Shown here one piece after another: positions 1-64,000 of a stretch of DNA of 64,000 nucleotides. The notes beneath the pieces were generated by a model. It made no database searches, was not told the origin of the DNA, and saw nothing but the letters and a program-made list of their open reading frames with translations. Position 1 is the stretch's first letter. Each line of letters begins with the position of its first letter. Origin of the DNA: Closterium sp. NIES-65 (taxonomy: Eukaryota; Streptophyta; Zygnematophyceae; Desmidiales; Closteriaceae). The translations under genes were made by a program, and so were the position numbers. The stretch lies in the NCBI GenBank assembly GCA_948144175.1, contig CANXME010000501.1, positions 1,240,001-1,304,000 of the forward strand, written 5' to 3'.

Positions 1-755
1 CCTCTCCGCACCCCCGTTAGTGTCACGGATACCCCCCGCGCTAGTGTCACGCGTACCCCCGCTAGCGTCACCCACGGGTCGCAGGCCATTACTAGCCCCC
101 TGCTCGTTTCCACTGCGCGCTATCTGCCTTCGGACCATGCCGCCTCGCCACTCCCTTTACCCGCCCTCTCTCCGCAACTTGATTGCCTTCGCGTCCTTAG
201 TTAATCGACACTATCGGGTTTTCTTCATTTGAATCCCTTTCAACTTAGCTATCGTCCTTTCTCCTAACAGGTGCTTCGAATGATGAAAGTGGGCAAAACC
301 TAATCTCGGAGCGCGAAGCGGATTTGAGGCGCTTGGAGAGTTTCTGGAGAGTGAAGAGAACTATCTCCGAGAAATGCGTGACCAGACGAACGCAACTGTA
401 CTTGAATGAATAATTCCGTACCAACAGAAACCATACCACGCAGGTCGCTAGAGATTGAGGGAATCTGCTACGGGAAGAAGGCACGTGGCATACCACTAAG
501 TTGCTCCTTAGATGATAAGGCAGTGACCAGACTAGAACCTGGAGCTGCTGGCATACTGAAAATTGAAATTCCCGCCTGACATGGCGAGGGAGTCGACAAA
601 ATAGCCAGCCGGATCCGATACAACAGCGCTCTAATATCATCTTATGGTACCAATTTTTGTTGCGTTTGTAAAGCACGATACTAAAACTAAGGGATGCTCA
701 AACTAGAATAATAATAAACAATAGATACACCATCCACGAGAATGCCGCCACATTT
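1..755. other. Region downstream of the amine oxidase gene, no gene seen
   Basis: No supported gene. The first 80 bases hold three imperfect direct copies of a short unit containing CCCCCG and TAG-GTCAC. The 3' UTR of the minus-strand amine oxidase gene should lie just below 756. Reading frames here resemble no family I know. Confidence 0.4.
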
Positions 756-3700
756 CTAGAGTTTTGACGCGAGGCTTGGCAGATTCGTCTCACTACAGCA
801 GTTCCCATCTTTGCTAGCGCTAGGTGTAGAAACAGTGCCTGTTTCGGCGGCATTTTCAGGTTCACTAGGAGGAACATCAACTGCAGGAGATATGTTGAAG
901 AAACCATGTGGCTGCACGCACAAACACAAACAAACCATGAGGGTGAATTCAGTGTTACAAACAATAGAAGATATTGTAAACCAAATAATTTGGCCAACAT
1001 TGGCGTACATGTTCCAGGAATCACTAAATGTATGCAGTTCAGTGGTGAATAAAACACACCAAGGTTGTAACGAGGTAAAAAGAATGGAATCGACTCCATA
1101 CCAAAAACTCTTTTGCACCATAACCAGTGCAACATGCATGCACTGGTGATGGTGCATACATGTTACCGCAGGTTACCACAGAATAAAGCTAATACATTCA
1201 CATGACACTCAATATGACTATAGCATTGACTCACCATGAGGCAGAAGCCGAGGTATTCACACGGCATGACGGGCCAATCTTCCAGCCGTGGAGGGGAGGG
1301 ATGTGTGTAAGGCTAGACTTGTTCCTATGAGGCCCCTCAAATCAACCTCTGACTCACCATGAGGCAGAAGCCGAGGTATTCACAGGGTAACACCGGCCAA
1401 TTCTCTAGCCATGGAACATGTTTGAGTCCACTCAACATACCTCCCAGGCATAAAAAAAAAAAACAAGCACCGACTCACCATGAGGCAGAAACCGAGGTAT
1501 TCACAGGGCATGACGGGCCAATCCTCCAGCCGTGGGACGTGAGTGAGGCCAAACACGTACCTGCACACAACAGGTGGGATGGGAATGCAATGCAATGTTG
1601 AGAATGCAATGGAAGGGGACGAGGGAAACATATAAAAAGTAGTGAAAACTAAAAGCTGATTTGGTCACAGTGGACGATGCACGGCACAAGGAAAATAAGA
1701 GAAGGACTGGCTTCCATGCACCACGTCAGCTTTATAACAAAAGCAGGCTTGCCACATATTAAGGCACCACATACCGAGGCATCACTTACCAGAGCACCAC
1801 ATCAGCATTGTCGATCGATCTGTTCTGCTGCACCCACAAGGACAGCCCATCGCCGATCCTGGGGTTCTGGTTCGGGAACTCGCCGCCCGGAAACCGTTCC
1901 TCCGGGTGGTACGGCGTGACCCACAGGTTGTGCTTCAGGAAAGCTGCCCGGCGGAGAAATTTCGCCTCGGGCTGCGAGAAGGGCAGGCAGTTGGACCCTG
2001 GCACGAGCTTGTAGGCTGTTGGACGACCTGCCCGGTTGACTGCCCGAGTGTTTTGGATCTGCACCAAGAAAGATAGGGCCCAAAGAAACAGGCAAACCGA
2101 GAAATGGACAACAGAAGTAAGTGGTGTTATGAATGTACCATGTAACAAAATGGAGCACACTCCTTATTCAGTGCTTTCAGACGAATGCCCTCCCACTCAC
2201 CAGCCAGTGCCTGGCAGACATGGGGTCCACATCCCGCATGCCCTCGCCCTCTGTCCGCACAACCCTCTCCTATCGCAGGCGAATAAAGGAAAACGCCCTC
2301 TCTCACTCTCACACTTACTCCCTCATTCACTCACCAGCCAGTGCCTGGCAGACATGGGATCCACGCCTCTCATGCCCTCTGTCCGAAGCACCGCATAGAC
2401 AGCAGTCCAAATGCCCTCTCTCTCTATACGCCCCCAATTGCTCAGTCACCCACTCACCAGCCAGTGCCTGGCAGACATGGGATCCACGTCTCTCATCCCT
2501 TCGCCTTCTGTCCGAAGCACCCTCTCCTCTGCATAGAAGGCATTCGCATGAGGGTTGTGCGGGCCTGCCCCTTCCATCCTCACATTCAGCTCCGCCACCT
2601 GATGATAGGAAGAGAGAGAGGGGTGGGTGGGAGGATTCCGAGAGTGGGGCGCCATCGCACATGGGTTGTGGGGGTTTTTCCCTCCCCTTCCATCCTCACG
2701 TTCAGCTCCACCACCAGATGTAGGGGAAGGAGGGGGTAGGGGCAGAAAATATCGGCTCATTAAGGGAACTTGGTCATTCGCACATGGGTTGTGGGGCCAA
2801 CCATACCTGGTTGGTATTCTCCCCTGGGCTTCAATCCACAGCCATGTCCATGCAAGCCACGAAGAAGCGCTGGTGGATGGATGGATGGATGGATGGATGG
2901 ATGGATGGATGGATGGATGGATGGATGGATGGATGGATGGATGGATGGATGGATGGATGGATGGATGGATGGATGGATGGATGGATGGATGGATGGATGG
3001 ATGGATGGATGGATGGATGGATGGATGGATGGATGGATGGATGGATGGATGGATGGATGGGTGCATGGGGGCAGAGAGGCCGAGCACTAGCGGCATCTCG
3101 TGCAGCAACTAAACGCCTTGCCTTTGCCATGCATCCTAACGCCCTCACCTGATTAGCCTGCTCGCCCGGGCGGCAGTCAACAGCCATGTCCATGCGAGCC
3201 ACAAAGAAGTGCTGGTGGATGGGAGCATACAGCCCCGGCGCCAGCAGTGTCCCATACTTGCGCTCCTCACCCTCCCTCAGAGTGCCCACTGATAGGATCC
3301 CCGTGAGCTTTACTTGTGCTTCGATCTTGCCATCCTGTGGTGTGGGGAGGGGTTGAGGTCTTTGAGTGCATGAAGGGGGTGGATGGGAGCATACAGCCCC
3401 GGCGCCAGCAGCGTGCCGTACTTGCGCTCCTCGCCCTCCCTCAGAGTGCCCACCGACAGAATGCCCATCAGCTTTACTTGTGCTTCGATCTTGCCATCCT
3501 GTGGTGTGGAAGAGTGTAAAGAGAGGGGAGGAGGGAAGAGAGGAGGGAAGAGAGCAGGGAAGAGGAAGGGGAGTAAGGGGAGTGGGAGAGTGGAGGTAGT
3601 AGGGTTAGTCAAGGGAGTGGGGAAATGAAGGGGGTGGATGAAAGCGTACAGCCCCGGTACCAGCAGCGTGCCGTACCTCCGCTCCTCGCCCTCCCTCAGC

Positions 3701-6700
3701 GCTCCCACTGATAAGATGCTGGTGAGCTTCACCTGTGCCTCTATCTTGCCGTCCTGTTGAGGGGGGTTGAGGGGTTGAGGGCATTGAGTGGAAGCGGGGG
3801 GAATGTGATGCGTACCTCCTCTCCTCGCCCTCCCTCAACGCTCCCACTGACACACCCACCTGATAGAGATACCAGAAGAAGCCGTATTCGTAGTTGGCCA
3901 CCGTGCACACAAACGAGAGCACGAGCCTTCTCGACCGCCTCACTTCCGTGTGCCCCGAGCGCCAGTCCACGTGCTTCCAGAGCATGCCATGGTCCTCCTC
4001 ATGCATGCACACGGCGTTCTCTATCGTCTCGACGCCACCGAGAAAGTTGCTCATGTGCGCGTCAAAGTAGCGGATCAACCCTAGACAGTCACATCCCTGG
4101 GAAAAGAAATGGATGGGAAATATGGGATGGGGAGAATCGCATGGACAGAATGGGATGGGGAAAGAAGAAAAGGAGGAGAAGAAACAGAAGTGTTCTTGAG
4201 CCTCAAACGACTTATGGAGGTATTGCGGGTTGTATAAAACTCAGCCTGTCTAGCAAGGCACAGAGACTTCACTCACTGACCCCACCAGCAGCCCCACCAA
4301 TAGCAGCAGCCCCAGCCGCAGCAGCAGCAGCACCACCACCACCACCATCACCACCACCACCACCACGCCTCGAGAAACTCACATTCCTCACAAAACACTT
4401 GATTTTTCAACAGCACGCACCTTTTTGCGCGAGTGGGTGTTCTTCCCCAGCCCGTCCTCCTTCCTTTGCTTCTCTCTCATTGCCCATACCCACGCACCTT
4501 CTTTAGCGAGTGGGCGTTCTTGCCCAGCCCGTCTTCACCGGCATCGAAGGCGTTTTTGCGGTAGTGGGGCTCGTGGGGGTCGCCATACGGCACCACCATC
4601 TCACAGAAGCTCAGCCGGTGCGCAACGCCCCTCCTGCCGCTGCTGCCATCGTCGTAGGCTAGGGAATGCAGCACCAGGCCTTCTTTAGGCGTGAACCCTA
4701 CACGGAAACTCCACTGGAAGAATACGATGGGCAGGAATGGGCAGGAGTAGGGAGGAATACGATGGAAGGGTTAAGGCCCGCCGCTATGAAGCTCGAACCA
4801 TCTGGCTGTTCCCCTCTGATCGGCTTCAAGTCACTGCAGTCCCCTCTAACCACTGCAGTCCCCTCTAACCACTGCAGTCCCCTCTAACCACTGCAGTCCC
4901 CTCTAACCACTGCAGTCCCCTCTAACCACTGCAGTCCACGCCCCACAGTCTGCTACCACACACCCAAACCACCCAACCATCTGCCCCCAGTCCCTTTTCC
5001 CCCCTCTCTCCCCATGTAACCAAACTACGCAACCATCACAGTCCCCTTTTCCCCATCTCCCCTCCGCCCCCCTCCGCCCCACTTTCCCAACCACCCAATC
5101 CACCTCCAGCATTCCGCCTTCCACTTCCCTCCTCCCTCCTCCCCCCCTTCCACACACTTTCTGCCACTCCAAAGCATAGCCTGACACTCGGAGCTCGGCC
5201 CCTCAGGCTGCTCAATCTTCACTGGCTTCAAGTCACAGTGGTCCACGCCCCCCCTGTCCCATACTTGTCGTCTCTAAAACCCCCCTTTGGCCTTTCCATT
5301 CTCACTCTATTCTCTCACTCGATTCTCTCCCATGCACCTTCTGCCACTCCACACTGTATTCAACCCCTTGACATCCCTCATTCCACCCACCTTCTGCCAC
5401 TCCACACCATATTCAACCCCTTGACATCCCTCATTCCACCCACCTTCTGCCACTCCACACCGTATTCAACCCCTTGACATCCCTCATTCCACCCACCTTC
5501 TGCCACTCCACACCGTATTCAACCCCTTGACATCCCTCATTCCACCCACCTTCTGCCACTCCACAGCGTATCCATTCACGCGGAAGCTCGGCCCCTCGGG
5601 CTGCTCTATCTTAATGGGCTTCAAGTCGGAGCGGTCCACGCCCCCCCTGTCCGCCCCGGCCGTGTAGTTGCGCAGCGGGTCGGGCGGGGGCAGAGGGATG
5701 AGCTCCCTGTCCTCGCACCTGATCACTTCCATGCTCTGTAACGGCAGCAGGGGAAGATGGAGCAGCAGCAGCAGCAGAGGAAGGGGCAGGAGCAGGGGCG
5801 GATGAAAGGGAGGATATGGGGAAAGGGAGGGGGGTGAGGAGTGGGTGGTGGCTTCAAATCGGAGCGGTCCACGGCCCCCCTGTCCGCCCCGGCCGTGTAG
5901 TTGCGCAGCGGGTCGGGCGGGGCGGATCACTTCAATGCTCTGTAACGGCAGCAGGGGAAGCAGGGAGAGGGGGAGAGAAGAAACATATATCCTGTCAGTG
6001 TGTAGATGCGCAGTGGGTCCGGTGGGGGCAGCGGGATCACCTCCCTGTCCTCGCACCTTGATCACTGCCATGGACTGGACGGGAGCAGCAGCAGGGGAGA
6101 ATTGAAGGGAGGAGATGGGGTAGGGGAGGAGAAATATAAGGGTAGGAGATAAGGCTAGACTGTGAGGATGGGAGATAAGGCTAGAGTGTGGCAGGGGGAT
6201 GAGCTCCCTGCCCTAGCACCTCATCACTTCCATGCTTTAAAAACTAAAGGTAGGAGGGGACGGGAGAGGAGGGAAATAGAAATCTATATCCCGACAACCA
6301 ATGGTTACTCGAGGTGGTGAGGTGGGAGGAGAGGGATGACCTCCCTGTCCTCGCTCCTAACCACTGCCATGCTCTGACCGACAGCAGGGAGGGTCCTAAT
6401 ATAGGGAGGGGATACTCACCTGCGAGTCTAGAGTCACGTGTATGCCCTCCGCAAGCCTGGCGTATCCACTGTCCGAGGAGCAGTCAGAAGGGCACATGCG
6501 AATGTGCTGTTAAAAAGGCAGTGCTTATAAAGAGTATATATGCTCACGCTCACCTGCAGGTCCAACGTTACGTATATACCCTCCACGGGCCTGGCGTATC
6601 CATTGTCCTAAGAGCAGTCAGAGGGGCACAAGTGTGTGTACTGTTAACGAGGCAGTGCTTATAAAGGGTACATCTTCTCACCTGCAGGTCCAACGTCACG

Positions 6701-8813
6701 TATATACCCTCGACGGGCCTGGCGTATCCATTGTCCAAAGAGCAGTCAGAGGGGAACATGCTTGTGCTGCTAACGAGGCAGTGATTATAAAGAGTATATC
6801 TTCTTACCTGCAGGTCCAACGTCACGTATATACCCTCGACGGGCCTGGCGTATCCATTGTCCAAAGAGCAGTCAGAGGGGAAGCGGCAGAAGATGAGCGG
6901 CTTGGCGAGGCGGCGATTGGGGTGATCCGCTTCAGAGTAATACCCCACACACCTGGAGACACAACGGGATCGAGTGAGGGGAGATTAGGAGGGAAGAAAC
7001 ACACCGGAGATGGAGAGAGAGGAATGACTGAGCCCAGAATGACTTAGTGGGTGTAATATACATAAATACACCTGAATAAGATGCCATGAAGCATAATGAT
7101 CATTCATGCATGCTTGGTCTATTTCAGTACATAGCACAGGTTTGCTCGTGCCGTCATTGCAGAACGCTAACTAAGCACGTTGCCTTCATGACTCACCACG
7201 CGTCCACCATGACTAGGTCCATGTCATCGACACCTCGTCGCCTCATCGCCTCTTGAAATGGCGGGTGTGCCTTCACTGCTGCCTCGCACTCTGCATACTC
7301 CACTGCGTCCTGAAGGGAGGAAAGAAGAGAGGACGGCAGGATGAGAGGATAAGAGAAAAAGGATGAGCTAAAGGAACATGCATTGACGGTGCTGGGTGTG
7401 CCTTCACTGCTGCCTCGCACTCTGCATACTCCACTGCGCCCTGGGTAGGGGGGATGGAGGGATGAGAAAAAGGAAGGATGAGAGACTGAGGATAACGAAG
7501 AGTGAGAGGATGGGAGGAAATGATAAAAGGATGGGAGGAAATGATAAAAGGATGAGAGGAAAGAAGATGCTTCAACCCTGCTGGGTGAGCTTTCACTGCT
7601 TCCTCGCACTCTGCACACTCCACTGCATCCTGAGGACAGGCAAGTGAAGTGAGAGGGAGAGGAGCTGCAAGATTCAGCTCGAGAAAACTCAATAGTCTGT
7701 TCGCAAAACCCAATTCGCTATAACTGCATCAGGAGGAGTGTACGCAGAGGCATGTGCATCTGAACGCCATTGCTGACTTTGTCTGGACTCACCATGGCGG
7801 GCTGAACGTCCTCCATGACCTGGCACGATTTGATTCGTCCACGGTGGTGCCCCCCCCTGAGACTCGCATGCACCTCTGCCAGCTGTACCACCCATACCGC
7901 CGTCTGATTGGTCAGCTTGTTCCACGTCACCAGCCTCGCCTCCCGGGGGGGGAGGCGGAGAACAGCCGCTTTGGGAGAGGGGGAGGCGGCGGAGGAGGCG
8001 GAGGGGGAGGGGGTGGTGGTGGTGGAGGAAGGGATGGGGGAGGAGGAGGAGGGAAAGGAGGAGGACGGTTTGTTGTGAGTGGGAGGGTGAGCGTTGGCGG
8101 GTGGAATGTACACCGAGTGCTGGTAAGGAGGGAAGAAGTAGGCGTCTGCCAGTGCGACCACGTCCTTGGGTGGCTCGTTAAGAGCCACCTCAATAAAGCG
8201 GATGGCATCCCGCAGCTGAAACAAAGAAACAGTTACATCAGCAATAGTGACGGAACACGAAAATGAGGGAAAAAAATAGGGAGAACTTCCCAAAAGGAGG
8301 TCCATCAATGTATTTGAAACGCATGATAACTAAATATGCGTCACTTCAGCATATTTTTATCAAACCGAACTGTAAGTTTTCTAACTAGATTTGACATGAA
8401 AACACGTTAAAATAGCAACTAAAATATGATAAGTAACTTGCCTCGGGAGTAGCTCCAGCCGTGCGGACCGTCGCGAGGGCGACAGAGATCTCCGCGGGAC
8501 TCAGCGGGTCCAGCGGATGCACTAACGGAGTCCGTCCGATGGAAACGACCTTGGAATGCGACTTGACGGGCGCTGCGAATACAGGAAACTAATTTTGTCA
8601 GACGGGCTCCTTTAAAAAAAATGTATAAGTCGAGATGATAACGACTGAAGGAAGGAAGATCGAGGCAACAAAATATAGGAGCTGGGTGCATAGGCAGTAA
8701 AATTTGAGTTCTATTACGGCTGGAGAGTCACTGAAAAATGACAATAAGACCACTAACAGTGAGACCAAATGAAGTGGAGCTTTAGGAGTCGAAACTGCGA
8801 CTCACTCACCCAT
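756..8813 (-). CDS. CuAO: Copper-containing primary amine oxidase, peroxisomal (plant type), 12-13 exons
   Basis: Oxidises primary amines (putrescine and other di- or polyamines in plant homologues) to an aldehyde, ammonia and H2O2 with copper and a topaquinone cofactor. Exons on the minus strand, 5' to 3': 8813-8810 (tentative ATG), 8572-8442, 8215-7793, 7309-7197, 6952-6808, 5735-5550, 4713-4498, 4096-3860, 3334-3149, 2598-2458, 2058-1790, 1560-1479, 911-756. All phases agree and the sum is 763 codons including stop, within the family's usual size. Visible hallmarks: N2 domain block around [19 protein letters not shown] with the catalytic Asp; VANYEYG with the Tyr that becomes topaquinone; HQHFF copper ligands; third copper His in [13 protein letters not shown]. 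The C-terminus is Ser-Lys-Leu, a type 1 peroxisomal signal. An in-frame Pro/Ser-rich insert lies at about 7,950-8,130. The start is uncertain: the frame stays open upstream without Met to a stop near 8,960, and an extra 5' exon is possible. Closest in pattern to the Arabidopsis At2g42490 type. Confidence 0.93.
1228..1560 (-). repeat. Three tandem copies of a CuAO exon end ([13 protein letters not shown] block)
   Basis: The functional exon is 1560-1479. Two further copies of its 3' part, each ending in the same GTGAGT donor, lie downstream in the transcript at about 1415-1351 and 1291-1228, spaced about 120-130 bp. The copies keep the residues from about LEDWP to FCLM with a few substitutions, but neither keeps a clear acceptor, so they look like pseudo-exons. 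Confidence 0.8.
2193..2800 (-). repeat. Duplicated copies of the CuAO exon encoding the [13 protein letters not shown] segment
   Basis: The full exon is 2598-2458. Its 3' half with the GTGAGT donor recurs at about 2395-2328 and 2275-2197. Its 5' half (reading V-E-L-N-V-R-M-E-G) recurs upstream at about 2718-2640, with a fainter trace near 2800-2765. Only 2598-2458 has both halves and both splice sites. Confidence 0.75.
2825..3852 (-). repeat. Four to five copies of the CuAO exon carrying the HxH copper site
   Basis: The functional exon is 3334-3149 ([12 protein letters not shown] to PGEQANQ). Upstream copies start with good acceptors at 3498 and 3753 and read through the same protein stretch, but both change to P-L-H where the true exon has the HQHFF copper ligands, and no donor follows. 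A short internal piece is present at about 3852-3808. A downstream piece ([11 protein letters not shown] then stop) lies at about 2870-2825, beyond the GGAT repeat. Confidence 0.8.
2874..3061. repeat. GGAT tetranucleotide microsatellite, about 47 units
   Basis: About 188 bp of almost perfect GGAT (ATCC on the coding strand). It lies in a CuAO intron exactly where a duplicated exon fragment should read ATCCACCAG, the codons for I-H-Q. All frames are open, so long WMDG or HPSI reading frames result, but they are an artefact of the repeat. Confidence 0.95.
4412..4462 (-). repeat. Partial second copy of the end of a CuAO exon (EDGLGKN block)
   Basis: The functional exon 4713-4498 ends [13 protein letters not shown] then GTGCGT. 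About 80 bp downstream in the transcript a diverged copy again reads [13 protein letters not shown] and again ends at a GTGCGT-like donor. Confidence 0.65.
4837..4936. repeat. 18-bp tandem minisatellite in a CuAO intron
   Basis: Five to six head-to-tail copies of an 18-bp unit containing CTGCAG and CCCCTCTAACC. It lies next to a decayed copy of the coding segment for [13 protein letters not shown] (about 5240-5190, minus). Confidence 0.85.
5160..6380 (-). repeat. Copies of both ends of the CuAO exon around PLRNYTAG
   Basis: The functional exon is 5735-5550. Its end (VEWQKV plus the GTGGGTGG donor) is repeated in a 56-bp tandem array at about 5550-5330, giving four to five donor-like sites in a row; a decayed longer copy lies at 5240-5160. 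Its start (acceptor, then [10 protein letters not shown]) recurs upstream at about 5940-5845, 6075-5990, 6240-6195 and 6375-6330 with growing divergence, including a stop in one copy. Confidence 0.8.
6413..6895 (-). repeat. Four tandem copies of the CuAO segment [15 protein letters not shown]
   Basis: The functional exon is 6952-6808. Its 3' half with a GTRAG donor recurs at about 6760-6678, 6635-6555 and 6503-6413, a period near 125-130 bp. The second extra copy has TAG in place of the Leu codon; the most distant copy has several substitutions. None keeps the 5' half of the exon. Confidence 0.85.
7197..7633 (-). repeat. Three copies of the CuAO segment [16 protein letters not shown]
   Basis: The functional exon is 7309-7197. 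Two copies of its acceptor and 5' half lie upstream at about 7443-7389 and 7633-7578. Both keep the reading frame through KAHP and then diverge without a donor. Confidence 0.85.
8216..8441 (-). other. GC-AG intron of the CuAO gene
   Basis: The upstream exon ends CCCGAG and the intron starts GCAAGT instead of GT. The acceptor is TTTGTTTCAG at 8216. Joining the exons here gives ATPE-LRDAIRF in phase 0, which matches the family, so the non-canonical donor is well supported. Confidence 0.85.
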
Positions 8814-10031
8814 TACAATACGTAGATAACCTCGCACAGGAGGGAGCTGACGGGCCAAATAGCTTTCCACAGAGAATAGACCAATAGGTGCAAGGATTGA
8901 TGTTGGAGACGAAGGGCTTCTTGGCACCGAAGAAGAATCAATATCTGGCACTGGAACAATAAGACGCTATTCAGCTCGAAATCGCACTGGAATGTAACAC
9001 GCGATGCGACCTAGCGTGACGGACCCGAAAAGATCGTTACCAAACGTCAGATACCCGCGAAACTGGACGCGCTGACGTGAGTATGAAGCGAACGAGCCTG
9101 GCTTGGATCCTACACCGCTGATCACGCTGCTGGCAAGCAACTACCGGCATACGACAGCAAATGGTAGTTATCGAGGTGACTAGGCAGAGTGGATCAAGAA
9201 GCCAAGCTCCGACTGACACGCTTGGGAAGATGAGATGAGAAACTCGAGCGAGTGGGGTGAAAGGGGATGCAGCGAATGCAGCTAGCTACCATCCAGGACC
9301 GCACAAACACGTTCTAGTTAATATCTAGACCGCTCTGCACCACAGCAACCGTCAGCCCAATTATGTCAAATTCACTGTGATGTTTCATCGAGCTTCTACA
9401 TGAGCAGACCTGCAAGGCATCTTTCTCCGAACCTCTGCCGCTGGTTCCCGCTAGGTTACCTTCGGTAATGTCGGCTATCCGCCGAGCCAAACCCAAAACG
9501 TGTCTCCTCGCTTATTAAACAGGGGCTTCGTTTTCCCGCCAAGTTGCGCCGAGCCAGAGCCGCCATGTGCGGCACCAGAGCTGATCCCATACCATAATGT
9601 ACAGAACCCGGCAAGCCGTGGGAATGTTGTCCAATCGGCACAAGCTTACAGTGTAAGGATTTACAGAATCCTTACTGAGGCACTCGTTAGCGAGGACATC
9701 CCGAGGGTCATGCGACGAACCTGTCCTTCCTATTTCGTCGCACCGAACCACTCCCGAGTCGCCTCCGCTCCAATCGCAACCATCACCGAGCCATCCTCGC
9801 CCAACCTCCCCGCCTAGCTAGGACTTCCCCTACTTAGGCCTCGTCACTTCCATTGTATCGGCATTCAGTAATTCAGTACTCAATCATTCTTGATATTCGT
9901 TTTACTGCGCACTCTGCAAGTTCATTCATAACATACACACTGACAAAAATCAGGAAGAAAATGAGTCGAAAAACAATTAACCAGGGACAAAAATCAGCAA
10001 AAATGAGTCGAGTCCGGTAAATAAGTCTCAA
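8814..10031. other. Upstream flank of the CuAO gene, no gene seen
   Basis: Should hold the CuAO promoter and perhaps a 5' exon. The minus-strand frame from 8,955 to 8,811 is open and could be a 5' exon without Met. Short reading frames at 9,037-9,219 and 9,500-9,817 show no recognisable domain. A direct repeat containing ACAAAAATCA and ATGAGTCGA occurs twice at about 9,945-10,010. Confidence 0.4.
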
Positions 10032-10456
10032 TGTTACGAGTGCTATTGAGTGAATGAACTAGAATTGCACTATCGAAGCAAGAATCCAATGAGCGAAGGC
10101 ATGGGCGAAGAATATATAGCGAAACTACAGTGGTAACAGTAATGGACTGTGGTTATCGCGTGACGGGCCTGGGACTGAGGTTGGGAAAAGTGTCGAAGCG
10201 GAGGCCCGGAGCGCGGGTTACCCGCCGAGCCGTGAGGTCGGGGTGCGACGTGCGAAGGTGGCGGGAGGATTGTCGATGCGAGAGTCGCGAGTGGTAACGG
10301 TGCTGACTGTGGTGCTACAGTGGTGTACACGCTTGTCAGAATGTTCTCATCTAGCCTGTAGTGGGGTGCTCTAAAGCGAGTACAACCCTGTTAGGGTTTG
10401 CTATTTGTATCCCCATTCTTGCTAGTCAAACCCTCTTCTTTCTTCTACTTCTAACA

Positions 10457-10471
10457 TGCTATCAGAGCAGG
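10457..10471 (+). other. Primer binding site of TRIM-B
   Basis: Directly follows the 5' LTR and matches the plant initiator-Met tRNA primer consensus TGGTATCAGAGC with one change. Confidence 0.85.
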
Positions 10472-10559
10472 TCGATCCCCTTGGATCGATCCTGTGGGTG
10501 GGTTAACACCACCTCGTTGCTTCCGCTGCAACTGCTATTGCTACTCTCTGTGCCGCACG

Positions 10560-11000
10560 CCCCGTGGCGTGCGGCAGTTTTTTTCTTCCCGCCGTGCGCC
10601 CCGAGGCGCGCGGCGGTTTTCTGCCCGCCGTGCGCCCCGAGGCGCGCGGCGGTTCTCTGCCCGCTGTGCGCCCCGAGGCGCGCGGCGGGCTTCTGCCTCG
10701 TCGCTCGGCGCGTCGCCCTCGGGAGGCGCTGCGACGGGCGACGGGGACCCGCGCGCCGGCCCGTCGACGCCCGTGCGCCGCTGCCCCGGCTCGTCGACGC
10801 CCGTGCGCCGCTGCCCCGGCCCGTCGCCGCCCGTGCGCCGCTGCCCCGGCCCCGCGCAGCTGCCCCGGCCCGTCGCAGCCCGTGCGCCGCCAGCCCCGGC
10901 CCGTCGCCGCCCGTGCGCCGCTGTCCCGGCCCCACACCGCCCGTGCGCCGCCCGTCCCGGCCCCGGCCCCGCGTGCGACCCCCCCTTTTCCCGTCGCCCG
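10560..11000 (+). repeat. GC-rich tandem repeats inside TRIM-B
   Basis: Three copies of a roughly 45-bp unit around CCCGAGGCGCGCGGCGG, then six or more copies of a roughly 28-bp unit around GCCCGTGCGCCGCTGCCCCGG-like sequence. Open frames on both strands come from base composition. Poly-C runs follow near 11,048 and 11,113. Confidence 0.8.
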
Positions 11001-11961
11001 TCGCGGCTCCCTCGGGGGCCGCTTACCTGGGGGAGGGGGGCGAGCGCCCCCCCCCCCCCCCCCCCCCCTTTCTGCTGCCTGTCTTGGCGCCCTGGGCGGC
11101 CGCGCGTCGGTTCCCCCCCCCCCCCCTCCCCCTCCCCCGTTACCTCCCTACCCGCCATCCCGCCCTGCCTGAGTTAGGGTTTGGGGAGTGGCGAGTAGGG
11201 GGTGGCGAGTATGGGGGTGGCGGGTGTGTGGTCTCCCCTGCTCCTCCTCCTCCTCCGTCTCCCACTGCTGCAGCTGCCGCTGAGGGGGGTGGGTGTGTGG
11301 GAGTCGCTGGAGTCGTGCTAGGGGGTGGGGTGTGAGTGACCCTAGGGGTGCAGTAGGGGGTGTGTGCAAGGGGGGGTGAGACTGTTTGGGGAGCTGAATG
11401 AAGGATGCCGCTGTGTCGCTAGCAGCACCTGTAGTCCGGGGGCTTCGTCCAGTAGCTCAGTCGTAGCCAGCTGTGCCAGCCGCCCGTGGGTCCGTTGCTC
11501 GTCTGCCGCTACTTTAGCCGCGGGGCCAGTTACCCCTGTAGTCCGGGGGCTTCGTCCGGTAGCCGCTGTGCCAGTCTGCCTCCTGTTGCCCGTGTGTCTG
11601 CAGCTTCATCCGTCGCCTCCTATCTCCTTTCCTCTCACTCTCGCCTCCTCCTCCTCACTTGCCCTCTGCGATAGCCTCTAGCTTTGCTCATAATTCTTAA
11701 CTTTAAACTATTGCTTCTTGAACTTGTGCTCAGAATGTGTGGTGACATTGTGATCCACCCTGAGCTTGTACTGCTTTGCTTGCTCTACTGATTACACCCC
11801 ACTTTGGCTATGGGGGTGTGTCAGAATGTTCTCATCTAGCCTGTAGTGGGGTGCTCTAAAGCGAGTACAACCCTGTTAGGGTTTGCTATTTGTATCCTCA
11901 TACTTGCTAGTCAAACCCTCTTCTTTCTTCTACTTCTAACAACGCTAAGCGGGGACGCGAA

Positions 11962-11985
11962 GTAAGGAAAATGAATTTTCCTTAC
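11962..11985. repeat. 24-bp near-perfect palindrome at the edge of the gypsy-A LTR
   Basis: The arms GTAAGGAAAAT and ATTTTCCTTAC flank a two-base centre, right beside the LTR terminus. It could form a hairpin in the first U3 bases. Confidence 0.85.
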
Positions 11986-12013
11986 ACTACCCCCCCCCCT
12001 AAGGAGGTCATCG

Positions 12014-14081
12014 TTACGAAAGTGCGTGTACATCCCTGAAGTTTCGGTTGCGCAGATACTCGGTGAGGACGGGGTGGTTTTCGATTCTGTCCAGGAGAAC
12101 CCAGTTGTCTTCGGTGGGTGTACGACCTTTCCAGCGGATCAGGAACTCGATCCTTCGGGCTCCTCGAGGGTCACGAACTCGGTGGCTCAGGATTTTTTTG
12201 CGTGTGATGATTGGTTCAGTTGGCGGTCGTGTCATGCTGCCTGTGCGAGTGCGTGGCAGTTGGCTTGTGGACGGGACGTAAGGGCGAAGCAGGCTGACGT
12301 GGAATGAGGGGCTGACGTACCAGTCAGCAGGGAGGAGGAGGTGGGTGGTGACGGGTGTCATCATGTGGCTGATGCGAAATGGTCCACAGTATCGGGGACG
12401 GAGTTTTGGGGTGATGGGCAGGCGGAGGTACTGGGTGTCAAGTAAAACCAGGTCGTCGGGCTGGTAAGTGATAGGTCTGCGGTGGCGGTTGGCGTTACGT
12501 TTAGCGATGATGTTGGATTTTTTTTATTGCATCTGCTGTCAGAATCCCAACCACTAGACCATTGGGATAAAAGGGCTTGTTAAGTAGCGGGTCAGTGCGC
12601 CCATAACCCCCCAGGCCAATGTGTCTGTAACCCTTCCTAGGATCAATCGGGGATCTCCAGTGGACCTCTGACACCCCCCCGCACTGGGATGCCCGAAGTG
12701 CACACACTGGGATTCGAACCCGAGACCTTCGCTCTGATACCATGTCAGAATCCCAGCCACTAACCACTGGGATAAAAGGGCTTGTTAAGTAGCGGGTCAG
12801 TGCACCCATAACCCCCCAGGCCAACGTGCCTGTAACCCTTCCTAGGATCAATCGGGGATCTCCAGTGGACCTCTGACATCTGCTGCCCGAGTCCGTGCTG
12901 CTTGAAATATTTCGGTGAACAGTTGTGCTCGTGGCACTGGGTTGTCGGGATTCAGGGTCATGGGTACTGTCAGGTCTTGTCCGTAGTTTAGGTAAAATAG
13001 TGACTGTTGGGTTGTGGCGGATGGCGATTTGTTGTACGCGAATTCGATGAGTGGCAGTTGCTGTTCCCACGTGGTCGGGTCGTCGCACGTGGCCCTGATG
13101 AGCTGTTCCATGGTCTGATTTGTCCGTTCTGTCTGTCCGTCGGTTTCGGGGTGGTACAAAGAGCTGAACTGTAGTCGCCTGTCAAACTGCTGCCACATGT
13201 TCCGCCAGAAGTTGCTGGTGAATTTCGTGTCTCGGTCGCTGATGATCGCTGCTGGTATCCCGTGCAGGCGTACGACGGTAGCGATGAAGAGGCGGGTTGT
13301 TTCTTTGGCTGTGATAGATTTCTTGCAGGCTGCGAAATGTGCCATTTTCGCCAGTCGATCGACGACGACCAGGATCGCGTCGTTCCCACTCACCCCGGCC
13401 GGTAACCCCGTGACGAAATCCATCGTCACCTGCTGCCAAGCACGCTCTGGGGGTGGTATCGGCTGCAACTTTCCTGCCAGCCGCTGCCTTGATGACTTCA
13501 TGAGCTGGCAAGTGGGACACGATGCCACGTGTCGTTGTACGTCGGTCAACATTTCGGGCCAGTAATAATACCGCTGCAGCTGGTGTCGTGTCTTTTCTAC
13601 TTCGAAATGCCCCGAGGCAACTCCGTCATGTGCCTCCTGTAACAGTAATTCCCGTAGCAGTGTATACCCAGGCACCCAAATGCAGTCAGTCCCGGATTTT
13701 ACGTAACAGACTCCCCTTGCTGCTGCGAACTGCTGCGAATTTCCTCCTGTGAAGAGTGGGTCCGTTTGGTACCCGTGGGTAAATAGGCCTCTCAGTAGTG
13801 GGCTTGTTTGGGCGAGTAGTATTGTGTGGGGCAGTGGGGGGGGTCAGTGCGTCGGCGATGTTCGAGGCTCCCTTTTTGTAGGTGACCGTGTAGTGAAAAT
13901 TTGACTCAAGGAAGTCGAGCCAACGAATCTGTCGTGGGTTGAGGTGTGGCTGTGCGCGGAGGTACTGTAGTGATTTATGGTCTGTCCTTACTGTCACGTC
14001 TGCGCCGGCTAAGTAACAGCGCCACACTTTGAATGCGTGCACGATCGCAAGCATTTTGCGGTCGTGTATCGGGTAATTTTA
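12014..14081 (-). pseudogene. Gypsy-A pol remnant: RNase H, integrase, chromodomain
   Basis: RNase H end (LAIVHAFKVWRCYL, VRTDHKSLQYL, DFLESNFHY) at about 14,075-13,850. Integrase follows: HHCC zinc finger with YYYWPEM and CPTCQLMKSSRQ, catalytic Asp in TMDFVTGLP, Asp in SDRDTKFTS, Glu in HPETDGQTERTNQ (13,675-12,884). A C-terminal chromodomain is seen in IEFLIRWKGRTPTEDNW (about 12,150-12,060). It is broken by at least two frameshifts (about 13,750-13,860 and in the A-run near 12,520), by SMART-C, and by truncation at TRIM-D. Order and chromodomain place it among chromoviruses. Confidence 0.9.
12537..12878 (-). mobile_element. SMART-C: 342-bp miniature LTR retrotransposon
   Basis: Two direct repeats of 137 and 136 bp (12537-12673 and 12743-12878, about six differences) start TGTCAG and end CTGACA. 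Target duplication TCTGC is at 12532-12536 and 12879-12883. On the minus strand TGGTATCAGAGC follows the 5' LTR at once and GCGGGGGGGTG precedes the 3' LTR; only about 69 bp lie between. Removing it joins the two parts of the gypsy-A integrase. The small internal part contains GGTTCGAATCC, the consensus of a tRNA B box. Confidence 0.94.
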
Positions 14082-14901
14082 TGAAAAAATGAGGAATGAA
14101 GAAAAGGGGTTTCACTAGCAGCAGTTGGGACACATATAGCAAACCCTAACAGGGTTATACTCGCTATAGAGCACCCCACTACAGGCTAGATAATAACATT
14201 CTGACACACCCCCATAGCTAGAGTGGGGTGTAATCAGCACAATGAGCAAGCAGGCATAGAGCAGGAGTTCACTATAGCAAGTAAAGCTAGAGTTAATCAC
14301 AGCGGGCAAGTGAGGAGGAGGAGGAACTGTGGAAGGAGAGAAGATGGGAGGCAACGACTGAAGCTGCAGAGGCACGGGCATAGGAGCAGCTGACTCAGTA
14401 GCTACCGAAGCAAGGGCGACGGACTACTGGAGTAACTGGCTCCGCGGCTATGGACGAGCGGCAGGAGCAACGGACCCACGGGCGACTGGTGCAACAGGCT
14501 CACTGGCTACCGAAGCAAGGGCGACGGACTACAGGCGCTGCAGGCGACACGACAGCAACCTTTACACAACCTCCTCGAGCTTCCCCACACCCCTCGACAC
14601 ACACCCCTTGCTTAAACCCTAGTTCCACTCCCACATCACCCCCCTTTCACACACCCCTTGCTGCACCCTAGGTTCACTCACACCCCACCCCCTAGCACCA
14701 CTCCGTCGACTCCCACACACCCACCCCCCTCAGCGGCAGCTGCAGCAGTGGGAGACAGAGGAGGAGGAGGAGCAGGGGAGACCACACACCCGCCACCCCC
14801 TACTCGCCACCCCCAGACCCCAACACAGGGCTGGGCGGGACGGCAGGTAGGGAGGTTACGGGGGGGGGGGGGGGGAGGGGGAAGGGGGGGCCGACGCGCG
14901 G
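14082..14901 (-). mobile_element. TRIM-D: second short-LTR element, 3' part only
   Basis: Its 125-bp 3' LTR (14206-14082, minus) and the GC-rich internal part are related to TRIM-B, including the poly-C/poly-G runs and GCGCGTCGG. It stops at 14,901 where the LTR of gypsy-E begins, so its other part should lie beyond 64,000. Its left edge interrupts gypsy-A RNase H at the codons for NYPIHDRKM. Confidence 0.85.
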
Positions 14902-15289
14902 TGTGAGAGTACGACGGCTTATGCCAGCTATGCTTGCTTGCCTTTACTTTATCATGCTATTTCTAGCATAGGATAATTATATGCATGCATGAATTGCTTG
15001 ATTTCCTAGGCTAGGTGCTTTCCTATATTTTATTATAGTTATAGCACCGAGCTAAGTTGCGTGCACCGAATTCTGGCTTTTCGGTTGCCACCGAATTGCC
15101 TTCTACCGAATTCGGTAAGGATCTGTTCGGGACGCTTCGCGGCCCGCGGAACCTTCGCGTAACACCTGGTTACGGGGTCTTGTGTCAAGCCTATATATAG
15201 CCTCGCGTTGTACCCAGGTGATTCATTCAATTCATTCAATTCGACTCAATTCTCATTCTCTTTTTTGAGCTCGATCCTAGATCCTCACA
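14902..15289 (+). repeat. 5' LTR of gypsy-E
   Basis: 388 bp, inverted ends TGTGAG and CTCACA. A TATA box lies at 15191-15200 and the primer site TGGTAATCAGAGC at 15292-15304. Confidence 0.92.
15191..15200 (+). promoter_or_regulatory. TATA box of the gypsy-E LTR
   Basis: CTATATATAG about 90 bp before the LTR end, the usual place for LTR transcription initiation. Confidence 0.65.
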
Positions 15290-15448
15290 CTTGGTAATCA
15301 GAGCCCGATTACACGCGAAGTTCTTTCGACCGCTAAAAACCAGTCTTCAAAAACCGCGGGGGCGACGCAGTCAAACATCGATTTCGGGCACGTAAAACCG
15401 GTTCCGTGTTTTTCGCTCCCCCTCGATTCGGTTTTTTCGGACGCGTTG

Positions 15449-15936
15449 ATGTCAGGCATGGAGGGCCAAGGCGACAACTACGCGACTACGAGCGACATCG
15501 CGAGCCTCCGCACCGACATGGAGCAGACGCAGGCGACGCTTCGTCGACTTGAGGCTTTTCTGACAAGCCAACCAGGGTTCGCCACCGCAGCAGCAGCGAC
15601 CACAGTGACTGCAGCACCGACAAATCCAGCAGCAGTGGCGACACCGACATTTCACGGACCAATGGCACGACTGTCGCCGAACCTCGAAGCAGCACGACCG
15701 AGGCTCCCGGAGGCGTTCGATCCAAGCGCGAAGGGATCTGACGTTCGGCGATTCGTGGCCACCCTCGAAATTTACTTCGAGGCCATTGGCTGTTCGACCC
15801 CGCAACACGACGCAGCAAGGATTCGGCTCGTAGCGACACTGTTACGTGGACCGGCTCTCGAATGGATTTACTACACCGACGTAGCCCGCGGGGAGAAAAC
15901 GTGGCAGCAGTTTTGGGCAGATTTAATCGAGCGTTT
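15449..15936 (+). CDS. Gypsy-E gag, first part
   Basis: Starts at ATG 15,449 after the leader. An N-terminal coiled-coil-like stretch (SLRTDMEQTQATLRRLEAFL) and an Ala/Thr-rich part are followed by the conserved gag capsid region (FVATLEIYFEAIGC, then ALEWIYYTDV and TWQQFWADLIERF). It is interrupted at 15,936 by gypsy-F. The duplicated bases GTTT at 15933-15936 and 23388-23391 allow exact joining to the second part in frame (ERF-EPINTTYMAR). Confidence 0.88.
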
Positions 15937-16719
15937 TGTCGGAAACTTGGTCTCTTTGTCACTCCTCCTGCTTTGTCCCTCCCTGCTCCGTACTTTCTTC
16001 TGTCCCACCCTTGGTCTCGTAGCAGCTCCTCCTACCCTGTCCCTCCTTTCTCTGTACCTCCCGTCCTCTGTCTCACCCCATCAAGTTCCTCAGCTCTCTC
16101 TTCATGCGTTGGGTTGCTGCTCCTGCCTTTCTCACTTTTGTGTGCTCCGGGCTCCTTGGACTCTCTCTCTCTGGGTCTTCCTAACTCGGCTGACTGCTGG
16201 AAAGCAATGAGTGGAAACCCACAAAAGGCTTGCTGGGATTGGCTCCTCCCCTTTGCGCCAATACGAGTATTGTTGTAGGTAGCTCTTAGCTGATAGAGGA
16301 AACATACAAGCAAGCAAATGATACTGCTCGTGTTGCTTGCCTAAGTATGTGCACTTGGTTACCGTTGCACGGCAACGGTTGGTTTTGTTTCGTCCGTTCC
16401 CGATCTGGCGCTATTCGCCTCTGCCTCACCCCGCTTGAATACTTCTCACTACGGTACCCTGTCATGTATTTATATTGATATGCCCTACTCACTATTCTTC
16501 AATTAAATGTATGACAGCTGTCGGAAACTTGGTCTCTTTGTCACTCCTCCTGCTTTGTCCCTCCCTGCTCCGTACTTTCTTCTGTCCCACCCTTGGTCTC
16601 GTAGCAGCTCCTCCTACCCTGTCCCTCCTTTCTCTGTACCTCCCGTCCTCTGTCTCACCCCATCAAATTCCTCAGCTCTCTCTTCATGCGTTGGGTTGCT
16701 GCTCCTGCCTTTCTCACTT
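15937..16719 (-). repeat. Unusual 3' end of gypsy-F: X - LTR - X
   Basis: A 378-bp LTR core (16139-16516) matches the 5' LTR at 23008-23387. The same about 200-bp purine-rich segment X (pyrimidine-rich on plus) flanks it on both sides, at 15937-16138 and 16519-16719. The outer X ends in TGTCGG on plus, directly at the target duplication. X is absent next to the 5' LTR. Confidence 0.85.
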
Positions 16720-16804
16720 GCCCCCTCCTCGGCGCTGGCTCTTGCTCTGGCATGTATCGCCGATGGACTCTCTGGGTGAAAGGCTCCTCCCTTGCCTGCT
16801 CCCT

Positions 16805-18052
16805 CTACTTTGCTGGGCCTGGGGATACTCGCTGGGGCCATGCCTTTGCCACATTCGTCTGATGGTCCCTCTTCTCTTGCCCCTTGTCCCCCACTAGCAC
16901 TACCACTCCAGAATCCTTGACCTCTTTCACTTTCCACCTCTCAGTGCTGAGCCCTATATCCAGCATATCTTGCCTTGCCTGCTTGACATATACTTCTTCC
17001 CCCACCCTCAACGGTGCACCCTTCGACCCTGCCTGTCCTTCTCTCCTTCGTTTGTAGCGCTGTGCATCTCTGAGCTGTGCCACATGCAGGTTCTCCAACG
17101 CCGCTGGCAGCATCTCTCGCAGGTACCTTGCCCTAACCTCGGCCAGCCCCACCCAGGCATCTACTGAGCTCACTGTGACCACATCGGTCAGTACCCATGG
17201 CGCGTCTATGGGCAAGATAGGCTCCCTTCCCAGCAGCAGGTAGTACGGCGAGAAGTCCTTTAACGCCGCCTGCTTACTGAAGCGGTAGCCTGCGACCACC
17301 CACGGGAGTCTCGTGTCCCAGTCCCTCTTGAATTGTTCCCCGTAAGCTCTCAACCCTCTCTTCACAGTCTGCACAAACCGCTCCGTGAGCCCGTCGCTTT
17401 GCGGGTGATACCTTGAGGTCCGCCGATGAGTAATACTGCTGGTTTTCAGTAGCTTCTCGAATTCTCCCAAGAATTCCGTGCCCTGATCTGTCAGTACTTC
17501 CCCACATGCTCCGAAGCGAGTCAACACTTGATCCTCAAATGCCTCAGCGATCCGGGCCGAGCTCTTGCTCGGCAGCGCCTTCACCTCCACCCACTTACTG
17601 CCGTGCTCGATCATGATGAGTATGAACCGCTTCCCCCTTCGACTGAGCGGCATTTCTCCGGCCAGGTCTAATGACCACCGGAACCCTAGGCCTCTGATAG
17701 GCAGCGAGTGCAGCTCTTCCCTCCCTCTCTCCATCTCCGCTTTGTTCCTGCTGCATAATTCGCAGGAGCCCACCCACTCTTTAATGTCTCCTCTCATTCC
17801 GACCCACCACCAGCCCGTTTCTATTAACTGGCTTGTCCGTAGGCTGCCATAGTGCCCAAGCTGCCGATGCACCCTCGCTATGATCTCTTCCCGCTCCTCT
17901 CGCCTCGGGACCAGCTTCCATCATTCCTTAGTGTTTTTCTGAAGCTGATCCTGGAACCACCGGTAATGCAGGCCCCTGGCTCTGGCCCTCTCGCTTGCAG
18001 GTTCTGCTTCCGAGGTCTTTCCTTGGATCCACCTCAGAGTCTCTTCATCCTC
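16805..18052 (-). pseudogene. Gypsy-F integrase
   Basis: It continues the pol frame after a TAG at 18053-18055; a second in-frame TGA follows about 40 codons later. The HHCC zinc finger is seen in HRQLGHYG and CELCSRNK. Catalytic residues: Asp in WSLDLAGEMP, Asp in LTDQGTEF, Glu in HPQSDGLTERFVQ. The C-terminal part (GEEVYVKQA, LSTERWKVKEV) ends without a chromodomain. The stops may be nonsense mutations or read-through sites; with two in a row mutation is more likely. Confidence 0.88.
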
Positions 18053-21000
18053 CTAGACGTCTTCGGCTCCCTTCTGAGCTTTCCGTTTGGCTCCTTCCCC
18101 ATCGATTTCTCTTGCCAATGCCACTAGGCACGCCTCTAGGCTCGAGGGTGGCGGGTTGCGCGATAGCCTGTCCACATGCTGCAATGTCTTCCCCGCTCGG
18201 TGGCGAATAGTGAACTCATATTCCTGCAGCCGCATGGCCCATCGAGCGTTCCGGCCTGTCAGGGCCTGGTTGGTCATCAGCCACGTCAGCGGCTGATGAT
18301 CTGTGACTAACACGAACGGCCTCCCCTGTAGGTACACTCGGAAGTGGGTGATAGCCCAAACTGCCGCGAGCCCTTCCCCTTCGTATGAGCTATAATTGGC
18401 TTCTGCAGGGTTACAGCTTCGGCTCGCAAAGGCCACCACCATCTCCTGTCCGTCCCTCTCCTGGCATAGAATCCCACCCATGCCTGCGCTGGTCCAGTCG
18501 GTGTAGAGTACGAACGGGTCCTCCTTACTGGGCAGGGTAAGGACGGTCCCTGTCTTCACAGCCTTGAAGAGGGCTTTGAATGCCCCCTGTTCTTCCTCTC
18601 CCCATTGCCACGCCTGGTCCTCTCGCAGTAACCTGTTCAGTACCGAGGCGGTGCGGCTGAAATTGGGTACAAACTTCCTGTAGTAGTTCAGGAAGCCCAA
18701 TACCGCCCTCAGTGTACTACGGTCCTTAGGAGCGGGGACTCTATCCAGCACCTCCACTTTCGCCTGCTGGATGCTCAGCTGCCCCCCTTGTACTTCGAAG
18801 CCCAAGTACTTCACCGTGCTGTTCCCGAAGCTGCATTTCTTCGGGTGGCATGTCAGCCCTGCTGATCGAATGGCGTCCAATGTGTCGCTCACGTCCTTCA
18901 CGTGCTGCTCTGCGGAGGCACTGAACACGACTACGTCGTCGATGTAGCAGGCTGCCGCTGGCACGTGCCTCAGCACGGAGTCCATCACCCGCTGAAATAG
19001 TGCTGGCGCGTTCTTCATGCCGAAGGGCATAAACTTCCACTCATACAGCCCGTCGGGACCATGAAAGGCCGTTTTCTTCCGGTCCTCCTCCTTGATCGGT
19101 ATTTGATTAAATCCCTGCCGGAGGTCCAGCGTGCTAAACACCACTGCTCCTTGCAATTGATCGAATATCTCTTCCGCCGATTGCATGGGGTACCTGTCCG
19201 CCACCGTCACTTTATTAAGCCCTCGGTAGACCCCACACATTCTCCTGGCTGATACTTCTCCTGTGAGATCCTTCCGCGCCGCTACCACTGTCGCCGCTGC
19301 GTAATCACTGTCAGAAACCTGGATGAGGCCTGCTGCTAACAGCTCCGCACACTTCTCCCGGCAGATGTCCAAGTCGCCTGGGCTCATTCTCCGTTTCCTT
19401 ATGTATATAGGCATCTCCGTATTCAGCTTCACCTGCATTTGATGAGAGTTGCATTGCCCCAGTTCGGCTAAGGTGTAGGCGAACGTCTTGCGGTGCTGCT
19501 TCAGCACTTCCTGTAGTAGCTGTGCTGCCTCTGCCCCCATTCCGGAGCCTATGGGCCATGCGTCCTCTGGTCCCCTCTCCTGGCTTGGCTTTTCCGTCAT
19601 AACTCTATTCTCCCCGTCGAGCGGCAGTACTCCTTGGTCCGTAGACCTGCTCCCTGCTTCCACGGCCATGTAGGCCCATCCTTCCAAGATACGAGCTTCC
19701 TGTTGCTCCTCTATGGCTCTCAGTTGGCGTTTCCGCTCCTCCGTCTCTTCCTCCTCCTGGTACAGCTCACTGACTTCAATGCCACGTTGGAGCTCTTTCC
19801 TCTTTAGGTGCATGCGAATGGTCTCCACCAGCCACGCCATGACGTTCAGGTCCATGGCTCTACCCAGCGCTGCCCTCCTTTGCGGCTCCGTCACTCGGGG
19901 GTGGGCGGTAGCTCCCAGCTGATGCCCCATGGCTAACTCCCGCTCCTCGGCCGTTGGTTGCTCCCACCTTTTTCCGATGACGTCGTAGATCATTCCGGGC
20001 CCGAGCAAGTCTCCCTCCATCACGAATCCGTAGGCGTCCACGTAGGACACGAGTGTCGGCAGCGCTTGTCTCGGCTTCCCAGGCACATTACACTGGTACT
20101 GGGACGGGTGGTCCGGCACAGTGACCGGCGCTGGCAGCCGGTTGGGGCCCAGAATGTCACTAACCAGTCTCGGTTCCGGCCGCTGCATCTGAGCAAGAGA
20201 GTGGCGTAAACTTGCTTCTGAGATCCCGTTCTGCCAGTACCTCTTGGGCCGGTGCGCTCTGGACCCCAGTTGCGCCGCGTCAACCGCTTGCCCCCTGCCG
20301 ACAGCAGCTTCTACTTCGGCGAACGCCCTGCGCACGTGTTCCCTGCGATCGTCAGCAAAGTCCACGTTCTCCAGGATGTAGAGCATTTCTCCCTGCTTCG
20401 ACTGGACCATCTCCAGTACCCGCTTTAAGTCCCTGAAAGAGGCCCCGCGAATGTCTTCCATTCCCATCCCCTCTCCGGCCCGAGAATAACCCTGACATTC
20501 CCATCCCGCCACAATGACGTCGATCTGCCCCCACATCTCGAGTGTCTCCTCCGAGATATCCCTGACATCGTCCACCACCTCTTCATGTTCAGCGGGTAGG
20601 GCGGATTCGGCCAGCTGATCGGGATATTCAGCTAGCAGCCGCCGGGCGTGATGCTGAGCCATCCGGCGCACCACTGGATCTCTCTCGACGTGAATCCACT
20701 TCTGCACCCTGCAACTAGCTCGCAACACCGCTGCCAATCCGGTGCCGATGCCGCCGTACAGCTCCATGATGCACACTGCTCCTTCCAAGGTCCAGAGCCG
20801 GGTCACTCTTTCTTTCAGCGAGGTCGGTTCTCGCCCTTGCCTCCTCCTCTCTATTCGCCGTTCGTACTCCTCCGCGCATCTCTCCCAGCTCCAGTCGTCT
20901 AGCACTGGTCCCAGGTCAGCCGCCCGCGCTCCGTAAGCTTCTCGAGGCTCTTGCTTAACGAACTTCACGGGCAGAGTACCCACGGAGCTTGCAGCGTCCC

Positions 21001-21688
21001 AGTAGTGCACGCGGTACAGCACTTTCTCCTGCCAGGTACAAATGGTGGCGCCAACTCGGTAAAGCAAATCCATGCCCACTAGCGCATCATAATCCTCGGA
21101 CTCTGACACGCCACAAGTCACGCGGATGCAGCATTCTTTGTCGGTGCCGGGAAGCAGTACTATCTCGATGGGTCTTACTGTCCGCGGCATCCATTTCGGC
21201 TCCCCTCCCTCGGCGGTCATGAGCAGGATGCCCCTCGGCACGAGCCTCCCGGGCATGTCTAGCTTCAGTTGCCTCGCTAGTCCCTTCCTGATCAACACGT
21301 GGTGAGCTCCGGTGTCAATGATCGCTTCCCCCACTGGCAACCCACCCACCGTCATGCTCCCCTTTTCGGCTATCAGGACGGAGGCTTGGCACACGAGTCT
21401 CTTGTTAGGGTGGCGCCTCAGTTCGGAGGTACTGCTTCCCTCATGCACGTTGCCGCGTGGCTCACGCACTCTGCTCGTACGGCTCTCGGACGACTGGCTC
21501 CCTCGGAGCCGAAGATCGAGGTCCTCTCTCTCCCTTGGGAACGCCATAAAGCCGCTTGCTCGCAAATACTCGCCCTCGCCTTCTTCCTCCCCCTCGACCT
21601 CCTCGTATGCCAGCATAGCTCGGGCTTTCGGCTCCACTTTAGGCTTCGCCTCCAATCGCAGTTGTAACCGTTTAATCTCCGCCTGTAA
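18053..21688 (-). CDS. Gypsy-F pol: protease - C5 DNA methyltransferase - reverse transcriptase - RNase H
   Basis: One open frame of about 1,210 codons that follows gag in the same frame after a single TAG (21689-21691). Numbering from codon 21655 as residue 1: aspartic protease IIDTGAHH at 112-119; C5-methyltransferase at about 292-613; RT at about 735-955 with TLDLRQGFNQIPI, FMPFGMKNAPALFQ and YIDD at 904-907; RNase H at about 1045-1170 with YTDWTSAG, EGEGLAAVWA, TDHQPLTWL and HVDRLSR. The methyltransferase lies between protease and RT where gypsy elements normally have only a short linker, and no stop or frameshift separates it, so it would be made as part of the polyprotein. The frame is intact through RNase H, suggesting recent activity. 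Confidence 0.93.
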   Translation of the reverse strand, partial: LQAEIKRLQLRLEAKPKVEPKARAMLAYEEVEGEEEGEGEYLRASGFMAFPREREDLDLRLRGSQSSESRTSRVREPRGNVHEGSSTSELRRHPNKRLVCQASVLIAEKGSMTVGGLPVGEAIIDTGAHHVLIRKGLARQLKLDMPGRLVPRGILLMTAEGGEPKWMPRTVRPIEIVLLPGTDKECCIRVTCGVSESEDYDALVGMDLLYRVGATICTWQEKVLYRVHYWDAASSVGTLPVKFVKQEPREAYGARAADLGPVLDDWSWERCAEEYERRIERRRQGREPTSLKERVTRLWTLEGAVCIMELYGGIGTGLAAVLRASCRVQKWIHVERDPVVRRMAQHHARRLLAEYPDQLAESALPAEHEEVVDDVRDISEETLEMWGQIDVIVAGWECQGYSRAGEGMGMEDIRGASFRDLKRVLEMVQSKQGEMLYILENVDFADDRREHVRRAFAEVEAAVGRGQAVDAAQLGSRAHRPKRYWQNGISEASLRHSLAQMQRPEPRLVSDILGPNRLPAPVTVPDHPSQYQCNVPGKPRQALPTLVSYVDAYGFVMEGDLLGPGMIYDVIGKRWEQPTAEERELAMGHQLGATAHPRVTEPQRRAALGRAMDLNVMAWLVETIRMHLKRKELQRGIEVSELYQEEEETEERKRQLRAIEEQQEARILEGWAYMAVEAGSRSTDQGVLPLDGENRVMTEKPSQERGPEDAWPIGSGMGAEAAQLLQEVLKQHRKTFAYTLAELGQCNSHQMQVKLNTEMPIYIRKRRMSPGDLDICREKCAELLAAGLIQVSDSDYAAATVVAARKDLTGEVSARRMCGVYRGLNKVTVADRYPMQSAEEIFDQLQGAVVFSTLDLRQGFNQIPIKEEDRKKTAFHGPDGLYEWKFMPFGMKNAPALFQRVMDSVLRHVPAAACYIDDVVVFSASAEQHVKDVSDTLDAIRSAGLTCHPKKCSFGNSTVKYLGFEVQGGQLSIQQAKVEVLDRVPAPKDRSTLRAVLGFLNYYRKFVPNFSRTASVLNRLLREDQAWQWGEEEQGAFKALFKAVKTGTVLTLPSKEDPFVLYTDWTSAGMGGILCQERDGQEMVVAFASRSCNPAEANYSSYEGEGLAAVWAITHFRVYLQGRPFVLVTDHQPLTWLMTNQALTGRNARWAMRLQEYEFTIRHRAGKTLQHVDRLSRNPPPSSLEACLVALAREIDGEGAKRKAQKGAEDV
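19817..20782 (-). CDS. Cytosine-5 DNA methyltransferase domain in gypsy-F pol
   Basis: About 320 residues with the C5-methyltransferase motifs in canonical order. Motif I (AdoMet binding) ELYGGIGTG at 298-306; acidic motif II in HVERDP; motif IV GWECQGYS at 384-391 with the nucleophile Cys387; motif VI ENV at 429-431; motif VIII SRAHRPKRYW at 465-474; then a likely target-recognition part, a motif IX-like stretch (TAEERELAMGHQLG, 568-581) and a C-terminal helix in the place of motif X. Motif IV has Glu where nearly all family members have Pro (PC); the Cys is kept. The motif VIII wording recalls the DNMT3/DRM branch. Predicted to methylate DNA cytosine, possibly the element's own cDNA; activity is not shown by sequence. 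Confidence 0.9.
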
Positions 21689-22771
21689 CTATTCTTTACT
21701 GGGGGTCTCCTCGGAGCGGCGCCGGCTATAGCATGCGTCGTCCTTGTGCCCCTTCCGTCCACAGTTCCCACACACTGGCAGCTTCGGGCAATCTCGCTTC
21801 AAATGGCCCACTTCCCCACATTCGTGACATCGCCGTGCGTCGGCCCGCTGTAGTCCACCGAGAGGCGACTCCGCCAGCGCCGCCGCCACCCATGAAGACT
21901 TCGTTTTAGGACGCACTTCCCCGTCTTCCAAGTCCAACATCCTCTGCGCATGCTCCGTCCTTTTAGCCAATCCGTAGACGTCCTTCAGAGTAATATCTGC
22001 GCCCATGCCGTACACAGTGTTCCGCACCACATTCCGCAGATCTTCATCTAAGCCTCGGACGAACTTGCGCACCAGTAGCCGTTCGTCTCGGCTTTCCAGA
22101 TCATCCGCAAGCTCCCTCAGTCGGCAGTAGTAGGCTAGCAAGGACTCGTCTTTTCCTCGGCAAAACTCGCAGAATTCCTCGACTCTCGCTTTAGTTTGCC
22201 CCAGAAATTCCTTCTTCAGCAGCTCGACAAACCACGCGGTCGGGTTTCCGATCTCTCCGCACGCCAGCTCCTCAAGCACTTCGTCTCGCGTCATGCGATA
22301 AAAGGTCTCGGCCTCGCCCGCTAGCGTTACTACCATCCGCCGGAAGAATTCTGCCGGGTCCAGCCCGTCCCGTTCCCAACAGTACTGCACCGTCTCCAAC
22401 AGCATCAGATAGTTCTTCAGGGTGGGACCCACGCCGGGAATTCCGGTGAACCGCTCGGCTACCTCCAGCTTCGGCAGGGATCCTGTCTGCCATCTCTTGT
22501 CGGTAGACCGGTCTTGTGGGGCGGCTGTTGAGGGTAGCTCCGCAGCTCGACTCGCTATAATCTCTCGATGCATCGGCGACCGGAACTCTCCCTCCGGCTG
22601 GCGCCGCAGCCACGTCGTCTGTGCCCGCATTCGGTCGGATTCCATCCCCGGCATCAACCCAGGGGAGTTACTAGCTGGGCGGCTCGCCCACCTTGCTCTC
22701 GCTTCCCGAGCCCGGCGCGGATCGTGAGGTGTCTCTCCTGGATCCGACGCGACGGTCCGCGAAGGCTCCAT
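21689..22771 (-). CDS. Gypsy-F gag with two zinc knuckles
   Basis: The first in-frame ATG is at 22,771 (MEPSRTVASD); the frame is open upstream to a TAG near 22,895. The capsid-like part includes KNYLMLLETVQYCWERDG, FFRRMVVTLAGEAETFY and FCRGKDESLLAYYCRLRELAD. Two CX2CX4HX4C zinc knuckles (CHECGEVGHLKRDC and CGNCGRKGHKDDAC) lie near the C-terminus, as in nucleic-acid-binding gag proteins. It ends at TAG 21689-21691; pol continues in the same frame. Confidence 0.9.
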   Translation of the reverse strand: MEPSRTVASDPGETPHDPRRAREARARWASRPASNSPGLMPGMESDRMRAQTTWLRRQPEGEFRSPMHREIIASRAAELPSTAAPQDRSTDKRWQTGSLPKLEVAERFTGIPGVGPTLKNYLMLLETVQYCWERDGLDPAEFFRRMVVTLAGEAETFYRMTRDEVLEELACGEIGNPTAWFVELLKKEFLGQTKARVEEFCEFCRGKDESLLAYYCRLRELADDLESRDERLLVRKFVRGLDEDLRNVVRNTVYGMGADITLKDVYGLAKRTEHAQRMLDLEDGEVRPKTKSSWVAAALAESPLGGLQRADARRCHECGEVGHLKRDCPKLPVCGNCGRKGHKDDACYSRRRSEETPSKE

Positions 22772-23007
22772 ATCCTCGCGCCGCCCTCGTTCCCGTTGGT
22801 GCGGGGTCCGGTACGCTCCGGTAGTCGGAGCTGGCGAGCGCCTTGTCTCCACCGCTGACACTCGGTCCAAAGAGGTCGTCGCAGCGGCGCGCTAGCTTGG
22901 TTCAGCTGAAATATCTTCTTTTCGGTAGCTGTGCCCCGATCGTAGTCTAAACCTATCGTTCATCCTAGTTTGAGAACAACGATCGGTCGCAGTCCTTGCT
23001 TGTATGT

Positions 23008-23387
23008 TGTGTGCTCCGGGCTCCTTGGACTCTCTCTCTCTCTGGATCTTCCTAACTAGGCTGACTGCCGAAAAGCAATGAGTGGAAACCCACAAAAGGC
23101 TTGCTGGGATTGGCTCCTCCCCTTTGCGCAAATACGAGTATGGTTGTAGGTAGCTCTTAGCTGATAGAGGAAACATACAAGCAAGCAAATGATACTACTC
23201 GTGTTGCTTGCCTAAGTATGTGCACTTGGTTACCGTTGCACGGCAACGGTTGGTTTTGTTTCGTCCGTTCCCGCTCTGGCGCTATTCGCCACTGCCTCAC
23301 CCCGCTTGAATACTACTCACTACGGTACCCTTTCATGCATTTATATTGATATGCCCTACTCACTATTCTTCAATTAAATGTATGACA
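23008..23387 (-). repeat. 5' LTR of gypsy-F
   Basis: 380 bp, TGTCATACA to AGCACACA on the minus strand. It is very similar to 16139-16516 but lacks segment X, and I see no usual primer site after it, so the U5/primer region may be deleted. Confidence 0.8.
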
Positions 23388-23391
23388 GTTT

Positions 23392-23869
23392 CGAACCAAT
23401 TAATACAACCTACATGGCGCGGCAGCAGATACACCGACACAAGCAATACGGTAGTGTAACACAGTACACGCAGCAGATGGAGTTACTGTTCAATCGCATC
23501 ACGGACCTGACCGAAGGCGAAAAAATCCAGGCGTACACCGAAGGGTTAAAAATGGAGATTCGGCGGCAGGTGATTGCGACGAATTACAACAACTACAGAG
23601 ACATCGTGCGTGCTGCCGAGCGATACGACGCGCTGACTCGAGGTCAACCCGAAACACGACGCTTCACGCCGAACCGTACATTCGGCACGGAGCGATCGGC
23701 ACCCCCCACGTTCGCCGAACCGATGGATATCCAGAAAAACGACGCGAAGCAGCAGCCGACAAAATGCGAATTTTGTGGCGCAGCAGGACATCAGTTTTTG
23801 TCGTGCTACAAAATGAAGAAATCACGTACGGCACTACGGGACGGAAACAGTGGAGCACCCCCGAAGTAA
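23392..23869 (+). CDS. Gypsy-E gag, second part with zinc knuckle
   Basis: Continues gag after gypsy-F: MARQQIHRHKQYGSV, MELLFNRITDL, then a CX2CX4HX4C knuckle (CEFCGAAGHQFLSC). It ends at TAA 23867-23869. The pol frame overlaps in -1: the frame reading P-E-V-K-K just before the stop stays open across copia-G and copia-H to a TAG at 59,015. Confidence 0.88.
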
Positions 23870-24225
23870 AAAAACGGGAATCGCCTGAGAGAAGTTGAAC
23901 GAGAATGATGATGACTAAGTGAAGGTTGGGTACAAATACAAGCCCTAGAAAGCTGTACCCCATATGTGCTACCCCACTATAGCCTACAATAGCTATGTCA
24001 TATATATCTGACACACCCCCATAGGCAAAGTGGGGGAGAACAAGGGGTCACAAGACCAGTCAAGCAAAGCAAAGCAAAGTAAGCCCAGGGTGGATCACAA
24101 AGTCACCACACAGTCCGAGCACAAGGTCAAGGCCACAAGGCCAGTTCACATGCAGGAGTGCACATATATATATAACACTAAACAAGCAAGAGCAGGTATA
24201 TATATATGCAAGAGTACAAGTAAGA

Positions 24226-27200
24226 TCAAGAGGTGAGCAAGTGAGGTAAGACAGGTACAAGTCCCAGCTGAGTGCAGAAGCGCTGATGATCACAAGGCGG
24301 AAGTGCCTTGGTGAAAACATCAGCAGTGTTGGCCTCAGAGGCCACGTACACAAGTCGCAACTGACCACGCTGCTGCAGCTCACGAGCAAGAAAGTAGCGG
24401 AGAGCAATGTGCTTCGTTCTGTGCTCCAGGCACTGCTCTCTACACAAGGCCAGCATGGCCTTGTTGTCTACGTACAGCACTGGAGGAGAACGAGGCGGCT
24501 CTCTAAGGTCAGTCAGCAGGTAGGTGAGCCAGCGAAGCTCCTGAGCAGCCATGGCCCTGGCGTAGATCTCAGCCTCACAACTGGAGCCGAGAACAAAAGA
24601 CGAGCGAGTAGCCCGCCACGAAACAGAGCCAGAACCAAGACTGAAGGTGTAACCCTGTGACAACCGCTGACTAGCCTGGTCGTCAGCCCAAGAGGCGTCT
24701 GCGTGTCCAGTGAGGACCACTGGACTGCGCCCTCCAAGCACTAGCCCCATGCCCGACGTACTGCACAAGTAGCGCAACACCCTCTTCGCTGCAGCCATGT
24801 GCTCTGGTCGGTGTCTCCCAAGAGCAACATAGCGTGCAAGAATGCTGAGAGGGTATGCAAGGTCAGGTCGTGTGCAGGTCATCAGGTACATGAGGCAGCC
24901 AACAAGCTCTGCATACGGGCCACTCGACTCTACGGACTCATCCGAAGGCAGAGCTGAGAGCGAGTGGCGAGTAGGCAGAGGAGTGGCCTGAGGCGAGGAG
25001 TACGTGAAGCCGAAGCGCTGAAGGTCCTGCTGCACCATGTGTGACTGAGTCAGGGTAATGGTGCGGCGTGCTCTGTCCCGGGTGATCTGCAAGCCAAGGT
25101 AGCTGCGCAGTTCACCCAGGTCAGTGCACGTGTGTCTCTTCTACAGCTCGGACATCACGTAGGCGAGTCCAGCAGTGTCAGCTGTGGCAAAGACCAAGTC
25201 GTCGACGTACACGAGGATGTAGAACGGCGGCAGAGAGGTGTCAGTGCGCAAACCCAAGTGCCGCCAGCGTAGTCCTTAGTGTGTCGTGCCACTCACGCGG
25301 CGCCTGGCGGAGACCGTAGACTGGACGCCGGAGACTCCACTGGGTACAAGGAGGGAAAGACCCAGTGAAGCCAGGTGGGCGACGCAGCCATATCTCCTTG
25401 TGCAGGCTGCCCTGCAAGAAAGCAGAGCTGAAGTCGAGAGAGTGCAGCTCGTAGTCACGGTGAGCAGCAACGTGCAGCAGTACCCGAAGAGTGGTCATCT
25501 TCGGGGTGGGGGAGAAGGTCTGAAAGTAGTCAACTCCCTACCGCTGACTGAAGCCACGAGCGACGTACCGCGCCTTGAAGACAGGTGGAGAGCCCGGCGG
25601 CCGCTTCACCCTGAAGATCCACATGCCACTGACGATGTTCGCCCCAGGAGGGGGAACAGCATCAACGTAGGTGCCTGTGGACTTCCAGGAAGCCATCTCT
25701 GCATCCATAGCTGCCTGCCACTGAGAGGAGTAGGGACCCTCTACGGCCTCCGCGTAAGAGCGCGGAGTCGGGATGTCTAGTGCATCCGGGTCTCCCTCAG
25801 GGGCAAGTAGTACGGACGCGAGATGAGGTGAAGCAGCAGCCAGACACCGGAACTCCTCCTGCCTGTCCTCAAGGACGTCCGTGCCAAGAGCACACTCACC
25901 CTCGACGGACGGAGGACAGACTGACGCAGACTCAGCAACAAGACTGGCAGCGTAGTCTAGACGACAGCGAGCAGCAAATTCGACGAGCTCAGCAACAAGC
26001 GCAGACGCAACAGTGGACTCAAAAGAGGGGTCAGTAACGACAGTAGCAAGGAGACGCGTGACAGTAGGACTGGCAGTACGGAGAGAGTCTGAGTCTGGGT
26101 CGGCAAGTGCAGGAAGAGAGGACTCAGGAGGAGAAGGCAAAGGGGCACGCAGAGGAGCAGTGGACGCACGCAGAGACATCCGGTGGGTGCCAGGGACAGG
26201 AGGAGGACGCGGACGCGAACCGCGACCACTAGCGCGAGCAGCACGAACAGGCGACGCAGGACGAGATGCAGGCTCACGACGCTCAGCAAGACCTCCAGTA
26301 GGACCAGTGTAAGGAGAGGGAGCAGGAAGTGGGGAGGCGGGCTCTAACTGTGACTGTGACTAGACAGGCGGTGGACATTCTACAAGAGGAGAAAGACCAA
26401 GAACCTGCTGTAGGAGCGGAACGAAGTACGGCCGAGGCCGCGCGGCAACTCCAGACACAGCAGGGACAGCACCAGCACCCTCAGCGGCAGCACCAGCGCC
26501 AACAGCACCTCCAGCTGCAGGACCTCCAGCAGCACCAGTAGCACCCGCAGCAGGACCACCGCCAGGAAGGACAGCAGCAGTCTCAGCACCAACACCCTCA
26601 GTAGCTCCAGCGCCAGGCGGACCTGAAGGCCCAGGAGCCCCGGGACCGGCGGCACAAGTACCCTCAGCGGCAGAAGAAGCTCCAGCTCCAGCAGTACGCC
26701 TCCAGCGGCGAGCAAACCACTCGCGCAGCTCCTGTGGAGAGAGTGGCTCCCGCCGAGACGAAGCACCCGGAGAGCCTCCAGGCTCCGCACCGCCAGACGC
26801 CAGAAGGGGAGGTCCAGTGGCCGCAAGCTCCGCAACTCCAGGCTCAGCAGCACCCCCTGGCTCAGCAGCTCCTGAGGTAGCACCCCCAGGCTCAGCACCC
26901 CCAGTCGCAGCACCCCAAGGCTCAGCACCCCCAGACTCAGCACTCCCAGGCTCAGCACCCCCAGGCTCAGCACCCCCAGTCGCAGTACCCCCAGGCTCAG
27001 CACCCCCAGGCTCAGCGCCCACGCGCGCAGCACCCCCAGAGGCAGCACCCCCAGGCTCAGCACCCCCAGCAGAACCTGAGTCACCAGCAACCTTGACCGG
27101 CTACTACGTCTACCTGGGACACACCTGAAGGGGCAGGACCCTGAGGGGGAAGGGGGTCTACCTGGGGGGGACCTCGCACAAGGAAGTGCGGTGGCGGGGG

Positions 27201-30056
27201 GAGGGAAGGAGTGCGGTAGGGGAAGAGGCGGTAGAAGGGGACTGACTCGTTGAACGTGACGTCCTGGGAGGACAGAACACGACGAGAGGAGGGGTGGTAG
27301 AACTGCCACCCTGGGGCGTCAGGGGGGAAGCCTAGGAAGACATAGGGAGCAGCACGAGGGGACAGCTTGTCCGTAGACAAGTCGCGGACAAACGCCCGAG
27401 ATCCCCAGACACGGAACGCAGACGCATCGCCGACCTTCCCCGTCCACAGCAGAGCTGGGGAGGTCTCCGGCCGGGAGACCCTGGGGTAAAGGTTGATCTG
27501 ATGCGCCGCGTACCGAACCGCAAACAGCCACAGAAAATGGGGGGCAGCCGCATGCATCATGGACGTACGAGCGACGTCCATGACCATGCCAATGCGACGC
27601 TCAGCAATCCCATTTTGCTGTGGAGAGTCCGGAAGCGTAAAGGTCTGGCGGATGCCTCGTGCACGACAGTATGCTTGCAGAAGGCCAGAGGAGAACTCTC
27701 CACCTCGGTCAGAGTGCAGACGCAGGACAGGAAAGTCCGAGCCGAAGCTCCTCCTGAGCTGGAGACGAGCTGCGCGGATCCAGTCGATCAACACCTCAGT
27801 GACATCACCCTTGCAGTGCAAGGGGAAGACTGTGGTGTAACGCGAGTACTCGTCAACCAACAGCAGGAAGTAGCGCTCGTGACCCTGTCCACAGACGCGG
27901 GCGGGGCCCCGCACGTCCATGTGAAGCGTCTGCAGAGGAGCCTCTGTCGGGGGAAACTGGGAAGAGTGAGGGGCAGCCCGGAGCCGCCCCTCGACACAGG
28001 GGACATAGGAAGGTCCTGGCCCCGAAGGAAGGGGAGGGAGACCAGAGACAAGGACACGGGAAGCCATGCCCCGAAGACGAGGCAAGGAGGGGTGGCCAAG
28101 ATGGTGGTGCCACAGGAGAGTCTCGTGAGACAGGAGGCGACACGAGCAGGGGGCAGACTCAGGACCAGACCTGGACGCAGCAGCAAACACCTGACCCGAC
28201 GCAGCTACCTGGCCAGACGCAGGGACAGGAGGAGACTCAGTGGTCAGGGTGTAGAGACTCGACCCCGGCCGACGCGAAAACGTGGCCAGGTGTCGGCCTG
28301 TGCGGGCGTCCGAGCAGTGGGTCACCCGCTGACTCGCAGGAGTAAACTGGTGAACCCCCCCATCCTGCAGGTCAGCACCACTCACCAAGTTCGTCGAGAA
28401 CGAGGGGAGGTACAGACCAGACAGGGTGCCCGAGGGGGCAGCCGGACACGGGAGGACAGTGGAGAAGTGAGAGAGGACAGGGCCCCCAGAGGGGTCAGCC
28501 AGGGAGACTGCAACCGGCCGACCAAGCGGCGTGAGTGTGGTGCGGTCTCGAAAGAAGGAGCGAGAAGCCCCTGAGTCAAGTGTGAAGGTGAGGGAGGCTG
28601 AAGCCGACGCAGTACCTGAGAGCGCAGCCTCACCAGTACTTGAGAGCGCAGACGCACTGGCACCTAGAGCAGCAGCCTCACAAGCACCTAGCGCAGCAGT
28701 ACCAATGCCCGGGTCGGGCGGGAAACACCGGTAACAGTCACCCTCATCACTAATAGTCACAGCATACATGGCAGCAAGGATAGCATCAAAGTCAAGATCA
28801 AAGATAGCTACGCCAGCCCTAGACAGCTCTCCCGAGCGGGGAATCTCACTAGCCTCGGGGAACTGCTGACGCCAAGCGTCGGTCAGGCGGCCAAAGCAGC
28901 GCTGGGTGGGGTGGGCACCCCCACACTGCTCACCTGCGCGGTCGCCGGAACGAAGGACGTAGGTGCACGGACCAAAACCCCCACCACGCTGACGCTGCGC
29001 GTATCACTCACGGAGCTGCTAAGGCGGGGGGATGTCCCGAGAACGCTGCTGCTGCTGCTGCTGCTGCTGGCGCTGACCACCACCAAAGCCGCCTCCACCT
29101 CCTCCACCACCGCCGCCTCCGCTCCCACCGCTTCCGCCGCCACCGCCTCCGCCTCTGCTGCTGCCACCACCACCACCACCCCCGCCACCACTCCCACTGC
29201 CACCCCCACTCCCTCCGCCGCCTCCACCGCCACCTCCACCGCCCCCGCCAGCTCCACCCGCGCCCTTGCCCCCCTTGCCCTTGCCAGGTCGGCGTCTCCC
29301 GCTAGGGGCAGACGCCGCGCCGACCGACTCAAGACCAAGCAGGTCGGGAGCAGCAGTAGAGGCAATAGAGGGCAGCAGGGGGGAAGGAGAACACCCCTCA
29401 AAGATGGGGGTGCGAGGGTCACCTTGAGAGGCTCCTACAGCGACGATGCTCTTCTCCGCCGCCAGGAGGGCCTTCTCGAGGAGGTCAACAGTGAGAGTGA
29501 TGGGACAGACCAAGAGAAAATGGTCCCTGACTACGCGAAGGGAGTCAGGGAGGCGTGTGACTATGTAATAGAGAGTGATGTACATGGGGGGAGGGTTCTT
29601 GGCGCAGAACTCAGCAGGAAGTGCGGCGCGGTAGCGAGTGTCACTAGTGCGGAGGTGCGTAATGAGGTCGGCGACTGTGGGAAAGGCAGCAAGGTCAGGA
29701 AAGATGTACGGTAGCATGAGGCGGCTCAGTGCAGCAGTGGCAGGAGAAGAGTAGCGCGCAACTACAGCGTCGTACAAGGTCTGAGCACTCTTGTACTGAC
29801 TAAAGTGCGCGCGCTCAGTGGTAGGCAGGTGGCGACGCACAGCAAGACGTGCAGCAGCATCGCGGGTGGCCCACTGAGAGCGAACAGTGGGGTCAGCGTT
29901 AGTAGCAAGGGCAGGAGAGGCGCCAGAGGTGAGGTCAAAGAGAGGAAGACCGTCCGCCCTATCGCACTGTAAAAACAGCTGCAGGTCGTCGACCCAGACC
30001 TCAAAGTCAATGGCTCGACCCTCAGCGTCAAAAGTGAGGACACTAGGGGTAGCCAT
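24226..30056 (-). pseudogene. Copia-G gag-pol, disabled by stops and a frameshift
   Basis: Gag starts at ATG 30,056 (MATPSVLTFDAEG), followed by a Gly-rich and Gln-rich stretch; protease LDSGASRSFF; integrase with HMDVRGPARV, LHSDRGGEFSSG and QQNGIAERR; a long Pro-Gly-Gly-Ala-Glu linker; RT and RNase H end (TGHADASWADDQ, LYVDNKAML). Stops at 29019, 26360, 25538 and 25141 all fit CAG to TAG changes; a frameshift lies near 27,085 and a deletion near 25,245 has removed part of the RT. Copia-J is the intact relative. Confidence 0.92.
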
Positions 30057-30119
30057 GACGACGATAGACTAGCAGTGCAAGCAGTAGGGGAAGGGCACGC
30101 AGTGACTGTGGGGCTGCGC

Positions 30120-30915
30120 TCACCGGACAGGGCAGGTCGGGCGGCTCGGTAGTAGGGCGGCTCAGCTGCTGGGCGGCTCTACGGCTGGGCGGCTCGGCGG
30201 CTCGGCGCTCGGGTGCTGGGCGGCTCGGCTGGTGGGCGGCCGGGCGGCTCTGCAGCTGGGCGGCCCGGCTCCTCCGGTACTCGGCGGCGCGGCGGTCGGC
30301 TGCTCGGGTGCACGCTGCTCAGGAGAGTGGCAGGGCCGCAGCAGACGGACGGCGGGGCCCCAGGTGCAGGGCGACGGGGCCGCAGCAGAAGGGCGGCGGG
30401 GCCGGTAGAGTCGGGCGGCGGGGCCGCGAAGTGGGGCGGCGGGGCCGCAAGGTGTAGGGCGGCGGGGCCGCTAAAGCAGGGCGACGGGGCCGCGAAATGA
30501 AGGGCGGTGGGGCCGCGAGGTGTAGGGCGGCGGGGCCGCTAAAGCAGGGCGGCGGGGCCGCGAAGTGTAGGGCGGCGGGGCCACTGAAGCAGGGCGGCGG
30601 GGCCGCTAAAGCAGGGCGACGGGGCCGCTAAGGAAGGGCGGCGGGGCCGCTAAAGCAGGGCGACGGGGCCGCTAAGGAAGGGCGGCGGGGCCGCGAAAGC
30701 AGGGCGGCGGGGCCGCGAAATGAAGGGCCGCGGGGCCGAGAAAGCAGGGCGGCGGGGCCGCGAGGTGTAGGGCGGCGGGGCCGCTAAAGCAGGGCGGCGG
30801 GGCCGCGAGGTGTAGGGCGGCGGGGCCGCTAAAGCAGGGCGGCGGGGCCGCGAAGTGTAGGGCGGCGGGGCCGCTAAAGCAGGGCGGCGAGGCCGGTAAA
30901 GCAGGGCGGCGATAC
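30120..30915. repeat. GC-rich tandem repeats in the copia-G leader
   Basis: First units around GGGCGGCTCGG (30,130-30,300), then some 25 units of about 20-33 bp built on GGCGGGGCCGC with an A/T-containing spacer. They lie between 5' LTR and gag, as in copia-H and copia-J. Confidence 0.9.
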
Positions 30916-31050
30916 CATGAGAGAAGTTGAACGAGAATGATGATGACTAAGTGAAGGTTGGGTACAAATACAACCCTTAGAAAGCTGTACCCCATATGTG
31001 CTACCCCACTATAGCCTACAATAGCTATGTCATATATATCTGACATCGCC

Positions 31051-31149
31051 AGTGGCCGCGGATCGACCGGGCGATCACGTAAAGATCCGAAAAGCAGGAA
31101 AAGGCGACGACGTGGTGACTTCGGAGCGGGTGAAAAAAGGAGAAAAAGA
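31051..31149 (+). other. 99-bp piece of gypsy-E between copia-G and copia-H
   Basis: Both ends carry the target duplications TCGCC and AAAGA. One frame (A-D-R-P-G-D-H-V-K then V-V-T-S-E-R-V-K-K) stays open and links gag overlap to pol. Confidence 0.85.
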
Positions 31150-31491
31150 TGACGAGAAGTGAGAATGGAATGAATGAACTATGAAACAGTTGGGTACAAG
31201 TACTAACCCTAATTGGGTTGTACCCCTTATGGGCTACCCCACTACAGCCTACACAAATGTATAAGCTATAATGTTCTGACACACCCCCATAGGCAAAGTG
31301 GGGGAGAACAAGTGGTCACAAGACCAGTCAAGCAAAGCAAAGCAAAGCATAGCAAGCTCAGGGTGGATCACAAAGTCACCACACAATCCGAGAACAAGAG
31401 TAAGGCCATAAGGCCAGTTCACATGCAAGGTCATATATATAAAGGTAAAAGAAGCGAGGGCAGCTATAGAAATAAGACAGTACAAACAAGA

Positions 31492-34400
31492 TCAAGAAGT
31501 GAGCAAGTGAGGCCAGGTAGGCACAAGACCTAGCACAGTACAGAAGCGCTGATGATCACAAGGCGGAAGGGCCTTGGTGAAGATATCAGCAGTGTTGGCC
31601 TCAGAGGCCACGTAGGTGAGGCGGAGCTGACCACGCTGCTGCAGCTCACGAGACAGGAAGTAGCGGAGAGCAATGTGCTTCGTTCTATGCTCCAGTCTGT
31701 GCTCCCGACACAAGGCCAGCATGGCCTTGTTGTCTACGTACAGAACTGGAGGAGAACGAGGCGGCTCTCCTAGGTCAGTCAGCGGGTAGGTGAGCCAGCG
31801 TAGCTCCTGTGCAGCCATGGCCCCTGCGTAGATCTCAGCCTCACAGCTGGAGCCAAGAACAGAGGACGAGCGGGTAGACCGCCACGAGACAGAGCCGGAG
31901 CCAAGGCTGAAGGTGTAACCCTGTGACGACCGCTGCGTAGCCTGGTCGTCAGCCCAAGAAGCGTCAGCGTGACCTGTGAGGACTACTCGACGTCGCCCTC
32001 CAAGCACTAGCCCCATGCCCGACGTACTGCACACGTAGCGCAACACCCTCTTCGCTGCAGCCATGTGCTCTTGTCTGTGTCTCCCAGGAGCAACATAGCG
32101 TGCCAAGATGCTAAGAGGGTATGCAAGGTCAGGTCGAGTGCAGGTTATCAGGTACATGAGGCAGCCAACAAGCTCTAGGTACGGGCCACTCGACTCTACG
32201 GACTCATCCGAAGGCAGAGCTGAGAGCGAGTGGCGAGTAGACAGAGGAGTGGCCTGAGGCGAGGAGTACGTGAAGCCGAAGCGCTGAAGGACCTGCTGCA
32301 CCATGTGTGACTGAGTCAGGGTAATGGTGCGCTGTGCTCTATCCCGGGTGATATGCAAGCCAAGGTAGCTGCGCAGTTCACCTAGGTCTGTGCACGTGTG
32401 TCTCTTCTACAGCTCGGACTTCACGTGGGCGAGTCCAGCAGTGTCAGCAGTGGCAAAGACCAGGTCGTCGACGTACACGAGGATGTAGAACGGCGGCAAA
32501 GAGGTGTCGGTGCGTAGAAATAGCGACGGGTCGGCTGTAGAAGGAGCAAACCCAAGAGCTGCAAGTATAGTCCTCAGTGTGTCGTGCCACTCACGGGGCG
32601 CCTAGCGGAGACCGTAGACTGGCCGCCGGAGGCTCCACTGGGTGCCAGGAGGAAACGATCCAGTGAAGCCAGGAGGGCGGCGCAGCCAGATCTCCTCGTG
32701 CAGGCTGCCCGGCAGGAAAGCAGTGCTGAAGTCAAGAGAGTGAAGCTCGTAGTTGCGCTGAGCGGCTATGTGCAGCAGCACCCGAAGAGTGGTCATCTTC
32801 GGGGTGGGAGAGAACGTGTGGAAGTAGTCAACTCCCTGCCGCTGACTGAAGCCTCGAGCCACGTAACGCGCCTTGAAGACAGGCGGAGAGCCCGGCGGCG
32901 GCTTCACCCTGAAGATCCACATCCCACTGACGATGTTCGCCCCAGGTGGGGGAACCTCGTCGACGTAGGTGCCTGTGGACTTCCAGGAAGCCATCTCTGC
33001 GTCCATGGCCAACTGCCACTGAGAGGAGTAGGTACCCTCGATCGCTTCAGCGTTCGATCGAGGAGTAGGGATGTCTGGTGCATCCGGGTCTCCCTCAGGG
33101 GCAATCAGCGTGGACACGAGATGGGGTAAAGCAGCCGCAAAGCACTGGAACTCCTCTTGTCTGTCCTCAAGGACGTCCGTGCTAAGAGCACACTCACCCC
33201 CGACGGACGGAGGACAGACAGACTCAGACTCAGCAACAAGACTGGCAGCGTAGTCTAGACGACTGTGAGCAGCGAAGTCGACAAGCTCAGCAACTAGAGC
33301 AGACGCAGCAGCAGACTCAAAGGAAGGGTTAGTGACGACAGTAGCAAGAAGGCGCGTGACCGAAGGACTAGCAGCACGAAGGGAGTCAGACTCCGGGTCA
33401 GCAAGAGAAGGAAGAGAGGACTCTGGAGGAGATGGCAACGGGACACGCAGAGGAGGAGTGGAAGGACGCAGTGCCATCTGGTGTGTGCCCGGGACCGCAT
33501 GAGGACGCGGACGTGCACTACGACCACTAGTGCGAGCAGCACGATCAGGTGACGCGGGACGAGACGCAGGCTCACGACGCTCAGCAAGACCTCCAGTAGG
33601 ACTTGTGTAGGGAGAAGGAGCAGGTAGAGGGGAGGCGGGCGGTAACTGTGACTGCGACTGGACAGGCGGTGGACACTCTAGGGGAGGAGCAGGACCAGTA
33701 GAGGGCGGGAGACCAAGGACCTGCTCTAGGAGCGGAACGAAGTACGACCTCGGCCGCTCAGCGCCTCCAGAACCAGCAAGTACGGCACCAGTACCCCAAG
33801 TGGCAGCACTAGCGCCAGCAGAACCTCCAACTCCAACAGCGCCAACTCCAGTACCCTCAGAAGCACCAGCGCCAGCAGCACCACCAGCGCCAACACCCCC
33901 AGCAGCTCCAGCTCTAGCAGCACCAACTCCAGTAGGACCGTCAGCACCAGCTGCCTCAGCAGCACCCCCAAACGCACCAGCACTAGTAGAATCACCAGCG
34001 CCAACACCCCCAGCAGCTCCAGCTCCAGCAGCACCAGCTCGAGTAGGACTGTCAGCACCAACTGCCTCAGCAGCACCCCTAGACGCACCAGCACCAGTAG
34101 AAACACCAGCGCCAACACCCCCAGCAGCTCCAGCAGTACCCCCAGACTCAGCAGCACGTCTCCAGCGGCGTGCGAACCACACGCGCAGCTCTTGTGGAGA
34201 GTGCGGCTCCCGCCTCGACGAAGAACCGCTGGTGGCCACACAAGCAGACCCAGCACCCCCAGGCTCCGCACCCCCAGGCTCAGCACCCCCAGGCTCAGCA
34301 CCCCCAGGCTCAGTACCTCCAGTCTCAGCACCCCCAGACTCAGCACCCCCAGACCCGGCACCCGTAGACCCGTCACCCGCAGGCTCAGCACCTCTAGCAG

Positions 34401-37328
34401 CACCAGAGTCAACAGCTACCTCGACAGGCTTGACTACGTCTACCTGGGACACACCTGAAGGGGCAGGACCCTGAGAAGGGAGGGGGTCTACCTGGGTAGC
34501 ACCTGGCGCAAGGAAGAGCGGCGGTGAGGGGAGGGGCGCAGTGCGGTAGGTGAAGAGACGGTAGTAAGGCACCGACTCGTCAAAGGTGACGTCCTGGGAG
34601 GACAGAACACGGCGCGTGGTGGGGTGGTAAAACTGCCAGACAGGCGCGTCAGGGGGGAAGCCAAGGAAGACGTAAGGAACAGCACGGGGGGACAGCTTGT
34701 CCGCAGACAAGTCGCGGACAAACGCCCGAGATCCCCAGACCCGAAACGCAGACGCATCGCCAACCTTCCCTGTCCACCGCAAGGCGGGGGTGGTCTCAGG
34801 CAAGGAGACCCGGGGATGCCCTGTGCCCGACAGAAGGCTCCCAGACGAGCAGAGGAAAACTCCCCTCCTCTGTCCGAGTGCAGACGCAAAACAGGAAAGT
34901 CCGAGCCGAAACTCTCTCTGAGCTGGAGACGAGCTGCGCGGATTCAGTCGATCAACACCTCAGTGACGTCACCCTTGCTGCGCAAGGGGAAGACTGTGGT
35001 GTAACGCGAGTAGTCGTCAACAACCAGCAGAAAGTACCGCTCTCTCCCCTGCCCACTGACACGGGATGGGCCCCACACGTCCATGTGTAGAGTCTGCAGC
35101 GGAGCCTCTGTCGGAGGAAACTCGGAGGAGTGAGGGGCGGCGCGCTGTCGCCCCTCGACGCAGGGGACGCAGGTAGGGCCAGGCCCCGGAGGAAGGGGAG
35201 GGAGAGACCGAGGAAGACCAGAGACAAGGACACGGGAGGCCATGCCTCGGAGACGAGGCAAGGAGGGGTGACCAAGGCGGTGGGGCCAAAGGAGAGTCTG
35301 GTGGGACAGCAGACGACACGAGCAGGGGGCAGACTCAGGACCAGACGTGGACGCCGCAGTAAACACCTGGCTCGACGCAGCTACCTGGGCAGACTCAGCA
35401 GTAGGAGGAGACTCAGCAGTAAGGGTGTACAGGCTCGACCCTGGCCGACGGGTGAACGTGGCCAAGTGTCGGCCTGTCCGAGCACACCTGTAGTGGGTCA
35501 CTCGTTGACTCGCAGGAGTGAACTGGTCAACCCCTCGATCCTGTAGGTCCGCTCCACTCACCAAGTTCGTAGAGAACGAGGGGAGGTAGAGAACAGACAG
35601 GGTGCCAGAGAGGGCTACAGGGCATGGAAGGACAATGGAGAAGCTAGCAAGGACAGGACCCCCAGAGGGGTCTGCCAGGGAGACTGCAACCGGCCGACTA
35701 AGCGGCGTAAGAAAGGTGCGGTCTCGAAAGAAGGAGCAGGACGCACCCGAGTCCAGGGTGAAGGTGTGGAAGGCCTGAGCCGACGTAGTACCTGAGAGAG
35801 CAGACTCACCAGCACCTGGGGCGGCAGACGCAGTGGCACCTGGGGCAGCAGACGCACTAGCACCTAGAGCAGCAGTCTCACCAGCACCTAGCGCAGCAGC
35901 CTCAATGCCCGGGTCACGCGGTACTCACAGGTAACAGGCACCCTCAACACTATCAGCAACAGCATACATGGCAGCAAGAATAGCATCAAAGTCAAGATCA
36001 AAGATAGCAGCCCCGGCCTTAGAAAGATCTCCCCAGCAAGGGATCTCTGACGCCTCAGGGAACTGGCGACGCCACGCGTCCGTCAGGCGACCAAAGCAGC
36101 GCTGGGTGGAGTGCGGACCTCCGCACTGCTCACCAGTGCGGTCGCCGGTACGGAGAACGTAAGAGCAGGGACCAAAACCCCCACCGCGCTGGCGTGCAGT
36201 GTACCACTCACGAAGCTGCTGAGGGGACAGGGTGACACCACTCCGCTGCTGCTGCTGGTGCTGACCACCACCGGCGCCACTCCTCTGCGCAGAGTCGCGA
36301 CTCGCTCCACCACCGCCGCCTCTGCCGCCGCCGCCGCCTCCGCCGCCTCCGCCGCCTCCTCCACCTCCGCCTCCTCCACTACCTCCGCCGCCTCCGCTCC
36401 CTCCGCCACCTCCACCGCCTCCGCCGCCTCCACTGCTGCCGCCGCCGCCGCCACCCCCGGCACCACTCCCACCACCACCCCCACTCCCTCCACCGCCTCC
36501 ACCACCACCTCCACCGCCCCCTCCACCCCCTCCAGTGCCCTTGCCCCCCTTGCCCTTGCCGGTGCGGCGTCTTCCGCTCGGGGCAGACGCAGCGCCGACC
36601 GACTCGAAACCAACGAGGTCGGCCGCAGCAGCAGAGGCAACAGAGGGCAAGAGGGGGGAGGGAGAACACCCCTCAAAGACGGGGGTGCGAGGGTCACCAC
36701 GAGAGGCTCCTATAGCGACTATGCTCTTCTCTATCGCTAGGAGGGCCTTCTCAAGGAGGTCAACCGTGAGAGTGGTGGGGCAAACAGAGACGAAGTGGTC
36801 CCTGACTACACGGAGAGAGTCAGGGAGACGGGTGACTATGTAGTAGAGGGTGATGTACATGGGGGGGGGGTTCTTGGCGCAGAACTCAGCAGGAAGCGCA
36901 GCGCGGTAGCGAGAGTCACTAGTGCGGAGGTGCGTAATGAGGTCAGCGACTGTGGGAAAGGCAGCAAGGTCAGGGAAGAGGTACGGTAGCATGAGGCGGC
37001 TCAGTGCAGCAGTGGCAGGGGAGTAGCGTGAAACTACAGCGTCGTACAAGGTCTTAGCACTCTTGTACTGGCTAAAGTGTGCACGCTCAGTGGTTGGTAA
37101 GTGGCGGCGCACAGCAAGGCGAGCAGCAGCGTCACGTGTGGCCCACTGAGAGCGAACAGTGGCGACAGCATCAGTAGCAGGGGCAGGGGAGGCACCAGAA
37201 GTGAGGTCAAACAGGGAGAGGCCGTTTGCCCTATCGCACTGCAGGAAAAGCTGCAGATCATCTACCCAGACCTCAAAGTCCACTGCCCGACCCTCAGCGT
37301 CAAAGGTGAGAACGCTAGGGGAAGCCAT
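31492..37328 (-). pseudogene. Copia-H gag-pol, disabled
   Basis: Gag from ATG 37,328 (MASPSVLTFDAEG) with a very long Gly tract and a C-X-C-X-H-X-C knuckle (CSYVLRTGDRTGEQC, then H and C). Stops at 35925 (in CYRCF), 34944 (Trp of LIDWIRAAR), 32602 (Gln of GLRQAPRE) and 32407 (Gln of SELQKRH). A deletion near 34,815 removes the integrase part with the catalytic Glu. The linker with Gly-Gly-Ala-Glu repeats, the RT part FSPTPKMTTLRVLL and the RNase H (TGHADASWADDQ) are readable. It cannot make an active integrase. Confidence 0.92.
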
Positions 37329-37379
37329 AACAGCAGTAGGCAGGGTAGTGCAGTGGCAGAGACTGTGCTCTTACCAGAT

Positions 37380-38264
37380 AGGTGGAGCGATCGGGCTGCT
37401 CGGCGGCTCTGCTGATGGGCGGCTCGGCTGCAGGGCGGCTTGGCTGCTGGGCGGCTCGGCTGCTTGGCGGCTCGGCTGCTGGGCGGCTCGGCTGCACGGT
37501 GCTGGGCGGCTCGGCTGTCGGGCGGCTCGGCTGCTGGGCGGCTCGGCTGCCGGGCGGCTCGGTTGCTGGGCGGCTCGGGCGGTCGGGCGGCTCAGCTGGC
37601 CGGCGGTTCGGCTGCTCGGCGCTGGGAGGCGGGGTCGCAGGTGGTGGCGAGGTCGCAGGTGGTGGCGAGGTCGCAGGTGGCGGCGTGGTGGGGCCACGAC
37701 GGGGCCGTAGCGGGGCCTAAGCGGGGCCGTAGCGGGGCCGACGGGGCCGAAGCGGGGCCCAAGTGGGGCCGTAGAGGGGCCGACAGGGCCGAAGCGGAGC
37801 CGCGACGGGGCCGTAGCGGGGTTGTAGCGAGGGCGCAGCGGGGCCTAAGCGGGGCCGACGGGGCCGAAGCGAGGCCTGAGCGGGGCCGCGACAGGGCCGA
37901 CGGGGCCTAAGCGGGGCCGACGGGGCCGTAGCAGAGCCGTAGCGGGGCCGTAGCGGGGCCGACGGGGCCGTAGCGGGGCCGTAGCGGGGCTGACGGGGCC
38001 GACGGGGCCGTAGCGGGGCCGTAGTGGGGCCGTAGCGGGGCCTAAGCGGGGCCGACGGGGCCGTAGCGGGGCCGTAGCGGGGCCTAAGCGGGGCCGACGG
38101 GGCCGTAGCGGGGCCGTAGCGGGGCCGTAGCGGGGCCGTAGCGGGGCCGACGGGGCCGACGGGGCCGTAGCGGGGCCATAGCGGGGCCGTAGCGGGGCCG
38201 TAGCAGGGCCTAAGCGGGGCCGACGGGGCCGTAGCGGGGCCGTAGCGGGGCCTAAGCGGAGCCG
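37380..38264. repeat. GC-rich tandem repeats in the copia-H leader
   Basis: First units around GGGCGGCTCGGCTGC (to about 37,620), then about 35 units of GGGGCCGTAGC or GGGGCCGACG. The array is cut by transposon I; a last piece with GGGCGGC lies at 58621-58675. Confidence 0.92.
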
Positions 38265-38283
38265 TACATCACAAAAAACCTTG
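38265..38283 (+). repeat. Left terminal inverted repeat of transposon I
   Basis: TA followed by CATCACAAAAAACC. The right end (58603-58620) read on the minus strand gives CATCACAAAAACCC then TA. The TIR is about 14 bp; the TA on each side is best read as the target duplication. Confidence 0.75.
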
Positions 38284-38547
38284 ATTTTTGAAGGGGGTTC
38301 GAAGGGGGGTACAGTTCAGGTGTTTTGGTCGGCGAAGTTCCGAAGCCAGATCGCGACCAATCACGGAATGAATTCGGAACGCGTTTGTTTGTCGAAGTCG
38401 AAATCGAATCCGCGACTCCGGTACATTGCCGGTTTTTTTAAGCTTGCCAATTTTGTTCTGAATTTGTAACTGGTTTTGTAAGCTTTGACTTCCCTGAAAT
38501 GTGACTGCATGAAAATATGCTGGCCATTTTATTACAAGATAAATGCA

Positions 38548-41500
38548 TCACATTTGATACTTATTAAGGAGATAGGCACTGTCCAGATGGAATGCCTTCA
38601 CCACATGGACGTGGCGGAGCAGCGCTTCAATGGGAATCACGGAGTACGCGTACATTCCTGTCGTCCACTTGAGGCGAAGGCATCCTGTTGCTGTATCCTC
38701 TCCGCTTGCATTCCAATATCTAACGTAAGCCAGCTCCTCCCTCTCTCCACGTATTTTGGTATGGAACAACAGAAGCAACCTTGCATACCACTCCTCTCTC
38801 CGACCATACCTTACACCCTCCACTGCAACATCCAAGTACCATGGCTTCTCAAAATAGTCAGGGGTCGCTCGAACGAAGTGAGACACTCTTGAGAAGCTGG
38901 CGTCGTCTGCTGCAGGGATTGCCAGCGATGCATGGGCCTGCATAACAGTTGATGTTAGTCATGTATGATACGAGCCAGCCAAAATGATGGTTGATTGCAT
39001 AAACTTGCAGCTACTTACTCGAATCTTGGTGACGCATCCTGCATAACGCATAAGCGCATCCTTGAGGGCAGCTTGGGCACGAGGGTGTTGCTTGGCCCAC
39101 TTCCTTGCAAACCAGTTGGTAGAGGTGGATTCTTGTGACAACTCCACAGGGAGGGAGTATGACTCCTTGATGAGCGTCCGTGTGTCGGTCTCAATCGCCT
39201 GCCAACATATGCTATTGATATTATTACATTCTGCATTCATATCCATGCAATTCAAGCACTAAACAGATTTACCTGCCGCATGGCGGTGTCCCGACCGGCA
39301 GGATCATCCACCGGCACCACATCCGGAATGCGCCTAGCATGGAACTTCATGATCTGCCCATCTACATTGCGCTTGTTGGACCGACGGTAGATCCTCTTTA
39401 CCAACGGTCCGTGCAAGTGCTCGAACATGTTGGTGCTGAATTCAGTCACATGACCCGCCCGACGTATGGAGTCGATGTAGTGCGACATGAGATGTGTTTT
39501 CACAAGGCACCAAGAGGATGGCTGCTTTGGAAACGCAGCCTGCAACTGCTCAATGAGCCTGATGGGAGTGGGAGATGACAACACATGCATTTACAGAGTC
39601 TACTTATTCATATGCTTTTCCTATTCCTGATCCTTTTCATCAAAGTTTAGCAGCAACATCCTCACAAGATTGCCTACTACAAGAGCACATTTACAGTAGC
39701 CAAGCATACATCCCATGCACAGGGATTTACATGCGTGATATTATTACCGAGAGGTCATCTTCTTCAGCTCCCGGAGGGACCGCTCAGTGTGCCCCTGTGG
39801 CTGGGAGCACAGGATGTACCAGCCAAGATAGGCACGAACGGCATCCATCTGGGGCTGGCGAAGCAGACCTGCAAAAACAAACACCATGACCTGCAAAGAA
39901 CGTGGATAGCAGCAAAGGGGAGGGTGAGCACAGATGGTGTGAGGAGTGGAGCATGACGGACAATGGCAGCATGAGCAGACTGCTTGAGGGTTTAGGCCAG
40001 GACAAGCAACAGGGAATGGAGGGTTCATACCTGCATGACGGCCCTGTGCTCATAGGCCGCCACACATGCGCCGGTCTCGAAGTAGGCGCTCTCCGGCAGG
40101 CGCATGTGATTCAGGCGCATGCGGTCGCGAATGAGAGACAGACGCCTGCCCATACACATCAGTTCAGCGGCGCCAAAAGGGCAGAAACAAGTCAGTAATA
40201 GGACAGAACTTATGGTTTGAGTAATTGTGACCAGGAGCAACGAATCCAATCCCCAAAACACTGACCTGTCCATCTGCTTCACACGCCGCTTCTTCATCTT
40301 GCGCACGACAGCCACAATGTGGCTCATGATGCCTAGGTCCGCCTGGTGCATGATGTCAGGCATCACCACGAGGTAGGGATTGCCCCACGCGGTCCCTGGG
40401 ACATCCCACTTCCAGAGCACGCACTGGAAATGGGGATGTGGTGGGGAATGGAGGAGAGATGTACGTGAGAGTGGATAGGTAATCTAAACCACAAGTCGGG
40501 TGAGTTCAATGGGGCAGAGCACATCTGGCAATTCATGACGGGGCGGGCGAGAGCATAGACTACTCATGGGCCGGGGAAACAGGTCACTCACCTCAACAGG
40601 GTAGGTAGAGTAGGCCTTGCACGGGTTGTCCTGGCTAGTTGTCGTCCCCGTCGCCTCGTTAACGATCCATTGCTGCTGTTCAGGCGTGCGCGGCGTGTTC
40701 CGTGCCTTGACAGCACTCAGATGCTCCTGTTGTAGCACGGGGCCGAGGGATGGGATAGAAAAGGTAAGGGTGGTAGCTATGTGGGTTCGCTCAGGCGAGC
40801 CACAAACGGGAATGTAATTGAATGCGTGCAGATGGCATGTGACCTCACCTTTGCAGCATAGCAGATGCTGCACGGCATCCGCGATCCATGCGAGAGTGTG
40901 CAACTGATTTTGCCGCTCTCGGGGTAGTCGCACACCCAGGCGTACAGCAGGGGCCGCACGGTTTGCCAATCTCCGAAAGGGTCCCTGAGACGGAACCCTC
41001 TGCAAGGAATGGAGTGAGTGGCAACAGGCATTCAAGGTTGCGGCTTTTAGGGAGGAACGACGAGGGGCAAAGGGCCATGCTACATACAGAGAGGGTTTGC
41101 ATACCATGCAGGTGGTGAGATGATGTCTTAGCAAGATGCAAACCGAGTACGGACCTGGCGATGCCATCAAGAAGCGGCTGCAGCACGGTGATGACGCAAC
41201 GCTGGAAGAGCATCACCTTCTCCACGGCAGACATTGCAGATGGGGGGATTGGAAGGAGGGCAAGTAGTGTGTGACCGGCTTTCCCCCATCGCTTGGCCTG
41301 GGCGATGTTCGCCAGCGTCATCATGAGCGGCCACGCCTTTTTCCGGCCGTTGTTGCTCATGTGCGTCACATCCGAATATAAGATGATCCCCCCCACAACT
41401 TCGGACCAACCGAAGTGTTCCTGCAGTGCATGACAAAGCGGCAACGGACACACGGTTTAACACTCAAGATGCTCTTGAGAGATCAGTGCTGCGATGGATG

Positions 41501-42535
41501 CATGACTCAGGATTGGGTTTGGGGTGGCAACGTGGTCTTTCCTTACCTGAGCATCATTCCACCACGTTCCTGTTTCGGGCGTGGTATAGCGACGGCCGCC
41601 TGCGTCAGGGTCCTCATCTACACGCGCCTTGAGCTTGAAGCCGGGCGCGTTGTTGGGATGTCCAAACATTTCAGCGAATGCCTGGTGTACGGTGGCGAAA
41701 GCAGGTGAGAGGAGAGGCATGGTTCGTGGCGGAGAAGGTGGGTGTACGGTTAATACAAGGATAACTAAGTACATGCAAACCCTGTGTGCCTCATCATCAT
41801 TTCACGGCCTTGAATGCAAAGTCGGCTTACCTGGGCTGAGTTCTGGAAGAGCAAGCGCTGTGGTGGATGACCGTCAATCTCGAAGGTCGCCACCGACCAT
41901 CCGCGATTGAGCCCTGCCAAGCGCTCCAACTCGAACCGCTCCAGATCCTTACAGTTCCGGAGCTCCGAGTTCACAAGAGGCGCAAGGCCGGGCTCTACGA
42001 CTAGCTGAAGCAGGCCGTTGATGTCAACCTCGACCATTCCCATTCCGCCATTCACGCGCCGGACGAAATGCAGTAGCTTCAACGCGAGCGGATTGAGGGG
42101 CATGGCATTGCTCTGTCCGGAGATGACGGTTGGCGGCGCGGCATGACTCCCTTCGGGCCGGCTCTCAGGATGGTCAGTCGTCTCAGCCGCAGGAGCTCCA
42201 TGCCGTGGTTGATGTTTATCTTCAGGAGGCCCCTCGTTCACGTCGTTGGGAGTTTCGTCAACGTGAGCATCAGGAACGCGTGGAGGTCGGCTCACACTGA
42301 CGGCGTTGGATGCGTTAGACGCTGTAGGTGAACCGGGAGCGGCTGGAGCGTCCGACAGAATGTCGTGGACGAATAGCAAAGCGTGAAGACCGGCGGTCGG
42401 TGCAGATCGCGTGGGCCTCGCCACGGCGGATAGTCCTTGGCAAGGGGTCCGCCGTGACTTATGACCGCCATAAACTTGGGCGTTGGGGAACCATCTGTTG
42501 CAGAACTCGCAAACGACGCCTGGTAAAGAGCCCAT
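38548..42535 (-). CDS. Plavaka-like transposase, 11 exons, 887 residues
   Basis: Exons: 42535-41831, 41681-41547, 41420-41155, 40999-40849, 40726-40592, 40423-40266, 40145-40031, 39890-39748, 39558-39273, 39198-39019, 38937-38548. All have GT-AG borders and agreeing phases; the sum is 888 codons with stop, no nonsense or frameshift. The N-terminus has a C2H2 finger (CEFCNRWFPNAQVYGGH). The middle carries family hallmarks: LYSDVTHMSNNGRKKAWPL with a likely catalytic Asp, PLLYAWVCDYPES followed by CSICYAAK, and MPDIMHQADLGIM. Near the end come KTHLMSHYIDSIRRAG, FEHLHGPLVKRIYRRSNKR and a C-terminal WYARLLLLF-YVRYW block. These match, from memory, Plavaka-type transposases best known from fungi. 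It should cut and paste element I. Confidence 0.85.
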
Positions 42536-43276
42536 CAGTTACGGATCCGTTGTAGAGTCGAGACCTGGCCTATGAAGCTACTACCCGTGATGAAGCTTGT
42601 GAACGCATTAACTACCCCGTTCAAGAAGTCTGTGACAGCTACACGATCATCGCCAATGCGCGCACTGTGGTGGGCGGCTTGTATCACTGCACGACTGGCA
42701 CTTGACGCACGCGCTAATGTATATGACTGGCTAACGTTGTCGAGCCGCGTGGTCGTTACCAGGCACGATACAGACCGCCCATAGCACGGGCCGTCTTCCC
42801 TACAAGGCGTGTCGCCCCCGTTTACAGCGACCACGACGTGGCCAGGGGAGATGCACTGGATCTTAAGTCTCATGGTCGTGTGTGTGATTCGCAAGCAAGG
42901 CGAGAAGGACGTGCCTATTGAGTCTAGAACAAGTGTTTATGAACTGTGCGTGAGAGTCGAGGAGGATGAGGAAGAGCGGGAAGAGATCCGTTTGGATCTC
43001 TGATTGTGTCGCGAATCGATATAGCCTCAAAATCGGAATTACGTAGGTGAGCTACAGAGGCGTCAAACAAACCTGGAAATGCATATGTACAGTTACAACT
43101 TAACAAGAAACTCGTATCATTCATAAATAGTAAACATTCATATCCTTGGGACTGTTCTTGAACAATCCTTACTCGATAACGATACGGGAACTACCCGGTA
43201 ACTCCATGCCGTAACGTATGATTGGTGCTTGGAGCAAATACATATATCGTGCCGCACCGTGAAGAACGAATATCCA
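42536..43276. other. Spacer upstream of the transposase gene
   Basis: No gene recognised. Probably holds the transposase promoter. The open frame at 42,894-42,535 ends in a stop directly before the transposase ATG and shows no domain. Confidence 0.45.
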
Positions 43277-43745
43277 AGAATGGATGGCTGTCGATAACGC
43301 ATCTACGCTTGTGCGTTGGGCCTGTGCTTCATACCACTCCTTCTAAGCACCTTGTGTAATGTCTGCGCAAGAATGGATGACAATCCAACACCATACCACA
43401 ACGGATTCACCAAGTCGCGCAACGCGGAGGCCTGAACGATGCATCGTCGCACAGTCTAAACATGGCTGTCGATAACGCATCTACGCTTGTGCGTTGGGCC
43501 TGCGCTTCATACCATTCCTTCTAAGCACCTTGTGTAATGTCTGTGCAAGAATGGATGACAATCCAGCACCATACCACACCGGATTCACCAAGTCGCGCAA
43601 CGCGGAGGCCTGAACGATGCATCGTCGCACAGTCTGAACATGGCTGTCGATAACGCATCTACGCTTGTGCGTTGGGCCTGCGCTTCATACCACTCCTTCT
43701 AAGCACCTTGTATAATGTCTGTGCAAGAATGGATGACAATCCAAC
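43277..43745. repeat. 178-bp tandem array, left part
   Basis: About 2.6 units, 97-99 percent alike by eye, containing CGCGCAACGCGG, GATGCATCGTCGCACAG and AACGCATCTACGCTTGTGCG. Interrupted at CCAAC by copia-J. Confidence 0.93.
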
Positions 43746-44074
43746 AGTGGAAACAAAGAACGAGAATGAAATGACTATGAACGAAGTGAGTACAAATAGG
43801 AAACCCTAATTGGGTTGTACCCCCTATGGGATACCCCACTATAGCCTACAGAAACAAGTAAGCTATAAGTTCTGACACACCCCCATAGGCAAAGTGGGGG
43901 AGAACAAGGGGTCACAAGACCAGTCAAGCAAAGCAAAGCAAAGCTCAGGGTGGATCACAAAGTCACCACGCATTCCGAGCACAAGTTCAAAGGCCACAAG
44001 GCCAGTTCACATGCAAGATCATATATAGAGATATACAAGAGCAAGAGTATATATATGCGAAAGTACAAGCAAGG

Positions 44075-47000
44075 TCAAGAGGAGAGCAAGTGAGGCAAGA
44101 CAGGCACAAGACCCAACTGCGTGCAGCAACGCTGATGATCACAAGGCGCAAGTGCCTTGGTGAAGACATCAGCAGTGTTGGCCTCAGAGGCCACGTACGC
44201 AAGTCGCAGCTGTCCACGCTGCTGTAGCTCACGAGCAAGAAAGTAGCGAAGAGCAATGTGCTTCGTTCTGTGCTCCAGTCGCTGCTCTCGACACAAGGCC
44301 AGCATGGCCTTGTTGTCTACGTACAGGACTGGAGGAGAACGAGGCTGCTCTCCAAGGTCGGTCAGCAGGTAGGTGAGCCAGCGTAACTCCTGTGCAGCCA
44401 TAGCCCCAGCGTAGATCTCAGCCTCACAACTGGAGCCGAGAACAGAGGACGAGCGGGTAGCCCGCCACGAGACAGAGCCGGAACCAAGGCTGAAGGTGTA
44501 ACCCTGTGACGACCGCTGCGTAGCCTGGTCGTCAGCCCAAGAAGCGTCTGCGTGCCCAGTGAGGACCACTGGACTGCGCCCTCCAAGCACTAGCCCCATG
44601 CCCGACGTACTGCACAAGTAGCGCAACACCCTCTTCGCTACAGCCATGTGCTCTGGTCGGTGTCTCCCAGGAGCAACAAAGCGTGCGAGAATGCTAAGAG
44701 GGTATGCGAGGTCAGGTCGTGTGCAGGTCATCAGGTACATGAGGCAGCCAACAAGCTCTGCAAACGGGCCACTCGACTCTACGGACTCATCCGAAGGCAG
44801 AGCTGAGAGCGAGTGGCGAGTAGGCAGAGGAGTGGCCTGAGGCGAGGAGTACGTGAAGCCGAAGCGCTGAAGGACCTGCTGCACCATGTGTGACTGAGTC
44901 AGGGTAATGGTGCGGCGTGCTCTGTCCCGGGTGATCTGCAAGCCAAGGTAGCTGCGCAGTTCACCCAGGTCAGTGCACGTGTGTCTCTTCTGCAGCTCGG
45001 ACTTCACGTAGGCGAGTCCAGCAGTGTCAGCTGTGGCAAAGACCAAGTCGTCGACGTACACGAGGATGTAGAACGGCGGCAGAGAGGTGTCGGTGCGCAG
45101 AAACAGCGACGGGTCGGCAGTGGAAGGAGCAAACCCAAGTGCCGCGAGCGTAGTCCTCAGTGTGTCGTGCCACTCACGTGGCGCTTGGCGGAGACCGTAG
45201 ACTGGACGCCGGAGACTCCACTGGGTACCAGGAGGGAAAGACCCAGTGAAGCCAGGTGGGCGACGCAGCCAAATCTCCTCGTGCAGGCTGCCCTGCAAGA
45301 AAGCTGTGCTGAAGTCGAGAGAGTGCAGCTCGTAGTCACGGTGAGCAGCAACGTGTAGCAGAACCCGAAGAGTGGTCATCTTCGGGGTGGGGGAGAAGGT
45401 CTGAAAGTAGTCAACCCCCTGCCGCTGACTGAAGCCACGAGCCACGTAACGCGCCTTGAAGACAGGCGGAGAACCCGGCGGCCGCTTCACCCTGAAAATC
45501 CACATGCCACTGACGATGTTCGCCCCAGGAGGGGGAACAGCGTCAACGTAGGTGCCTGTGGACTTCCAGGAAGCCATCTCTGCATCCATAGCTGCCTGCC
45601 ACTGAGAGGAGTAGGGACCCTCTATCGCCTCCGCGTAAGAGCGCGGAGTCGGGATGTCTGGTGCATCCGGGTCTCCCTCAGGGGCTAGCAGTACAGACGC
45701 GAGACGAGGTGAAGCGGCGGCCAGACACTGGAACTCCTCCTGCCTGTCCTCAAGGACGTCCGTGCCAAGGGCACACTCACCCCCGACAGACGGAGGACAT
45801 GCGGACTCAGACTCAGTGACAAGACGAGCAGCGTAGTCTAGACGACAGCGCGCAGCAAAGTCGACAAGCTCAGTGACAAGGGCAGACGCAGCAGACGACT
45901 CGAAGGAGGGGTCAGTGACAGCAGTAGCCAGGAGACGCGTGACAGTAGGACTGGCAGCACGAAGAGCGTCCGACTCCGGGTCGGCAAGAGCAGGAAGAGA
46001 GGAAGCAGGAGGAGAAGGCAAAGGGGCACGCAGAGGAGCAGTGGACGGACGCAGTGACATCCGGTGCGTGCTAGGGACAGGAGGAGGACGCTGACGCGAC
46101 CCGCGACCACTAGCGCGCTCAGTACGAACAGGCGACACAGGACGAGACGCAGGCTCACGACGCTCAGTAAGACCTCCAGTCGGACCTGCGTAGGGAGAAG
46201 GAGCAGGCAAAAGGGAGGCAGGCTGTAGCTGTGGCTGTGACCGGACAGGCTGCGGACCCTCTAAGGGAGGAGGAGGAGGTGTAAGACCAAGAACCTGCTG
46301 CAGGAGCGGAACGAAGTACGGTCGGGGCCGCGCGGCGACGCTAGAAACAGCAGGAACAGCACCAGCAGCCCCGGCAGGAGCACCCACTCCAGCAGCACCT
46401 CCAGCAGCACCACCAGAAGCTCCAGAACCTCCAGCCGCAGCACCAGGAGCACTGTCAGTCGGGCCGCCAACGGCAGGCTCAGCGCCAACACCCTCAGCAG
46501 GACCAGCTCCAGGAGAACTCTCAGACTCAGCAGCTCCAGCACCCACAGTACGAGCGCCGGCGGGGCGCGCAGCAGCAGTACCCTCTGCAGCCGAAGAACC
46601 ACCAGCACCAGCAGCACGCCTCCAGCGCCCGGCAAACCACTCACGCAGCTCCTGTGGGGAGAGTGGCTCCCGGCGAGACGAAGCACCCCCAGGCACAGCA
46701 CCTCCAGGCTCAGCACCCCTAGACACAGCACCCCCAGGCTCAGCACCCCCAGGCTCAGCACCCCCAGTCTCAGCACCCCCAGGCACAGCACCCCCAGACT
46801 CGGCACCTCCAGACTCAGTACCCCCAGGCACAGCACCCCCAGGCTCAGCACCCCCAGGCTCAGCACCCCCAGACTCCGCACCCCCAGGCTCAGCTCCCGC
46901 AGCAGCACCAGAGTCACCAGTGACCTCGACAGGCTCGACCGCGTCTACCTGGGACACACCTGAAGGGGCAGGACCCTGAGGGGGGAGGGGGGCTACCGGG

Positions 47001-50000
47001 GGGGGACTCGGTACCAAGAAGAGCGGGGGTGGGGGGAGGGACGGAGTGCGGTAGGGGAAGAGGCGGTAGTAGGGTACCGACTCGTTGAACGTGACGTCCT
47101 GGGAGGACAGAACACGTCGAGAGGTGGGGTGGTAAAACTGCCACCCAGGGGCGTCGGGGGGGAACCCCAGGAAGACGCAGGGAGAAGCACGAGGGGACAG
47201 CTTGTCCGCAGACAGGTCGCGAACAAACGCCCGAGATCCCCAGACCCGGAACGCCGACGCATCGCCAACCTTCCCCGTCCACAGCAGGGCTGGGGAGGTC
47301 TCCGGTCGAGAGACCCTGGGGTGGAGGTTGATCTGGTGCGCAGCGTACCTGATCGCAAACGGCCACAGAAAATGGGGAGCAGCCGCATGCATCATGGACG
47401 TACGAGCGACGTCCATGACCATGCCAATGCGGCGCTCAGCAATCCCATTCTGCTGCGGTGAGTCCGGAAGCGTGAAGGTCTGACGGATGCCTCGCGCACG
47501 ACAGTAGGCACTCAGGAGGCCAGAGGAGAACTCTTCGCCTCTGTCCGAGTGCAGACGCAAAACAGGGAAGTCAGAGCCAAAGCTCCTCCGAAGCTGGAGA
47601 CGAGCTGCGCGGATCCAGTCGATCAACACCGCAGTGACCTCACCCTTGGTGCGCAAGGGGAAGACTGTGGTGTAACGCGAGTAGTCGTCAACCACCAGCA
47701 GGAAGTAGCGCTCCTGACCCTGTCCACGGACGCGGGCTGGGCCCCACACATCCATGTGAAGCGTCTGCAACGGGGCCTCTGTCGGAGGAAACTGGGAGGA
47801 GTGAGGGGCAGCACGCTGGCGCCCCTCGACACAGGGGACACAGGTGGGGCCAGGGCCCGGAGGAAGGGGAGGGAGAGACCGGGGAAGACCAGACACAAGG
47901 ACTCGCGAGGCCATGCCCCTGAGCCGAAGCAGAGAGGGGTGGCCAAGGCGGTGGTGCCAGAGGAGGGTCTCGTGAGACAGACGACGGCACGAGCAGGGGG
48001 CAGACTCAGGACCAGACCTGGACGCTGCAGCAAACACCTGACCAGACGAAGTGACCCTACCAGACCCAGCACCTGGAGGAGAAGCAGTGGTCAGAGTGTA
48101 CAGGCTCGACCCTGGCCGACGTGTAAACGTAGCCAGGTGGCGACCTGTATCCGCCTCCGTGCAGTGGGTCACCCGCTGACGAGCAGGGGTGAACTGGTGG
48201 ACACCCGCATCCTGGAGGTCAGCACCACTCACCAAGTTCGTCGAGAACGAGGGGAGGTAAAGACCAGTCAGGGTGCCAGAGGGGGCCGCCGGACACGGGA
48301 GGACAGTGGAGAAGCGAGACAGGACAGGCCCCCCAGAGGGGTCAGCCAGGGACACCGCAACCGGCCGACTCAGCGGCGTGAGAGTGGTGCGGTCCCGAAA
48401 GAAGGAGCGAGACGCTCCAGAGTCAAGGGTGAAGGTGTGAGAGGCCGAAGCCGACACAGTACCTGAGAGGGCAGACTCACCAGCACCTGAGAGCACAGAC
48501 GCACTGGCACCTAGAGCAGCAGCCTCACTAGTACCTGACGCGGCAGTACCAATGCCCGGGTCGGGCGGGAAACACCTGTAACAGTCATCCTCATCACTAC
48601 CAATCGCAGTATACATAGCAGAGAGAATAGCATCAAAATCAAGATCATAAATAGCTACACCAGCCCTAGACAGCTCTCCCCAGCGGGGGATCTCAGCTGC
48701 CTCCGGAAACTGCTGACGCCAGGCGTCAGTCAGGCGGCCAAAGCAGCGGCGGGCAGTGTGGGCGCCTCCACACCTCTCCCCTGCACGGTCACCGGTGCGG
48801 AGAACGTAGGGGCAAGGACCAAGCGCACCACCACGCTGACGCTGCGAGTACCACTCACGGAGCTGCTGAGGGGCGGGGACGGTGCGAGAGCGCTGCTGCT
48901 GCTGTGGCTGCTGCTGCGGCTGCTGCTGCTGCTGCTGCTGGCGCTGACCACCCCCGGAGCTGCTCCGCTGGGACGAGCCACTCCGACCCCCGCCTCCACT
49001 GCCACCCCCGCCTCCACCGCCACCCCCGTCTCCACCTCCACCTCCCCCACCAGGACCGTCGCTCCCACCGCTCCCACCGCCTCCTCCGCTACCACCTCCA
49101 CCGCCACCTCCGCCTCCACCGCCGCCACCAGTACCTCCACTCCCGCCACCACCCCCACCGCCACCCCCACTCCCCCCGCCACCCCCACCGCCTCCTCCAC
49201 CGCCCCCTCTAGCTCCACCCGCTCCCTTGCCCCCCTTGCCCTTGCCAGCGCGGCGTCTGCCGCTGGGGGCAGACGCCGCGCCGACCGACTCAAAACCAGT
49301 GAGGTCGGCCGCAGCGGCAGAGGCGACAGAGGGCAGCAGGGGGGAAGGACCACACCCCTCAAAGATGGGGGTGCGAGGGTCACCCCTAGAGGCCCCTACA
49401 GCGACAATACTCTTCTCAGCCGCTAGCAGGGACTCCTCAAGGAGGTCGACAGTGAGAGTGGTGGGACAGACAGAGAGAAACTGGTCCCTAACGACACGAA
49501 GGGACTCAGGGAGACGGGTGACGAGAAAGTAGAGAGTGATGTACATGGGAGGAGGGTTCGCAGCGCGGAACTCAGCAGGAAGGGCAGCGCGGTAGCGGGT
49601 GTCACTAGCACGGAGGTGGGTAACGAGGTCAGCGACAGTGGGAAAGGAAGCGAGGTCAGGGAAGAGAAACGGTAGCATGAGGCGGCTAAGGGTAGCGGAG
49701 GAAGGGGAGGAGTAGCGTGCAACTACAGCGTCGTACAAGGCCTGAGCGGTCTTGCACTGACTAAAGTGGGCACGCTCAGAGGAAGGGAGGTGGCGACGCA
49801 CAGCAAGACGTGCAGCAGCATCGCGGGTCGCCCACTTGGAGCGAACGGCAGAGTCAGCATCAGCAGGTGGGGCAGGGACAGCGCCAGAGACAAAGTCAAA
49901 GAGAGAGACCTCATCTATCGCATCACACAGTAAGTACAGCTGCAGGTCTTCAATCCAGACGGCAAAGTCAATGGCCCTCCCCTCAGCGTCAAAGGTAAGA

Positions 50001-50017
50001 ACATTGGGGGTGGCCAT
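44075..50017 (-). CDS. Copia-J gag-pol polyprotein, intact, 1,980 residues
   Basis: The start is taken at ATG 50,017 (MATPNVLTFDAEG), matching the relatives; the frame is open 37 codons further up. Numbered from that upstream codon: gag 38-260; Gly tract about 303-383; Gln tract; zinc knuckle variant C439-C453-H457-C462; protease LDSGAS 568-573; integrase zinc finger with HHRLGH and CVPC, catalytic D793, D862, E898; Pro-Gly-Gly-Ala-Glu-rich linker about 1060-1270; RT about 1525-1745 with YVDD 1691-1694; RNase H D1861, E1902, D1938. Integrase before RT is the copia order. No stop or frameshift. One oddity: DRGEEF after D862 where the other copies have DRGGEF. Confidence 0.96.
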   Translation of the reverse strand: MATPNVLTFDAEGRAIDFAVWIEDLQLYLLCDAIDEVSLFDFVSGAVPAPPADADSAVRSKWATRDAAARLAVRRHLPSSERAHFSQCKTAQALYDAVVARYSSPSSATLSRLMLPFLFPDLASFPTVADLVTHLRASDTRYRAALPAEFRAANPPPMYITLYFLVTRLPESLRVVRDQFLSVCPTTLTVDLLEESLLAAEKSIVAVGASRGDPRTPIFEGCGPSPLLPSVASAAAADLTGFESVGAASAPSGRRRAGKGKGGKGAGGARGGGGGGGGGGGGSGGGGGGGGGSGGTGGGGGGGGGGGGGSGGGGGSGGSDGPGGGGGGGDGGGGGGGGGSGGGGRSGSSQRSSSGGGQRQQQQQQQPQQQPQQQQRSRTVPAPQQLREWYSQRQRGGALGPCPYVLRTGDRAGERCGGAHTARRCFGRLTDAWRQQFPEAAEIPRWGELSRAGVAIYDLDFDAILSAMYTAIGSDEDDCYRCFPPDPGIGTAASGTSEAAALGASASVLSGAGESALSGTVSASASHTFTLDSGASRSFFRDRTTLTPLSRPVAVSLADPSGGPVLSRFSTVLPCPAAPSGTLTGLYLPSFSTNLVSGADLQDAGVHQFTPARQRVTHCTEADTGRHLATFTRRPGSSLYTLTTASPPGAGSGRVTSSGQVFAAASRSGPESAPCSCRRLSHETLLWHHRLGHPSLLRLRGMASRVLVSGLPRSLPPLPPGPGPTCVPCVEGRQRAAPHSSQFPPTEAPLQTLHMDVWGPARVRGQGQERYFLLVVDDYSRYTTVFPLRTKGEVTAVLIDWIRAARLQLRRSFGSDFPVLRLHSDRGEEFSSGLLSAYCRARGIRQTFTLPDSPQQNGIAERRIGMVMDVARTSMMHAAAPHFLWPFAIRYAAHQINLHPRVSRPETSPALLWTGKVGDASAFRVWGSRAFVRDLSADKLSPRASPCVFLGFPPDAPGWQFYHPTSRRVLSSQDVTFNESVPYYRLFPYRTPSLPPPPLFLVPSPPPVAPLPPQGPAPSGVSQVDAVEPVEVTGDSGAAAGAEPGGAESGGAEPGGAEPGGAVPGGTESGGAESGGAVPGGAETGGAEPGGAEPGGAVSRGAEPGGAVPGGASSRREPLSPQELREWFAGRWRRAAGAGGSSAAEGTAAARPAGARTVGAGAAESESSPGAGPAEGVGAEPAVGGPTDSAPGAAAGGSGASGGAAGGAAGVGAPAGAAGAVPAVSSVAARPRPYFVPLLQQVLGLTPPPPPLEGPQPVRSQPQLQPASLLPAPSPYAGPTGGLTERREPASRPVSPVRTERASGRGSRQRPPPVPSTHRMSLRPSTAPLRAPLPSPPASSLPALADPESDALRAASPTVTRLLATAVTDPSFESSAASALVTELVDFAARCRLDYAARLVTESESACPPSVGGECALGTDVLEDRQEEFQCLAAASPRLASVLLAPEGDPDAPDIPTPRSYAEAIEGPYSSQWQAAMDAEMASWKSTGTYVDAVPPPGANIVSGMWIFRVKRPPGSPPVFKARYVARGFSQRQGVDYFQTFSPTPKMTTLRVLLHVAAHRDYELHSLDFSTAFLQGSLHEEIWLRRPPGFTGSFPPGTQWSLRRPVYGLRQAPREWHDTLRTTLAALGFAPSTADPSLFLRTDTSLPPFYILVYVDDLVFATADTAGLAYVKSELQKRHTCTDLGELRSYLGLQITRDRARRTITLTQSHMVQQVLQRFGFTYSSPQATPLPTRHSLSALPSDESVESSGPFAELVGCLMYLMTCTRPDLAYPLSILARFVAPGRHRPEHMAVAKRVLRYLCSTSGMGLVLGGRSPVVLTGHADASWADDQATQRSSQGYTFSLGSGSVSWRATRSSSVLGSSCEAEIYAGAMAAQELRWLTYLLTDLGEQPRSPPVLYVDNKAMLALCREQRLEHRTKHIALRYFLARELQQRGQLRLAYVASEANTADVFTKALAPCDHQRCCTQLGLVPVLPHLLSS

Positions 50018-50060
50018 GACAGCAGCTGAAAATCTCACCGGGCTGGGAGAGGCGGGTAGG

Positions 50061-51000
50061 TCAGCAGCAGAGGAACAGCAGCACGGCTCCGCAGGCGGCT
50101 CGGGCGGCGCGGGCGGCTCGGGCGGCACGGGCGGCTCGGCGGCGGCTCGGGCGGCGGCTCGGCGGCGGCTCGGCGGCGGCTCGGCGGCGGCTCGGCGGCG
50201 GCTCAGGCGGCGGCGGCTCGGCGGCGGCTCGGCTGCTGCTGGGCGGCGCGGGCGGCTCGGGCGTCACGGGCGGCTCGGCGGCGGCTCGGGCGGCTCGGCG
50301 GCGGCTCGGGCGGCGGCTCGGCGGCGGCTCGGCTGCGGCTCGGCGGCGGCTCGGCGACGGCTCGGCGGCGGCTCGGCGGCGGCTCAGGCAGCGGCGGCTG
50401 CTGCTGGGCGGATCGGCGGGGCCGCGTAGCAGAGTGGCGGCGGGGCCGCGACCGAAGAGAGCGGCGGGGCCGCGTAGCAGAGGGCGGAGGGGCCGCGTAG
50501 CAGAGGGCGGCGGGGCCGCGTAGCAGAGGGCGGCGGGGCCGCGACCGAAGAGAGCGGCGGGGCCGCGTAGCAGGGGGCGGCGGGGCCGCGTAGCAGAGGG
50601 CGGCGGGGCCGCGTAGCAGAGGGCGGCGGGGCCGCGATCGAAGGGCGGCGGGGCCGCGTAGCAGAGGGCGGCGGGGCCGCGTAGCAGAGGGCGGCGGGGC
50701 CGCGTGGTAAAGGGCGGCGGGGCCGCGATCGAAGGGCGGCGGGGCCGCGTAGCAGAGGGCGGCGGGGCCGCGTAGCAGAGGGCGGCGGGGCCGCGTAGCA
50801 GAGGGCGGCGGGGCCGCGAGGCAGAGGGCGGCGGGGCCGCGTAGCCGAGGGCGGCGGGGCCGCGATCGAAGGGCGGCGGCGGGGCCGCGTAGCAGAGGGC
50901 GGCGGGGCCGCGATCGAAGGGCGGCGGGGCCGCTAGGGAAGGGCGGCGGAGCCGCGAGGGGAAGGGCGGCGCAACGGTCCGTTAGGGGCGACACGACGGG
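50061..51000. repeat. GC-rich tandem repeats in the copia-J leader
   Basis: GGCGGCTCGG units (50,080-50,410), then about 25 units of GGGGCCGCGTAGCAGAGGGCGGC-like sequence or GGGGCCGCGATCGAAGGGCGGC-like sequence of 22-23 bp, up to the primer-site region. Confidence 0.92.
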
Positions 51001-51221
51001 TCGCTAAAAAAAAAAAACGCGCCTCGGGGCGCGGTTCGGTGGGCCCTAGAAGCAGTCCCTAGGAGGGAACCTGCTCTGATTCCATGTGGAAACAAAGAAC
51101 GAGAATGAAATGACTATGAACGAAGTGAGTACAAATAGGAAACCCTAATTGGGTTGTACCCCCTATGGGATACCCCAGTATAGCCAACAGAAACAAGTAA
51201 GCTATAAGTTCTGACACCAAC

Positions 51222-51954
51222 ACCATACCACAACGGATTCACCAAGTCGCGCAACGCGGAGGCCTGAACGATGCATCGTCGCACAGTCTAAACATGGCTG
51301 TCGATAACGCATCTACGCTTGTGCGTTGGGCCTGCGCTTCATACCACTCCTTCTAAGCACCTTGTGTAATGTCTGTGCAAGAATGGATGACAATCCAACA
51401 CCATACCACAACGGATTCACCAAGTCGCGCAACGCGGAGGCCTGAACGATGCATCGTCGCACAGTCTAAACATGGCTGTCGATAACGCATCTACGCTTGT
51501 GCGTTGGGCCTGCGCTTCATACCACTCCTTCTAAGCACCTTGTGTAATGTCTGTGCAAGAATGGATGACAATCCAACACCATACCACAACGGATTCACCA
51601 AGTCGCGCAACGCGGAGGCCTGAACGATGCATCGTCGCACAGTCTAAACATGGCTGTCGATAACGCATCTACGCTTGTGCGTTGGGCCTGCGCTTCATAC
51701 CACTCCTTCTAAGCACCTTGTGGAATGTCTGTGCAAGAATGGATGACAATCCAACACCATACCACAACGGATTCACCAAGTCGCGCAACGCGGAGGCCTG
51801 AACGATGCATCGTCGCACAGTCTAAACATGACTGTCGATAACGCATCTACGCTTGTGCGTTGGGCCTGTGCTTCATACCACTCCTTCTAAGCACCTTGTG
51901 TAATGTCTGTGCAAGAATGGATGACAATCCAACACCATAACACAACGGATTCAC
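51222..51954. repeat. 178-bp tandem array, right part
   Basis: About 4.2 further units of the array at 43277-43745. Together about 6.8 units between the two divergent genes of transposon I. The last copies show a few substitutions. Confidence 0.93.
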
Positions 51955-52710
51955 GTTTGTTATTATTGATAATCGTGTTAGAATGACGTCCGCTGGCCCT
52001 AAACCATTGTGGCAAAGCCTAAAAGTGCGCAGTACATCTTTCCTAAGTAATAATTCAAGACGGTCGTTGTGTGTGTGACGTGAGAATCACCGATTAACTT
52101 ACCCCAACCCCGTACAAAACCAGTTGCAACTTAGAGTTTGATGAAATGCGTTGTTACTTTGCAACCGAAAACACTGTACTTTGCAGGGATTTGACTAATT
52201 TCGCACTGTAGGTTTCACACCAGGTTTACCCTTTGTTGTGATTGATGTGTTGGCAACCGTCATTGGCCGACGCATCTCAAACGATTCCCCCCGCAACACA
52301 GTCATCAGCCAAGAGGTACTTCAGCCATTGGGCGGCTGAGATCGAGCGGAAGGTGGGTTTATGCTAGGGTGGCTACACGTACACCGTCCAATGTAGCCTG
52401 ATAGGGTTACATTTCTCTCTCTAGTCTCGCAACTCACCCCAACCACCCTCGTGCCCCACCCACCTGCTTCCGTCACTCCCTGGGCCAACACTTCGACGCT
52501 GCTCGTTGCCTTGACACACGCCTCTCCAGATCGGCCTTAGCGCGAAGCATAGTGGCTACTATTTCAGACTTAGTTGAAGCGGCTGTTTTCGTAAACACAC
52601 AACAGTGATAGACGGCCGATTATGCCTTCGTGGGATTCAGTAGCAAAACCCTTTCGAAACCGGCTCAACCCTTCCGCGCGATTTGCCACTTTGCTCTTCC
52701 TACGATTACC
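51955..52710 (+). other. Upstream region of the second gene of transposon I
   Basis: No gene seen. It probably carries the promoter and 5' UTR of the gene starting at 52,711. Confidence 0.45.
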
Positions 52711-55700
52711 ATGACACGTGCAACACGTAACCAAGCAATGGAGGAGGAACAGGCCGGCCGCCGCGCGACAAGGGGGACGTCTAAACAAATCGATAGGGAG
52801 AGTGGTGGCGGCGCTAAAAAAAACAATGCGTCCGTCGCTCGTGGCATTGGGCCGAAAAAAGCGGCGGCAAAAAAGGTCGCGCGCGGTCAACAGGAGGCCG
52901 GCAAGAAAGCGGCAGACAAGGGGCCTAAACCAACGCCACGCAAGCGTGTTTCTACAGTGAACAAAGCTGCGGATGGTGCCTCTGCTGGAACCGAGCCCGG
53001 TCCGAGTAAAGACGGCACCACTGGCGGCAACGAAGATCCGGGGCGAGGGAGCGCGAGTCTTGCACTCCCGTCGGCGGAGATGGAGGGTTCGGCGACAGGG
53101 GGAAATCACGGAGGCGATCCTCGCGCCGAGCATGCCGCAACCAAGGAGTCCGAGGAGGCGGCAACGCAACACCATCTGACGCTGCTCCAGCCGAGCGTGG
53201 TCGAAGTTTCTGCAGCCGTGCTGGATAAGGACAAGGTGGCACAGCACGAGTCGGTGGGGCTGGTCGGTGGCTCTCCTCCTTCTGGTGGACGGGGAAGGCG
53301 TAGGCAAAGGAAGAGCGATGGGGAGGAGGATGATGACACCGCCGTGCCCGGGGACCTCACCACGCGGGCGAAGAGGCGCCAGACGACAGGTAGTGCTGAC
53401 AACGCCGGAGGCGCGGAAGTTGACACACCGCGAGGCGCCAAGGAAGCTAGTGGCAAGGCGGGCGGTCAAGCATTGCGCCAGAAGGGCCGCCCCGCAGCAA
53501 GAAAAGCATCTGGCGGAAGGAGAGGCAAGAAAGCAGCGACAGGAACGAGGCCGAAACGGGGCGATGAAGACCCCGGTGATACGGAGGAGGAGGAGGATGA
53601 GGAGGAGGATGCGGAGGGAGAGGAGGATGAAGAGGAAGCGGAGGAGCAAGACGCGGATGTTGGGGAGGATGCTAAAGATGAGAATGATGGCGGGGAGGAC
53701 GAGGAGGAGGAGGAGGAGGAGGAGGAGGAGGAGGAGGAGGAGGAGGAGGAGGAGGAGGAGGAGGAGGAGGAGGAGGAGGAGGAGGAGGAGGGGGATGAGG
53801 AGGAGGAGCAGGGTGACGAGGAGGAGGAGGAGGAGGAGGAGGAGGAGGAGGAGGAGGAGGAGGAGGAGGAGGAGGAGGAGGAGGAGGAGGCATCAGAGAA
53901 GGAGGAGGAGGAGGAGGAGGAGGAGGAGGAGGAGGAGGAGGAGGAGGAGGAGGAGGAGGAGGAGGAGGAGGAGGAGGAGGATGTGGCGCCAGGGAAGAGA
54001 CGGGGCGGGCGTGGCGGTCGGGTGAGTGGGACAGGGAAGGAGGGGGGCCGGACTCGCCCTTCCCGAAAACGCGGGGCAGGTGACGCTGCGCGCGGCGAAG
54101 CAGCGGGCAAACCGAAGGCGCGTAAGGTGAAGGTCGAAAGTGAAGGGGTTGGTAAAAAGCAAGGGAGCCAGGGTGCAAAAGGGGATGGAGGAGGAAAGGG
54201 TGGCCGCGCCAAAGGGGTTCGAGTGGGTACCGGCAAGAAGGAACCTGCCGGTAAACGTCGCAGCGTGCGCCGAAGCACCCCGCGGAAAGGTGGCAACGAG
54301 AAGGCGCAGGCTGCCCCAAAACCGAAGGGACAACAGAAAGGTGAGCATTGTGTCCAATACAACTGGCGTGACGTGTTAAACAATCTGCTAAACCGTCCCA
54401 AATAACACCCTTTATTCACATTGTTTCTCTCCTGCAGGGAAGGAGAAGGTTGACGAATCTGCCAAGCAAGGTAAACCCTCTTGTCTCAAACCAGTACAAC
54501 CCTAAACCCGATCTAGATTCAAACCTTTCTGAATATGCATGCATGTCTGGCCCCGCCTTGAAACCGATCGACTCCAATTTTTATTTTCCCACTCCCTCTA
54601 CATCTCAGCCCCTCGCGTTACAGGCATTGGGCCGCCCTTAAGCGTGCAACGAATGCATCTAACGAAGGCTGCCGGAAGAGCGAGTGTTACACCGCTCTCG
54701 TCCGGCGCACCAAGGTTCTACACGCCATGGGCCGGCCCCAGCAAAGTCGCTGCGACGGCACCCGGCGCGCCAAGAGGAGAGGAATCCGAATCCCCTCCAC
54801 CCGTCCCCGTCACGCACTCCTCACTCGCCTCACCCTCGTACCCATTTCGGCAACTCCACGCTTCTCCTGTCCGGGGCAGGGCGGTCTCCCCCATCGCCGG
54901 TCCTTCGCGCGGGCATCAGGCAGGCACTTATGCCAATCCCTTCCCTGAGCTCCCCTTTTCCCGCCAGCGTGATAGTGTGAGGGCACACGGGACTGCTGCA
55001 GAAGACGTTGATACCCTTGGCCAGAGGGGGGATTCTTCACACCCTTTTCCTCCGCTCATGGGTGCCCTAGGTGAAAGTGAGGAGCACGAGCAGTTTGTTA
55101 CACGGGAGGAGTTCCAGGCGCTGCGGTCTGAGATGTACGCCATGTTTGCACAGCTCGGCCTGCGTCGTGGAGTACCTGCCAGCTATGCCGGCGGGTCGGC
55201 AGCCCTGCCTATGGCTGGTACCCCGCCGCTGATGAGCGCCGTGGACAAGGCACGAGTGCTAGTGTTGCAGGAGACAAACCCATTCCCGGTATGTGGCGGG
55301 CCAAATGGGGCGGGTTGGGGTTGACGTGGCAACAAGGTCGGGGTTGGGGCTGACGTGGCGGGTTCGAAGGGAACACGGGAGCGGCGCGTGACGAGGCGAC
55401 GCGTATCAGGTGGGTGGGGGGTGACGTGGCATGGGGTGGGTGGGTGTGACGTGGCAAGTGGGGCGGGTTGTTGGTGAACGTGGCGGATGCAAGTGCGTGT
55501 GACATGGCAAAAGGTGAGGGTTGGGATATGACGTGGCGGTGTGAAAGGGTGCAAGGGAGTGCCGCATGACGGAGCGAGGCGTTTCAGGTGGGTGGGGGGT
55601 GACGTGGCTCTTGGTGGGGGGTGTGACGTGGCTCTTGGTGGGGGGTGTGACGTGGCAAGTAGGGCGGGTTGTTGGCAGATGCAAAAGGGTGTGGCGTGGC

Positions 55701-58264
55701 AGAATGGGAGGGTTGGGGCTGTCGTGGTGGTTTGGAATGGTACACAGGAGCCGCGCGTAACGAGGCGACGCGTGAGAGGTGGGAGGGGGGTGACGTGGCA
55801 TGGGGTGGGAGGGTGTGACGTGGCACGTGGGGCTGGTTGTTGGTGGACGTGGCGGATGCAGGAGGGTGTGACGTGGCACGTGGGGCTGGTTGTTGGTGGA
55901 CGTGGCGGATGCAGGAGGGTGTGACGTGGCGGAAGGTGAGGGTTGGGGAAGACGTGGCGGATGCAGGTGGGTGTGACGTGGGGGAAGGTGAGGGTTGGGG
56001 ATGACGTGGCACCCTACAAGGGTACACGTGAGCGGCGCATGACAAAGCGAGGCGTTTCAGGTGGGTGGGGGGTGACGTCGCTCTTGGTGGGGGTGTGACG
56101 TGGCAAGTAGGGCGGGTTGTTGGCGGATGCAAAAGGGTGTGGCGTGGCGGCATGTGAGGGTTGGGCCTGACGTGGCGGTTTGGAATGGTACACAGGAGCG
56201 GCCACTGACGAGGCGACGCGTGTCAGGTGGGTGGGGGGGTGACGTGGCATGGGATGGGAGGGTGTGACGTGGCACGTGGGGCTGGTTGTTGGTAGACGTG
56301 GCGGATGCAGGAGGGTGTGACGTGGCACGTGGGGCTGGTTGGTGGACGTGGCGGATGCAGGAGGGTGTGACGTGGCGGAAGGTGAGGGTTGGGGATGACG
56401 TGGCGGATGCAGGTGGGTGTGACGTGGGGGAAGGTGAGGGTTGGGGATGACGTGGCACCCTACAAGGGTACACGTGAGCGGCGCATGACGAAGCGAGGCG
56501 TTTCAGGTGGGTGGGGGGTGACGTCGCTCTTGGTGGGGGTGTGACGTGGCAAGTAGGGCGGGTTGTTGGCGGATGCAAAAGGGTGTGACGTGGCAGCATG
56601 TGAGGGTTGGGGCTGACGTGGCGGTTTGGAATGGTACACAGGAGCGGCCACTGACGAGGCGACGCGTGTCAGGTGGGTGGGGGGGTGACGTGGCATGGGA
56701 TGGGAGGGTGTGACGTGGCACGTGGGGCTGGTTGTTGGTGGACGTGGCGGATGCAGGAGGGTGTGATGTGGCACGTGGGGCTGGTTGGTGGACGTGGCAG
56801 ATGCAGGAGGGTCTGACGTGGCGGAAGGTGAGGGTTGGGGATGACGTGGCGGATGCAGGTGGGTGTGACGTGGCAGCATGTGAGGGTTGGGGATGACGTG
56901 GCGGTTAGAAAAGGTACACGTGACAACTGCGCATGACGAAGCGAGGCGTGTCAGGTGGGTGGGGGGTGACGTGGCTTGTGGTAGGGAGGTGTGACGTGGC
57001 AGAATGGGCCGGGTTGTTGGTGGACGTGTCGGATGGCGCAGGGTGTGACGTGGCAAGTTCACACAGTGTTGCTAGTCACAATCCCATGGTCACGCGGCCA
57101 CCCACATAACTGCTGGTTTCTCTCTCCCATGTCGTGTTGTATACCTTACACCACTGTGCAGAACAAAGCCTACTTAGTGTGCTCTCAGCTCATGTTTCTG
57201 AACCCGCCGGAGAAAATACAGTACTACCCTGCACCGGAGGAAGTGTTCGAAGCGTTCTCTGTCCACTTGTCTGCAGAAGGGCTCGAGGCAATGAAGCTGC
57301 TGTGGTTGCACAATGACAAGTCAACCATGGGAGTCTTCAACCACCAGCTGTCCTCAACAAGGTCAACTATCAACTCCACCCTCAGGCCAGCAAAATACAC
57401 CGGCATGGGCCTTGCTGATTACAGCCATCTCGTGGATAGCCTGCCCACTGAGCTACACCCAACGACCTGGTTCGATGACGTTCAACTCATAGCCGAGTAC
57501 AGAGATGGTATGTGCAACTCGAAAACACAATATGCCCTACCATATGCCAGTTGGCAGCTACATATCACCGTGCGATGTGGCTCACCCTGACACTCATCCC
57601 CCCACTTGATTTCTCTACAAAACCCTTTCCAACCCATACCCTCCCTGCCAAAAAACAGAACAGTGGGCCCTCAACTGGCACTTTGACAAGGCCACCGGGA
57701 CGCCCTTCAGCAACCCCTTGTTCGCTTATGCGTTCAAGATCTCCTTCAAGAGGGGCGGGGCGGTGTTCACCAAGTTCAAGAGCCGCATGGTGGCATGGGG
57801 CCTGTTTTCGGTAAGGATGTAGATATGTGTTTGTACCCCCATGCCTCATCCCCTTAACCCCTTGCCTGTACTTCAACCCTAATCCCTGGTCGATTAGGCC
57901 TTTGCAGTTACGTAGATAGTGACGACTGCATCACCGCTTTCAGTTGCCTCATTTACCCGTAACCTACCCTCCTCATAAACCACCCACCCAACCCTACTAC
58001 ACCACATTGCAGATCGAATGGCCCCTTCTGCAGGATAAGCGTCGCAAGCGAATCAGTAGCCAGCCAGAGCAGAACAGGCCAGACTACCAGGAGTGGTGCG
58101 AAAAGGTCAAACAGATGATCCATTTTGCTGTCGTGGAGCGGAGGATCCCCCACGATCCGGCTATGGGTGCGTTCGTCTTTCCGAACAAGTTCCTCATCGA
58201 CGACGGCGACCTTGGAGATGTCGTCCTTGCCCACCGGGCGCTTTCAAGGCCCGCCAATGCGTAG
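52711..58264 (+). CDS. Second gene of transposon I: Glu-rich nuclear-type protein of unknown function, 6 exons
   Basis: Exons 52711-54340, 54438-54470, 54609-55288, 57162-57507, 57659-57810 and 58013-58264 join with agreeing phases and GT-AG borders to about 1,030 codons. Residues 1-290 are Lys/Arg/Ala-rich with many basic clusters that could be nuclear signals. Then comes an acidic region (about 290-430) with three near-pure Glu runs coded by GAG repeats, then another basic region. The third exon is Pro/Ser-rich with a helix (EEFQALRSEMYAMFAQLGL). The last three exons encode a compact, domain-like part (about 250 residues: YYPAPEEVFEAFSVHLS, WALNWHFDKATGTPFSNP, DYQEWCEKVKQMIHFAVVERRI). I do not recognise a family. 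The position suggests an accessory transposition factor or a captured host gene. Confidence 0.75.
53699..53982 (+). repeat. GAG/GGA trinucleotide microsatellite coding poly-Glu
   Basis: About 280 bp, almost only GAG codons, in three runs split by short Gly-Asp and Ala-Ser pieces. The antisense frames (poly-Ser, poly-Pro, poly-Leu) are composition artefacts. Confidence 0.95.
55289..57161 (+). repeat. G-rich minisatellite intron with about 40 GACGTGGC motifs
   Basis: Intron of the Glu-rich gene. About 1.7 kb consist of interspersed units of 25-55 bp, nearly all starting (T)GACGTGGC followed by variants such as GGATGCAGGAGGGTG, ACGTGGGGCTGG or AAGTAGGGCGGG. A longer block (from about 55,920 to 56,330) is repeated at about 56,340-56,760. 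Confidence 0.9.
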
Positions 58265-58618
58265 GCTATTTGACCTGGTGCTAAGACTGATTGTTGCTAG
58301 CATGCTGAATAATGGTTCTTGTAAACCGCAATAATAAATGCAATTTTGAAATCCCCAAAATCCAAAATGAACAAAAACAGAATTTAGTATTGAATAAATT
58401 GGTCACGAATTTGCAACAAAATGGATTGCGTCGGAATGTCATCCGGAAAAGCTCGCGTGCCAAATTGGAACTTGAACCGAGCCAAGCCTTGTCGCGAGAT
58501 GTGTCTCGGAGCTCCTATCAAATGACTCCAACCGTCGGTCCAATTGGCTACGGATTTTTTTACGCGAAGACAATCGAAATCAAAATTCGACCAAACTTGG
58601 CATAGGGTTTTTGTGATG
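58265..58618. other. Right subterminal region of transposon I
   Basis: AT-richer, no gene. Ends in the right inverted repeat (58603-58618). Likely 3' UTR of the Glu-rich gene plus transposase-binding sequence. Confidence 0.6.
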
Positions 58619-58914
58619 TAGAGGGCGGCTCGAGGGGCAGTAAGGGCGGCCAATAGGGGCCACAAAGGCGGCTCAAGGTGCTACTCGGGTTAGGAGCTAA
58701 GCGCGCTCCGGGCAGGAAAAAAAAGTTCGTGGTGGGCCCTAGGCAGTATTCCCACTCGGGAACCTGCTCTGTTACCATGACGAGAAGTGAGAATGGAATG
58801 AATGAACTATGAAACAGTTGGGTACAAGTACTAACCCTAATTGGGTTGTACCCCTTATGGGCTACCCCACTACAGCCTACACAAATGTATAAGCTATAAT
58901 GTTCTGACAAAAGA

Positions 58915-61900
58915 TGGCGCGAATTTGAAACGTCACGACCGGCCGGCATCAGGGGAAATCGCCGAGGCGAATGGAGGCTCCGCGAAAAAAGACTCTGCAC
59001 CGACCGGGAAACTCTAGCTGAACACCCACGAAAGTAAGAATTCGTTAAAAGTATCCTATAAAGATGCTCTAACGAAGAATATTGCTTCTCGTGATTTACA
59101 AGCCTTCAAAAAATTCAGGGGAGGTCTAGAGGCCAAGAAAAAGCCTTTAGAAATTATTCAGGTACCTGAGAAGTTGGGCAAAGTACTACGGAGCGTAGAA
59201 AAGGGTCGTGCGTTCTGTGGAGTTAATATTCTCTCCCCGCAGCACAGTGTTAAGGCTCCCCGTTGCCGACAGGTGAAGCCTACACAGCTGCCAAGGCTTA
59301 GAGGAGACATCCAGGCTCAGGAGAAATTTTACAAGCCTCGGAAAAATCCTCCTACCCCCCAGGTGAAGTTGGAAAGCGCTGAGTCAGGTATAGGAAAAAG
59401 GGAAGGTATTAAGTTTTATGTACCATATGATCCTATTAACGAGACCCTCTTTGGCTACTCAGCGCAGCAGAAACCACTACTCCTCGAGGTGTTATGCAAT
59501 GGGCGACGCCTCCAGGCACTGGTGGACAGCGGTGCATCTCACTCGGTGTGTGACCGCGGAGCATTGGAGAAAATTGGAGAGAAGGCGGAGGAGACCCAGT
59601 TTTCAGCAACCATGGTGGACGGTACAAAGCTTCCTATCCACGGCGAAGCATCATTGCAGCTGCATATAGGTGCGTTGAGGTGGAAGCCGAAGCTACCAGT
59701 CACCAACATCAAAGGATTAGATTTTATCTTGGGGCGAGATTTCCTGAAGCGGTTCAACCCCGAGATCGATTGGGTCAACAGCAAGGTTTGCATCTACAAC
59801 AACGGGAAGCGGATAGCACTGCGAAGCTGGACGGATATAGGGGACGTACCTGAACCGACACTGGCACGGTTCGAACAGACGGTGTACGAGAGTAACACGG
59901 GTTACCTAGCACTGGTTATGGCAGCAGCAGAGGAGGAGAAGCCGAGTTTCGAGCTACCTGGAGCAGTGAAGGAGGTCTTGGAGCAGTACAAGGATATAAT
60001 GCCCGACGATCTACCTGCAAGCGTATCTCCAGCACGCACCCACGAGCACGAGATCGTGGAGGAACCAAGTGCAAAACCCGTCTCACGTGCACCATACCGA
60101 CTGAGTCCGACTGAACTGACAGACATGAAAAAACAGATAGAGTATCTACTAGACAGACAACTGATCCGCCCATCCACCTCTCCCTACGGCGCACCAGTTC
60201 TCTTCACTCCAAAACCAGACGGCAGTCTACGGATGTGCATCGACTACCGCGCACTGAACAAACAGACAATAAAAAACAAATATCCCATACCGCGCACAGA
60301 CGACCTACTCGATCAACTGCGTGGAGCAACAATATTTTTGAATCTGGACCTACGATCGGGTTACTAGCAGATCAAGATGGCGGACAACTCGATCCACAAG
60401 ACGGCGTTCCGTACCTGATACGGCTCCTACAAATACTTGGTGATGCCGTTCGGACTCTGCAACGCACCAGCAACGTTTCAGGTGGAGATGAATCACATCT
60501 TACGACCCCTGCTGGACGAGTGTGTGGTGGTGTACCTGGACGACATTCTCATCTACTCCAAGAACATGAAGGAGCACGTGGAGCATCTACGGAAGGTGTT
60601 CGAGATCCTGCGGAAAAACAAGTTCTACGTGAAGCTGTCGAAGAGCGACTTCGCCCTGAAGAAGGTGCAGTTTCTCGGGCACATGGTGAGTGCCGAGGGC
60701 GTACAAGTGGACCCGCGGAAGATCGAAGCCGTCAAGAAGTGGAAAGTATCGGAGAACGTGAAGGAGTTACAGCAGTTCCTAGGCTTCGCCAACTACTACA
60801 ACAGGTTCGTGCCGCAGTACGCTAAGATAGCAGCGCCACTGACCGACCTACTGAAAAAGGATACGCCCTACAAATGGGATACCCCTCATCAGCAAGCCAT
60901 GGAGCAGCTACAGACAGCACTGACTACAGCGCCAGTACTAATCTTGCCGGATCCAGACAAAGACTACGTGGTGGAAGCAGACGCTAGTGACCAAGCAGTC
61001 GGAGCAGTACTGATGCAGGATCACGGACGCGGTTTGCAGCCCATCGCCTACCTCAGTAAGAAGCTACACGGAGCAGAACTGAACTACCCCATCCATGACA
61101 AGGAAGCCTTAGCGATAGTCATAGCCTTCAAGGCGTGGAGGTGTTACCTAGAGGGAGCCAAGACTACCGTCTATACTGACCACTGCAGTCTCAAATACCT
61201 GAAGTCGCAGCCGACGCTCTCACGACGACAGGTGCGGTGGGTGGACTTTCTGGAAACTCACTTCCACTACGACATCGTCTACAAGCCCGGGCTACACAAC
61301 AAGGCAGACGCGTTGAGCCGCCCCGGACATGTAGCAGGCATCCAGCTCGACGGGATGAACACTCTGCTCAAGGGTCCATTCCAACATGGATACTCCGTGG
61401 ACGCAGAGATTGCTACAGCACAGACCAAGAAGCTGTTACAGTGGGAGAAAGACTTTGCTGTAAGGAAGGGTTCAAGAAAGATATGGGTACCGAATTACGC
61501 CCCGCTACGGCAGATCCTATAGGAGGAGTTTCACGACGTACCTAACGCGGGACATTTCGGGAGCAACAAGACGTTAGCAGGGATAGAAAAGTATTACTAC
61601 TGGCCCGGGATGGCAGCAGACGTGCAGCAGTTCGTCACCTCTTGCGACACGTGCCAGCGGATGAAGAGCAGCAATCAGAAAAAAGCAGGGTTAATTCAGC
61701 CTCTACCCCTACCGGAGCAGCCATGGCAGGTCGTTAGCCTCGACTTTATCACAGGACTTCCTTCGACCTCACGGGGGCACGATTCCATCCTCGTAGTCAT
61801 CGATAAGTTCTCCAAAATGGGTCACTTCATACCGACCAACGCCACAGCTACAGCTGAAGCAACTGCTCGCCTCTTCTTCGACCGCATCATCACCATCCAC

Positions 61901-62803
61901 GGCATCCCCGCTACACTCATCTCAGACAGAGACCCAAAATTCACCAGTAAGTTCTGGAGGGAGCTCATGGGACTGTTGGGGACAAAGCTTGCAATGTCTT
62001 CAGCATACCACCCCCAGACTGACGGACAGACAAAGCGACTCAATCAAGTGGTTGAACAGTTACTGCGCACAGCTTGCAAGGACGACGTCAGCCACTGGGA
62101 CACACAGTTACCGACCCTAGAGTTTGCTTACAACAACGCATCACATGCGGCCACAGGGAAAACTCCTTTGTTCCTGAGTTACGGACGGGAACCACTCACA
62201 CCACAGCAGCCAACTACACCGGCACACGTCCAAGCCGCACATGACTTCGTCACCACCATGCAGCAGCTATGGGAGAAGACTCAGCGACGTCTCACCACAA
62301 TGCAGAACTCCCAGAAGCAGAATGCCGATCGTCAGCGACGTGATCACTCAGTAGCAGTCGGAGATCAGGTGCTTCTTGACACGCGCAACTTGAACCTGTC
62401 TCACCTCCCATCCAAACTCCGGCCTCGCTTCTGTGGTCCTTTTCTCGTTGAGGCACAGGTGACACCAGTTACATTCCGGTTGCGCTTACCAGATACATGG
62501 AGGCTTCACAACGCTTTCCATGTGCAGCTACCGAAGCCCTACAAGGACCCCAACCAACAGTTCAAAAAACAACAGCTTCCGCCACCTCCACCTGTTCTTG
62601 TGCAAGATGAACCCGAGTACGAGATAGAGCGCGTTCTCTCTCATCGGCGCCGCGGCGGCAAGACCCTCGAGTTCCTGATACGCTGGAAGGGATACGACCC
62701 CACTGAGGACATTTGGGTTGCAGAAGCTGATATGAGCAACGCACGCCGTGCTCTCAAGGACTATCTTGTCAAGCAGGGTGTATCTCACGCCACCCAGCTT
62801 TGA
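58915..62803 (+). pseudogene. Gypsy-E pol: protease, RT, RNase H, integrase, chromodomain
   Basis: One frame throughout. Protease [12 protein letters not shown] (59,518-59,553); RT from about 60,100 with [27 protein letters not shown] and YLDDILIYS; RNase H with VEADASDQAVGAVL, HDKEALAIV, YTDHCSLKYL and NKADALSR; integrase with HFGSNKTLAGIEKYYYWPG, CDTCQRMKSSNQ, SLDFITGLP, SDRDPKFTS and HPQTDGQTKRLNQ; chromodomain LEFLIRWKGYDPTEDIW at about 62,670-62,720. The integrase has TK where TE is usual, so the catalytic Glu seems replaced by Lys. Four in-frame stops: 59015, 60365 (Trp position), 60416 (Arg position), 61520 (Gln position). The final stop TGA (62801) runs into the polypurine tract. Confidence 0.92.
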
Positions 62804-62813
62804 GGGGGGGACG
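62801..62813 (+). other. Polypurine tract of gypsy-E
   Basis: TGAGGGGGGGACG directly before the 3' LTR; its first three bases are the pol stop codon. Confidence 0.85.
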
Positions 62814-64000
62814 TGTGAGAGTACGACGGCTTATGCCAGCTATGCTTGCTTGCCTTTACTGTTGTGCCAACACATAACAGTGGCACGGTCATCGCACTCC
62901 CATTCGGCCTACAAGCCTGCTCAGCTTCTGGAATTTTTTGGGGAGGTTGTTCAACATGTGTTCTTCAAACCCTCAAAGTTTCAGAGTTTTTGAAGCAGTT
63001 ACCAAGGCGTGACAACATTTTATGTTTCAAGACTTATGGCATCCCGGAAGTGTGTGTTACTCCTTTTTGGTAACACCCGAGTTCACCATTTCGGCTGCTG
63101 ACTCGTCTACCAAGCTCTGATTGGTCGGAAATTCGGTCTGGCAGTTCTATTTCCCGTTGTGCAGGTGTTCACCAAGTTTCAGAACGATCCAACATGTGAG
63201 CATTGCGTGACAGCTGCCGAAATGCACTGTTCCGTAGTCATGGTGCACTGTTGGCAGCATTTCCCTTGCCACCCTTTCATTGTTGTCATGCCAATGGTGC
63301 AGGGACAGAGAATGAGACAAGAAGTACAGGTGGTCAAGTGGGACTCTACAGCCCTCCTTTTGAGAAGTGGGGTCTTCCTGGAACCAGCTTGCAAGAGGGT
63401 GCAAGTGGGAAGACAAGCTGACTCATGGTTGGCTTAACTCACAATTGGTTGCCTTGAGTACAGCTCTGAACATCCATGTGTGATTGGCTTTGCTGACCTA
63501 GCTAGGACGTTTCCCATCTTTCTCTAGCCTTTCTCCCCTAGGACTCAACATTCTCTGAGTTCCCAGGATGACCCAACCCCTTCTGAGTCCCCTAGGCAAT
63601 GTTGTACTCACCTCTTCCTTGCATCAATGAGACTACACGTGTTTTTCAGCCGAGCTTACGTTTTCGTTCACTGCGTAGTGCACACACCTCTGATAATAGC
63701 AAGTTATATACCGTTGGAAAGCAGACACCTAAGGCTAACCGCTGTCCAAGTTTCAACCTCGTATGGTTTTGGAGCTGTTCGTGACGGCGTTTTGAACAGA
63801 GGCGGTTTGAAGACGTCAGATTCTGCTTAGGGGGTTTCATGGGCATCCGCGACCTCTAAGTGGACTCTTGACTATAACATTTACTTTATCATGCTATTTC
63901 TAGCATAGGATAATTATATGCATGCATGAATTGCTTGATTTCCTAGGCTAGGTGCTTTCCTATATTTTATTATAGTTATAGCACCGAGCTAGGTTGCGTG
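62814..64000 (+). repeat. 3' LTR of gypsy-E, interrupted and cut by the window end
   Basis: Starts TGTGAGAGTACGACGGC like the 5' LTR. Own bases are 62814-62859 and 63885-64000, corresponding to about the first 162 of 388 bp of the 5' LTR, with one difference (AAG/AGG near 63,990). Confidence 0.92.
62860..63879. mobile_element. 1,020-bp solo LTR inside the gypsy-E 3' LTR
   Basis: Starts TGTTGTGCC and ends CTATAACA, flanked by the 5-bp duplication TTTAC (62855-62859 and 63880-63884); removing it restores the gypsy-E LTR exactly. No coding sequence, primer site or second LTR. The parent family is not otherwise in the window. Orientation unknown. Confidence 0.87.

What the first reader, a model, noticed from the sequence alone, without database searches (positions are those of the whole stretch)
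15937..23387. A Ty3/gypsy retrotransposon carrying its own cytosine-5 DNA methyltransferase
Seen: one open pol frame has protease, then a domain with C5-methyltransferase motifs I, IV, VI and VIII in order, then RT and RNase H. Known: DNA methyltransferases in retrotransposons have been reported from the charophyte Klebsormidium and from Symbiodinium dinoflagellates (de Mendoza and colleagues, 2018). Inference: the element may methylate its own cDNA or new insertion, either to hide from other defences or to limit damage to the host.
Basis: partly seen in the sequence, partly recalled or inferred. Interest (0 to 1): 0.96.

Follow-up and report, generated by a model that had tools for sequence, protein, structure and literature searches.

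The report
Jumping gene carrying a DNA methylase
A retrotransposon in what is very likely a desmid alga (Closterium) carries a DNMT3-type DNA-methylating enzyme inside its polymerase protein, like a known element of another green alga, and its repeats suggest that it inserts by an unusual route that might involve circular DNA.

The parts
15937..23387 (-). whole element, 7451 bp, ends TGTC...GACA
   Evidence: 4-bp duplication on both sides and open frame of the interrupted gag ORF when the flanks are joined
15933..15936 (.). target-site duplication GTTT, left copy
23388..23391 (.). target-site duplication GTTT, right copy
23007..23387 (-). repeat A1 (5' end of the element)
   Evidence: 96.3% identical to A2; boundaries
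23172..23185 (-). self-priming site in A1 (inferred start of the RNA)
   Evidence: 14-nt perfect complement of the primer-binding site; 0 of 200 shuffles reach it
22995..23008 (-). primer-binding site at the end of A1
   Evidence: complement of the A site, covarying between families
21689..22870 (-). gag ORF with CCHC zinc knuckle; ends at a TAG inside the gag-pol frame
   Evidence: Pfam zf-CCHC 1.4e-5; stop
21011..21385 (-). aspartic protease domain
   Evidence: Pfam gag-asp_proteas 1.3e-4 and Asp_protease_2 1.6e-4, both under the curated cut-off; aligns with other copies
19806..20785 (-). DNMT3-type C5-cytosine methyltransferase domain, motif IV GWECQ
18656..19435 (-). reverse transcriptase
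   Evidence: Pfam RVT_1 2.6e-34
18206..18625 (-). RNase H
   Evidence: Pfam RT_RNaseH 1.5e-33
16805..17872 (-). integrase ORF (H2C2 and rve core), same frame as pol, cut off from it by stops at 18053-18055 and 17921-17923
   Evidence: Pfam 7.9e-12 and 7e-9; stops
16720..16730 (-). polypurine tract GAGGAGGGGGC directly before B1
   Evidence: like sequence at the same place in other copies
16519..16719 (-). repeat B1
   Evidence: 99.5% identical to B2
16513..16527 (-). B1|A2 junction TTTCCGACA-GC-TGTC, palindrome GACAGCTGTC, equal to the two element ends joined with GC between
   Evidence: found with a polypurine tract before it in 13 of 22 loci
16138..16516 (-). repeat A2
15937..16137 (-). repeat B2 (3' end of the element)

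Best explanation
This is one copy of an old, multi-family Ty3/gypsy-type retrotransposon lineage, very likely in a Closterium, that carries a DNMT3-type cytosine methyltransferase inside its Gag-Pol polyprotein, between protease and RT. Shown by sequence: domain order in many copies, DNMT3 identity, conserved catalytic residues, low dN/dS, exact element ends with 4-bp duplications, split direct repeats A-genes-B-A-B, polypurine tract and self-complementary primer site. Inferred: RNA starts inside A1 and primes its own reverse transcription. The product is a linear DNA with LTR = B+A, whose ends are joined into a two-LTR circle. Integrase then cuts at the internal palindrome GACA-GC-TGTC, so integrated copies are circularly permuted. 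The methyltransferase, made from the same polyprotein as RT, methylates the element's own DNA before or at integration, so that it passes as host DNA or is protected from attack.
For: DNMT3 identity; catalytic Cys in 54 of 54 rows with a letter there (of 56), motif VI Glu 55 of 56, motif VIII Arg 54 of 54. Copies: 21 of 21 fetched loci have the domain beside RT (the loci were chosen by the domain, so the RT is the test). dN/dS median 0.061 for the domain and 0.061 for RT. Ends: 8 of 8 independent insertions with both ends in view have 4-bp duplications. Polypurine tract plus palindromic junction in 13 of 22 loci. Self-priming: 7 of 8 copies have an 11-14 nt complement reached by at most 1 of 200 shuffles each; between different families the longest match is 5-10 nt. 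Irregular A2/B2 joints in L022 and L023 and 8 extra bases in L028 fit end joining. Self-methylation of cDNA was proposed for such elements, and two distantly related SymbioDIRS-Dnmt3 domains methylate CG in yeast.
Against: No methylation data or activity assay here. KnitGypsy-Dnmt3, the closest tested relative, showed no activity in yeast (called inconclusive). The Glu before the catalytic Cys departs from DNMT3. C/T differences between repeats are raised at CG and at CHG, which fits general host silencing as well. A two-LTR circle has two palindromes, and cutting the other would give A-B-A-genes-B, which I did not see in the copies read. L009 and L021 lack a full B2. L015, one of the 8 copies tested for self-priming, has only 8 nt (25 of 200 shuffles). 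The dN/dS of the domain rests on two independent comparisons at dS 1.0-1.2.
Confidence: 0.5

Rival explanations
1. The methyltransferase marks new insertions or nearby host chromatin for silencing, a self-restraint that lowers the cost to the host, rather than protecting the DNA intermediate.
For: C/T differences between repeats of the same insertion are enriched at CG (25/545) and CHG (28/770) over CHH (36/2446) sites, so inserted copies appear to have been methylated. The 2018 paper lists self-restraint as a possibility.
Against: CHG enrichment points to host enzymes rather than to a CG-type DNMT3 (recalled knowledge of plant methylation). CpG observed/expected of the window element (0.83) is not lower than that of the rest of the window (0.78). 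Copia paralogues in the window show the same direction.
Confidence: 0.25
2. The domain is kept for DNA or RNA binding, or methylates RNA; it is no longer a DNA methyltransferase, as the Pro-to-Glu change in motif IV hints.
For: Residue before the catalytic Cys is Glu in 42, Pro in 9, Ser in 2 and Asp in 1 of 54 readable rows. No yeast activity for the Klebsormidium relative.
Against: Cys, motif VI Glu and motif VIII Arg are kept across lineages, and the motif I glycines nearly so (first G 49 of 49, second 45 of 49 readable rows), which a mere binding domain would not need.
Confidence: 0.15
3. The repeats are ordinary LTRs (A+B) from which the 5' copy lost B, with a chance extra B near the 3' end.
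For: Ends TGTC...GACA look like ordinary LTR ends.
Against: The same arrangement occurs in several diverged families, with 4-bp duplications directly at A1 and B2 in 8 of 8 insertions. The polypurine tract lies before B1 and the primer site after A1. The 2018 paper saw DIRS-like repeats in KnitGypsy-Dnmt3.
Confidence: 0.05
4. Two independent captures of DNMT3, one between protease and RT and one between RNase H and integrase, instead of one capture and a move.
For: Two domain orders exist. No host DNMT3 gene of an alga or plant was available for the tree.
Against: The 10 rows with MT after RT and RNase H all fall in one 18-row clade (99/95) whose sister P0123 has MT before RT (97/94). Every MT-bearing RT row sits in one 73-row side of the RT tree (SH-aLRT 99, quick method).
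Confidence: 0.2

Closest known systems
KnitGypsy-Dnmt3 of Klebsormidium nitens (PMC5890265; outline, passages, sections 10 and 11 seen)
   Same: DNMT3 inside the Pol frame of a Gypsy element, no introns, purifying selection, DIRS-like repeat structure; a K. nitens protein, P0018, has the order protease-MT-RT-RH-IN and lies in the MT tree with the others
   Different: Different host lineage (Closterium, inferred), motif IV ECQ instead of PCQ, MT 41% identical over 254 residues. The passages I saw do not describe ends, duplications, self-priming or the palindrome.
SymbioDIRS-Dnmt3 and SymbioLINE-Dnmt of Symbiodinium (PMC5890265)
   Same: Retrotransposon carrying a DNMT; SymbioDIRS shares the DNMT3 type, and the legend likens the Klebsormidium repeats to those of a DIRS element
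   Different: DIRS and LINE machinery, not Gypsy; SymbioDIRS domains methylate CG in yeast, SymbioLINE did not
DIRS/PAT elements with split direct repeats
   Same: Repeat order A-genes-B-A-B (recalled)
   Different: DIRS use a tyrosine recombinase and lack duplications (recalled); here rve integrase and 4-bp duplications
Self-primed Ty3/gypsy elements of the Tf1/sushi type (recalled)
   Same: Primer-binding site complementary to the element's own RNA start
   Different: Those have ordinary LTRs and no DNMT (recalled)
DNMT3A/DNMT3B catalytic domain
   Same: Fold and catalytic motifs
   Different: 61 of 258 aligned residues identical to DNMT3A; Glu for Pro before Cys; no other Pfam domain within the element's domain

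Membership tests
Ty3/gypsy LTR retrotransposon | gag, protease, RT, RNase H, integrase in that order | tested here: met
   other copies
Ty3/gypsy LTR retrotransposon | short target-site duplication and an rve integrase | tested here: met
   4 bp in 8 of 8 independent insertions with both ends in view; rve core
Ty3/gypsy LTR retrotransposon | two identical LTRs, one at each end of the integrated copy | tested here: not met
   A at one end, A-B at the other, extra B inside; so filed as gypsy-type pol with split direct repeats, not as an ordinary LTR element
Ty3/gypsy LTR retrotransposon | polypurine tract and primer-binding site next to the repeats | tested here: met
   the primer site is self-complementary and was not compared with host tRNAs
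DNMT3 family | C5-methyltransferase motifs in DNMT order, motif I to X (not the DRM permutation) | tested here: met
DNMT3 family | closer to DNMT3 than to other C5 methyltransferases | tested here: met
   profile against PDB: DNMT3A 6.3e-24, best DRM-like entry (4onj) 5.6e-13, DRM2 7.7e-11, HhaI 4.2e-10, DNMT2 3.9e-8
DNMT3 family | Pro-Cys dipeptide in motif IV | tested here: not met
   GWECQ in 21 of 22 copies including the window, the 22nd (L012) not covered there by the match used; Pro in 9 of 54 readable relatives
DNMT3 family | de novo CG methylation | not testable with these tools
   needs an assay
KnitGypsy-Dnmt3 lineage | DNMT3 between protease and RT in a Gypsy Pol, purifying selection, DIRS-like repeats | tested here: met
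   K. nitens P0018 has the same order
DIRS elements | tyrosine recombinase instead of integrase | tested here: not met
   Pfam scan of gag, pol and IN ORFs finds rve and lists no recombinase

The most novel reading that the evidence does not exclude
An integrase-type retrotransposon that integrates from a circular two-LTR DNA by cutting an internal palindrome, and that carries its own DNA methyltransferase to modify this extrachromosomal circle. Possibly methylation at the CpG beside the cut site (CCGACAGCTGTC) protects the circle or helps choose which of its two palindromes is cut. If so, DIRS-like repeats and captured methylases would go together for a mechanistic reason.
Probability: 0.15. 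Interest if true: 0.93.

Novelty: new variant of a known kind. Interest (0 to 1): 0.74.

Why it matters
Cytosine methylation usually silences retrotransposons, so a retrotransposon that keeps its own methylase under selection is a paradox. In the passages I saw, the gypsy-type case is reported from Klebsormidium alone and as an acquisition in that lineage (PMC5890265); a 2025 paper repeats DNMT3 in retrotransposons of streptophytes and dinoflagellates but names LTR Copia and DIRS families (PMC12344493, passage). The relatives found here suggest one old capture shared at least by Klebsormidium and Closterium elements, a later move of the domain within Pol, and a link with a repeat architecture that an ordinary LTR replication cycle does not produce. 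That turns the open question of what the methylase does into tests on element circles, ends and methylation in a unicellular alga.

Full report
WHAT IS THERE. The window holds one copy of a retrotransposon on the minus strand. Left and right of it stands GTTT; if the flanks are joined with one GTTT, a 325-aa gag-like frame is open across the site, so the element sits inside another element's gag. On the minus strand follow gag (21689-22870), protease, methyltransferase, RT, RNase H (18053-21655) and integrase (16805-17872). Gag, pol and integrase share one frame of 2021 codons with three premature stops in this copy. The methyltransferase domain itself is open. The copy is probably not able to move. 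Longer open frames occur elsewhere: 1715 to 1795 codons spanning protease to integrase in L015, L017, L022 and L027, and 1953 codons in L009 from gag into the integrase.

COPIES IN THE SAME GENOME. The genome (G000, 874 Mb, 2400 contigs) gave 123 scored PF00145 matches of 901 candidates. I fetched the first 21 of these places. All 21 have the domain together with RT, in the order gag-PR-MT-RT-RH-IN as far as the parts are present; gag and protease are not seen in L012, L024, L025 and L026, nor integrase in L016. L021 is the same family as the window (91-96% identical proteins); the others are 45-76% identical in the matched pieces of the domain. The domain is open over more than 90% of its length in 11 of 22 copies including the window. 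For pairs with dS between 0.02 and 1.5, median dN/dS is 0.061 (5 pairs) for the domain, 0.061 (9) for RT, 0.055 (5) for integrase, 0.114 (23) for RNase H and 0.256 (30) for protease. The five domain pairs amount to two independent comparisons at dS 1.0-1.2; domain pairs below dS 0.02, where a ratio could be formed, gave 0.46 to 1.26 and carry no information.

HOST. The best relatives are proteins of Closterium strains; P0072 of Closterium sp. Yama58-4 is 97% identical over 63% of the RT-RNase H query. So the genome is very likely a Closterium, a zygnematophyte. rRNA could not be searched.

RELATIVES AND ORIGIN. Of 174 proteins returned by three searches, 97 match the domain profile (two searches were made with the domain, and the third, with RT and RNase H, listed 120 of 403). 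Two orders occur: MT before RT (Closterium, Klebsormidium and several unnamed proteins), and RT-RH-MT, where integrase follows if it is present (unnamed proteins from the jgi, ena and lgn sources). A PHD-like finger ends 7 of the 10 proteins of the second order used in the tree, and P0096 and P0110 of the first. Marchantia (P0014, P0015) and Calypogeia (P0010) proteins also hold the domain; P0014 has a weak protease-profile match before it and Pfam finds only PF00145 in it. No RT was found in these liverwort proteins, so their link to a retrotransposon is not shown here; a separate Calypogeia RT protein (P0102) lies in the 73-row side of the RT tree. In the MT tree the 10 rows of the second order lie in one 18-row clade (99/95) (one outgroup, DNMT3A, on a long branch). 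In the RT tree every MT-bearing row falls in one 73-row side (SH-aLRT 99) and 28 rows without MT fall outside (quick method). The simplest reading is one capture and one later move inside Pol; with no host DNMT3 of an alga or plant in the tree, two captures from related genes are not excluded.

THE REPEATS. On the element strand the order is A1 (23387-23007), genes, polypurine tract GAGGAGGGGGC, B1 (16719-16519), GC, A2 (16516-16138), B2 (16137-15937). This split arrangement is also seen in L013, L015, L020, L021, L023 and L028 (B only in part in L015 and L021), and with the stretches in L011, L017 and L022. The 2018 paper says that the repeats of KnitGypsy-Dnmt3 have the structure of a DIRS element. 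Eight of eight independent insertions with both ends in view have a perfect 4-bp duplication directly outside A1 and B2: AAAC (window), TATA, TGAC, TGAA, TCTC, ATAC, CTCA, ACGC (L015 and L017 share flanks and count once; L009 and L021 were tried and lack a full B2; the other 11 loci were not tested because both ends are not in view). The B1|A2 junction reads TTTCCGACAGCTGTC or close to it and follows a polypurine tract in 13 of 22 loci (the search patterns were drawn from copies seen). It equals the two element ends joined with GC between them.

SELF-PRIMING. The bases at the end of A1 are complementary over 11-14 nt to a site inside A in 7 of 8 copies examined, reached by at most 1 of 200 shuffles each; L015 has 8 nt (25 of 200). 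The sequences differ between families. Between different families the longest match is 5-10 nt; within the families of window/L021 and L009/L013 it is 11-14 nt, in L011/L015 13, 9, 8 and 7 nt. This covariation is what a self-primed element of the Tf1 type (recalled) would show. It places the RNA start inside A, 102-179 nt before the end of A.

MECHANISM. Polypurine tract and primer site say that reverse transcription yields LTRs made of B then A. Yet integrated copies begin at A and end at B. Opening a two-LTR circle (B-A-B-A-genes) at the second palindrome gives exactly A-genes-B-A-B. The A2/B2 joint would be made anew by end joining; it is irregular in L022 (A2 runs about 270 nt past the primer site, B2 lacks 14 nt), L023 (A2 about 60 nt longer, B2 lacks 33 nt) and L028 (8 extra bases), while the palindrome side is constant. 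The model predicts a second product (A-B-A-genes-B) that I did not see. The methyltransferase is made in the same polyprotein as RT and integrase, so the element's DNA intermediate is its nearest substrate; this step is inference, and the 2018 paper already proposed cDNA methylation.

METHYLATION FOOTPRINT. Between repeats of the same insertion (12 loci, L017 left out as the same insertion as L015), C/T differences fall on 25 of 545 CG, 28 of 770 CHG and 36 of 2446 CHH sites; CG against CHH p = 2.8e-5, CHG against CHH p = 5e-4 (with L017, 27/596, 31/843 and 41/2648). Inserted copies thus look as if methylated in a plant-like CG and CHG pattern. That cannot be credited to the element's own enzyme; copia paralogues in the window lean the same way.

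VERDICT. A real and well-bounded member of a known kind of DNMT3-carrying gypsy element, in a host group for which my searches found no report, with a probable shared origin and with an integration architecture for which I found no account in search listings. A new variant of a known kind.

Noticed in passing
window 44075-50128 (-): A 2017-aa open frame with a weak gag match, integrase and RVT_2, a Ty1/copia element between repeats at 43284-43746 and 51294-51756 (98% identical); the right-hand repeat is itself multiplied.
   Followed up: partly
window 24300-37570: Two diverged copia stretches one after the other (pieces 75-92% identical); ORF 27081-28769 has the integrase, ORF 32602-34803 has SH3-like and RVT_2 matches.
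   Followed up: partly
window 59174-62803 (+): A chromodomain-bearing gypsy element in three ORFs with no methyltransferase match.
   Followed up: no
window 15446-15936 and 23392-23869 (+): gag of a further element, interrupted by the element of this report; open over 325 codons across the joined site.
   Followed up: yes
P0013, P0017, P0122, P0125, P0137, P0138, P0140, P0160: Pol proteins with the methyltransferase before the integrase and a PHD finger after it: a possible writer plus histone-reader pair in one element.
   Followed up: partly
L014: The copy is flanked on both sides by arrays of a repeat with a period of about 28 bp.
   Followed up: no
L022 and L023: A2/B2 joints that run past the primer-binding site and lack the start of B.
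   Followed up: yes
window 26818-27102: Tandem 15-bp repeat array beside a copia ORF.
   Followed up: no
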